Source: Tubiluchus corallicola
Taxonomy: Eukaryota > Priapulida > Priapulimorpha > Priapulimorphida > Tubiluchidae
DNA length: 64,000 nt
Assembly: GCA_030141605.1 (NCBI GenBank)
Contig: JAQGDQ010000159.1
Location: 228,501 to 292,500, forward strand
Reading direction: 5' to 3'
Shown: piece after piece, positions 1 to 64,000 of the stretch
Layout: each line of letters opens with the position of its first letter
Position numbering within the stretch: position 1 is the first letter of the stretch
Program-made: the position numbers and the translations under genes
Notes under the pieces: generated by a model
What the model saw: the letters and a program-made list of their open reading frames with translations, nothing else
What the model was told of the DNA's origin: nothing
Database searches by the model: none

Positions 1-1297
1 ATATTTATAATGTCAGTTGTGCAATTTAAAATTACGTATCTGCGCGTCCGACATTTGTACAGCGGCAGAATTGCTGCAATTTCCAGTTGCACAACTTTTA
101 ATTGCGCAACTGTAAATTGCATTTCTGCGCGGGGCTTTAGAATCGATGTTTTACAAGAAGTCTTTGTAATTTTCTTACTACTCGCTTCCACTCACCTTTT
201 TGCTCTCTTTTCGAGCTGGCAACTGCGGTTTTGGATTCAGTATACCTAAGATCATGATTACGGTACGTTTTCTGTTTAGAAGGTGTTTGTGATAAGATTT
301 CATTAGCAGGCTAAAAAATTCACAAGTGAGGTAACCCTTCCGCGTGGGATCATTATCTTGCATATAAAACCGAAATGTCTTTTTGGTCGTGTGACGCTTA
401 ACACATGTGGAATAGACGTCTAGATAATATGGATGACCTTAGGTCATATTAAATGTCACTCAAGTGTTGGCATCTCTATTTGAATAAATAAGAATCATAG
501 TGGCACGGTGTATCAGTGAGTTTGTAGCTCTACTTAATTTTTTAACTGGTGGACTAAATCCTCGCGGATTCATCACCCATTCTACACCACCCCACATTAT
601 GCCACACGCCATCACAATACCACACGCACCACACCACATGACAGGCAAAACAATTAGGATAACATCAACTACAACAACAGTAGCAGTAACATAGCTAAAC
701 TCTGCAAAAACGTTTTGCTCATAGTAAATAAATATCAGGAGATTGCACTCTATGGAAAAGGCCTAGATCATGAGGTCAGGGCAGAGGTCAACAAAAGATT
801 ACCAGAAATAACATGGGCATTTTTGATGATGAAAGTTGTTGCAAAATTTTCCATATTATTTTCAAGGAAGCCTTGTGGTCTTTTGTTTATTTAATAATGT
901 CGCCTCAAAGGTCTATAATATGTTCATTTGAAAAGACGTTCAGAATTTTTATTTCAGTGAGAGTGCAAAAAGATGGGGTGGAGTTTATTCATATGCAATC
1001 CAAATACTGCCCGCCTATAAAATAATTGAGGGTAATATTTGTAACATAACTATTAAACTATGTACCTACTTTCAGTTTATAGTTTTTCATTTCAACAGTA
1101 CAAGTATTTCAAAACGCCAAGCATTTAAAAAAAAATAAAACTAAAACAGTTAAAAACCTATTTATTTTTAAACCTGAAATGCAAAATGAAACATATAAGT
1201 ACTTTATCAAATTTTAACAAACGTTGTAAAGTTTGAATAAGCTAAATTGCATGAAGTTTAGCTGTTTCTCAAATTTAATCAAGTTTGCTTTTTTTAG
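1..1297. other. Left-edge noncoding DNA, probably intron of the TLDc-like gene
   Basis: I see no convincing exon here. The short open frames are AT-rich and have no splice sites or family motifs. The first 150 bases carry related near-inverted words (a TTGTGCAATTTAAAAT-type and a TTTTAATTGCGCAA-type block), perhaps the end of a decayed repeat. Because the downstream exon at 1298 opens in the middle of a codon after a pyrimidine-rich acceptor, this stretch is most simply an intron of that gene. Confidence 0.45.
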
Positions 1298-1773
1298 ATG
1301 GAGAACTTTTTTACTTAAATTTGAAGACTCGAGGGCTGCCATTGGGTTTCCAGTTTGGTACTGATCCTCGCAAGCCAATCATGGTGATTAATAAGGAGAT
1401 GCATGAAGCGGTGTATAATCAAGTCCCAAGAAGTCTTAATAGGATTGAGGTAGTTTAAACATATAAAACATATATCACCTTCTCTCCAACGTTGTAATCT
1501 GCACTAGTCCAAAAGTTGTATAATTTTATGTTTCCAGGAGTGAAAAGGTTGAAGCTATGATATTAGTGCCAGTTTTACAGAACTTTCTTTTGTTTCCTCC
1601 TGCCCTCCTCTCTCACTCTCTTCTTTTTCCTTTTCCTTTCTCTTTTTTGTCATGTATTCTTTCTAAATCTCTCTCTCACATTTTCTCCTTGCTCTCCTTG
1701 TACCCTCTCTCTCTCTGTCTCCATTGCTTATATATTTCATTTTATAAATAGAAGATTTTGAATGAATGAAACT

Positions 1774-1827
<54 letters not shown>

Positions 1828-2304
1828 TCTTTTTGTTATTCTCTTTACCATATTTCCTTTTTCTAGTCGCTATTCTTTTCCTAAAACTTCTTTGTTTTAT
1901 ATTTGTGTACTGTCTTGTCTTCATAATTTGACTTGCTTTTATGATGTACACCAGCAAATTTTCAGTCAGTGTATTTTTAAACATTGGACTTTTTTATGTG
2001 ACTGCTGTTTATGAAGGTATGGGGATGCGGCACAAAGGAAGACAAAGAACAACAGGCTAAACAGAGGGAGTGGGAGTCTCAGCAAGCTGAACGAGAAAGA
2101 AAGGCATGTTTACTATTTTTAATAGCATCATTGTTGAAAATGTTTTATAATTAAAAATACTTTAATCTGGCTTACGCCTACAATCTTATTCCTATTTTCA
2201 TTTACTAGGTGAAATTACCTGGAAAATGGGAAGACAATCCAGATAAAGCCTTACTAGAGATGGCAGGGATTAAAACAGACCATGCTGAACGTGGTGATGT
2301 ATAG
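1298..2304 (+). CDS. C-terminal three exons of a TLDc-like (possibly MEAK7-type) protein, 5'-partial
   Basis: Exons are 1298-1449 (two leading bases finish a split codon), 2017-2103 and 2209-2304 (stop TAG), in one continuous frame. The encoded tail has a beta-type segment (GELFYLNL, GFQFG, then RIEVWGCG), a charged Gln/Glu/Arg helix, and ends ALLEMAGIKTDHAERGDV. TLDc domains typically finish with a strand ending in E-V-W, and MEAK7-family proteins carry an LLE-(I/M)-(S/A)-G motif close to the C-terminus, which is why I suggest this family. TLDc proteins act in oxidative-stress resistance and V-ATPase or mTOR-related functions. The acceptors CTTTTTTTAG, ATGAAG and TTTACTAG and the first donor GAG|GTAGTT are canonical; the second donor is AAG|GCATGT, a GC-AG intron. 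The upstream exons and domain start lie outside the window, so the family name is tentative, but that these are real coding exons is likely. Confidence 0.6.
1777..1822. repeat. (CT)n microsatellite in a TLDc-like gene intron
   Basis: An uninterrupted CT dinucleotide run of about 23 units lies inside a wider pyrimidine-rich stretch (about 1590-1830) of the intron between the first and second exons. The open frames of Ser-Leu or Arg-Glu repeats read across it are artefacts of the repeat. Confidence 0.95.
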
Positions 2305-3753
2305 TCCCGTTTTAGTGCACAAATACAGTAAAATTAAAGATATTGTTATTTACACTCAGTGCATGAAGCTCCTGCGTTCCATTACTGTTATAATTACCAT
2401 TGAAGGCACGAGGTAAAGCCTGTAGCTTTTGCGTCTCCAATGTGTCTATTTGTACTACAGTAGTAGTTTACCTTGCAGGCTTTTAACAGTTTGTTGTTGT
2501 AAACATATTGAGCTTTGTCTGTGATCTATTTTTTTCTGGTTTTTAGGCGAAATCTCAAAGTCACTTTGCTTAGGTAAAATTTGTTGCTGAGATCAAATAA
2601 TTAGGTTTTATGCTAAATAGTGCTTAGACATTGCAACAAGGAGTACATGCAGAGAAAGGCACTCAGTAACCCGTGAGATAGGAACTGGCTTGATCATGGA
2701 GCTGTGCTTCATAAATAATGCTGTAACGAATTACTCCTGAAATGATTCCATCTTAGAAATGTGTTGTTACACTGCTGTTGTTTATATCTCCATTCTCTTT
2801 TGGCAAGTTGCTTAAAATTCTACTTAATAAATATGTCTTTGCAGTGAAAAGGTAGAATTTATATTTATTCAACATAGTTAATTCACATATATTCAACATA
2901 GTTAAGTTATTAGCTCAGTTCATGGTTTGTTGTAAAATATTGTAAATAAAATGCTAATACAACATGTAAAACTTGTCATTGATGAAAATTTGGGTAGGAC
3001 TCAATAAAAGCCAAATCCTGAGGCACCTCTTGCATAATTGAGTGCAAATGTTTCTGTTTTTAGTTCTGATAAACTTGAAATAATTAAACAACCATATACT
3101 TATTATACTTACTTAGAGGAAAACAATGTTTAATAACATCAAAATGAAACTAACGCTGACAGCAGTTTATACAATACTGTGTAGTGATTAAGAGCAAAAC
3201 TATAAAGTACACATTCAAGCAGTTGTTGAGCACAGACAAATGCATTGATAGCTCACTAATAATAACTTGGCCCAATGTTGAAAATAATATTGGTAACTGG
3301 TAACTTTACACTACATTGCCTTTAAGGGCCATTACGTCTGTGCTTCAAGATGCAAACTGCTGCATTATCTGGAACGGAAGGCACATTGGATAATAATCGC
3401 TACCAAGTTGTATCTTCTGTATCTTTAACTGTATCTTTAGAAAGTATATAATTCTTCAGTTCCTGTGTTACTTTCAAAAGTCTACATGCTTGCACAGCAT
3501 AATGATTGTATGTACAAAAACAAAATTTAAAACTTATCTCTTACGTAATTACAATCATTGAATGTAAACATCCTATCTACATAGCCTGACTCCAAGGTGG
3601 AAGGGTATATGCAGTTATCATTGAGTAAATCCAGTCTGATGTTCCCACTCTGATAAGCAAGACCTTAGTTCTTTCATACTGCTTTTGTCCAGTGCACGTT
3701 AAATATTTGCCTAGTCGTATGATGATTTTGGCCCTATGTTGCGAAACACATGT
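2305..3753. other. Shared 3' space between two convergent genes; poly(A) signals
   Basis: No exon is visible. AATAAA hexamers on the + strand at 2826-2831, 2945-2950 and 3003-3008 could end the TLDc-like transcript, giving a 3' UTR of about 0.5-0.7 kb. The ZP gene on the other strand terminates at 3754, so its 3' UTR must also lie here; I found no unambiguous AATAAA for it. Confidence 0.5.
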
Positions 3754-6700
3754 CTAATGACAATCCTTACAGTCTGCCTCACATTCACAGCTGAAATTTG
3801 TACCTGTCTCCGCTCTGCAGTCTGGACAGCTCTGACAGTTGTGGCTGTTGCTTGTTACCACAACTGGACTTTTCCTACCACTCTGACGTTCTTTTGCACT
3901 CCTAACTGGATTGGCTTGTGCTTGACTAAACCTCTGCCTTGACTGACGGATAATTTCTTTCCTTGCCAATTCTGGAATCTTCTGCTTTATTTTTTTGTTT
4001 ACCTTATTCAGTCGACTGAGTTTAATATAGAGGCAAACAGCGATTGTAACTGAGAGCAGAAGTATCGCCATAACTGACACTAACACTGCAATAAAGGCAT
4101 CCTTTGGTACACAGTTCTGTATCGGCACTTCTTCCAAACTTCTTGGGTTGTTCTCTATTCCTATAAAAATATTTTGTTTAATTAGTTTTTACACTCTTTA
4201 GAAAAGACTATTATTTTGTATAGAAATTAAAGTACTGCTTACCTTTATCTTCACGTGCTCCGGGAATTTTTACTTTGAATTTTTGAAATATTTTTTGATC
4301 CTCAATCACTTCTTCTGCATTATCAGGTTTTGTCTCAGTATCGTTGACTGCTTCTCTTTTGCCTCTGCCCAAAACTTGGCCCTTGACAGTCTCCTTACCA
4401 GCAAACGTTGCAAAGAACTCTGAGCCTGGTGAGGGCTGAGGTGGAGCATATCCTGGATAGGGTCGATCTTCACTGCAGAAAGGCTGCACGAAATATATCA
4501 TAAAATTGTTTAGTTTCAGAACTTGAAGAAAACGTAACATAATTAATGAATCAAAATATATAAAGCGTTTTTGGCTTCAATGAATTAGCTTATTAATATC
4601 CTTGTTTAATAATTATAAGGGTTTTAAAAAGTGTCAAAATCACATAACACAGCGCAGCAATTTATTTTGATTGTTTTGTGTAACGTCATATAATATAAAT
4701 GTATTTATTGCTGTACTGTTCTCAAGTAGTTTGATATTCACTTTCTGTAGTTTTGTTTGCCATATTGATTCTGGATGTTTACCTCGTAGAGGGAGCATAC
4801 GAAGTGTCGATCATAGCTAAGATATCTCTGCCAGCTTTGTGGCTGATCTTAGTCAATGAGATGAGGTATAGTGTTGATAATGAGTGAGGTTCTGGTTTTA
4901 TCACAGCCACCCAAATTAATTTAGTAAGTTCTACCATTTATGGCTAAATTGCTAAATTGTATAAAAAGGTGCTGTTTCAGAAGCACATAATTTATAAGAA
5001 ATTAGTAATGCTATCAAGACAAATCTTCTGAATAGGGAAGGTGGTCAAAGAGGGTGAAACTAGTGTTGAATTTGGACAGAGGCGCTCCCAGACTCCTGTA
5101 GACAGAAGTACAACACAACAGTTCGAACAGCTTTCATGTTAAAATCAATTGCAATACTTGCCAGTTCTTCACGTATTATGAAAGATAATGAAGATGAATA
5201 AAATGAGTTTTAACTAACCATATCACAATGAACCAGCTAGAAAGTATTAAAATTTAAATGACTTGAAGCATACCCTGCGACATCGATCATAGCAGACCAT
5301 GCATTGACATTGTAAATATACATCTTCTGCATCGGGAAACTTGAAAACCTAGAATAGAAGTTGTAAAAATTTAATGCTAAGATTCTTAGTTTTGTTTTCA
5401 ATATACTGCCAGATATCACCAACATTTGATTCTATATTAAGGGCGTAGTTTTTTATTGTACTTTACCTTGAAATGACTGTACATGTGGGTTTCACCAGGA
5501 TTGGTGGTGTGGTCGTAGACAGGCGGTTTTATAAATTTTGTGCTTGTTGGACAACCAGATTCATCCAGTAACTCTAACTTCGACTGTCCAACACCATCGT
5601 GACCATAACATCTTGAGACAAATATGTCAAATACTTCTGCAAAAATATTTTCTTCGACTTAATGAAAGTACCATATTTTAGTGAATGTGCAAATTTTAAT
5701 AAACACTATGCAGTATTGAACAATAAGGATTTACTAATTAACTTTATTAATTGAATTATTGATTGAAGTTCCATAGAATTATCTCATAATCTAGCTTACT
5801 ACATTTATGTAGTATTAATCTATCATCTACTTGTTTAATTTATCTAAAGTAGGTACTCGTCTACCTTTTGTAACTAAATGTATAAAATCTACCTTGTAAT
5901 CTGGAATAACATGGGACTCTGGAAGACAAATATTCTTCTTCTTCCAGTTGTACTAGCATAATTCTGTCAAATGAAGAACAAACCTTGTTGATTTCGAATA
6001 CTGACGTCCATAGTGGCTGTATCTCCTAATTCTAGAATGCGTGCGTCATTAGCAAATGGATCTGTTCCTGGAACTATTCTCAAGAAACAGTTTGGTACTT
6101 CAATTAGGCCGGGACGTACAAATACACTGCTTTCTTTTTCCAAACTGAAAAGAGACATTACCAGCTGCAAAGATAGATTGTAGTGAAAATAAGCAATGAT
6201 AGTAAAGAGAAGGAAGCTATGTTTTACATCTAGTCTCTGTCTGCTCTACATATTTTTCATATTATTGGACTTTCATGATAATTCGTAAGAAACACACAAG
6301 AATGCCTGTGTAGTCTTACGAACAAGCTCTTTGTTAAAGAAGCTTACAATGAATCAAATGACTAGTGATCCTTTTAAGTGTTGTTTGTCTCTGTAATCAC
6401 AGTCTTTCATAACGGATGTTTTCAGCATTTCTGATATTCAATATTGGTATGTTTACTTACGGAACTTGGACCCCCGAGTCAACAGTTCTGGCATGGGAAC
6501 CTGTCCACATACATGAAACTGTGTAAGCTCTGTCGTGCGTCTCCATAACGCCAAAAGCTGCATCATTCATCACTACAATCGTGTTGTTGTAAAAAACTTC
6601 ATCTTGGAAATTGTTTCCCTGCAGTAAACACAGTTTTTAGCCCAGATTTTAGCCAAACCCTTTTTTCAATTGCTTATATATGTGTGTGTGTGCTTCCGGT

Positions 6701-9700
6701 AGTTATCATTTTAGTCTAGAAATAATAGTTTTGTAGGTACTCATGATTATTGATCGAACTAAATTTATTACATGATAACTGCAGTTACTAATTATAAGTG
6801 CATTATAACGTACCCCAAATTGGAGTGATGGGATAGTATTGAAATAGATAACCATTACGACTTAACCCAACACCAAAATGTGCATAAAAGGGTAACATCT
6901 GACATTTTATGTATGCTGCTCTTGTATGGCTTCTGCAGATAACGCCTACACTACCGTGTGTGTGTACGTAGCTGATTTTTTCCCTATTTCTTAGGTCATT
7001 TGATCACAATCATGGGTAGTTTCTCATCACCTTATTTACGTTTTATTTTTGGAAACAAGTTGTCTAAAAAACGGCAAGTGAAAAATCGTCATTCAATTTG
7101 AAAAGCTCAGCGTTCATGCACGCTGTCTGCTTTTAGAGGAGCCTTCCAATTTTTGCGAAATTTTCAAGAAAATGTTTGAAAGGGCTTCCCGGTGATTACA
7201 AATTCATTGTGGAAACAAAAAAAAAGAAATGTGTATAAGATGTAAAAGTTTCTTTTTACAATACTACATCACCCTTCCACTGAACCAAATCAGAACGGCA
7301 TAATTTGCTATGCCATTTCGTGGATTCGCATTTAGAATTTACGATATGCTTATATATGCCTATTGTTGCTATGATGGCATTATCTCTGCTACGTGGGACA
7401 TATTTGCATTGTTGAACATTGGTGTGCAGATCTAATGGCGTTTTTTGTGTTATCGTGAAGAGTTCGTGCAGTTCTAACTTTGAATCCTGCTCTGTATGAT
7501 AAGTAAAGAAAAACAATGTAGAAGTCACCGAGAGTGCAAAAACCTAGAAAAGTATAAAATTACAAACTGAAGACACAAATAAAAATGACAGGTTGACTCC
7601 CAACACCAGCAGTCATCCCTGCGTACAAGATTGTACCGTTTTTACCACTTCTGTTCCACACAAGTCCATGGGAATGGCAATACGATGATGGCGCCCTCCT
7701 CTGGCTCTTACTCGACATCGGTCACTCTTGTAGTACCCTTGGCAGAAAACTATCCCATTGAAGTCATCGTCAAATTGCATGTCAACCAACATGACGTTAT
7801 TCTCGATGTCACACCCGACACGGATATCTGTAAATTGTATAGAATAAATTTGCGATTTGTGTAGAGAGATATTGCGGGATTAGTGTGTACATTGTTGTAC
7901 TGCACTCTGGTGTGCCTTGGTGTCTTCTCACGAATAACTTGGATTTTTTGTTGACAAATTGATTTTGATTCTAAAAGTCACTCATTATTAATTTATTCCC
8001 AACATTTTGACCTTGAATCCAACATCAGTTCAGGTTAATGTCAAATATGATCTACAGGATTATCTATATTAGCCAATTTAGATAGGAGTGCTAAAAATGC
8101 TGGGACTGAACTTTTGACACATTTGTCTGTCTAAATGGGTTTGAAGTGTATCTATCTAATTTGGTTTCCATTGTTATTACATATACAAGCTTACTTTGTC
8201 AATTTGCAATTAAATGCCAGCAAAGCAGTAAAAATAAATCTAAACCATGATGACTCCAATACGACAGTTGAATTTTCATCGTACACATCCATAATTTTCT
8301 TTATTTACCTTGTACGTTATTTCCCCTGTCATCACCCCATAACTCACTGTACTTTCTAGGAGGCGGTGTATGATCCAATCCTCTGACATCAAATCTATGA
8401 AATCCAGTGAAGGCATCAGTTGGTCGTGTGTTGTATATGTCGTTCTTTGATACCTGGAAACATGCACTATTTAAAAAGAGGCAAATCGAATAGCTTGGAA
8501 CTTATAACCGGTGAAAATTTGAACCCAAAAAAACTTGAAAATCATGCATTTTGTTTTGTGGATGGTATTTAGAGACAGCTTGTTTACTATAAACTAACTA
8601 CGATTGAATCTCATTAATAAGTTTTATTCCGAATTGACGGTTTTGTAAACTAGTGAGTTCACTTGTATAAAGTATGTGTAGTAACAGGTCTAACCTATAA
8701 AGTAAGTGTAGTAACAGGTCTAACCCTGTAGCCTGCGTTGACCCATTTTGTGCTCCTTGAGCACGATCAAAAAACTGTATTAGCTGTTCCTTTGATTTCA
8801 AAATGGGCTAATTTGTGAGACGAAGTAAGTCTTAACTAAGTTTTCTGCATGAGCAGGGTTAACTGAGTTTACTCAAATTATTGTTAGTGCAAAATTACTT
8901 ACCAGTGCTTGTTCTGGCTCTCTGGAAGGAATTTCAAATGAATCGATCTTTGGCAGCCTTGATTCAAACCTTGGAGTAGTTGTTTTTAATTGATCAGGGG
9001 TGTCTAGTGGCTGCAATAATTACATAAGCAAAAACTGTGTATAATCTAACGCCACTTTTCCATGTTGCATCGTAATGCCCAAATACTCGCACCACGGTAA
9101 TGAATTTTTAATGAATATCTTATACTGCTAATGATTTTTGAACTAAAATGTATTTGCATTTGTCTGAATAACAAGTAAATTCCGCTTATAGTCATCCGTG
9201 CCTTTAAATAAAATACCGTAAAACGGGGTGAGTTCGCCACCCCTTACGTAATGGCCATTGTAGGTTTGCTGTAACTATTGTTCAGTGTTTAATGAACAGA
9301 TATCATGATCACCGTCATTATAAACAGTTTGCGACAGTTATCTTCTTTCAATTCGCACTAGAAGTATTCCATTCTGCGCTACATGTTATTTGTCTACTGT
9401 TTCTTGCTACTTAACATGCCACGCGCCTGCACCCCTGTACCGGGTCATAGATACCAAAATTATACCCCAGAAGCTCTGGAAGCTGCCCTACATGCCGCCA
9501 AGAATATCAACAGGACAATCAGCGCAGCGGCGAGGCAATTCGGAGTTCCAAGAAATACCCTTTCTGACAAACTCTCAGGAAGTCATCCGCGGAAGACCGG
9601 AGGTCAGCCATTGTTCTCCGCCGCCGAGGAGCACGAAATCGCCAACACTCCAAGTGGCCGCTGAGTGGGGGTTCTTAATGACTGCCATCGATCTCCGACT

Positions 9701-12700
9701 AGTGATTAAGAGTGTTCTTGACGCGAAGGTAATCCAGGAACGGCGATTCAAGGCAAACACCCCTGGAATAGACTTTGTCAAATCATTCGCCCGAAGGAAC
9801 AATCTGGTTTTCAGAGTAGCTGGTAATATCAAGGGCGCCCGCAATAAGATCAGTGCACAAGACGTTCAACCCTTCCTTGCCAACGTAGAAGTTTCTATTT
9901 GAAAACTAAAACTAGACATTTTTTATAATTTTTTCATAGGGTGGCGAACTCACCCCCAACCAGCCAATCACAACCAGTTAACTTCAGCTACCTAGAATGG
10001 CATTAAACAGTGTTAAATTGTTAGTGGCGAATTCACCCCACGATAGTGTTTCATTCGAAAGGCAATATAAAGCTTGAACTAAGAAAATCGGTTGGGTAAT
10101 TCTCTTGCTATGGCAGGAAACGTAAAAAATACCGCTAAAATGTGGCGAACTCACCCCGTTTTATGGTAACTATAGTTCACTGTCACAAATGAAAAACGTG
10201 AACTTTTCTCCTATGGCAGAAATAGCTGTATTACTCATAAAACACTAACAACTTACCTCATCTTTAGATTTATCTAGTGCACCTCTCTGCTGTAGGAATT
10301 TAGTATAGGGATTGAATTCAGTGATTCTTCTGTCAGAAGTGTATGGATTGAATACTTGTGTGGCCACAACATTGGTTTCCAAGGTGGGACCTGGCAGAGC
10401 GGACTTGATTTCGAATCGTTTGTACCCACTGTTCACTGGACTTGGTGTGGTTGTACTGAATGGATTGTACATTACTGTCGTCGAAAACTGCTTTGGTGTT
10501 GGGGGTGGTTGCGTATGTACTGGAAGCCCTTGGGACGGCTGTCGCCTGTCCTCAGTAATTTCTTTTCTCCTTTCTCCAAAATTGGTGTAGGCATTCATCG
10601 TCGATGATGGTCGTGATGGGTTGTTCGTGGGCTTTAGAGAAAAGGGATTGAAAGTTTGAATACCACGGCCAGTATATTTTGAAGTTCCGCTAGTCGGAAC
10701 TGGAGAAGGTGGTCGAGTTTGGATGCCTCTTCCTGAAAGACAAAAGGAATTTCAAAGGAAAAAAGGAAAGACAAAAGCGGCTTGTGTGTAGCTCTGCAGC
10801 TTTTGCCGCTATTGCTGATGTTGCTGTTATTGAGCACTAATTGTTGATATCATTATTTTGTTGATAAGGTTGTTAAGCAATTAGTTTTTGTGATTTGTGG
10901 TTCTTGTTACTGGTATATTATTTGTGCCACTGTGGTTGTTGATGTTGTTAAGATAATTTCTGTTCTAGTCGCTGTTGCTGTTATTATTGTTATTGTTAGT
11001 ATTGCTGGGTGCCCCTGCAGTAATTGCTAATGAATAACAGTGTTGCCTAAAATGCTTATTGGTTTAACGCACATCCATATTTTCTTAAAACAAATTGAAA
11101 ACTTTCTGAATTTCTTACCGGTATAAGGTGTTAAAGATGGGGGACTTTCTGTTGGTGGAAGATTCGCTACAGCTACTGCCGATCCGGATCCAGTGAAATC
11201 TGACACAAGAACACCGCCTCCCACGCCATTGCTAGATACAATGCCTCCTACAGGGTACGCTCTGTTTCCGTGATTCTGGTCCGTCGGTTGAAAAATGTTC
11301 GATGACTGAGGTGAGTTGTCATTGAAAGGATCTACAAATACCGACAACAGTCCCAATTTATTTAGGGAAAATGTACTAGTCCATCCCATGCTTTACTCTG
11401 CTGTTCATTGTGAATATTAGACAACATTTATCTATGACAATCATAGCTTTATCGTAGTTTTAGGCAAAGATTATCTGTCAATTTGTGAACATTTTGTGTG
11501 TGAATTAAGTAGTAAAAATGAGTTACACGTACTGGAAAAATAAGGTACTTGACCAGATCCATGCTGAGGATGTGGTGATGGTGACAGTCCTGGCTGATTG
11601 TGACCACCCAAGTTATGTCTCATTCCATTTTGGTCATCACCTTGCCATTGATCATTCTGGAATCTACCTGGCTGGTAGAATCCCTCCACTTGTGGAGCAC
11701 TGTAGTGTCCTGACGGTGGTGCTTGGTAATCTGAATAATCTTGATAATCATTATCGGAGTAATCGTTAACCTCGTATGGATTCAGTGAATTACCAGAAGA
11801 ATGGAAACCATCTGATGGAGCACCTGCGTTTGGACGATATTTGCCTACGTCCACATTTTCTACTGGTATCTGACGTGGGTCATTTACTACTGCCCCAGGT
11901 GGAAGTGCCCTGTGCTGATCTTGGTCATCATACACACTATGAATTGGGGCTTTACGACTAGGCGATATCCCTTTTTGATTTTGTGCATCGGGTCCATCAT
12001 AGAATTGGTGCTTTGGCGCTTGGCGACTACTACCCTGATTCCGGCCCTCTATATAATCTGTATCTGGTGGTGCTTGCACTTGAAAAGGACTTAATCGCCT
12101 TCCGTAATCCTGGGTATCGTTTCCCTCTGAAACAAGGAAAGCTAAAATCAAGTTGCTTACTACTGTCCTTTTAAGCCTATAGGTTAACGTTCTCTATCAT
12201 ACATACATTTCCGTATGTATGGTAATCTTACTTTAGTAAAAGTAAAGGCCATACCTTCAAGATTAATTTCATTTAATGTGGTATTTACTAGCTGAGTATT
12301 GTTTGCACTTTCTGTCCGCTCACGATGGTTTTGACCACGCCGTCTTTGTGGCCGGTTTCCTGCAATGGTATTTTTGTGACACATTAAATGAGTGAAAGTG
12401 TTGTAAGGTATTATTTTGGGGATTAAATAAGCGTTAGTGCATTATTTGTATTAGTTTCCTTTTACGTGAATATCATACTGTACATAATATACACTTTCAT
12501 AATCTATGTGAGTGTATATATATAAATGGACATGATAAGTGGAAGTAGTATATACAAATATATACAACAAATATATATAAGAGACAGTCTAAAAATTTGC
12601 TTTCAACCTAAAAAGGTTGCAGTTTTGCAAACTTCTTTGTAAACGTGTGAACGACAAGCATAAAAAGTAACTCTATACTATGTGCTTAGTATAGGCCGTT

Positions 12701-15700
12701 GACAGGTCGCTTTTGCATTAGTTTTCGTTTGTACCGTGCAACCCACATGCAGTTTAGTACCAGTACTATACATGTACCTTAAATGTGAGGGTCTGATCAG
12801 AGTACCAATCGCCATTTCTTACCAGATTATTACAACTTTGGCAATTTTTTGGCAAATGTAGGCCGTTTGAGTGAATAATTTAGACTCAGAAATAAGAGTG
12901 CTGCAAGTAAGCTTGCGTGCTACAGTAATGACTTCAAATATGGGCACGCGAGTCTTGATAATTATGCTTAAGAACCCCGAAAGATCTTGTATATACGCAA
13001 CGTGTGAACGTACCACAGTGCCTTGTATTCTATAGTGTGTGAACGCAGGCGCGTGGATTGTCCGTTGACCGTTAACACATTCGACAATAGCATTCATGTT
13101 GTGTTTAGCACAAGTTTTGAAGTTTAAAAAAGTAAATAAAAACACCTAAGCCTATAGCTTATACAAAATACAGGGCGTGCTACAAGAAAGACGCGTATGC
13201 TGAAAGATCGAAGCTAATATAATCTTGCTTTCTATCTGCAATACGCAACGCATCATTATTGTTTTAATAAGCGATGGAGCACTAATTCAATAATGTATTT
13301 GACACCAACAGGCTAGAGTCCGTAAGCCTCGAAGCCTCTAAGCTGCTGACACGTTTGTCGTTAGGATGACAAGATTGTTTTAACATTCATTTAACATAAC
13401 CTTTTTATTGCATTTGCGAACATCGACTCGCGCGCTGGGTTGGGTCTAAGGAAAAATATTCAGAGTAATCCTTGACTCGACAATTTATAGACATTGGTAA
13501 GCGCTGAAGATACAAGATTGAGTTTTCCTAATGAGAATTCACGTCTATGTTTAAATTAAAGATAAACGAAATAAAACTTATGGTTGCTTTATTAAATGAA
13601 GTGATGAAACAAACCCATTTTATGACCAGCGTAAGATTCTGTTGTGTCGATGATTGTGTAGTCTGTTGTGTATGGCGTAATATCGAAGAAATCTATTGTT
13701 GAGGAAGCTTCGACATTATCGTTCGTTGTTGTAATAGCAACCTAAAATTATATTAATTATATTTAACTGACTTATTAGCCATGTAATAAACTATGTAATA
13801 GTTGTGAATCAAAAATGAATATAGACATATAGATACATTTTGCTTTACAAAATTTGCTTTACAACATTTCAGCAATTGAAAAAAGTTCTCATTAAATAAT
13901 TAATTTTGCCCTTGCCTAAAATAACCTTAGATGATTGTTAATGTCAAAAACATCTGATGGCGTAGTATATATCGTTAATATTTTTCTTGTTTACTGACAG
14001 AGATTTTGTTGCCAAACAAGTATATCTCCCCAGGAGTGATATTAAAAAGGTTAGTTGGCATAAAATGTGTACCTCTGGTGTTCTTAAGATTAAAGACAAT
14101 GTCATAATCTGCCGCATATTTAACACACAATGATCAATAAGTTTTTGTATTATACAAAATTATACATGGAGCCACAAGGCAAAGGTCATCAGTATAAATT
14201 GAAATTTTGCCAATACGACAAGTAGCTGACACAAATTTAGATAATTGTTTAGACAAGTCACCCACATAAACAGAAAAAAGTACAGGCGACAAAAAAACCC
14301 TTGACGTACGCCATTGCTAACACAAAAACTATATAATAAAGTAATTTACGTAAACTTTTAAATTAGCAGATATTTAAAACTGTATAGCTAGGGACTTGTA
14401 ACAGATTTGGTGAAGTTTAGTATCATATCTAGTATGATTCTTGATAAGCTATTATGCTCAGTAATTATAGCTGACAATTAATGCAGAAAAGTGAAATTTC
14501 ACGCAATTTGCTGTGTCGTTGCGGCATCGTACGAAACAAAACGTGTTTACAAACGGGAAGTGAGTAGATTAATTACGACTCTTCTCTTTACACACATCGC
14601 AAGTGAAAGCTTACTGCATATTGGAGCACAGACTCCCACCCACATCCGCCGCACCATCCCCACCCCCAGAGCAATACTTCCGTACCTGTAGCGCATAATC
14701 ATTAATTATTAGCAGCCTTAAACATGGTTTACGCAATGTATATTACATGTTTGGTGTTTTTACTGGTATAATAGCTTGAGGTAGCATGTGATTTCATTTA
14801 CGTAATTTTCGTTTGATTACATTGAATCATGTGTACACCATTTACCAGTACCGAAAAGAAAAGTAGGGTAATTCAGGTCAAATTTTACACTGTATGTTTA
14901 AGGATAAGCAGCGGGACTTTGGTTAAGTGGCCAGTCATTTATAGTGTGTATTTTTTCTATTTCACTTGAGAAGTCGTGAACACTGTTTTTACGTTCTATG
15001 TGAAACAAAATTTGTTTCAGGGTATGACTGGATTACCAACGCGAGGAATTTATAACCCGAAGCATTAGAAATCTACTTCGTTTTATCTGCGACAACTCAA
15101 TATTACTTAAAAGATATTTCATTTTGTAACCAAATGGTTTTTTAAAGCTTTGCAAATAGAAAACACCACATTATAACAGCGGATTGCCGGAATAAAAAGA
15201 ATGACAGAGGAAAAAGTTGACGGTCGACCTACAATTTTTCCTACTGCATTTGCAGACATATGTGAAAAGTGAAAAGTTGTTGTGCAGCAGTCAACATACA
15301 TATATATATATACATATTTTCTATTTGCAAAGCTTTAAAAAACCATTTGGTTACAAAATGAAATATCTTTTAAGTAATATTGAGTTGTCGCAGATAAAAC
15401 GAAGTAGATTTCTAATGCTTCGGGTTATAAATTCCTCGCGTTGGTAATCCCAGTCATACCCTGAAACAAATTTTGTTTCACATAGAACGTAAAAACAGTG
15501 TTCACGACTTCTCAAGTGAAATAGAAAAAATACACACTATAAATGACTGGCCACTTAACCAAAGTCCCGCTGCTTATATATATACGTTTAGAATACAACC
15601 TTTTCAATGGCTATTTATATGTATAAATTTATTTAACATTTACACATACTTTATCCATGTATGTATGTATGTACTTTTTGTATTTTGTGAAATATATATG

Positions 15701-15972
15701 TTGTTGATTATGATGAAAACGAAGAAGATGATGATGATAACGATAATGATGATAATGATGATGGCGGCGATGGTTATAATTATAAGAATAAAGAGGCAAA
15801 TGAAACCGCACTGAATTGATTATTTTGGCAGTCATATCCGTTTCCTAACCACGCTGAGCTTTGTTTGGTAAAAGTGGGGTAATAATAATCTTTGTTATGT
15901 AGTTGTAAAATTGTTATTTACAACTGACGAAAACCTTGTTGATCTTATGTTTCTTATTATATTATTATTATT

Positions 15973-16017
<45 letters not shown>

Positions 16018-16099
16018 ATTATTATTATTATTATTATTATCATTATCATTAGTGGTAGTAGCAGCAGCAGTGGTAGTAGTGGTAGGAGTGGTAGTGGTT

Positions 16100-16169
<70 letters not shown>

Positions 16170-19100
16170 CAGAAACAGCAGCAGCAGCAGCAGTAGTGGT
16201 AGCAGTGGTAATAGTAGTAGTAGTATCATTATCATTATCATTCTTATTATTATATTATTTGCATTACATTTACCATTATTGATATTATTGTCGCTAAGCA
16301 TACACCGCTACCAGCTAGCTATTTTTCTATCTGGATTCTCAAATGATCACCGGAAGTTTTTCAGTCAGAAGATTATCTCTAGTTTAAAGAGCACACTGAT
16401 ATAATATTAACACAATGCTGTATTGTACATCGTCACTATAACCTAATTTACCTGTTAATGTTACTTGTTAGAGCGCCAAATTGTTTATTAAGTGCGTAAA
16501 GTTTGCAAAACCAAACTTTTAAAGTTGGCATTCAGTATTATACAGCATTATGATAAATAGGACTTTTTAATATCAAGTGCTTTAGCGAGAAACGATGCCT
16601 TACCAGTTATAAAAGTAAGGAACAAAAATTAAAGTCGTACTATTAACATAATATAAGTGAAACAGAAATATGAAAACCAATAATCAAATTACATGCATTT
16701 GATAATAAACTAGAATATTAGTATAGGATTTTCAAATTATGTTTTTATTGGATTTGATCCAAAAGCAATCTATTTCAAGGTTGTACAAAAAGAAAACGAC
16801 TGGACTTTAATTATTATTGTTGCCATCATTCACGTAGTTTATTATGAGTCGGAATCTCCATTCAGTCTACAGCTAAGTAGAAGAAAGGTTCATTTGTTCT
16901 CTGCCGGTAATCATTTCTTGCGGCCTATGAAATATTGATATCCAATTACAGTACATTAGATTAAAATTTGCAAAAAGAAAGTGATCACAAATGAGATCAC
17001 GTATTTCGTGGAAAACTTATTAAAATAAAAATTCTTTTCCAGGAATCGCACAAATTTAGAGCAATCCGAATGCGCAAGCATAACTTGCACTATTCCGTTG
17101 TCATTGTCGCTGCACTTTTGACCTTTTGACGCTATTTAAAGGTCTTTTTTCAAGTGAGACTGAATTACGTCACGCATAGCGGAATCCAAATTAGACCAAA
17201 AAGCAGCAATAACAGGTGAACGCAAACAAAGTGTGTAATAATAAGGCTTTCACTTGTCACGGCTTATATCGAATTGGGCCATTATGTTTTATGTGCCTCT
17301 GATGTCTTTCAAATAGGTCGTTTTCTGTGTGCAGATTTCTTTTTTCTCTCCTCTGTTACCGCATTACATGCAAACCGCTCTAAGTTGAATGTATCAAAAA
17401 ATTATGTATTACTTTAGTGTTCAGTGTTCGTCATGACCATTATGTCAACAGTTTTGTGATCTGCTTCTTGTCGTACCTCTTAATCTTACTAGCTTCCTTA
17501 ATTTGAAATACGATAAATCTATTTGAATAGTTTTGCTTATTCTCTTTAATTGCAGCAACATTGCGGTACAGTAAAGTACAGCCATTTTATGTTTGGTATT
17601 TCACTATATTTCTGAGTTACTGAACAAACTCTTACTACAATTGAACTCTGAAGTTGCCATGGAAATTTTTCACCTTCAATGCCCAGAGCACTCAAACATT
17701 GATACCAAAGAAAAGCTGAAGAGCGGTCATCCATCCACCTACTAATTGAGTCAATATTCAGGTGACCATTCAACTATTTATCTCGTTTTCAAAGTGCACC
17801 CAATATAGTTTTCCAACGAGTGTTCAATATAGTTTTCCAATGTAAATTAATTTTAATCAAACTTTGTAATTTTTGCACATAGCTCATTCATTATAATAAG
17901 GTGACTGTAGATAAAATTAACAAAAATATATCCTATTAAGTTTATTTTCCACGGTTTCTACGACTACGCCAACACAATACGATGCACTGACACTCAAATA
18001 ATAGAGTAAAGAACGATTTTTTCACTAATTTTCACGGTAACATCTAGTAGGATTGAATAGTAATGTGTGTCTTATTAAATATGTAACAATACGCAACGAT
18101 CAATGTTCTGCTTGATTATTATTTTAATAGTTTTTTGCCGCATTTTCAGTCCACGAAAAGATATATTTTTGCATTTACAAAAAGGTTTATTCATTTAACG
18201 TTACTTGCTTATTTACTAGCTTACTTACTTACTTATTTACTTACTTACGCGCTTACTTACTTATACTGAAAAGGCTTACTCATTCAAAATTACTTGCTTG
18301 CTTTCATGCTTGCTTATTTATTAATTTACTTACTTACTCATTAACTTATCTGTTTACTTGCTTGTTTGTTTACTTACTTACTTAGTCGACGAGTGTACCG
18401 TACCTGACGCACTAATTGATCCAGTAGATTTTCAGTCTTGTAGGAAAAGGGCAACTAGGTAATCAAATCCCGGGGCTAACTGGCTATATGAATGCCACGC
18501 TGCTACAAAACACGATCCAATCATTTTACTCGCTCTATTTGTTCTAGCGATTATTCTATATGTAGCCTTGCCAATCTTCCTTGCGCTAAATCGTTCAAAC
18601 AATTTATCTAAGTAATGATTCTAGCTGTGAGGTTTCTTTGCGCGATTAACGTGCGATCGACACTATTATCGGAATATTGCACATTCTTAGAGTGGGGAGA
18701 AATGTTTGTTTCACTCGGCTTTTTATGTTTAAATTTTATTTAATGCATTATTCATTATGATTCTTTTTCACGTTTTGCATGCAACTCACCTCTAGAAACT
18801 TCAAAGCTGGTAGACTGAAATTTGGCACTGTAGCTGTATAGCAGGCCCTTATAGATCTTGCAAAACCGATATACAAAAATTGAGTCAGGTGGGCGATAAA
18901 GAAAATTGGGAACCCACTTTGGCCTATTTGCTGCAAAATGATAACAGGAAGCCCCAAGTTTTTCTGCATCAGCAGAATTTTGGCAACGCGTACAACCGTC
19001 TAAATCTCTATCTACTCATCGATAGGGTCACTCATACGTTGAACTTTTTCTTGCCTATCGGAAGAAAATGTTGTTGTATAAAAATTTTGTTGCGGTCTAA

Positions 19101-22100
19101 CTTTTGGCACATCAAAGATCATGTAGAATAGAAAGAGCGAAGTGACATACGAGAACAGTACCACATCAAGTTGAGGTTTATCTACTCTACTGTCGACGCT
19201 TTCAATGCAAAAGGGTCATCTGACTGTTCACATATACTAATTACTAGGAAACACAAATGGAAGAATATATTGTGTCCAGTTTTCAATTGACACACGAACT
19301 TAAAAGGCACGACCAATATATTATTGCCTAGATTACTGTAAACTTGAATTTCTCATGTCAACGTTTCTTGGGCATTATAACCGTTTGAGTGTCTGCCAGT
19401 GCCTAAATGAATTCCATCTTTTTCGGACATTAAGCGTTAGTTTATTGATATTATTACTATCTTAATTATGATGATTTGTTTCGTATTTGTCATTTTGGAT
19501 AATTAATTATGGCATTGTTTTGAATGACGTATTATTACCCTGCAAATTAAATAATTACAAAGCCTTAAGCCAAATTACAGAATCACAAACGAATTAATTT
19601 CGCACGTCACTATGTAACTCATCGCATTCACAATGCAGTGTAAGGCAAATAAACGGTTTTGTTATTAAAAATTTCACTAAAGGAAGACCTAAAATTTTTC
19701 TGAATAGTAAGCCAAATATTTTTATTAAATTTTTGGTAATATAGTAGCAAAATTTTTATATATTAAGCAAATGTACTCTTACACGACTAACGTCTCTGTG
19801 ATATTGTTAATAAGTAACTGTGTAATTAAGTTTAGCCGGTAGGTATATTTGCCTCTAATAACAAATCAAACTTTTTAGAGTCATTCTTGGTCACGTCCTA
19901 GTACAGTATTTGCAAATATTATTAATTAAACTGAAAACCACTACATTTTAACACTAGGTAACTTTTGTGTAAAATTAATGTTTGTATTTGTTTTTGTTGT
20001 TATGGTGTTTATAAAGGCTTATCGTGAAATAAACAGTTAGTTACTTATACTTACTAGTCGCAACGATTTTCCTAGTTGTGGGTTTAGTTGGGAGAAATTT
20101 ACATAACTTTAGAAAAGCGGCAAACCCACCTTGTATGTGAACTTGAAAATAAATCCTGTTAAGCATTTAATTACAAAAGGAAAACGAAGTTTATGGCTAG
20201 TTATTTAATTTTGTAAAGGAGGTGCTTTGGGTCGTTTGGCTCCTTTGATACGATTATAGTGTTTCGCAAGGTGTTTAGGCTTCTCGTGTTTTGGCGGGAC
20301 GGGAAGATTATTTTGTGGATTAAATTTGTCATTCAAAGTACCGCCTGTGCAAAAATGAGCAAAAATACAACTGACCCATACTTCACATACAGCACAATAG
20401 AGTCGACTGACCGAGACCCACTCAACGAAAATAATTGAGTCAGTAGACTAGTCTAAACCAGTGTCCTAACTGGCCCAGTTATACTCAATTAAGTTATTGA
20501 TATAAACTTCAATTTGTACTGCCTGCATTTGTTATGAAGATCAGTGTGTGCATTATAACTGTTCTGCCCTTAAGCGCAATGTGCACCGCAGTGACGCATA
20601 TAATCTATCACTTCCTGCGGTTTAACCTACAAAACATTTCCGTCCCTAAAACAAGCAAGGTTTTGTGCAAATTTCTGCTTCGGTTCTAATTAAGTGTAAC
20701 AGCCCTTTATTTAAGACGGTGAAATTCTTAGTAAAAAGTATTTCTGTATTGAGATTTTTGCAAAATAATAGTACAAACTTTCTACATTAGACCTGTAGAC
20801 CATGGAAAAAATAAAGTAATAGTATAAAATGATGTTGACTGCAGGTGTAGTTGATAATATGAAATGAAAAAAGATTGAAGCGCCTATGTAGCTAGTACCT
20901 TAACAAAATTTGATGCAGCACCACTATCATATTTTTATTAGCCCTGTAGAACTACTGGGAAATTAATTAAAGGACCAAGGTTTGTTGAAGAAAACCAGTA
21001 ATTATTATGATCTAGAGTTCAGAAGTGAGTAAACGGGAAATTGTTGCTGTCGTATAGTCAGTGATACCAAAATTAGGTTGATTCATATATATATGTATAT
21101 TATGCCTACATAATATATGTACCTGTACTCAGCTTTAGAAAACTGTAGAACTACTGGGAAATTATATATATAATAATTAATATATAATATTATACCTACA
21201 TCAGCATGTACTCAGCTTTAGAAAACTAATGTGCATGCTCTGAAAGCTTTTCGCTGTTATAGTACTAAAAAGAAGTTTATATGTTTGCCGTTTGTGGGAC
21301 ATTATTTCTTCTTAAATTCCGAACAAGTACTTAAATTCCGGGCTAAGTTGCACGGAATTGTTATCACTACATTTTCAGAAAAAATCGATTCCTTTTGTTA
21401 TAACTCGCGCAGCGAGAAAGTTCATTTCGCACAGAAACCACGCAGTTTTTCCGCTAGTCCAGTTAGCTCCAGTCATTGTTTTTATTGGTGGCAATTTATA
21501 CAAACTGTACGAATCATATTTAAAAAATTTATTTATAAGACCAGTTCATTTCTAGGGTAGCCACTAACAACTTCATAGATGAGCATGGATAAATAATGAT
21601 TATATACATGTGTTGTTTATTTGTTTTCGTGAATGTAATAATAAAACAAAAGAACCGTTTATACAATAAAAGATAGATTAACAAGTTATATAATATTTTT
21701 ACCGAAATAGGTTAATTATTGTGCAGTAAATAAAAAAGAAGTAACTGAGCAGTTAACTTTTTATGTGAACTTCGCGCGGAATCCTCACGAAAATGGAGCA
21801 TACTGCATTTCTATCAAGTTGCAAATTTCCTTGTGACGAGCATGCGAATTCTTCACGAGCATTCTACGAGAAATGTTCCTCATGAAGCGTCTGCGTGAAA
21901 TGTGCCATAGAAAGCAATGTGTTTCATTTTCGTGAGCAATGCTGCAAAGAATTTTTCCTCGTTGAATTTTACCGCGCGTTCTCTGTGTGAAACTGGCCCT
22001 GCTGGACAATAACATACCGGCGATTGGCCGTATTGCTGATAGAAGTTTTTTAATGCTTCGAAATCTTTCTTACACAGTACTCTTCATTTATTATATCAGT

Positions 22101-23129
22101 GTATTAGTAGCCCTTTTCGTCAAATTTCTCTCACGTTGCCCAGTTACTTTTTGAAATCCTACATAGTTTCCACGAAATTAATTACCCTTTCCCGGTTTTG
22201 TAGTTTATTTTTCCTTTGGTTTTGCGCATTTGCTTTATTTCTGTTTCTGTTTAGCAGAGATGGAGAGATCTTTGGTGGGAAGTGTTACTTTTCAGCAATG
22301 ACTTCAGGTTAGCAGTTTTCTTGCTCTTTTTTCGCATCTCCCTTACATTTAATGAACGAGTTACAAATCACTGGCGCGCAACTTACTTCTGTTTAAAATT
22401 TCATTTAAGTTATAGAAATATTTGCAATATTTTAGAATTAACGACGATTTTCTGTTGCTCGAGATTGGTCCATGCTACACACAGTTGTGAAAATTGTACT
22501 TGGTATACATTGCTTGTTAACAATTTTTTTGATAATATCACATTGTGTTACAAAGCCGTCATAATGCACCAAGTTATTTCGCCAGGTGTATTGTAACCTT
22601 TGGAACGCTTGTATGATCACATTCTGTGCGATTATGAGTTCACTTTTCTTTTATTACAATCCATCAAACACGTTTTAACAATAAAGGCTATCTGCTGCAG
22701 CGATTGCTCGTGCCAGGTTAAAATCGTATTAATAACAGTGAAAAAGAATAAAAGATAATTTAGTACACAACGGCGCTAGCTGTAGGACTTAATATTTTCA
22801 CTAAATTCAAAGTTTTCGTCAGAAATGTGGATCAAAAATTGGGTACGTTTCATAACTTAGATGGACTTTAATTAAGAAAACCTGTTTTTGAACACTTTCA
22901 ATAACATCAGTCGAATAACTAAGAAATAATGATAATGTTAATAATTATGATGGTAACGATGATAATGACGGCAATGATGACGGTCGAGACCACGATAACG
23001 GCGAAGATAGTAATGACTGACGACACTGACACTAGATAATCAATAACTAGATAAGACAGTATATTGTATACTACTTACTTGAAGAAATAATAGAGAAACA
23101 ACGCATAGGACACCGACTACAGATGCCAT
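3754..23129 (-). CDS. ZP-domain single-pass transmembrane protein, complete, 15 coding exons, 1070 residues
   Basis: Exons in transcript order are 23129-23079, 13741-13615, 12359-12255, 12126-11533, 11331-11119, 10732-10257, 9010-8903, 8453-8309, 7827-7646, 6618-6461, 6144-5984, 5636-5467, 5348-5274, 4483-4243 and 4160-3754. They sum to 3213 bases and all phases agree. Residues 1-17 form a signal peptide. Residues of about 18-605 are a Pro/Gln/Asn/Tyr-rich low-complexity ectodomain with FNPF and FNPY-type motifs. A ZP domain follows (about 607-865), with ZP-N landmarks IRVGCDIENN and IPMDLCGTEV and ZP-C landmarks RIVPG, ESGCP, FKFPDAEDVYLQCQC and CYDRC. RGKR at 895-898 is a furin-type cleavage site, the membrane span is about 957-980, and a tail of about 90 residues ends Cys-rich. 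Such proteins polymerise in apical matrix or cuticle and anchor it to epithelia. The donor of exon 4 (CCA|GTACGT at 11533) is the least certain junction. A strong acceptor 13 bases before the ATG implies a 5' UTR intron; CAAAG|GTAAGT at 23987 is a candidate donor for it. Confidence 0.88.
4243..7827 (-). other. ZP domain and furin-site module (exons 9-14 of the ZP gene)
   Basis: Exon 9 starts the ZP-N half (GCDIENNVMLVDMQFDDDF, then CQGYYKSDRC and the IPMDLCGTEV end). Exon 10 carries the conserved strand around YNNTIVVMND and the Cys in TVSCMW. Exon 11 begins ZP-C (PNCFLRIVPG, LGDTATMDV). Exon 12 holds the FVSRCYGHDG and ESGCP segments, and exon 13 the dense cysteine set LQCQCMVCYDRC. Exon 14 gives the last Cys (PFCSED), a Pro-rich linker and the RGKR site, followed by a moderately hydrophobic FKVKIPG segment that may be the polymerisation-blocking propeptide seen in this family. 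Cysteine number and spacing fit a functional bipartite ZP module. Confidence 0.88.
8666..8725. repeat. Two-copy 30-bp tandem repeat in ZP intron 7
   Basis: Two adjacent 30-base units (8666-8695 and 8696-8725) differ at one position. They end in GTAACAGGTCTAACC and lie between exons 7 and 8 of the ZP gene. Confidence 0.9.
9216..10166 (+). mobile_element. pogo/Tigger-like DNA transposon, internally deleted, in ZP intron 6
   Basis: The element has terminal inverted repeats of about 24-26 bp (CCGTAAAACGGGGTGAGTTC at the left, its complement ending GTTTTATGG at the right, one mismatch). It is flanked by TA on both sides (9214-9215 and 10167-10168), the duplication expected of the Tc1/mariner/pogo superfamily. 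Shorter copies of the GGGGTGA-ATTCGCCAC core recur inside near 9940 and 10025. The interior carries only the N-terminal part of a transposase and no DDE catalytic domain, so it is non-autonomous. It is inserted antisense to the host gene. Confidence 0.85.
9416..9902 (+). pseudogene. pogo-like transposase N-terminal fragment, frameshifted
   Basis: Reading starts at ATG 9416. The first about 80 residues contain a pipsqueak/CENP-B-type helix-turn-helix (YTPEALEAALHAAKN, ISAAARQFGVPRNTLSDKL). A frameshift near 9650 moves the reading to the next frame, which continues AAEWGFLMTAIDLRLVIKSV, GIDFVKSFARRNN and RVAGNIKGARN, the second DNA-binding (CENP-B-like) region of these proteins. It stops at 9902 just before the DDE domain should begin, so the protein could bind ends at most, not cut. 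Confidence 0.8.
13975..14312 (-). pseudogene. LINE reverse-transcriptase fragment (palm region) in ZP intron 1
   Basis: Read on the minus strand, the fragment has GVRQG, then after a one-base frame change LSPVLFSVYVGDLSKQLSKF, and the catalytic motif IYTDDLCLVAP (normally YADDL). A TGA follows, and then the frame resumes with CVKYAADYDIVFN and GEIYLFGNKI. This order (GVRQG, LSP-LF, YxDD, C-YA-EYDI-FN) is that of non-LTR retrotransposon polymerases, probably CR1/L2-like. The frame change, the in-frame stop and the truncation make it a dead copy. It lies in the same orientation as the host gene. Confidence 0.72.
14904..15577. repeat. Long foldback: 260-bp inverted repeat with a 153-bp loop
   Basis: Bases 14904-15163 are the reverse complement of 15317-15577 with, by eye, a single one-base indel (GATTACC against GGTAATCCC). 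The loop is 15164-15316 and ends in a short TA run. The arms code for nothing recognisable. It lies in intron 1 of the ZP gene, so the pre-mRNA would form a long, almost perfect RNA duplex. A foldback transposon, a recent inverted duplication or an assembly artefact are all possible origins. Confidence 0.88.
15959..16250. repeat. Compound trinucleotide array (ATT/GTT/GTA/GCA)
   Basis: Successive runs of ATT, TTG, ATT, GTA and AGC-type triplets follow each other for about 290 bases. Long Leu, Val or Thr open frames here are artefacts of the repeat. It is in ZP intron 1. Confidence 0.93.
16300..23078. other. Rest of ZP intron 1; no further gene seen
   Basis: I find no exon with splice sites or a recognisable protein motif. 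Contents are an imperfect (CTTA)n array at about 18196-18385, local duplications at 20943-21230 (a 22-base block CTGTAGAACTACTGGGAAAT recurs about 200 bases later, and a block with TACTCAGCTTTAGAAAACT recurs about 90 bases later), and a GAT-rich tract near 22928-23030. A phase-0 micro-exon could still be hidden. Confidence 0.5.
18196..18385. repeat. Imperfect (CTTA)n tetranucleotide repeat
   Basis: Interrupted CTTA/TTAC units run for about 190 bases with point changes to CTTG, ATTT and TTTG. Confidence 0.85.
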
Positions 23130-23142
23130 TATTTTCGTCTCG
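23079..23142 (-). CDS. Exon 1 of the ZP gene: 5' UTR end, start codon and signal peptide
   Basis: After an acceptor (TTTTCTTTACCAG) ending at 23143 come 13 untranslated bases and then ATG at 23129. The 17 codons MASVVGVLCVVSLLFLQ form a hydrophobic secretory signal, followed by the strong donor CAA|GTAAGT. The exon ends on a codon boundary, matching the phase-0 start of the next exon at 13741, 9.3 kb away. The assignment rests on phase, orientation, the need for a signal peptide in a ZP protein and strong splice sites; a transcript would be needed to exclude further small exons in intron 1. Confidence 0.72.
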
Positions 23143-23766
23143 CTGGTAAAGAAAAAAGAATAATTTTATTTATACCTCAGCGGTATTTTTCTTAATTACT
23201 GATTTTAGTCTTTTTGAGAAATCAAAGGTTTTTTTTCAGCAATATTTATATTTAAGTTAAACTGTCAACATTAAAAGCATTAAACAATAGTAACACAATC
23301 TTGTAAAAATTTTGTGTTGAGAACATTATATTGAAAAAAATTATTGCTTATTTCTAAAATGTTCCCTTTTCTAAAAAGACACATTTAGAACGTGTTTGTC
23401 AACACACTTCACACTTCATGATGGAATACTTTAAAGTTTTTTGACGAAGTTACAAATGTAATACAATATTATGAAAATGTGAAAATTCCATATTGAAATT
23501 GAAATGATTAAATAGATTCTTCTAACTACATATATTTATTTAATGTCTACAGTCATTTGTTATTTAAGTGCAGGTTAAAATTTGGAACTATTAGTCCTAT
23601 TTATTACAAATATCGGTTTCTAATAAAACCTACCCTAGTTTTTTCACATATCTTGGACATGTGAGACTATCGCTGATTAATGTAATTAATGTGGTGCGCT
23701 AGTCAAGTTCTTACATTCAAAAAGAAAACTCGCAGAAGACTTTTTTATGCAAGCACAATTCCAATA

Positions 23767-23767
<1 letters not shown>

Positions 23768-23850
<83 letters not shown>
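23768..23850. repeat. (AAT)n microsatellite
   Basis: About 27 uninterrupted AAT units, upstream of the ZP start codon. The poly-Asn, poly-Ile and poly-Leu frames are artefacts. Confidence 0.97.
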
Positions 23851-23854
<4 letters not shown>

Positions 23855-23987
23855 CAGAGGCGAAGGATGACAAAAAGGATACGAGTTTTACACAAATAGC
23901 TGGACAAGGTGATACTATAATAAATATATAATAGGAAAAAAGCTGTTTAGTGTTTGAGTGTTTAGCTAATGCAATACGAAACTTACC

Positions 23988-25600
23988 TTTGAAAAAAATA
24001 TCTTCCCGCAACAATAATTGAGACTGAGTGTTTCTTAAGATTCTGGGATAAACAATATTTCAAACGTGTCCCTAAATTGCTTTGTTATCTTTGATCATCT
24101 TTAACCAGACAGCTGCACTGCAATTTTCCTGACCCGACAAATGTATATAACACCACGCACTTTTTTGTAATGAACACGTATTGTTGACTGGTGAAACTGA
24201 ATTGCATTATGAGGGTGAAAAGAATGAAATTTGTTGCGCTTTATAATTAGTGAAATTAGGTACTTTCTAGTGGATGGTTGGGCAAAAAGGACCGCTTTGA
24301 CCTGGTGTTCCCTCTCTAGCGTGGCGTGTGACACAGATCCATGTTCCGCAATTATTAGCATGTTCATTACCTTATCAACTCAGTTAGATATATCACGGTT
24401 AGATATATGCAACACGGAATTGTTGTGGAAAGTGTTAACTTGGTTTTTAATCATTATATTAGATTAAATTAATTTGTACTGGCCATAAATGATAAAATTA
24501 TGTATATAATTAAACAAATCAGGTAATGACCTATATTTAGAAGACAGGCGTATTTTTGTAAGCAAAATTCGCTGTTTCCTTAGTATAGGAACTTAATGGC
24601 TTTCGTTAACCGAAATGCAAATGCTCTTTAATAAAGTACTGTTATGATCTTTCAGTTTTTTATTTATCACGAAATAAACATTGATACTTTTATCATTTAG
24701 AAGACGCTTCAAAGGAAAGAAAAACAAAAAAATCAAAGGAAAGGAAACACATAAAAGGCTGCACGCATTACGTGTGCATGTATGGTTTTCCCTTTCTTTT
24801 GTTAGCAGATTATACGAGTCTGCAGAACAAATTAGAAAATGCTATTTAGACCAAGTGCAAAGCATTTTAGCGGCTTCGAAGGAAAATTTTCTTGGCTATT
24901 TTGAAAAGGGAAAACATGACCATAACGTCATCGCTACGGTGTAGACACTTGCGGAATGAATTTAATGCGCAGTTTAGCGTTTTGACATATATAGTTATAA
25001 TTTTCGTCATTTTATGATTTTACTCTCCCATTATGAAATCACTGTGATCCTTTTCTACGAATTGTGCTTTCTGATTATGCCCTCATTTGGCACAAGTTTA
25101 GCACCCCTATCATAAACTGTGATTTTTGTAATTAGTAATATAAAAAGTCGTCCTGGTAAAGCTGTCTGATTACATAAAGGATGATGAGGGAAGGGATGCT
25201 TGACGGATCAGAATGTAGTTATCCTCGCACCATGCTAGAACTTTTGCACAAAGGAGCTTCTTAGTGCCTTTTTGATATCTTTCCCTTGTTAAAATTATTT
25301 TCAAACCTGCACACGTTCAATACACAATACAATGTAAGCAATTTCCGTGAAAAGATTTCCTGACTTTTATTAAATCATTTGTGGAATAGCCGTCGAATCT
25401 TACAGTTACGATGTTGTTTTAAAGTGCAGAGTTTATTGTGATTCCAGGGAATCAAACTAGTTAGAGTTTTTTGATTAAACACGAAGCAGTGTTATAAGCT
25501 ATATGAGGTGACACAAGAAATCAATTAATGTAAGATAGATTTTCTGACAAGTCACTAGTGTTGTGACTGTTGGCATAAAACTTGAATTCTGTCTTTTAAC
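23988..25600. other. Gene-free stretch upstream of the ZP gene
   Basis: No exon is recognised. A minus-strand donor-like site CAAAG|GTAAGT at 23987 could end a noncoding first exon of the ZP gene, placing its promoter somewhere in this stretch. I see no clear TATA box or CpG-rich block to fix the start. Confidence 0.3.
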
Positions 25601-25602
25601 AG

Positions 25603-25690
25603 CCAAGTGGCGGAAAAGCAACAGTTCAACCGGTTACGTACTGATCGACCTATAAGTTTAGGTTCGATTCTACGTTCGTGTGGCACAAAA
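25603..25690 (+). repeat. tRNA-like (SINE head?) sequence
   Basis: GCCAAGTGGCGG resembles a tRNA A box. About 45 bases further on, GGTTCGATTCT is a good B box, with CG-rich words pairing weakly around it. The full cloverleaf does not close, so this is more likely a decayed tRNA-derived SINE promoter than a working tRNA gene. Confidence 0.33.
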
Positions 25691-25913
25691 TACCTGCTTA
25701 TTTTAGCCAAGCGCATGAAATTGTGCATTTATTAGAATAAAAAGAATGCAATGATAGGCTCCTTACACTATCGCAGATCTTGAAAGGATATCTGTTGCTT
25801 CGGCAGTGGTGGTAGTACGTGCAGGTTTACTGACTATATGATTGCAGTTCGGAGTCTAAACTTCGGGCAGTGATGATGCACTGCAAAGTTACATATTACA
25901 AACGTATTAAATA

Positions 25914-26268
25914 CAGGATGTCCCCCAATGTACTTCATTTGCAATCGCCGCTTGAAAGATATTGGAATCGAATGCCTGTTAAAATTTCAGGCTCTTATTC
26001 AGATTGCCTCTACTTGGGTACAATTGATTCAAAAAACTCCAATGAAAGTCCCAAGTGCAGAAATTTTGCAAAATCGCCCAAAGTCCAGATAATCGTATAC
26101 AGCACAAATGCTCTTTATGCGCTAAAGGTGCCCACATACAGTAAATGGAATAAGGCAGTAGCTGTAGCGCAAACTTTGACAAATATTTTCTACATCATAA
26201 TAACCCTAATTAAATTATCTTTTCAATTACCTAAATTAATTTTGTAAACAGACTTTCTGGATACCCTG
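25914..26268. mobile_element. Mariner-type MITE with TACAGGGTGTCC-like ends
   Basis: The left end reads CAGGATGTCC and the right end, reversed, CAGGGTATCC, each next to TA. These match the widespread CAGGGTGTCC termini of Tc1/mariner-derived elements. The interior of about 350 bp has an open frame on the + strand with no motif I recognise. Confidence 0.42.
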
Positions 26269-26994
26269 TATATTGCCGCCATCCATTCGTGAGATCATAA
26301 AATAGTAGAAGACAGTTAAGTTGTTTGGCCTAATTATAAAGAACGAAACGCCTTCATAATTTTGTCAGAACCGAAAATCTTTAACATTGTTTATTACGCA
26401 ATTATGCTACGCTTTTAAATATTAATAAACCCTATGAAAAGCTAAGCGGACGGACATGGACAGTACTGTTATTCAGGCAAAACCAGTTTAATTAATGAGC
26501 GCGTTAGGTTAAATCTTTATTCGGTGACTGCTTAGATTAGGAAGAATAAATAACACAAAACAAATATTTATGCACCTGCACACCAAAATAAATGAGTTAA
26601 CAAACAAAGTACGTTTTAGAATAATTTAGTTTTAGGAAAGTTTAATTTTTGTTTATGCTGTATTTTACAAAATTAATAACTTACTTTGAAAAGACATTTT
26701 GCAAAATTAATTAATTTAAAAAGTTTTATTTTAGCCGTAACACAAAAAGTTCCACAAATCTTCATAAAGCATTTTGATTGTAATAAAAGAAAAACAAGTT
26801 TTGTTTTTCTGCTTAAAGTAGGTTAATTAGTTCATAGGTAACACAAGTTCACGCTTGTTCAACTCAAACGTCAAATATCATGTTACAAAATTAATACTGA
26901 AACCACGCTTTTAATTATGACATTTTGCTGAATGCTGCGTAAGCAAGAACGAATGGAAGATCCAACGAAATAGTCAATATATTCAAGTGCCGAT

Positions 26995-27185
26995 GAAATG
27001 TAGTTTCATTCAGAAAACCCATGTTTCGTTGCTAAACCCTAGTTTCGGTCCAGAAATAAGAGGTTTGCTTTTAAACTCTAATTTTGTTAAGAATACTGTG
27101 TTATGCTTTGAAAACTGAAATCATGAGTTTCACTTGTAAACCGTAGTTTCGCACAGAAATATTAGGCTTTGCTCAGAAAACTTTA
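26995..27185. repeat. Degenerate minisatellite with TAGTTTC/CAGAAA units
   Basis: Variants of TAGTTTCnnnCAGAAA followed by a TTGCTnnnAAACT-type half recur at least four times in about 190 bases, diverged but in register. No coding potential is visible. Confidence 0.5.
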
Positions 27186-30090
27186 TTGGGCAGAGTCAAG
27201 CGAGCGAAACTCTAGTGTGGTTCTCAAAAAATCGTAATTATAGTTGCTAAGATGACACGCAACTTCATAAGTTTACGCGCACATGGTTTGCTGCTTAAAA
27301 CAAAGGATTTTTTGTTCAATATAAACGTGAGCTGTTTCCGAAATTTTGGATGTTTTGAAATGAATGCAATTAATTGTTGAAGCCGAACAAAAGAGCCTTA
27401 AAAACGGCATTTGGTTATTTCACACTTGACTCGCTTCATATTATTTCATAAAGTTTGGTTTAAAACGTTTCATGTCATCTCAATTTCCCTATGTACATTT
27501 CTCAGAAAAGATACAACATGGCGCAATACACTGTCAACACTAGGCAAAGTAAGCAAAGTTACTCGTTAAACGCAGTTTGGGAGAAGCATTTCTGTTTAAT
27601 TACGGAAAAAACGTACGTCAACATTTTTAACAATAACTAGTGTAAAATAATGCTTGGTCTCGATAGATGGAAAACAGTCATAAGACTTTAATCTTTATAA
27701 TACTAAGCTAACGCTAATTAATAAGGTTTTTGATTTAAAATGAGTTTTAACGGTCTGTTTTGATCGCTTGCCAAGATTTTAATCATTCCGTTAAAATTTA
27801 TTTACGGTACGGCTGAGGAAATGAAATTAAAGACCGCAATTCAATATATATCACACATTAATTTTGATGCAAAGCGGCTACTCAAGTATAGAGCTGCAAA
27901 AACTGTTCATAAGCCGCTATAGGTAAAATTACCAACACTAGGTTTTATCATTCCAACTGTTTTCTAAAGTAATATTTTTATGAAATCTAAACTTGATTTT
28001 TTTGCGGTTGCCAAACCTTGGTTTTTATTTGATCGTATATCGGAAGGCATGTTTTTATATTAGTAGGATGTTATAAGTGCAGTTAAATACACACGCAAAC
28101 ATAATAAAAATTATTGAAAATCACCTGTCGCTGCAATCTAAGTAATAAAATAGATTTGGTGGAGGTTAAAGACGAGACAAATTTCCCTGCAGAGCAGAGA
28201 CGGCAACTCGAAATCAATTTTAGTGTCTTACAATATTTGAGAGAGTTGCCATTACGGACATGTGTGTGAACGAGCCCTTTACATCACTTTTTGTCGAGTT
28301 CATATTGTTGATGTATGGGAATCTACGACTAGGTCGATATGAGATAGCACGCTGATTCTGCAAGTGAAGGTCAACATGGGAATCAGATGCCGAAACTGTC
28401 AGGTTTGAGGGGCCATGGTGACATTGTAAATTATGCAACATGCTGAATCACTTTTGCTTGACATTTGCGATAAGCACACATAAGTATGACTTTAGTTGGA
28501 CAAACAACAAGGAACGGATTGACTTCATTTTGTTTTCAGTGTTTCGCGGATTTTAAGAATTTGTACGAATTTCTCTGTGACTGACTGATACAAGGTTCAC
28601 ATAAACCCTTTACATCAACTTCGGTACATTGAGAGCGGGCTTTTCGAGTTACGAAAATTACGTCACGTGGTAAAGATGTAAGAAAGTTTAATCGAAGAGA
28701 AGCCCTTAGATATCAAAAATGTGGGAAAGGTCCAAGATCAATCGAATCTTGCTTAGTCGACGCCGCTTATAACTATAAAAAAGATTCTATAGCCATCCTA
28801 CATTCTTTTATTTTAGTTTAGATCCCATTTGCTCCCCACGAGCAATATTCCGTTTGTTGTTTGTCTGTCTGTCTATTTTTTGTTAGCTTGTTTTAAGTTT
28901 TACATAGTCGGGCACACTGTAAACCAGAATCCTGCCCCAGTGGCTTGCTTATTAAACGTTGAATGGTTGCATGTGTTTCATTATAAAGGATAATTCATTA
29001 AGTGAACACCTAACCAGCAGAAATGAATGCATCGTGTTCAACGAATAAAAATGAATAGGCAGTACGATTGATGAAATTCACCAGAAGCAGTTTCACGACA
29101 AAAACAACTACATTTTCTTTTACTTATCTAAGCACACGGAGTATTTACCCTGTTACTCACCTAGCCTCTTTGTTTTCGTGATTGAGTAAGTTTCTCTTAT
29201 AATTAATGTTTCCTGGTCTTCATAGCTCTTCTCAGTACTCACGTAATTGTAAGGATGTTCAGTTTACTCACCCAAGACTTCGGGTATCCATTCAAAAACC
29301 CTGGATGTGCAGTCTCCAAGTATCGAAACTGGTATCGTTTGAGAATCGAGAGAATCTAATTTTAGATTAATAAAACGAAAAAAGAAGCTTCTAACTAATA
29401 GATATTAAATAGACATCACCTTACTTAATGCGAGCCTAACCAGCCTAGTCAAATAATTTTTAAGCTAGAAGGGCCATTTTTGAAGGTTTTCGCCCTTCGT
29501 TCCTCCCAGTGGGCCCGATTTTTACATGTCAGAGAACAAAATTTTATAGGACGCTTTGTTTCATTTAAAACTATTATTGTGGTGATTAAGAACAAACGTT
29601 GAAACTTTGTGTATGTACGAGTGTTTTCCTTTCGTCTAAAACCTAAAACTAAGGAATAAAGATTCGAACTTCACTTTTAGCCTTTCAACAGTATTGCTTG
29701 TTGTAGGTCTAAGCTATGTGATTGATGAGGATTGTAATTTCATAATTTTTTGATACGATACTTTTGTTTTGGCGCTGCAGTAAAAAGATGGTGACTTAAT
29801 GAAAAATTATTGACATGTCAATAAAAAGGATAAAAATGTAATTTAACAGTTGCTCGTAGGCAGGTAGGTAAACTTTGCTTTACGCTTAACAGTTTACATA
29901 ATATGTTTACATAATAGTTTATTATTATTAAGCCGGCACGATTGATTGCCGTTTTTAGTGTACTGTTGACTTAAGTTCAAGTTGTTTGTTTCAGTCTTTC
30001 AGTACAAAATAATAATATCAACACGACATACATGAATACTTGAATAATTTTTGGAAGGAGTTTACAATTTTCCACACAATTTAAATACTT
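27186..30090. other. Gene-free stretch
   Basis: I see nothing in this AT-rich sequence that supports a gene, an RNA or a mobile element. Its short open frames lack splice signals and family motifs. Confidence 0.5.
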
Positions 30091-30180
30091 TAACCTTAAC
30101 CCTAACATTAAACCCAATCCTAACCCTAACCCAACCCTAACCCTAAACCTAACTCCAATCCGAACCCCTAACCCTAATCC
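30091..30180. repeat. Degenerate interstitial telomere-like (CCCTAA)n
   Basis: About a dozen units of AACCCT and close variants (CCCTAAC, AAACCTA, AATCCG) run for 90 bases. It is the C-rich strand of a TTAGGG telomere repeat embedded in unique DNA, suggesting either an old break repair or telomerase-mediated insertion. Confidence 0.75.
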
Positions 30181-30700
30181 GCTCTTTAGCCTAATTTTTT
30201 ACTACACTAGAAACGCATTTTTACCAGAGCATAAAGCATGAACACCTTACCTTTAATATAGAGGCTTACAAGTTACATTTGAAGCTGAAGGTCATATATT
30301 TTAATGTGCTTTTGCGTTGGCTTCAGAGACAGCCACCTCTCTGCCTGTTGCAGTAACTATTAATTGAATGTTGTTGCCCGAGTTACATAGGTTAGGTTAG
30401 GTAATAATAGAATGACGTAATTACAACTGTTGCGTCGGTTAGTTAGTGACGTCATGTACAAGTCGTGTATTGCCTTGCTGTTAAATGACTGATTGACTGA
30501 TCTAAAATATTTTCTGTTTTTTCCTTAATTGTTTATGGTACTTAAATAAAGTGTGACTGACTCGAATATTTTTGTTTAATCACCATAGCCTTTCCTAGTC
30601 AAAATTGTCCGGCCACCACACCATGAATCAATTGTGACCTTCTTCCAAGTCACACTATTTTCCTAGGCAAATCTCCCAAGTATATTCTTGGAGCTAACTT

Positions 30701-31092
30701 TGAAAGTTCACTGCATGTAAATCTGCTTGTAAAGCAAATTTATATAATTTTATTAAGATTAATGAAATCAATCATACAGTAATCGTACAAACAAAGCTAG
30801 TTCAACTGTTCTCGTTTTGGGTAACAATACGACAGCTTATTACATTTCTTGTGAAATATGTTTAATTCAAGTGTTTAGGCTATAATAATCACAAAGACCG
30901 TGCTTTGAAAGTTTTCACTATGTAAAACTGTATACATAGCAAGTTTATACACTAAGATTAAGAAACCATACAGTAATCGTATAAATAAAGCTAGCTCAAC
31001 TCTTTGTTTTGGATAATAATACCACAGCTCATATTTTTGTGTCGAATATGTTTATTTGAAGTGTTTAGGCTAATATATATCATAAAGATGGT
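30701..31092. repeat. Ancient tandem duplication, period about 205 bp
   Basis: Copy 1 (30701-30905) and copy 2 (30906-31092) start with TGAAAGTT and share the blocks CATACAGTAATCGTA, AAAGCTAG-TCAACT and AAGTGTTTAGGCTA in the same order and spacing. Identity is moderate, so the duplication is old. The function is unknown. Confidence 0.75.
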
Positions 31093-31418
31093 GAAGTAAA
31101 ATAAACTAATTTTGAATATGTAATAACATTGTGATAATATTACTATTGCTAACTTGTTAAGCCTAAAGAATTCAAATCGCGTAATAATTCTAACCAATAA
31201 TTGACAATAAGATATTATAATTACATATCAATGTGCAAGTAACAAATACCGGTTGCCACACAACATGGCATTGCATGTAGTTTACAAATGTTTTCCAAGT
31301 TTGGCTGGCCATCTCCTTATAATTTTTTAAGCTATGAGTCACTACCAAATATTTTTCTGGAAGTGTGCTTACGTTCCTTACTTAAAGCAACTCAAGCTAT
31401 TTTACATTCACTAACCCA

Positions 31419-31570
31419 CATCAGCCCTTCTGGGACACCTAACCTTTCTACGAGTGCCATCTGTTTGACTTTTGATCTTTTACCTAAATTGAATCCCAGT
31501 ATTGCCAACTCAAAAATTTCTTCTTTCTCAATGTCGGTCCAGGATTTTTCTTGGTATCGAATTCTACAGG
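31419..31570 (-). CDS. Possible terminal exon or pseudogene fragment of unknown protein
   Basis: After an acceptor-like TTTCACCTGTAG, the minus strand reads IRYQEKSWTDIEKEEIFELA, then ILGFNLGKRSKVKQMALVER and LGVPEGLMWVSECKIA before a stop. The composition is balanced and helix-like, unlike the surrounding AT-rich frames, which suggests that it codes or once coded. I do not recognise the family. It is 0.5 kb downstream of the K2P gene on the same strand and could be an exon of a further gene, or a retropseudogene or transposon remnant. Confidence 0.3.
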
Positions 31571-32043
31571 TGAAATAGAATGCGCAGCAGTAACCTTGAC
31601 CTTTTGACTTGCTGATTAACTGTGTTATAGCCCTATTCTTATGTATCTGTGGAATCTGTTCTGTAGAAAATTGGGTTTGTAAGTAGATGCAAATTGTAAA
31701 ATGCCACCAAAGCTGAGCTCTCATCCACGTACTTGCAGTAAGCAATTTTATACCATGCACCAGACCTGTACTATACTTATCACCAATTCATTCTCACGCA
31801 CCTATTCTTAAAACCTTAGGAGGAGATAGACTGCCAAATTTCTCAGAACGTTAGTCTCTGATCTTGTGCAAATCACACAAGATATTGCAATCAGATGTTA
31901 TGTGGTTGCCAAGCTTCTTTGCGATTTTGTTTCATTTTACACCTTTGTTTCTTCGACCTTTTCTTCTTCATCATTTCTGCATTAATCTTCTAAGGCCTTG
32001 CTCTTCGCAAACCAAGGTATAACGTTTCGTCCTGTGTGTAAAG

Positions 32044-35000
32044 TTACTGCTCACGTGAATTGTTTTTGTTAGAATTCGATGTTTCAATCAAACCTATTTT
32101 TTGTGCAAATTTCGTGCATTTTGACGCAACTTCCTCTTGGACTAAATTGAAACACATAGATATGAGTGCAAGTCCTACCAATAAGTAAAGCGCACAGGTA
32201 GCTAGTTTCACCTGCGCTCCGCCGCCCTGTGATAACACCGACGCACCCGGTACAAAATCACCGAAGCCAATCGTGCTCAAGGTCACGAAACAGAAGTAAG
32301 CTCCATCCAAAAAGTTCCACTTCTCCCACATTGCAAATATAAAAGCTCCTAGTAGAATGTACAGCACCACTACCGAGAGACAAAGCGACACCGGAACTGT
32401 CACTTTGTGCAGTTGGTAATCGGAATTCTGGTAAATGTGTTCATTGCTTGAAGTTTGAAGTTTGCTGCCTATGTTGGCGACAATTTCCTGTAATTCCACG
32501 CAGTGACACTTTTCAGCATGTTCACATGATGCACTCACAGCACCTGGGTTGCTCAACGAATTCCCATTATTGACCTCGGTCTTTTTTCCCTTGTCTCTAG
32601 TTTTTAGCTTGTTGTAATGGTGTTGGCATGCCGCGTAGATGTATTTGAATGCGTGTGCCATTACGTCACCAATATTGGCTAAGCACAAAAGCATGACTGG
32701 AATTCCAACTAATGCGTAGATGATTGTCACCACTTTGCCTGTATTGGTGCGAGGTGCTAAGTTTCCGTAACCTGAGAAACAAAATAGATTTTTAATAAAA
32801 ACACGGCCAGAGTGTTCTGCAACTGGCATACAACCAAAATAGGATGGACTAATATAATCAGATTTGAAATTTTATTTTAGACTTAAAATTTCAAATCTGA
32901 TTATATTAGTTATTTATTTTTAATTTTAATTTTAATATCTTAATTAATTGATAATATTGAAATTAGGATTCTATGTGATTAATGATATTGCAAGTTAGTG
33001 AGGGCTGCTGCAAATTAACTAAGTAACCTTCCGAGGTTCGAGCACCAGCATTTCGGCTTCGTTACGCCCATAGTATGCATGTTTTGAGGTCAGCATCGAA
33101 AGTCGAATTTAATTTCACAAAGAAATGGCGGAGAAATAACACTTTTAAATTTTCTGGGTTGACCGCCAAAAGTAATCGCTAAAGAGGGAAAAATCAAATA
33201 ACACGTCACTGTTTACACGATCAAATGATTTGTTTGTGTCAAGAAAGCAGGTATACACTGGAGTATTACTTTTAACATACGATTGAATTAATTTCTTGTT
33301 CAGTCTCTATCTTCTAATTTGAGTAAACTAGCATCAGGAATGACGGATTGAATAATAAGCTCTTGGGATTGAATTAAGCTGCCCTGTATTAATCCCAAGG
33401 GACTATGTAGGCTTGTTATCCAATACCTTGCAGTTTTGACCGAAATATATTTAGAGTTGTTCAGTATCCAACGGCTAGTGGAGTCCATTTGACCAATGAG
33501 TTTGTAAATAGGGGTTTTGTCGTGCGGCAGTTTTGTGTAAAATGAATTAATGCAAAAAAAGTTTCTGGTTAAACTTCGAATTTAAAATTTGATTATCAAT
33601 GCTCTTCCAACCCACTTACAAATTACGATTCAAAACTAGGTAGCCAACTCGTATACTTATTTCCTTAAGAAAAGTCATGCCAACAATCGTTTGGTTTTCC
33701 CTGATTTGCCTGTAAATTCAGAAGCCGATGTAATTTAGGGGTTAAGCCGAAAGCTATAAGCCAAAATAAAATTTGATTATGAAAAGTTTACACAAACGTT
33801 ACAAGTTTTTTCTGAAAGCACAACACATTATTTAAGTTTACCGTCATGACAGATTTCCAATTTCTAGCACGATTATTGTGTTTCCACCTCATGCGTTCAG
33901 TTGCTTCTAGTTCAGTAAACGTAATCGATCAGTTCTAAAAACTGACGCCATTTCTAGAACATTTGCTAATAAAACAAAGAATGTATTCTGCACACTTGAT
34001 AAGATCTCTCTAAGTGACTACAAAACTCATTTTTGTGGTTTCACCTCCTCTTAGCACACTGAATATTCAATTAGATAAGTCAATAACCCTCGCGAATTAA
34101 TCACTGCAGTTTATAGCTTGTTGAAGGAGGACCATTAAACGCTGTCCTAGCATAACTCGATAGCCATTGCGCAACATACTATTTGCATTGTATAGTTTAA
34201 TCACTGTGAGTGTGTAGTCCTATCATCATTGACTAATTCAACTGACAGCCAGTTCGAAACCAGTTTCATAAATTGAAGTTATCGAGATTAATATGGCAAT
34301 GTTATGGACCTGAATTACGAAATTGCCAGTTGCAGGCTGCAGCCTCATACATACTAGTAAATGAGGAACAGAATAAGTTTTGCTATCTTGAATAAGACTG
34401 GTGTGTGCAGAACGACTGTGCAGAATGTTAAAAGGTGTTTAGTGAAGATTACAAAATAGGTTTAGCTGCAATACACTTAGTCTATCATGTGCAGCTAGCG
34501 ATACGTTAAAAAATGTAAAAATGAAAAAAGACTGTATAGTGATGCTGCTTATTCTTGCTTGTCTTCTCTTTTGTTGTTCGTTCGTTCGTTCGTTCATTTT
34601 TTTCGTTCTTTCGTTCGCCCATTTGCCTAAACGTGCTTTTTCTACAAAAATTATGGTAACACAGATATTTTGCCGTTACTTAAATTCTTATTTAAACAAT
34701 TTATATCATCCTCTATTACAATGGGTAGCTGGAATCAATTATATAACCATATACCCTGATTAATTACAGAGAATCTCGATTTATGGTGTTGCGCGAGTAA
34801 CTGATTAACGCTATATTACACTATTGTAACTATTTACAGGCGTATCACTCATTATTCTATAATTAATCGTTGGTCATTAATAATACATTGGCTTAATTGT
34901 TCGCCCTTATAATAATTTTGGTTTTTATAATTATTAATATATCGTTCATAAAACTGCTATAAACATCAAAACGGACTGCGTTATTCTACCAAGAATTAAT

Positions 35001-38000
35001 CGTAGAAGGATCAAAGTGGTGACGTAAATTAAATAGTCCAGTAATTTGGTTTTATTTGATTTGGTAGTACATTATTACGCAGCACAAAAGAATTTATCAT
35101 TACTAGTGCCCAGTAATGATACATATAGCCTAAAAATATGAAAATGTGCAATAAGAAACATATAGAAACTGTAAAAGCTAGTTCGTTTTCATACGAACGT
35201 GTGGTGAGTGTCTAGTGACATGTTTGCTATTCAACGGCGGTTTTTTTTATCAACAATTCTGTCCAAATCGAATTAGAGACATTTATTGGATTGGGCATGA
35301 AGTGCGTGCTCTCATATTGTCGTTGTCGTCCTCGACGTGGTTGGTAATGTTGTTTTAAACATTTATCTCCAAAAGCTATCACAGGCTACAGTTTTCGTCG
35401 CAGGAGGCTAAATTTTGATTTAAGATACTATGGCCCATTGCGCAGACCGCAACAGAGCCTGATTTTTCAATTTCTTAAATGTGCCTGTTAAATGGACCAT
35501 GTCTGCTAAATGGATTTGCCCAACAATGAAATTGTTACATTGGTGTGGTTTCTTTTATTCTAATGTATAAATGGATACACCCCAACAATGCGTATACTAA
35601 ATTTTTATTAAAAAACGTCTATAGTAACGGTAAGTGCTTCATATGATTTTCTTAAGGAAATCACTAACTTTACAGGAAATGAGCAATTAGGGCGTGCCGG
35701 ATCAAAGCCCATTAGTGCTTCCATTCTAGTTACTCCGCAGTTACATGTAAGTTAACTGTAAGTTACTTTTCATATTTGTCGAAACGGTTCAACCTGACCC
35801 AGTACTTTGTTTTGTTTCTTACTTAAATTGCCAAAATTAATCTAAAATAACACGAAAATAGCCGAAAAATGAAAGTGATGCAACGACATCTATGAGAGAA
35901 AGGTAATTTTTTCATTAACCATATATATAAAAATAGAGATTTATCAATGGCAGAATTCTTCATTGTCACTTATCCAACTGCCAAGTAGAGTCAGTGATGT
36001 TAAGTAGTCTTCTATGTGCCCGCGGCCCAAACTAATTTAGAGAATTAAAACTGCAACGTTCCAGTCTCAAACGGCAACTTTGCCATTGTTTACTTAGAAA
36101 ATGAATGAAATTACTAATATTTATGAATTTACTGTCTACTGAGTACTCTCTTGAATTGGCAAAATGTTATTCGTGTGTCCTCTTAATTTGATTAATGACA
36201 TTCAAATAATTACAACAATTCGTAGGAGAAATGTCGGCTGTTTTGTTAATTTGTTATTGCGAGGGTAGAGGAATTTGACTAGAAAAACTCAAATTTTGCA
36301 ATAGTTTTTTTGGAATGATCTAAAGAGGAAAACATCGTCATGACTATCCATAATATTTTTGCTAGAAATTGTCTCTTTACTTTTGACGCGTAAGCTCAAA
36401 TGAACAACTCAATCTTCTGAGTGCAATTTAAAGCTTATTTGTTTAAAAGGTTTAAAAACATACCGTGAATGCCTGCAAAGTGGTTTTTTGCTCAAATTGT
36501 CTTAAATGCTAATAATGCTGAATGCATTTTCGCACGGGCACTAGTTTTGTAGTAAATGTTTTCGAATTGAAGCTTTAATATTTTATGACGTTTCGCGTAA
36601 TAAAATACGCATACAGTAAATTTATGCTCTGATATGGCAAGTCGGGGGGCTGATTTCGCTACAGGTCGTTTATCCAGGAGCTTACCGGCAGTTCTTCATG
36701 CAGAAATTGTTTTTTTTGTGGTTGGTGCGTGGGTTTCTAAGAAGTTTTATGCAAAGTTCCTAAATTCCGTTTTGAAGAACTGATGCAGGCTGCAGTAGTA
36801 GTCTAAAAGCACCCCCAGTTTCTCAAAATCCGCCCTCTTGGCTAAGCTGCTGATCCTTGACGAAGCCTGTCAGACCGACCATTAGAATGTATTTGTGCAC
36901 TGTCTCGGTAGATGTGAACGTGGCAAGTCTGCAAGAATTGTTTGGGCTTTAAATGCTTCAAACTCCTGCAAAGCGTTGGCAAACTTTACTCAAACATCCA
37001 TATTCGTTTTCACGTTTTACGCCAGAAGTGCATAACTCTTGATCAGCACGAACATGTAAATACACATGCTGAAAGCATTTCGAATGCATTAGGACATTTT
37101 AAGACTGAAATTGGAACCCTAACAGGTTTCCGCGTTGACCTTGCTCATACAAAAGTCACATTCCTGTCAGCTATCAAAGCATAAGAGCTGACTGAATTGA
37201 TAAGATCTGCTAAATCACGTTCTCAGTATAAAGTCTGTCTGGTGTAAACACGAATAAGCTTTGGTAAAAATTCTTATGAATCTCGTCTTTTTAATGTGAA
37301 ATTTCCAAAAGTCGGTTATCACGTCTCATTTTAGAATTTTGAACTGAAGGATTTTAATAAATGAAAAACATAATATGCACCTTATAGAAAAATGTCAGTA
37401 AATAGGCAATATATCTCATCACGAAATATACATATAATAGCTTTTTTTGCCAAGTGATCTTAAATTTTAAGTTGTAATAAAAATTATAAACAGAAAACGT
37501 TTAAGCGATTTTTTAGCTTTTTTATGTGTTTTAAAAGAGATCGATATTGTATAGACATGCTAAAATGGGCAAGTTTTTGTATTTTTTTATTAGAAAATTC
37601 ATGTAAGCCTGCCCGTATTAATATGTGGGTGTTTATGTTTCAAACGAATAAAAATTCCACATTGTACATAGGCCTACTCACCTATTGTAGTGATAACTGT
37701 TATGGAAAAGAGAAGAGCTCCAGAGAAACACCACTGCGCCTGCCCCTCACCTGGATCTTTGCCATCGTATCCTTCTCTCAAAGCCCTCACGACATTCCTT
37801 TCAAACCTCTGAAGATTATTCAACGCTTCGGCCGTCCAATTCTCATAGTAAAACACGTTTAAGTCTAAAGTTAAATCCCACAAATCTTTTGCTACAGATT
37901 CTCTGTAATCTATCATCTTTAACTTTTTCTCTGTCTCGAAAGGACTCTCAATAGCCTGAAAGATTAACCCACCAGCGATAGTGTAGCCAACCAACACAGC

Positions 38001-38186
38001 CGAGAGTCCAACTTGAGAAAATAAGGCAGCAGCGAATCTAATGCCGTATTGCTTAAACTTGTCACAATCTAGCTGACATCTGCAGCAGCCGTCGTTGTTC
38101 CTGATGCAGGTGAGCCCGCAGGTGTGTCCACACAGGTAACGCTTGCCTGTCCCAACTTTCTTGAACGAAAATACCATCTTATCCAT
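32044..38186 (-). CDS. Two-pore-domain potassium channel (K2P/KCNK family), complete, 410 residues
   Basis: Exons are 38186-37682 and 32771-32044; the intron (phase 1) falls inside the first Gly of the P1 GYG. The protein has a cytosolic N-terminus with seven Cys in residues 19-41, M1 at about 51-79, an extracellular cap with an N-W-T glycosylation sequon (116), P1 filter TTIGYG (166-171), M2 at about 181-204, a long cytosolic loop, M3 at about 294-316, P2 filter TIGFGD (335-340), M4 at about 358-380 and a short C-terminus. Two M-P-M units and both filters are intact, so it should conduct K+ as a dimer and set resting potential. The TIGYGN and STIGFGDFVPG filters resemble invertebrate TWK/sandman-like and TRESK-like channels; the exact subfamily is uncertain. 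The start codon has a good context (GCCATGG), and no in-frame ATG further upstream was needed to complete the fold. Confidence 0.93.
32848..32910. repeat. Perfect 27-bp inverted repeat, 9-nt loop, beside the K2P splice acceptor
   Basis: 32848-32874 is the exact reverse complement of 32884-32910, separated by TTTTAGACT. It is AT-rich and lies 77 bases from the exon that starts at 32771, within the only coding intron of the channel gene. In the pre-mRNA it would form a stable hairpin near the branch point and acceptor. Confidence 0.95.
33110..33310 (-). pseudogene. LINE reverse-transcriptase fragment (fingers/palm) in the K2P intron
   Basis: The minus strand reads QSYVKSNTPVYTCFLDTNKS followed by FDRVNSDVLFD. 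This matches the V-(Y/C)-FLD-(x)3-AFD-x-VN-(x)2-L motif that carries the first catalytic Asp of non-LTR retrotransposon polymerases. Stop codons and shifts interrupt it on both sides. A further related reading (EAEMLVLEPRKVT) appears down to about 33020. Confidence 0.65.
33311..37681. other. Rest of the single coding intron of the K2P gene
   Basis: No exon or nested gene is recognised. A short (TTCG)n run lies at about 34577-34618. The 80-residue frame at 36942-37184 shows no family motif. Confidence 0.5.
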
Positions 38187-39016
<830 letters not shown>

Positions 39017-39209
39017 ATCAGTAATAATAAGCACTTTGTTTTACAAACACAAGTACAATTAACAAATCACACACTTAAATAAGCAACGCATACAGGAACA
39101 CGTCCCTATAAATACAGGGCTCTTTTAATCGTAGTTGATTGAAAAATACCATAATTTATAACAAACACATCTACATGTATATACAGTCCTGATTGAATAC
39201 ATTAATTCT

Positions 39210-39560
39210 TTGCAAAATAAATTCGTACCTCTTAATTTATAATCACGTATTCTTGAGATTTTATGCGCATAGTTAATCAAAAATTTCTTAACTTCCACAT
39301 CTATACTTTTGGTTAAAAATATAAACTTATCAATATCACACATGGATGAGAATTCTGGAAAAATATCTGATATTTGATTTAAGAACGCAGTCTTTTCTTG
39401 ACAATAAACATTGCACTGCATATTAAAGTGAAATTCATCTTTCGTGCTTCCATTCTTATATAAAGTACATTTCTCATACCAACAGGTGTTTTAGGTCTGG
39501 CATATCGACCGGCTTCAATTTGTAATCTATGTAAAATATCGTTTTTATCAATTGACATAT
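39210..39560 (-). pseudogene. LINE ORF C-terminal fragment
   Basis: The minus strand reads ILHRLQIEAGRYARPKTPVG and then, in another frame, CTLYKNGSTKDEFHFNMQCN and FPEFSSMCDIDKFIFLT. The pattern (R-x-R-P-x-T-P, C-x-x-x, x-DE-HF-x3-C, I-x-x-x-FPxFxxL, KFxFL) is the familiar tail of some invertebrate LINE polyproteins, with the zinc-knuckle Cys/His residues partly kept. At least one frameshift separates the two pieces. The 3' side runs into the AAT/ATT array. Confidence 0.55.
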
Positions 39561-41849
39561 TCCTTTAGTCGTACTACGGCTGACTAAAGGACTCGACGAA
39601 AAGAAAAAAACCAGAAAGGTTGGCCAGGCGGCTAGTTTATTTTGGCTTAAAAGACAGACCGGATGATTGCGTGAGTTTCTTTTTTAGCATTTTAAACTCT
39701 CGCAGAGCTTTAGCAAAGGGATGGTCAGCTTTTTGAATTTGTAAATATGTTGAAAGTATCTCCTAGTAAGTAAGGATAATTTAAGACTGAAGTTGAAACA
39801 CCAACGTTTCGATCTGTGTTGAACGTACTTTCACAAGAATTCCTGAATTGCCACCCCCCCCCCCCCCGTATATTATACTAAGTACTAAGTATCCATAGTG
39901 TCATCATTTTCTAAAGTATTTTGAAAGCATCTTCATTAGTATATTAGTCTCGTTCACCAGTGTAAATGTGCTGTCAAAATTTCAGTTTGGTTTTAGGAAA
40001 CCAAATCAACGCAACTGAATAGGCGATACCTTGAACTTCCTGAATTTGGGGCACTGCATCTTGGTTGTTGATGCTATCTCCTGTTGACGTTGCAGTCATT
40101 GTGTTGCAGTAGTCGCCTCTAGCGATTTCCTAGCAGTTGTCGCCATGGCCATTAACGTTGTTGGAGTTGCCGCCATTGCCATTGCCGCTATAGTTTTCTT
40201 TGCTACTGCTGCCGTCGCCGATGCGTTTGGTTACCGAGAAATTAAGAATAACACATATGCATGTGTTTGTGTGTGAGTGTGCGTGTGCGTGCGTGTTTCG
40301 CGTGTGCTAGTGGAAGTTCTTACTTCTAAACAAAATTTATGTTAAATTTACAAAAAGTGTAAATCAACAACAAATTGGCAAAAATAACAAACTATTGACC
40401 ATTTTGTATTTCGGTGATTCTGTTGGACAGTTGAGTTACTTCATGCATGTTTGTAACTACATTTAACGCAATGAAAGTGGAAAAGACGTAAATGTACCTA
40501 AATTGAAACTTGACGTTTCGGAAATAATATGGTATTACCCACCAGTTTGACCGGTTAACACCGTCTACGCTAGGAAGATTTGCTACGAAATTGCTTAAAA
40601 ACCAATTTTGATTGGCATCAAAAACGAAATAAGGAATTTCCAGGCGGTTAGTTTCGATACTCATATTTTAGTTAATATTTTGAAAGATCTTGTCAGCCTA
40701 ATAAAGTTGTGTACAGATCTAGCAGCGTTTTTGCAAACCACATTAAGAAGTCATATAACAAATATAGCGTATAACAAATATTGTTTTCGATAGACCACAA
40801 AGAGAAAAAATCAAAATGAAAGCATTTGAGTGAAGACAGCAGTTGATAGAAGACGCGATTAAAGAAGTAACTGAAGGAGAATAAAGAAATGCAGGGTAAA
40901 CACAAAAGGAATAACCTTTAATTGAAAAATATGTAAAATCTTAGTAATGCTATTAATAAAAGCACAGATGACGTTCAAAATCTGAATAATAATTATAAAA
41001 TGACAAAAGAAAAAAGAAATGATTGCAGAAACTGTCATTTGTAACTTTTGTAAGACTTAGCTGCATAAACATTTTTTGGAATATGAACCGCGTTGCTTTT
41101 GCTTATACACATGTAGTTTTATGAGCGCTATAATCTGTGAGTAATGTGCTGTCTAATTAATGAGAACAAATGATAGAGGAATTTTGTTTTAATTTGCTAC
41201 CTGTCTTTCTCATTCTAATAAAACAGGAAACGCATTTTTTAATTTGCCTGCCTAACCTGTTTTTTATTTATGTTATAGTTGTTTACATAACTAATATTAT
41301 GCCAGCGTGATTCTGCGGTTTTGTGGCATGCATTTCAATTCTAAAGTCCCCAGGGCTGCACGACTTGGACTGGATCCAGTTACCACCAGGGATTTTCATA
41401 GGACACTTCCTGAATTCATGTCAACCTTCAGCGTTGATTTAAGACTCCAAATTTAAGTTTATCACTTGTTTTTGCAGAAGAGTCTATACTTGAGAGGACT
41501 GCAACTGAATTATACTGTTTTGGACTGATTTAAAACTAGATTGAATGTTGCGAATTTAAGTAGATTTTTACTTTTTGATCGCGCTTATAATCAAGTAATT
41601 TAGTGTCTGAGCGTCTCCCCACATCATTGATTTGATGATTTTTTGGATAAACAAATGTTTTCAATTATTTGTATTTGTGTTTCTATTTGTCTTTATTCCT
41701 TCAACAAAAAACATACAGTTACAGAAAAAGTGCAAAGTATAAATATCAATATTAATGTATATAAAAATTCAGTTTGTTGAGTAAGGAAGGCACTTATTGA
41801 CTGCGTGTGACGTGAAATAAATTAACAAATATTAGCGACAGACTGGGCG
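39561..41849. other. Gene-free stretch
   Basis: No exon is seen. A C16-type homopolymer lies at 39852-39867, and GCC/ATT-rich imperfect triplets at about 40065-40230 are followed by a GTGT run near 40260-40310. Confidence 0.5.
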
Positions 41850-42141
41850 AATAGAATAGAATAGAATAGAATAGAATAGAATAGAATAGAATAGAATAGA
41901 ATAGAATAGAATAGAATAGAATAGAATAGAACACAATAGAATAGAACAGAACAGAACAGAACAGAACAGAACAGAACAGAACAGAACAGAACAGAACAGA
42001 ACAGAACAGAACAGAACAGAACAGAACAGAACAGAACAGAACAGAACAGAACAGAACAGAACAGAACAGAACAGAACAGAACAGAACAGAACAGAACAGA
42101 ACAGAACAGAACAGAACAGAACAGAACAGAACAGAATAGAA
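41850..42141. repeat. Pentanucleotide array (ATAGA)n then (ACAGA)n
   Basis: About 18 ATAGA units (41850-41945), a short mixed zone (ACACA, ATAGA), then about 38 ACAGA units to about 42135, with ATAGA again at the right end. One sequence class changes to the other by a single T/C difference. The (FCSVL)n-like frames are artefacts. Confidence 0.96.
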
Positions 42142-45058
42142 TGGAGTAAAATACGTCGTGATTCATGTAACATGTTTTTGGGTGATTTAATAAAGGCCCG
42201 ACGGAAGCTATTTGTTTGACTTGGGTTTCGAATAAAAGAGCCTTGAATTTTTGCATTACTGAGCTGAGCACTATGATTGAGCAGGTATAGGCTCAACCTG
42301 TGTCGCTTTTGTTTCGGTAGCGTTTCAGTAAGTGATATGCTATAAATTTCTTTTACTTGTCAGTCAGCAGAATTAGATTTTCTAGTGTTGCAATCATAAT
42401 GAATTTGTCTAACTAAGCAAAATGAACTTTGGTTATTTTGTTGCCAATAAGCATACACACTTTTCATGAACATGGTTTAACCGACTCAACCACCCACCCC
42501 CACAAGCGAAGTCTTTCAGTCTATGTAACATCAAGATCTCTATTGTTTCCTATAATCTGGTACGGTTATAGAGAAGATTGGTTAGGCACACATTCAAACC
42601 GATGCTTTTTCCAAGTTTTTCCAAGAACAGATGAAGGCATATAACATATGGTCTTTATAATTAAATTTATAACTTACAGTATGTTGGTTGCTCAATAGGT
42701 TCTACTCGCACATAGGCTAATTAATTACTATACTTAAATAGCTTTGATAACTGATTAAAGTGATAAGCTTGAGGATTTCTGAAAAGTCTAGCAGAGGCTT
42801 AAACCACTGACATTGGGACTACCAGTCCCATGCTAAACTAGGGAACTATATGAAACTTCAGTTAATAGAGAACGTTAATAGCCACTCCAAAGCTCTGCAA
42901 ACTATATATGCTGTTAACAGTTTGTGTCACGTGAATTTGGCATTAATTTTATCAATATCAATGAGGATAAAATTAAATGTATCCTTTTGCAGTCAGTCAG
43001 GTGGTCAATCCATTTTATGCAGTTCGCTTGGAGTCATTTATTAACAGAAGCCATTCATGTCCTATTCTAATGATTTAAATAAAATAAAGTAAATCATCCC
43101 ACTCGTATCTATTAGCGATCGCCTTGCTTCACCAAATGACAGAAGGTCTATATTTATAAAGGAATAACCAACCACATGTTTACTTTTTACCCGCGCTATC
43201 AGGTCTTACACAGATGATGAAGTAACATTATAAATTTATAAAGATAATAACAGTATAGGCCTAATTCTGTTTGTGAAACTACTCATACACACATTACTGG
43301 ATATTTTTGTTCTTGACGAGGTTTCACTTGCGACTGTTTTTGTCTTGTGCATGTGTATTTTCAAAGGTTTCATAAGCAGTGAGTGTGGTGTGTGTGTGTG
43401 TGTGGGGGGGGGGGGGGGAGGTGGAAAAGGTACGTTTCATCACTTAAAATCTTTTTTCTTCTAGCATTTTAAGTTGTGATAATTTACTCTGCGCTTACAT
43501 CAGTGTCTGTATAAGGATAACGATATCGCAAAAAGCGTTGTCATATAATATATATACTGGCGTCCTATACTAGTCAAGATATAATTATTAAAGCCGCGTA
43601 ATAGAGATCTGTCACAAACATTTTCAACAGAAGCTCAAAATAAACTTCTTTTAAAGTCCGAAACTAGATGATCTTATTCAATTAGCGTAGTTGTGTTACT
43701 GTGTATATCACTAGTAACTCTGCTTTTGCAATTTTTGACTTTTGCAATCTTTGAATCATCAGTCACTTTCAAAAATAATGAAAACAAGTGAATAACATTT
43801 TACTTGTACAGTAAAGCACTTAAGAACTGGAGTATTTTTATCATAATAAAGGTAACGATTTCTTCAGGATTTACACACAAATTCTTGTTTAAAATTTTTT
43901 TGTACTATTTACCAAGCTTTCACATCTTTCTAGAAAACCACACTTTGCTTTGAGTATGTTACTGTTAAAGCTATTGTAATTTTTTATCGGTTAATAATTC
44001 CTTTTAATTTTTTACGCGATTAACCACTGCTAAGTTCATAAATTTCTTTGGCACAAAAGCTATGAGTAACATCTCATCGGCTAAAATATATGTAAAGCTA
44101 AAAACTAAAAGACGTATAACTCTAAACCCTATCAAATGTGAATTTGGAATATTTTGCTACCGGAACTTTTGCCAGCGTACAACTAACAAAACCACATGTC
44201 TAACTTCTTTCTAACTAAAACTCTTCACTTGTTTAGATTTTATATTACTATTAAATTTTATTTGGACAGCTAGGTCATATATAATAGTTGTACACAATTA
44301 CATATTTCTACTATTGCGACGCACAGGGGGTTTCCTGGCTTGATTATGCAGCAGATGCGGGGTGTATCCTTACATTTCAGCACAAACAAGGCTGCCCTCA
44401 CTGCTTGTTAAAGAGACCATTCACTTAATATTGAAGTAGCACTTTAAATATATGTATTTTTTGAAGAGTAGGCATTAAAAAAATGATTCACATGTCATAA
44501 ATTTGGAATTTTCATAAATCGAAGAAGCAACGACTAGTTACAAAACGGGTTTACTTCCAAATGCCATTTATAATATTTCATATGTAGCTGCTGCCATCTA
44601 TCGTAGTGCACGTAGTATAGAAGAAAAACAAATAGCGATTTTCTTCGTTAGCAGTTGTGAGGCTCCTCGACAGTGGTAATCAGTAACCTCAGGTTAATTA
44701 AGTTGAATGTAAGTCAAATTATTTTTTCATCTTTTACTATTTGTAGTTTAGTAGGTGAAGTTGCCCTTTACTGCACTTGCTATCTTATGCTGTAGTTGCT
44801 GCTGTAGTTTAAATTCATGTACATGTAAGAAGGTGCGAATATAAATCGCAAACTTTCAATGGTTTAATAAAAATTCAATATTAATAATTAATTGCAATTC
44901 TTGTTCTTACTGTAATTCGTGTTCCAATATGACTTGACTAGCAGAGCTTTTGGCACTAGGCGTCGTTAGAAAATTAAAACAATGTGTATATACTGTTTTA
45001 CTTTGTGCAGAATAATTGCTTGCTTCGACACAGCAATCAATTTTCTACCGCACTGCTA
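42142..45058. other. Gene-free stretch with small repeats
   Basis: A GT run followed by about 15 G lies at 43388-43418. A block reading TGCTGCCATCTATCGTA at about 44590-44606, followed by a CACGTAGTA word, recurs at about 48703. No gene is recognised. Confidence 0.5.
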
Positions 45059-45177
45059 GAGCTCAGACCAGTAGAAGTTTTGCTGGAATATGATCAGCGA
45101 TCTCGCGGCACAGACAAGCAGACAGACAGACGGACGTACCTGGCGGATGGACGGACGGACGGACGGACGGACGGACT

Positions 45178-45209
<32 letters not shown>

Positions 45210-45700
45210 AAGATTCCAAATCGTTTAGATAATTAACCAATTTACCACAGTATCGAGTTTCGTCTACACACAGAATCCTCAGCAGTTTTGGAGGAGATGG
45301 ATTTTGAAGCGAGAAAAGTACCGATTTTAGAAGTTTAAGATTTACGGCTGTTGCTAGGCAACAGTTGTCACAATGGTTAACAAAATGTTACAGCACCAGT
45401 AGAGCACAAACCCCACTTTGCTGCTTTAGGATGGTTAGAATTGGATCGGCGGCCATTGCTAGGTAACCAAATTATTTGCTACACATATAGAGCTCAGGAA
45501 GTTCAGGCTTACTTGCTGAGTAAGCTTAGTTGGAACCGATCAGCAATCTCCCAGGAATAGAGGGCATCGAAAGACAGATGATAAATTTTGGCTGCGCTAA
45601 ACAACCGTCATCATCATGGCAACAAAATTTTTTACTGCGCAGTTTGTGCTCATGCCTGCTCGCGCATGGTCAAAAAGTAGTGGATAAGTCACGAAATTTA
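45059..45700. repeat. Diverged ~430-bp duplication with X-box-like palindromes and a tetranucleotide array
   Basis: GAGCTCAG followed by a TTGCTGGAATATGATCAGCGATCTC-type block near 45059-45105 recurs in diverged form near 45491-45560 (GAGCTCAGGAAG, then GGAACCGATCAGCAATCTCC). Between them are GACA/GACG tetranucleotides (45115-45210) and two similar motifs, GTTGCTAGGCAAC at 45350-45362 and ATTGCTAGGTAAC at 45455-45467. Both fit the RFX X-box form (half-sites around one base). Confidence 0.55.
45115..45210. repeat. (GACA)n/(GGAC)n tetranucleotide array
   Basis: AGAC and GGAC units alternate in blocks for about 95 bases. Confidence 0.93.
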
Positions 45701-46212
45701 GACTCCAGAGAATGCTTGTAAACTTCATAACTATAGCTAATCAGCGTTTATAAGAACGAAACAAATGCTTAAGACACATGTTCCATTGATGGTAAAAGTT
45801 TCGTGTAAACAATCTTAGATAACTTCTGAAATTAAAAATGAGCTGACATCTAACCTTACATTCACTCTCTGTGCTTCATATACAGGTACTCAAGCTTAAG
45901 GCACTCCACATTCTTTTTCATGTAGAAATAACCCCTTTATATACCTTTTCTGAAACAAGCCTTCCAACTTTAGGTTACTCACCCTACTGTCCAAATGAAT
46001 TTGCCTGGATCATGTGTCATTTCATTACATACTAACCTGATACACCTACACTTCTAGTAAAACCGTGATTCGCTAATTGCTCTGTGTTGGTGATTAATTG
46101 CAAAATATTTCCATTTTGGTCAGGTACTTATTAGAACACAGACTGTTGTACTTTTTGTTATAGTGCTTATTTAAAGTTAAATTTATATAGTACAAAGTGT
46201 CAATTTTTCTCT

Positions 46213-46216
<4 letters not shown>

Positions 46217-46269
<53 letters not shown>
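46217..46269. repeat. (CT)n microsatellite
   Basis: About 26 CT units, complementary to the (GA)n run that begins about 280 bases further right. Confidence 0.97.
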
Positions 46270-46271
<2 letters not shown>

Positions 46272-46545
46272 GTTTATACTTTACTGTATTAGAGTGTAGT
46301 TTAAAGAACAGATATTGTCACGTCAAGTAATTTATGGACGCACTGAGGAACGAACACAAAAGAAAATTTGTCGTGCTTATAGGCCCTGTGTGTGTATGTA
46401 CAGCTTGTAGCAATGTAGCAATGCAGCACTTGTAGCAGTAGTAAAGAGGGGAGTGGAAGTGTAGATAGATAGATACAGAGAGAGAAGGTTTGCATGCTCG
46501 GTAATTTTTGTAGCAATGTAGTAGTGTAGGACTGGTAGCAGTGGC

Positions 46546-46554
46546 CGAGAGAGC

Positions 46555-46616
<62 letters not shown>

Positions 46617-46617
46617 G

Positions 46618-46656
<39 letters not shown>
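46546..46656. repeat. (GA)n microsatellite with interruptions
   Basis: About 50 GA units with a few GC or GG interruptions. Just upstream, a block TGTAGCAATGTAG followed by GTAGCAGT occurs twice about 107 bases apart (about 46407 and 46510), so the microsatellite sits at the end of a small tandem duplication. Confidence 0.95.
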
Positions 46657-46659
<3 letters not shown>

Positions 46660-46799
46660 CTTGAAATTTCGTGATGGTTGCACGAAGCTTTTAACAATCT
46701 GATCATACTGACCTACAATTAAGTTAAGCCTGCTGAAACAGACTGTGTTAAGAAGTAAGAACACGTAAATCTTCTGAAAAACGCGAACATCAGTAACAA

Positions 46800-49700
46800 G
46801 TTACCATCCGTAAGAATATTCCAAAAAACTGCAATATTACTGAAGTTGTTAGGCGCTGTTTGGCGCTTGTGCTACCACGCATGCGCCACTTATCTAATAA
46901 ACAACTGCGGTATATTGACTGCCCATGTATCGTACTAATTTTTGTTAGCTATGATACTGTAACTAAACAAAAATTTCAGGCAAGCCTTTTTTTGCTTATT
47001 TCCTTGTACGAAGTGTTAATTGTGATATTTCAACAGGCTGCATCCGACCACCCTTAACGCTGTTTTATCTGTGTGCACAATGTAAAATTCAACGATCTAA
47101 ACTTGAATTATTTACATTGTCTGACTCCTATATAATAATATCACCAACAATAACCAAATGCTTTTATTATTAATAATAATAAATTACAACGAAATAAAGT
47201 AACTAGGGTTTTTACGTTTTGTTAATATTGAAGCTTTTATTATTGTCAATATTTCTTTAGTATTCTTGCCGACAAAATATATACTGAGGTCACAACTGTC
47301 CCTGATTTAAAAACAACTGTGAGTAAAAAATTAGTCTGCAAATTACTGATATTATTGTCGCTTATATGAAACAATAATTGTTAAAAAGTGCATCTGGCTT
47401 GTCAAATCATTCACGAATAATAAAATAACTATAATACAGAATTCATCCATGGGTCAAAGTGCAAAACATTGGGACGTAAAACAAATCACTATATCTCAAT
47501 GAACAGGTTTTAACTCTTCAATGGATAATCCATAACTTTTAACACTACAACCCATGTTAGATACGCTGGAATATAATTAGGAGGTTATAGTTTAGCAGAA
47601 TTGCATGGTCAAGCTGCAACACATTACATTATAAAACACTGATTAAGAGATGAGTTGCTCGTCAGCCCATATAGCGCGCTGCGGAGAAAAAATGTTTGAC
47701 GAAGCGGCAAACATCTCATGTACCATCCCATGTACCTCATACAAGTCGAAGGCTAAAAGCGATGCTGAACGATATGTTATTATCATTGCCCATTTTTAGA
47801 CCAGTTAATAAAGCATCAGACCTCTTTAAGCTTAAAAAAAATGTAATACAGTATGTATTAGAAAAACGTCAGCTCCATCCTAATGACTCAGAATTCATGC
47901 TAATATTAATACTTTCATGTTAAAGCAGTGTTAATTATTACATTAAATTTAAAATTAAAATTTTACTGTTATTACTATTTTAATATTTAATTTATTATTG
48001 TTGAATTAAGGAAAGCTGTCACTGCAATTAAGATCAATTAACACGCTTTAAACGCCTTTAATGTAGCATATAGTTTCTGTTGTTGAGGAATTTGGGTGGC
48101 CCATGTACTGCGCGTACTATCTGGCAACCACAAGTAGCACGTGCGATATATAGTCTAGAGTAGACCATGTACCGCATTCTGCGGTATATGGGCTAACGTA
48201 CCGAATGGCTCCTAACAGAAGCAATCATCATAAAACTGCTTTTATGGTCATAGATACGCCGAGTGCTCTATGAAATGTGATCAGTCTTTCAAACATGGAA
48301 GATACTGGCATGTGAGGTTTTGTAAATAAAGTGCAATTTGTCCAACGTATTCTTAATCATCTACTGCTGTTGACGAGTAATTTGTAGAACGTCAACCCCA
48401 GCAAAAATGAGAATTTTCTTCTGAACTAATAGAAAACTTCTCGGAGATAAAGCGCACCAGTCAAAATTAACATTCTTGTCTTTGCTTAGCTGTTTTATAT
48501 TGATTTATGACTCTTTCTAAGAGAAGATGATATGCGAAGTATTGCAATATTCAAAATGAGTTTTGCCGTTCTGATTTTTAACAGATTCCAAAAGTTGAGC
48601 CACTGAAATGAAGAAAGGAAGCACAAGATAATTTTAAACCACATCTACCTATTTGTCGCTTTTTTGGATTTTTGAAAGATTATCGGGACGCTGCCTGCTG
48701 CTGCCATCTATCGTAAACTACGTAGTTATTTATATTGCTTAAACGAATAAAGCCCCAAAGCACCACGAAAAATTACTACCCGGACGCACGACATTAATTC
48801 GTGGTTACCAATTATTACGAAATTACGTAATATAACTGTTGAAATGTAAGAGAAGCCCGCTCACCAAACAGAAATTGTTCAGATTATAATTATGGCAACA
48901 ACATACGGCAACTTGGTGACCATTTTTGCTAAAAAGTTTTTAAACGCGGTTGGAATAGAATGTAAAAAAAAGAAAGCCACAAGTTAGGCAGTTGAGCTGA
49001 GGTATAAAACGATTTAAAAACGTAATTTAGGATGAAAACAACTGTTGCTATAAATAGTAGAACTTAAAATGGTGGGAGCAAACGCAGTCGAATTTTTGAA
49101 ACTACAACTCTGACCGAAAGAAAGGGAATGCGAAAACCTGCGTGTGATCGTAAACATTAACGTTTTTTATTACAAGTCCAGTGACTAACGCCACAACCAT
49201 TAGACCACACCGCCCTTTATGATCAATGCAGGTTTTAATTCAATCCCAATAGCTCACCAAACAATACAACATTTCCACTGGTAAAAGTAATTAAATTAAC
49301 ATATTTAAACTAACATAAATGTAATAAAATAAACTTTGTGAATTAATTTACAGCCTGAAAATTAACACATCCTGAAAATGAATGCTCTGCACCTGGCTGC
49401 AATCATCTCTGATCACATGGATTATCCATTAGATCAGCACAATTGTGGAAATTGATAAAAATATAGGAAGACTATGCAATGTTTCAATTGGAATTATGAA
49501 CCTTCCTCAGGCAAAGGCATCAAAAGCTAAAACAAGCAGAATAACCAATAATTAACAGTAGAATTAGTCGGCTGTAAATATCAAATGTAAAATCGTCGCA
49601 GAAGAAAGCTTGCTACTATGAACAGACGCATGAATCGAGGTTTCGCGTATTGCATGAGAATGGCAACCATTTTGCTGACGTCAACGAAATTGGGCAAAAT

Positions 49701-50780
49701 CCCAAGTGAAATAGATAATTTAAAACATAATAATGAATTAAATCTTTGAAATCTGAAATGCTTTCACAGGCAAATATAACTCTTTACATGTAGGTCATGA
49801 TACTCAGGCCCTAACAGATAGTGCATTCCGGTATGTAGCCCCCAGACCCTGGCATCAGGTGTAAAAGTAAAGATGGGACTCAGGCAACGTGACCTGAGTT
49901 ATTAATCTGTGCGCATGATATACTATTTTGTGTGCATGGATTAATAACTCACGGCCACGAATTAATTTTTCTCAACGTGGCCCTTCGAGGACTCCATAAA
50001 ATAATGTTACCATTTGCAACAGTACCACAATAAACTTTGTAACAGAAACCATTTAGGTAACTTGCTTTAGATTCTTCTACGACCAGCTGTTATCAATTTA
50101 GGATTCATCATCGTTAATGATACCTTGTTATGTTATGATCCAGGTAATATTTTTTTGAAATTTTTCCCTCAGCTTGTAGATTCCGTTCAGTTAGCGCTAA
50201 AACTGCAAGGACTCTAGACTCTCTATCCTAATTACTATTTACAGTATCGACACTAAATTTCTGTAAATGTTCTATATACGCGATATCTCTAGTTATATTT
50301 TTACAATAGCACTTATGCGGTAAGCGATTATTTTTATATTTACCTTATTGTACGTAAAACCACACAAATTTCGTTATAACAAAGTAATTATAGACTGCCC
50401 TTTTCCTATTTTAACTAACAGTAATCTGAACTCATCCTATTTTTAAATTACTAACAAAAATTATTTTGTCCAATACGTCTAAATAAGGGTTACGACAGCA
50501 TTTCCTGGATAAAACCGGAGAGCTGCAATATGCTCCTCCCTCCTCTAATGACTTATATTTGTAAAACAGCATCATACATCATAATGTGTCAATGTGAAAT
50601 AAATTCAAATTCAATTCAAAATAAATGGATTCAAAGAAATGGTGTTATAGTATTGTATACGGATTATTTCAACTAAACAAGCTGAAGAAAAGCACACGAT
50701 CCGAGGAATAACAACCTATTGATTTAAATATCAGATTTGCAGCATTGTAAGTAATTTCGAAAGCGTATTAGGGCCATGAC
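46800..50780. other. Gene-free stretch
   Basis: No gene is recognised. The 75-residue frame at 47696-47923 faintly resembles a LINE tail but has no diagnostic motif. A second copy of the TGCTGCCATCTATCGTA block lies at about 48703, and a hairpin-forming inverted repeat at 49888-49959. Confidence 0.45.
49888..49959. repeat. Imperfect inverted repeat, arms about 28 bp
   Basis: CGTGACCTGAGTTATTAATC (from 49888) pairs with GATTAATAACTCACGGCCACG (to 49959) with few mismatches, around a loop of about 15 bases. It could be a tiny MITE or an RNA hairpin; no flanking duplication is obvious. Confidence 0.7.
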
Positions 50781-51797
50781 ATCCGATTATAAAAAAACCT
50801 GGTTATAAACAGATTCTTTTACAATCGGATGGCAAAAATTGCTATTAACCAGATTTTTTTATAATCGGATGGCAAAAATTTGGTTATAACCAATTTTTTA
50901 TTATCAGACGGAAAACCAAAAAATCTGGTTATAACTAGTTTCTATGTTACAATTGTACGTCTACTCTTTCAGTTATGGAGGAACGGGAAGACCTCGTGAC
51001 CTTAGACTCGGGTTTAGTAACAAAGAGATAATAGAATGTTTAGCTCATGCCCACCCGAATCTTTATGAGCGTGAGGATTATAAGGATAACAAAAAACTTG
51101 GATTGTTTCGAAGCCGGGCTCAAAGTAACGTAACTGATGTCATGCTATTTATTCAGGAGCAGATTGATAAAACGGGAAGCATGCATGGCTACAGGTGGAT
51201 GCATCTGATGTGTATATAACATGGGCTCGTTGTGTCCCAAGAAACTGTTCGTTTACTCTTGGGAATCCTGGATTCTGTTGAGGTATCATTAGAAAAATGA
51301 GGAGGTTATGGCGTGCCATTTTTACGTAGATTCAGTGAGGGAACAAAAACTGTTACCAAGTACACAAGTTCAAATTATATAACGGCCGGTAAACCAAATG
51401 GACTCCTTTCAGAGCCAGCAAAATACGCGCATACGCAAAAAATTCCAAATTCATTATTTTGTTTTACTTTGACTACTTTTTATATGGATATAATTCGATT
51501 AATGAATAATACCTATGTGCTAAAAAATTGAGCTATTTTTCCGCGCGGACTTTTTATAGGCAGAACTTGGGATTCTTATATAGTACATAATCAAAAAAGG
51601 CTCTGTTGTTCTATTGGGCTGATTGCCCCGCACAAATAAGTGTTTAAATTTTGCCAACAGATTACAAAAAAATTTGGTCATAACCAAACTTTTTGCCATG
51701 CGAGTATAAAACAATCTGATTATAACCAACTTTTTTGTCATCCGATTATAAAAATCTGGTTATGACCAATTTTTTTGCAATCCGATTGTAAAAAAAA
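50781..51797 (+). mobile_element. Decayed DNA transposon with palindromic tandem ends and an integrase-like relic
   Basis: Both ends carry three to four units of about 40 bp containing GGTTATAACC and TAATCGGATGGCAAAAA words, in inverted orientation at the two ends (50781-50945 and 51655-51797). Between them is a relic of an integrase-like DDE transposase. Neighbouring units are themselves near-palindromic. Such a design suggests a cut-and-paste element with reiterated transposase-binding sites. No clean target-site duplication is visible. Confidence 0.65.
50944..51330 (+). pseudogene. Integrase/transposase-like fragment with in-frame stops
   Basis: In one frame it reads GGTGRPRDLRLGFSNKEIIE, then SNVTDVMLFIQEQIDKTGS and MHGYRWMHLMCI, stop, HGLVVSQETVRLLLGILDSV, then a second stop. 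The GYRWMHxxCIxxGLVVSQETVRLLLxILD string is a recognisable pre-catalytic segment of an animal integrase-core transposase family whose next part normally begins with RRR and the first catalytic Asp. Here the sequence loses similarity right after the second stop, so the catalytic core is missing. Confidence 0.65.
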
Positions 51798-53055
51798 ATT
51801 GTATTAATCTTTTTTCCAATCCTTTTCAGCCATAGGGTTAATTTGCGACGACTAATTTTTTGACTATCGGCCTACTGATGACTTGACTAATTACGCCATG
51901 TATAACGTATTATATTCAGTCAATTGACTATTTTTATAAGGAAACAGACAATAATGTTCGTAACAACAACGGCAAATTGATGATAATGATGACGATGATG
52001 ACAATTGACGCTGTTATTGTTGTTGTTGTTGATGATGATGACGATGATGACGACGATGACGATAATGATGATGATGGTGACGATGAGGATAATGATAGTG
52101 ATAATGACCCAAACTGACTCATCGCTTTAAATTACTGCAGCAAATCAGTTTCGAATTTAGATATAATAAACCTAACGAAATAAGCGAATTCTTTTTTTTA
52201 AATCATTATTTATTCATTCATTGCTTGCCTAATGGAACGTCTGTTCCCCATTGTAGTCCATCATGTTGTACATATCGCATGTCGTGGAGAGTTAAGTAAC
52301 TTTTGAAGCTTCAGGTTATTCTATCTGCTGCACATTTGATCGATTCATTTCCTGATCAAGCTGCCAAGCTGCGAGAAGCCTGGCGTATTGGGCTGAGGCT
52401 TGAGTTTGTGAAGTGATGTGCTTTTTACGTTCATATCGTGCGGGTATGAAAAGGCTGTTGGCGCGATGAGGTAAGTCTGATCAAATTACAAAATTACAAA
52501 ATGAACAGCCAAATAATAATTATTTTTTGTGCACCGTTCTCAAAGAAAGAAGTAACTAGGGCAGTATGAAAGAAAATCCGCCCAAATCCGGTTTTATTTT
52601 CTTTGCAATCAGGACGTAACTGTGCTTAATTTCGTAACCAAGCACATACAACAAAATAATTTCCCTCCTCCTGTAACAAAAAAGAAGAAGAATAACAATA
52701 CCGTCATATGAATTTAATTGCTTAAACGCAGACGCAGTTGTCATAGCCTATCTACAGTAAACATGGAAATATGTTTTTGTGGAGGAATACTTTTCGAATC
52801 TCGTTCAAAAAAGAAATAGAAAAAAGAACAACAATAACAGCGACGATGACTTAATTAGGCTAATAATTTTTCGACAATCTAAGTTTGTAGCTGTAAATTA
52901 CTCGCAGTTACAGGTTAATTTCATTAAAACTAGAAAAAGAAGGTTACTAGGAACCTGTAATCGCAAACTAGAAATTGTAATTTGTACACTTTGTAAACAT
53001 TTGTATTATATTATGCATTTGTTTTGAAGTGAAACAAACAAACTTCAACTTAAAC

Positions 53056-53178
<123 letters not shown>

Positions 53179-56100
53179 TGAAAATGCAATTTTTGATTTT
53201 TCTCATTGGCCATCAATAGCCGCAGACCGTTTGCGCACTGCTGTCATGGATCTGTGTTTTTTTTCGCGAAATTTCTAATAAATGTACAATATAGTTGCAA
53301 TATTAATTTATCAAGGCTAATTTTCTCGCCATTGGCACTGAAATTTAGGGAAACTGTGTCCTAATCACCACCCCGGAATATTTTGCTGTTGAGCCGAGGC
53401 TACGTATTAGATAATTTATTTACTAAAAACCTTTCTTCTTTTAACTAAATTTATTTCTAAGATACTTGGTAATGTTATCGCCCTACTATTCCCTCAACTC
53501 ATACCTGTGAAAATAGTAAGATGACGACATAGATCATTCATAAATAAACTAATTCTTTCAGGGTAGGTAATATATTAATTAACTAAACTAAAATCAGGAC
53601 TAGACTTACATGCAGTTTCCTGACTACTGTAATTAAATTAAACGATAACAAAAATTTTCTAAACCCCGAAAGTTAACAGAGAACGAAAATGAATTTATGC
53701 AACGTATTTATCTTCCATATGTTTGGTATTTCACTTTTCTTACGTTACTCGCTCATTTTAATTAACTGCGAAAATTCCCAGCCAAAAGAACAATTGAACG
53801 GAAAACTGACAAAAATAATTTTGCATGCAGTCTTGGCTTGCTGCTTGTGTGCTCGTGCGTTACAAGAGAAATCTTGATGAATGGTTGATGCATTTTGGGA
53901 TGTGCGTGTAGGGGTAAATCGATCAATTAGGAACGGTGTGATAAAGTTACACCTACACGTGCCATCTCTCACTGCCTCTCACACGACCCGGTCTATTTTA
54001 TAACAAACTTTGAAGACATACCAATTTGCCAGCATTTCAAATTTTCAGCAAGTTTTTGCTTTTTTGGTCATCTAGTCATGACCGCCTGAGTGTTTATTAT
54101 CGTTTCAGGAGTAACATTAGTTTGTAATGACAAAAAATAGTTATAAAAACGATTTGAAGATAGCTACATTTGAATACCTAATTCTGTAAACACGTTGTTT
54201 TCCCTACTGCCAGCAGCCACAGTGGTAAAAATTAATAATTTGGGGGAAAGCGAAAAACTCGCACATTCGTTTATTTCGATTGTTTACCTTTTTTATAACA
54301 GATAAACAGGTTGTTAAAACATGACAGTTCAAATCATAATTAAATTTGGAAGCTGTTTTTCATTTTAAACTTGGCCATAAACTTGACTCTCGTACAAGCT
54401 TGAATCTTTTTTTGATGAGATATTAAAGTCAAAATATGAAACATGTCGGCAGCAGTAAAATAAACAAGCAGATTGACTGTCAGACATGCAAATGCCAGAC
54501 ATGCAATGCACGCCAGCCGAACAGAAGTTGTCAGCAAAAACAGCAAAAACCAAAACAGCGAAAAAATCAACAACTACGGCGGGTGGTCCCTCTTTTAGTT
54601 CACTTTGAGACATCCGCTTGAAATTTTCCACTAATGGTATTTATTGTAGTTAATAATGCAGTGTTGAACCTGAGGTGGTTATTGACTTATCCTGAAATTC
54701 AGAGCTGTTGAGATCAGAAAGTTTTTAATACTGTAAATATCAATACAAGAGAGAAAATTCTTCATAGATTTAAAGCATATGGTGTTAAAAATAGTAATCA
54801 CTAGCGCCATGATCACTGCCACCACCGTTACTGCCGCTGCCATGCGCCGGATACTTCCCGAAAACTACTAAAATCTACTACTTCCGTCGAAAAAGAACCT
54901 GTTACGTGTAGAACCACTCAATTCTCCATCCAATAATTTATATATTCCCTGTACACATTAAAGCGCGACGAATTTTTTTTTATCAAACTGTCTGATTAAT
55001 AATTGCTAATTAGCAACGCCACAAAACAACATCAAGGAGAGATTTTAGAGTCAAGGTAAAAATTTGTTTTGCCTTCGCTCTAATATATGGGTAAATCGAA
55101 GTTTTGTCATTATCGTCATCGTTAATAATACTATCCTAGAATGTTCATACTGTGATTTAACTCTGGTAAAGCAAGTAATGCAGTACACCAAAATGTTCAG
55201 TGAATTAAGATCTGATATGTTAGTGTTATAATGCCAGCAATGTCAAAACAACACCATTTCAATGCAGCAACCTGGGGTGGACCACTGTTTCGTGCAGCAC
55301 CCTGCAATTCAATATTATGCCAACATTGTCATAGTGTTTGCAAATGCTGCAATTTAACTATATTTAAATGCCAAGGTGTATGTAGTGTCTAGGTTATAAC
55401 TGCACTCACTATATAGGTTACATGCATGTACATAATTTTTTTATTTGCCCGCTTAGCAGTGCGGCAACTTAAGATACTACTCTGTATCATCAATGAATGG
55501 CGCCACATGCGTTGCATATACCTATGCGTCGGCGTCATAGAAAATGTTCTTAGTTACTGTAACGCCTTTACGAAGACTTGTTACAATTATTGAACTAATA
55601 GAAGACAACATATAGAGTTTTCAACGTTTTAACATTGAAGTCCGAGTTTTAAATACTAATTTGCCACAATAATCATTGCAGTTTCTACGCTAGCCAAAGC
55701 TTAAAAAATTAACCGTGCGCTTATAGAAATCGTGCTCAGTTCCTCGACTTTCAATGCAATTTGCATGAAATTATTGTGGCAATTATTTTATTACAGTTCT
55801 ACATGTGAAAGGTCAGCAATGTTTTCGTATTCACTGTGGGATTAATAAAACTAATTACATGCACGCCTAACAATAATTGCAGAATGATAGAAGCAATCTG
55901 AATGGAAAATAAAACGTTTATAAATAGGCAAACTGCTATGTTGCAACTATATTGCATTCTAGTCGAAAAGTATGGATGAAAGCAAAGTTGTTAAACTTCA
56001 TGTGTTTGTTCAAGTTTGTTTCTAATGTTAAGCAGTTGAAATCAATTTGGTATGTGGTTGCTGAGCTTCATTTACTTTTTCCGGGAGTATTATTTTCTAC

Positions 56101-56667
56101 ACAGTTCGGCTTACTTTTAAAAAAGTTTGTGTCCTGCAGTTAGTATCATGTACTTTTAATGTTGAATGGTTGTTGCAAGACTGCGACCCAACTAATTATC
56201 AAAGATAGTCGCCTAAGATGAGGCACGCGAAACACTGGTAGAAATCTTCGGGACAATAGGGAGATACTGTCCAGAAACAGTTTTCTAGCAGATATTAATC
56301 CATTTAGTAACCTAGTCCGGCGTTGCATAACTTCGTATTACAGTAAATACCGTGATCACTTAGCTGAAGCTGTATTCCCCTTATCTTTCTTTAAATGTAA
56401 AACTTTTTTCGGCGTTAAACATGAGACGACCAGTGGTGGAATCCAGTATACGCAATACATGGGAGCATGAAGTGTGATATATGGAGGTGATAAGTTAGTG
56501 TAGGCTATGATAATAATCTTGCGCTTTATTTTTGGGTTTTCTGCCATATTGAATCTGTTTTCGATGTTTACAAATGGGCACAGCGAAACCCTGCAGAAAT
56601 AGATGACAAAGCGGATAAAAATTGAAATGTGTCTTGGACTCTGTAGAGGTTACCACGTATTGCAGCT

Positions 56668-56670
<3 letters not shown>

Positions 56671-56709
<39 letters not shown>

Positions 56710-56710
56710 C

Positions 56711-56784
<74 letters not shown>

Positions 56785-56786
56785 TT
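56671..56786. repeat. (CT)n microsatellite
   Basis: About 55 CT units with three CC interruptions. It lies about 300 bases upstream of the start codon of the second K2P gene, probably in its promoter or 5' UTR intron. Confidence 0.95.
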
Positions 56787-57084
56787 CTCCCCATGTAAGC
56801 TTCTTAATTCCAAAATATTAAAGCCCAACTTAACTGCAAAATAAGGCTAAAAACCTTGACGGTGTATCTTTCAAAACGCTTGAGAGTTTGATACTTTTGC
56901 AGTAAAAACAAAATTTCACCTGGAATTTGAATCTTCTGGTCAGTAACAACTGGATAAATCACCGTGATTAGTGATTAATTGTTTACCAATTTGCTGCAGG
57001 TACTTCCACAAACTTGGAATAAAATCACATCACGTTTTTCATTTCAGTAAAGTGTCACGTTAGCAGCCAAGGTTTCCTGTCATC

Positions 57085-57583
57085 ATGGAGTCTAAGGAAG
57101 ACATTGAGGAAGCTCAGTCGGAAATCGCAGAAAGTGATGCCAGTTCATTTCTATCTAAAAAAGCCAAATGCAAGCAGTACACGCTGAAGTTCATCGCATT
57201 TCTCTTCTCCAATGTTGGTCTGGTTGGCTTGGTCATCGGGTACTGCATATCTGGTGCATTTCTATTTTCTTACCTGGAATTAGACGAAGAACGAAGACGC
57301 AAGAAGTACCTAGAAGACGTCAGGAGAGGTTTCGCTAACGACATAGCCATACAGCTTAGGAGCACATATGTGGCGAATTATCAACTGAATGATCGCGGAC
57401 ATGTTCCTACTAATCATACGATAAACTGGGTGGAAATTGTTGTTAACAAGCTGATCGATTTTCAAAATAATTTTACAACATATATGACAAACAATGGATT
57501 TGATGGTAGTGAGAGCAGGGAGCAGGAACAATGGAAATTTATAGGTTCTCTGCTTTATTGCGTCACCGTTGTCACAACCATTG
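57085..57583 (+). CDS. First coding exon of a second two-pore-domain K+ channel, 3'-partial
   Basis: ATG 57085 opens 166 codons plus one base before the donor ATTG|GTAAGA. The protein has an acidic cytosolic start (MESKEDIEEAQSEIAESDAS), a KKAKCKQY basic patch, M1 at about 36-63 (NVGLVGLVIGYCISGAFLF), a cap helix with sequons NHT (110) and NFT (129), and the pore helix ending CVTVVTTIG at residue 167. The break is phase 1 inside the first Gly of GYG, exactly as in the other K2P gene here. A strong acceptor TTTTTCATTTCAG ending at 57047 shows that an intron interrupts the 5' UTR. I found no exon beginning with the expected Tyr-Gly up to 64000, so the next intron exceeds 6.4 kb and the rest lies outside. 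Confidence 0.9.
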
Positions 57584-59711
57584 GTAAGATAATTTACGGC
57601 GTAAAAAATTATTACTCTGCAGTTGTATCATTTGTGTTTGTCATTCGGAATAGTTGTCACTTAGAGGAATTGCTAATTTTGCGAATAATTCATTAAATCA
57701 TTATTATTAGTTGACAAACTGAGTGATAAACACGTCACTTGAATAGTTATTACACGAGGGAATTTTCACTGACTGGCTCTTCAATAATTGACTGACAGGT
57801 GCACCAACTGACTGATAAACCAGCTGATCAACGTATATATAATCCTTTTACGTACTAGTTGATAAATTTCTTAAATCACCAGTATAATCTTTTAAATAAG
57901 TGAGCAAGTAGCTGAATAGTAACTAGTTGATTGACAGTTATTAGGCTCATATGGCTAAACAACTAACAGTTCCATTGTTTCTATAACAGCTAAGAAATTA
58001 GACGGGTGACCAATTACATGTAAAGGCAACATTCCAACCAACTAGTAAACAGCCTTTCTTAATTTTTCTGTCAGTCTTAACGTGAGAGTTGTGGTATGAA
58101 GGTTCGGTATTTATTGCAAAATATCGTTATAGTAGCGTGTGTAATGAGACTGGCTAAACAAAGATTTACGATTTTACAAGGTCTGTTGACATTCTAAAGT
58201 TATTGTTCATCTCTCGGAGCAGCTGTAAAAATAACATCATGCCAGGATGTTACAGCTTCAGCTTCGTACATAGGTTAAATTCAATTCCGATTTCTAGAGT
58301 TAAAGAACACACTTAGCAAAGTACATCTCTACCACCTCTTCTTTTCATGCATGGTGCAATCAAAATTGATTGCGCTCCGATGTTGTAGGAAGGGTAATTG
58401 GCAATTTAAATAGCATGTGTATGTACTACGCTGCCAACTTTATGTGAGGTTTACATGATTTCTAAAATATTGATTTTTTTAAAGATCATTTCAATTATTT
58501 CAATAATAAGTGTAGTTTTGCCTTACCTTCCCCTACTGTATACTACTGCTACACTTTTTCACAAGTAGATACTAGCATTATTCACAATACTTTATCCGGT
58601 TGCTTTTAAAAGTTGGTTTGAATTTCTCAAAAAAAAGACATTATGCTGGCTAGTAAAATCGCGTTTAAATGTTTAAGCACCATTATTTTATAACCAGTTT
58701 TATAGATGCTGTATAATAATTACCCTAGACAACTGATTTATTATTTAGCATTCAGTAACTGGTTTGTTACTTCGGCTCCCATTTCGGATAAAAATGTAAA
58801 GTGAAGTTAAGAAACACGTGTGTATAATGGACTTGCGTGTTTACATTATATACGCAAATATTTTTAAAAATTTAACTTTCTAATAACTAAATAGTTTCTC
58901 AGAAAACAATTTCTAACACTAAGCAGTTTTTAGTCTTTCCGACATGTGTTATTGCCTTAACTGATTTAGTCCGCATTTACAATTTTTAAGGCTTTTAAAA
59001 GCTATAAAGAGCTTGTTCACGTAAACATTAGAAAAATCATTTTTTCTGAAGACACTTTAAACTTAGCCTGTGAAAATCACTTTGGCTGTTTCTCTGTAAA
59101 ATACATATACGGTAATTTGGACGCTATTAGCCGACAAGCCTCTGTATGGCTTTTAGTCATTTCGGAAGCCAATTTGTGCAATATATGCATTACACTGATT
59201 GCAGACACCATAAATAAATGTTTGCTTTATTTTATAACCCTTTTACTCTTTTGAACTAATCGATGAATTCTGCACTTATTAATTTACTTAATACTGTCGT
59301 TATTATGTGCTGTAAAATGCATTCGAGTGGAACATGTACCTAATTAGGCTTTACGTAATTTCGAAGAGCGTTGTACGGCACACTATTTATCAGATGGCAC
59401 ACTTTGCAAGCAAGTGACACGTATTTCGTTTCAGTTGAAATTATTAGCTCATTTGATAAAAATAGAAGTATATACCAAAAATTATTACCATAGTAAGCTT
59501 TTTTTCTACGTTTTGGCTTTTAACTGAGACTTATAGTCACCGTATTATGTATAATATCTAAACATTACAATAGCTTCCACACGTTTATGTTAGAATGTAC
59601 TATGTTGTTGAGAGTGTCGTGTGTGAACGGGTGCAAATAACAACGAGTTGTCGCATGAGCTATTGTCGTTAAATCGTCAATCCCGAACTTTCGTGGGTGT
59701 TATGTTGTGTA
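57584..59711. other. Intron of the second K2P gene; nothing else seen
   Basis: AT-rich sequence without a convincing exon or repeat. Open frames that run on from the exon past 57583 are read-through into the intron. Confidence 0.5.
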
Positions 59712-59982
59712 TAAGTTCTTGTTGTGTGTTAGTAAAAACGTGCGAGTGCGTGAAAAAGGTTTGACCAGGTCGTTTAGCTCAATGGTAGCGTACTCGTGTG
59801 CACACGTAGGACGTGAGTTCAATTTTCAGCGAGTCAAACCAAAGACTTATTATGGAACTTTGCAGTCTCAAAAGTGCTACATTTGCACGAGGCGAGGATG
59901 TTGTTGAGTCTTTAAACGCTAAGGCACCCACACAAGATTGATACACGAAGTTCACCTTCACTAAGTTCTTGTTGTATGATAG
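59712..59982 (+). mobile_element. tRNA-derived SINE with 21-bp target-site duplications
   Basis: From about 59769 the sequence reads TTTAGCTCAATGGTAGCGTA (A box) and GAGTTCAATTTTC (weak B box) in tRNA spacing. The element is bounded by TAAGTTCTTGTTGTGTGTTAG (59712-59732) and a copy with two changes (59962-59982), as expected of an old LINE-mobilised SINE of about 230 bp. The cloverleaf stems do not close, so it is not a working tRNA. It is probably in the K2P intron. Confidence 0.6.
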
Positions 59983-62760
59983 GCATTGATTCGACTGCTC
60001 TTGTTATTGATATTGTAGACTATTTGTCAACTAAATCTGCTTGGCAATAGTGCAGCTGCAATCTAAAAACTAATTAATGAAAATTTGACACATGTAGGCA
60101 CGGTTAGCAGGAATTTAAAATAATTAATTAATTACGAATTATAAGTACTGAGCAAAAGAACTATAATATTGCCTGAGTTGTTTAGTTGTCAAGCTTCAAC
60201 CTCTAACGAACCGACGCCTGAAGAAGTCAATCAAGTTAGATGACACGTCATTTACTTGTTAGAATTATCTTCTTTAAATTGTTGTTGTTTGATAGGTGGT
60301 TAATGTGAAACGTACAGCTCTTGTTACATTGACATTACATAGAGATACAGATAATGAAGATCCTGCAAGGGAGCATACAGAGGGGTGTATCACTATGTAA
60401 GGACAGATTAAGATACAAAAACTGCATAAAGGAAAGTTCGTCTTCTACAGCAATAGCAAACATTAGTAGGTGTAGTACAACTAAGACGTTAGGTACAATT
60501 CAGTAACAGCAAATTTGACCAAAGGAAGGTGTCAATAATTCACATGTGAGAAATTTACTAGTTGCACACATACATCAGTTTATAGTGCCATGTTACACAC
60601 ACACATGCAGATATAGCGTAAAAATAATGATGACGCTATAAAAAGGTAGGTCAATATAAGAAGCGATAGTTATATGAAGTCAAATTAGGATTTAAAAGCT
60701 GTAGATTAAGTTTATCCGCATCACATGCAAACATAATTATGCGCTTTGGGCATTAGAATCACGGGCTGCATATATAATTTTATGATCCTAACATTAAAAT
60801 AGATTTTATTTAGCTTTGTTACATTTATTTAACTAAATGTACTTAGCAATAGTGAATTTCATAAACTAAAATTCAATTATTTTTAATTCGTGACTATTAT
60901 CGAATTTTCGTTAATTAGTTTTTAGATTAATTATAAACTATAGTCAGCGCTTTACTGACCTGATCATTCACGATATGAGATTTGTGAAATTGTCGCTTAA
61001 TCTGCAGCAAAAGTGACAGATTGATTAAAAGTGAACCTCATAGCCATTCTTGCTGGAATATACGTTTCAGCGCATCACTAACAGAACGTATAACGACTGT
61101 ACCATTACTGTAACTAATTCGGCATTTCAGTTTTGTCGCCAGCATGGAAAACACAGTTGAAAAATGTAAAAATTACGTAAAACGTAAGTTGTAGTTTTAC
61201 AACTTACGCTGTTCAGTTTTATACCATTGACCTACGTTCTGGCTCCACTGATTCCTTTCTGCCTAAACTTCATGTTCATTTTATCTACTGTCACGTTACC
61301 TTCTCTTGGTGTTAGTCATTCACAGTCACTTTCGTGCTTTTAGTCATAAACAACATAAACAAAAAAGATTCTAAATAGGTGAAACCTAGTCCATTTTGTT
61401 TTACGCAACGAAGCCATCCTGCTTTTCATTGATATTCAGTCAATTCCGAGTTCGTTGCTCTTACATGATCTCAATTGGGAATATTTATGGTCGATGTGTG
61501 TGTTTGGGGATGTTTTTTGCTCTGCATGGATGCTTCGCTAATAATTTCTATAGGGTAATTATCAATGAATCGGACTATTTATAATTTATCACAGTCAGGA
61601 TATTCAATATTTATATACAGACCGATTGTCTAAATTAGAAAACTTTAGATATCGGTGAGTTTTTTATTTTGGGGGTATGTTCAAGTAAACATTTTTGATG
61701 CAGAAAAATCGCTTATTTTCATATTTTTCATATTTTCAGCCTCTCGTAACAGTATTATGAAATTTAACGTCATTAACAAAAATGTTTGGCAGAATGTTGC
61801 TAATGATGGCAAGAAGGAGCACGTTAACTCGTCGGAAAAGTATTTTAATTTTGTCACAGTTTTCGTTTGTTTCCAGGTTGCCCTAAAAGAAACACAGCGT
61901 GAACGTTTCTGTTCTCCATTAAGTCTTGACAGTTATAAAATGAGTGTAAATGAAAACGGTCTCAACATAGTGAATCGACTTCTACTGACTACTTACTTAG
62001 CTGCGCGTTATGCTATAAGCGCGTGGGTTGCTTGCTCTGATTTCGTAATGCTCAGTCTTCCAATGCCAACTTCATGGGTATCGGACGTTGAGTAGATCTT
62101 TTGTACTTTTTGTTTTGCAAGCGGAATTGGCGTCAAACTTATAACCGGGAAATATTTAACAGGCACAAAGGTACATAAGAGAACAGAACTAATTTTGGAA
62201 AGTGCAGTCTTTAATTGTTGTGTGAAGTAAAGATAGCAATTGCAATAGCAGACTAGCAGCAGCAGCACCGGTAGCAACAGCACTAGTAGCAACAACTGCA
62301 GCAGCAGCAGATCAACTAGATTTAATTCAATTTCATTTTCACATTTATATGTCGGAAAATTGTTATTTTGTATTCGTATTCGCGTGCACTATTAGCATTT
62401 GTAAATGGCTGTTTATGCATGCTGGTTTGCCGTTCAATATGCTTGCAGAGGGGCAACACTGAGGCAGTTATGTGCGCAACTTCATCTGATTTGAGCCACA
62501 TGGCACAGTTGTTTGAGAAACTAACCCTTACTCTGCTACGCATTAATATTTGTAAGTATGTACATATACATCCTTGTCTCTCGGAACCGTCTTCAAGCTG
62601 ATACCATGACTGGTGCAACGAGACGTTCTGCTTTTCATTAAATAAAGTTATCGTACATCTGGGCAGTTCATCAAATGTCAGTCAAATAATAAACACAAGA
62701 ACACAAGACGAAATCAGTAAACTTGCTTTGGCTCGCTCATGTAATGATATATACGTAGCG
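59983..62760. other. Gene-free stretch, probably K2P intron
   Basis: No exon is recognised. The 146-residue frame at 61655-62095 has no motif, splice context or homology that I can name. A perfect 11-bp hairpin (CGTAAGTTGTA and its complement) lies at about 61184-61210, and CAG/CAA-type triplets at about 62243-62310. Confidence 0.45.
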
Positions 62761-63698
62761 GCACACGGTAAAAATGCCATAGGTAAATATGGCGCGGTAA
62801 AAATGGCACAGAAAAAAGGGCACACATGGAAAAGTAAAAAATGGCATACATAAAGCACGACTTTGGTGATAGAATTATCGTGGGAGGATAATTAATTAAT
62901 TATTTTACTTGTTTATGGAAGTGGGAAGAGGTGAAAAAAGATGCACTTTTTGACACAATTTTCTGAACAGGGGGAGGGGTAAAAATTGCACAAGTGGGAG
63001 TTTTTTCTACCGTTTTTTTATCACAAAACTTGACAGAACACCACGTACAAAAAGCATTCGTGAAGCACTTCCTGGAGGTCGCAGTGAGAATGTTATAACT
63101 TTTTGGAAAGAGGAGAACTTGGCTACAAGATATGGTAATTCTTTTTTATTATCTTCACCAGGACAAAGAACCACGGGTTAGTTCCAGGTTCCATTTCGAG
63201 GAATTGTTGCTTGGAAAACTGTGTAGCGATGTCTGTAACCTTTGTTTATATATATTTATAGCCCTATGAGCTGACTTAGCATGTAAACATGTATACATGT
63301 CAGTCTGTTACCATCGCCAAATGGTTAAAGAGATGTAGACAAACACTACGTGGAATGTTCGCGCATTGTTGATTATAGTTCTTTTTAATGAACAAAATAG
63401 GTTGTGAGTATTTTGCTGGTCTATATAATGCTTATTCAGGTATATTTTTGTGTCTTTGCTTGTATGTTTTTGTTTTATATCTTTTTTTCCTATCAAAAGA
63501 ATCAGGCGAACACGTTTAAGGATTTTTCGGCCTTTGCCGAGAGATGCTTCTTAGTACATTTTAGTTTTATTACAGAAATTATTTGCATCAAAATAGCATA
63601 TATTCAATTTTTTCCTACTTTTCCGTTAGTGCCATTTTCCTGTGCCATTTTTACCGTGCCATTTTTCCCAGTGCCATTTTTACATATGTCATTTTTAT
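62761..63698. mobile_element. DNA element with tandem GGTAAAAATGGCAC repeats at inverted ends
   Basis: The left end (62761-62850) carries about five variants of GGTAAAAATGGCAC. The right end (63629-63698) carries four copies of the reverse complement GTGCCATTTTTACC and variants. The roughly 780 bp between has no intact frame; a fragment DKEPRVSSRFHFEELLLGK near 63162-63222 looks protein-like but is unassigned. The arrangement parallels the element at 50781 but with a different repeat word. Confidence 0.6.
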
Positions 63699-64000
63699 CT
63701 GCATTCAGCTGTAACTATTGTTTTTACAGTGTGAAAATTGTTAAGTAACAAAGCCAATTCTGGTCTTATTCAGTTTATTTTATTTAGGAAGTGTTTATTG
63801 AATTGTTCAGTGCATCTATGACAGTGCGGCCTATAATAGTGAACATAATTGTTCGCCTATTGCATACACATCTCTCGTAGAATCCTTCTCGTTTCATTTA
63901 TCACTGATTTTATGCATCTGCACCTTTGTACGTATTTTGCTGCATCTGTATTTTTTTGATGGTATTTTATAATATTATTTTTATATTAGCCATACAGAAG

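Follow-up and report, generated by a model that had tools for sequence, protein, structure and literature searches.

A near-perfect 674-bp foldback in a predicted cuticlin/ZP-type intron, most likely a young relic of mobile DNA rather than a dedicated regulatory RNA

In the aphid LTIR group of Tc1/mariner transposons (DD40/41D), autonomous elements are reported to carry terminal inverted repeats (TIRs) of 460 and 466 bp, and the MITEs derived from this group are given as 411 to 441 and 790 to 822 bp long (PMC5490172). A considerable share of bivalve genomes has been attributed to MITEs (PMC10294476). For repeats that are transcribed into double-stranded RNA, a comparison of 22 profiled species describes A-to-I editing as acting primarily on double-stranded RNA from evolutionarily young repeats, with sense-antisense pairing also important in some lineages (PMC9989829). 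Proteins of the endo-siRNA pathway are reported as lost, in part or in full, in Trochozoa (PMC11114477), and a mollusc survey reports no evidence for a dedicated siRNA pathway (PMC12479628).

The DNA analyzed here is a single stretch of 64 kb, referred to below as the window. It contains a near-perfect inverted repeat of 674 bp, at positions 14904 to 15577, that is able to form one long hairpin. Its parts are as follows.

14904 to 15163, plus strand: left arm of the foldback, 260 nt, located by local alignment of the region against its own reverse complement, by a repeat finder, and by blastn.
15164 to 15316, no strand: loop of the foldback, 153 nt, delimited by alignment and blastn, with no second copy in the window.
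15317 to 15577, minus strand: right arm of the foldback, 261 nt, the reverse complement of the left arm bar a single 1-nt indel.
14905 to 14906, no strand: TA at the left tip, which may be a TA target site should the element start with AGCAGCGGGAC; being palindromic, it does not count as independent evidence.
15575 to 15576, no strand: TA at the right tip, the counterpart of 14905 to 14906.

Local alignment against the reverse complement found 260 of 261 columns identical, with 0 substitutions and one 1-nt indel. The indel sits in a short G run, which reads GG in the left arm and GGG in the right (on the left-arm strand). An earlier note on this DNA had placed the foldback, with its 153-base loop, at exactly these coordinates and had remarked on the near-absence of arm divergence; both observations were reproduced. 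With no substitution at 260 aligned sites, the arms diverge by at most 1.1% (95% upper bound). The repeat finder divides the foldback at the indel into a 149-nt and a 134-nt pair, the former taking in some 20 outer columns of which only about half pair. The arms end sharply on both the inner and the outer side, as do the TIRs of a MITE or other non-autonomous TIR DNA transposon, and the flanks outside them show weak pairing at most.

The foldback is present in the given sequence and lies far beyond chance. Its longest exact arm segment measures 134 nt, whereas all 20 dinucleotide-shuffled versions of the 64-kb window, scored over the same 2-kb span, had longest exact inverted matches of 13 to 17 nt. 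When the foldback and 18 tandem-array stretches were masked, the longest inverted match left in the window was 27 nt. With the foldback alone masked, the next longest was a 49-nt match in a CT microsatellite.

The host gene model places the foldback inside the predicted 9.3-kb first coding intron of a minus-strand cuticlin/ZP-type gene. This placement follows from joining exon 1 (23129 to 23079) to exon 2 (13741 to 13615) with the reading frame kept. The pieces of the model are listed here.

23079 to 23129, minus strand: predicted coding exon 1 of the ZP/cuticlin-type gene, with signal peptide MASVVGVLCVVSLLFLQ and donor CAA/GTAAGT.
13742 to 23078, minus strand: predicted intron 1, 9.3 kb, which holds the foldback.
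13615 to 13741, minus strand: predicted exon 2, whose frame continues into 12359 to 12255 and then from 12126 to the ORF end; its donor, GTTTGT, looks weak.
5437 to 7879, minus strand: ZP-domain coding pieces of the host gene, with CUT_N above and ZP-N just below the cut-off (four joined pieces) and CUT_C weak and below the cut-off.

Exon 1 was sought among ATG-started, hydrophobic, leader-like exons on the minus strand between 11400 and 31000. The scan gave 12 candidates, and a GT[AG]AG donor was present in only one, 23129 to 23079. Joined to 13741 to 13615, 12359 to 12255, and 12126 to the ORF end, this exon yields one open frame of 312 codons. The frame is kept by two of the five exon-2 donors tried (13615 and 13627), neither of which looks strong. 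The earlier assignment of the foldback to the first intron of a ZP gene thus holds on the predicted gene model, in which the frame is kept over four exons. At the domain level, four predicted exon pieces, trimmed by eye and read together as one sequence of 208 residues, scored 36.9 bits for CUT_N (cut-off, 27) and 24.6 bits for ZP-N (cut-off, 24.7). Taken singly, the minus-strand ORF at 7613 to 7879 matches Pfam CUT_N below the cut-off, the minus-strand piece at 5437 to 5658 gives a weak CUT_C match that is also below the cut-off, and 6457 to 6636 has no Pfam match. Between the minus-strand ORFs attributed to the ZP gene lies a plus-strand ORF (9362 to 9664) with a Psq-type helix-turn-helix (PF05225; E 8.1e-6), which we take to be a probable fragment of a pogo-like transposase. 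There is no copy of the foldback tip near this fragment.

Several other repeats and ORFs were recorded in the window. About 1 kb at 50777 to 51810 is bounded by arrays in inverted orientation, whose unit of roughly 40 nt includes the palindrome TGGTTATAACCA; this segment resembles a decayed element whose ends are tandem repeats, and the 94-amino-acid ORF within it (50935 to 51219, plus strand) has no Pfam match at an E value of 0.01. A degenerate, telomere-like TAACCC array occupies 30091 to 30177, and a long array of the pentanucleotide GAACA (58.6 copies, 97% match) occupies 41849 to 42141. A minus-strand ORF at 32044 to 32871 carries an ion-channel domain (PF07885), and its upstream end is overlapped by a 63-nt near-palindrome (89%) at 32848 to 32910. 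By eye, the ORFs at 37674 to 38282 (minus strand) and 57064 to 57696 (plus strand) resemble the starts of two-pore potassium channels, with no Pfam match at an E value of 0.001. The segment from 32044 to 38282, together with 57064 to 57696, may represent a channel cluster.

We consider it somewhat probable that the foldback arose by a single, recent insertion of a non-autonomous DNA element, either a long-TIR MITE or one of the foldback type. Equal arms, sharp ends, weakly pairing flanks, and a loop that has no other copy in the window together give it the anatomy of a TIR element. On this reading, the element would be short, its terminal inverted repeats very long, and its insertion site the first intron of the ZP/cuticlin-type gene. 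Showing no gene of its own, the element would have been mobilized by a transposase encoded elsewhere, and either the insertion would be recent or the arms would have been held alike by gene conversion. Arm identity can be explained either by recent origin or by gene conversion, and the data do not separate the two.

The aphid MITEs are near analogues of such an element. Like them, the foldback measures hundreds of bases in total (674 bp), has long TIRs, and shows no coding capacity, and the TA at both of its tips is compatible with TA-targeting elements (PMC5490172). Unlike the aphid LTIR elements, it has an arm of 260 rather than about 460 bp and a tip sequence that differs from the aphid LTIR tips given in that source (PMC5490172), and it is known from one locus, where no independent target-site duplication is recognizable.

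Comparison of the arm, the loop, and the flanks with the 64-kb window by blastn returned the two arms as the only long matches; the remaining matches were 13 to 23 nt for the arm and 14 to 17 nt for the loop, and a flank piece also matched GAT/TGA-type microsatellites. The 20-nt tip likewise occurs in the window at the two arms only, with up to 3 mismatches allowed. Exact 20-, 22-, and 24-mers had no match in viral_contigs or genome_contigs, and blastn of the 674-bp foldback had none in phages or plasmids; as none of these collections covers animal genomes, the results carry little weight.

No target-site duplication was recognizable: over offsets of −3 to +12 from the tip, exact direct matches were no longer than 2 bp. 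The exact flank matches at the tips are TA or AT. Because the tips are palindromic, such a match is automatic and does not constitute independent evidence, and 30% of the 4-mers of the intron contain a TA. Among imperfect flank repeats, the best matches at 8 of 10 positions, lies 3 nt outside the arms, and includes an exact TA; it stands at chance level, being equalled or beaten by 691 of 5,000 random intron pairs. The tips fit no terminal motif that can be named with confidence, in keeping with the remark in the earlier note that none was seen.

Target-site duplications are 9 bp long for elements of the Mutator or foldback type, 8 bp for hAT, and 6 bp for Polinton, while piggyBac duplicates TTAA. 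Exact flank matches of only 1 to 2 bp disfavor all of these assignments. Some Tc1 elements are marked by an IR/DR arrangement, in which the tip recurs as a direct repeat within each long TIR. The arm shows no such repeat, its best internal match being no better than in shuffles (287 of 500 scored at least as high), and this arrangement was rejected. Kinship of the tip with the ends of pogo/Tigger elements was set aside on account of the AG that stands between TA and CAG in the tip.

The main rival to a mobile element is a one-off local inverted duplication, in which a template switch during replication or break repair set a reversed copy of a 260-bp intron piece next to the original, leaving one native arm and one copied arm. 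We regard this explanation as possible but tentative. It agrees with the failure to find another arm or loop copy in the 64-kb window and with the lack of a recognizable target-site duplication or terminal motif. It also agrees with base composition, since the GC content of the arm (33.1%) does not differ from that of the intron (33.3%, foldback included) and the arm is therefore not foreign-looking. A simple foldback copy, however, would not have to leave sharp ends, or a spacer of 153 bases that occurs nowhere else in the window; these features weigh against the duplication without excluding it.

The very high identity of the arms could also point to an assembly artefact or a chimeric foldback read, particularly as they differ solely by a 1-base indel within a run of G, which is a common type of error. 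We consider this improbable. In a foldback read, the sequence would continue as the reverse complement of the flank upstream of it, whereas the outer flanks here pair weakly, and no further copy of the loop is present in the window.

A different kind of explanation is that the foldback is a selected gene of the hpRNA type: Dicer would cut its intronic stem into siRNAs of 21 to 22 nt, these would silence a matching gene or transposon, and this function would keep the arms alike. In arm length and complementarity, the foldback equals a long RNA hairpin. Folding predictions gave −482.8 kcal/mol for the plus strand (shuffle mean, −140.2) and −480 kcal/mol for the minus strand (shuffle mean, −141.5), with 20 shuffles for each strand; by predicted folding, then, it has the extended RNA hairpin of an hpRNA locus. 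The hpRNA loci of Drosophila are described as inverted repeats, some with gene or transposon fragments, and the foldback resembles them as a long near-perfect inverted repeat in a predicted transcript (PMC10317233).

Other observations make a selected hpRNA gene unlikely. All six reading frames of the 674-bp foldback are interrupted by stops. The one ORF compared with Pfam, on the plus strand at 15431 to 15814, starts inside the right arm and extends into the flank, and it gave no significant match (best E value, 0.12). Neither arm has a long match elsewhere in the 64-kb window, which therefore offers no candidate target. Zero divergence is equally expected of a very young repeat. If the host is a trochozoan, moreover, the pathway itself is reported as lost in part or in full (PMC11114477, PMC12479628). 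Separately, a scan of the window with 4,227 Rfam families returned no match at the gathering score. The foldback had been called a typical precursor of hairpin-derived endo-siRNAs, and that claim is weakened by the absence of a Pfam match in the ORF, by the stops in six frames, and by the reported loss of the pathway if the host is a trochozoan. More doubtful still is a newborn hairpin-RNA locus in the ZP/cuticlin first intron, with a stem that is processed and silences a paralogous or mobile target and arms kept identical by selection or gene conversion.

The foldback is thus most likely a young, small relic of mobile DNA rather than a dedicated regulatory RNA. Transcription of the host gene would produce an RNA stem of about 260 bp, which in nuclear pre-mRNA is in principle a good substrate for ADAR. 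Most likely, the stem would undergo A-to-I editing by this enzyme, be discarded when the intron is spliced out, and serve no specific function. Such editing is plausible by comparison with ADAR hyper-editing substrates formed by young inverted repeats, with which the foldback shares a long, intramolecular, near-identical duplex, here in a predicted pre-mRNA; the likeness differs in kind from the others drawn above, as editing is a fate of such RNA and not a family of loci (PMC9989829). What the sequence shows is the two arms, the loop, the potential to form a stem, and the predicted position in an intron; we infer the mobile origin, the youth, and the editing of the foldback.

As a single locus, the foldback is an ordinary kind of object. 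Should it be a young MITE, it would be a sign of recent DNA-transposon activity. It would also place a long, naturally occurring double-stranded RNA in an intron that is transcribed, and so offer a test of whether the host edits such RNA, dices it, or ignores it. The fate of this double-stranded RNA would be of interest in a host whose clade is reported to lack endo-siRNAs.
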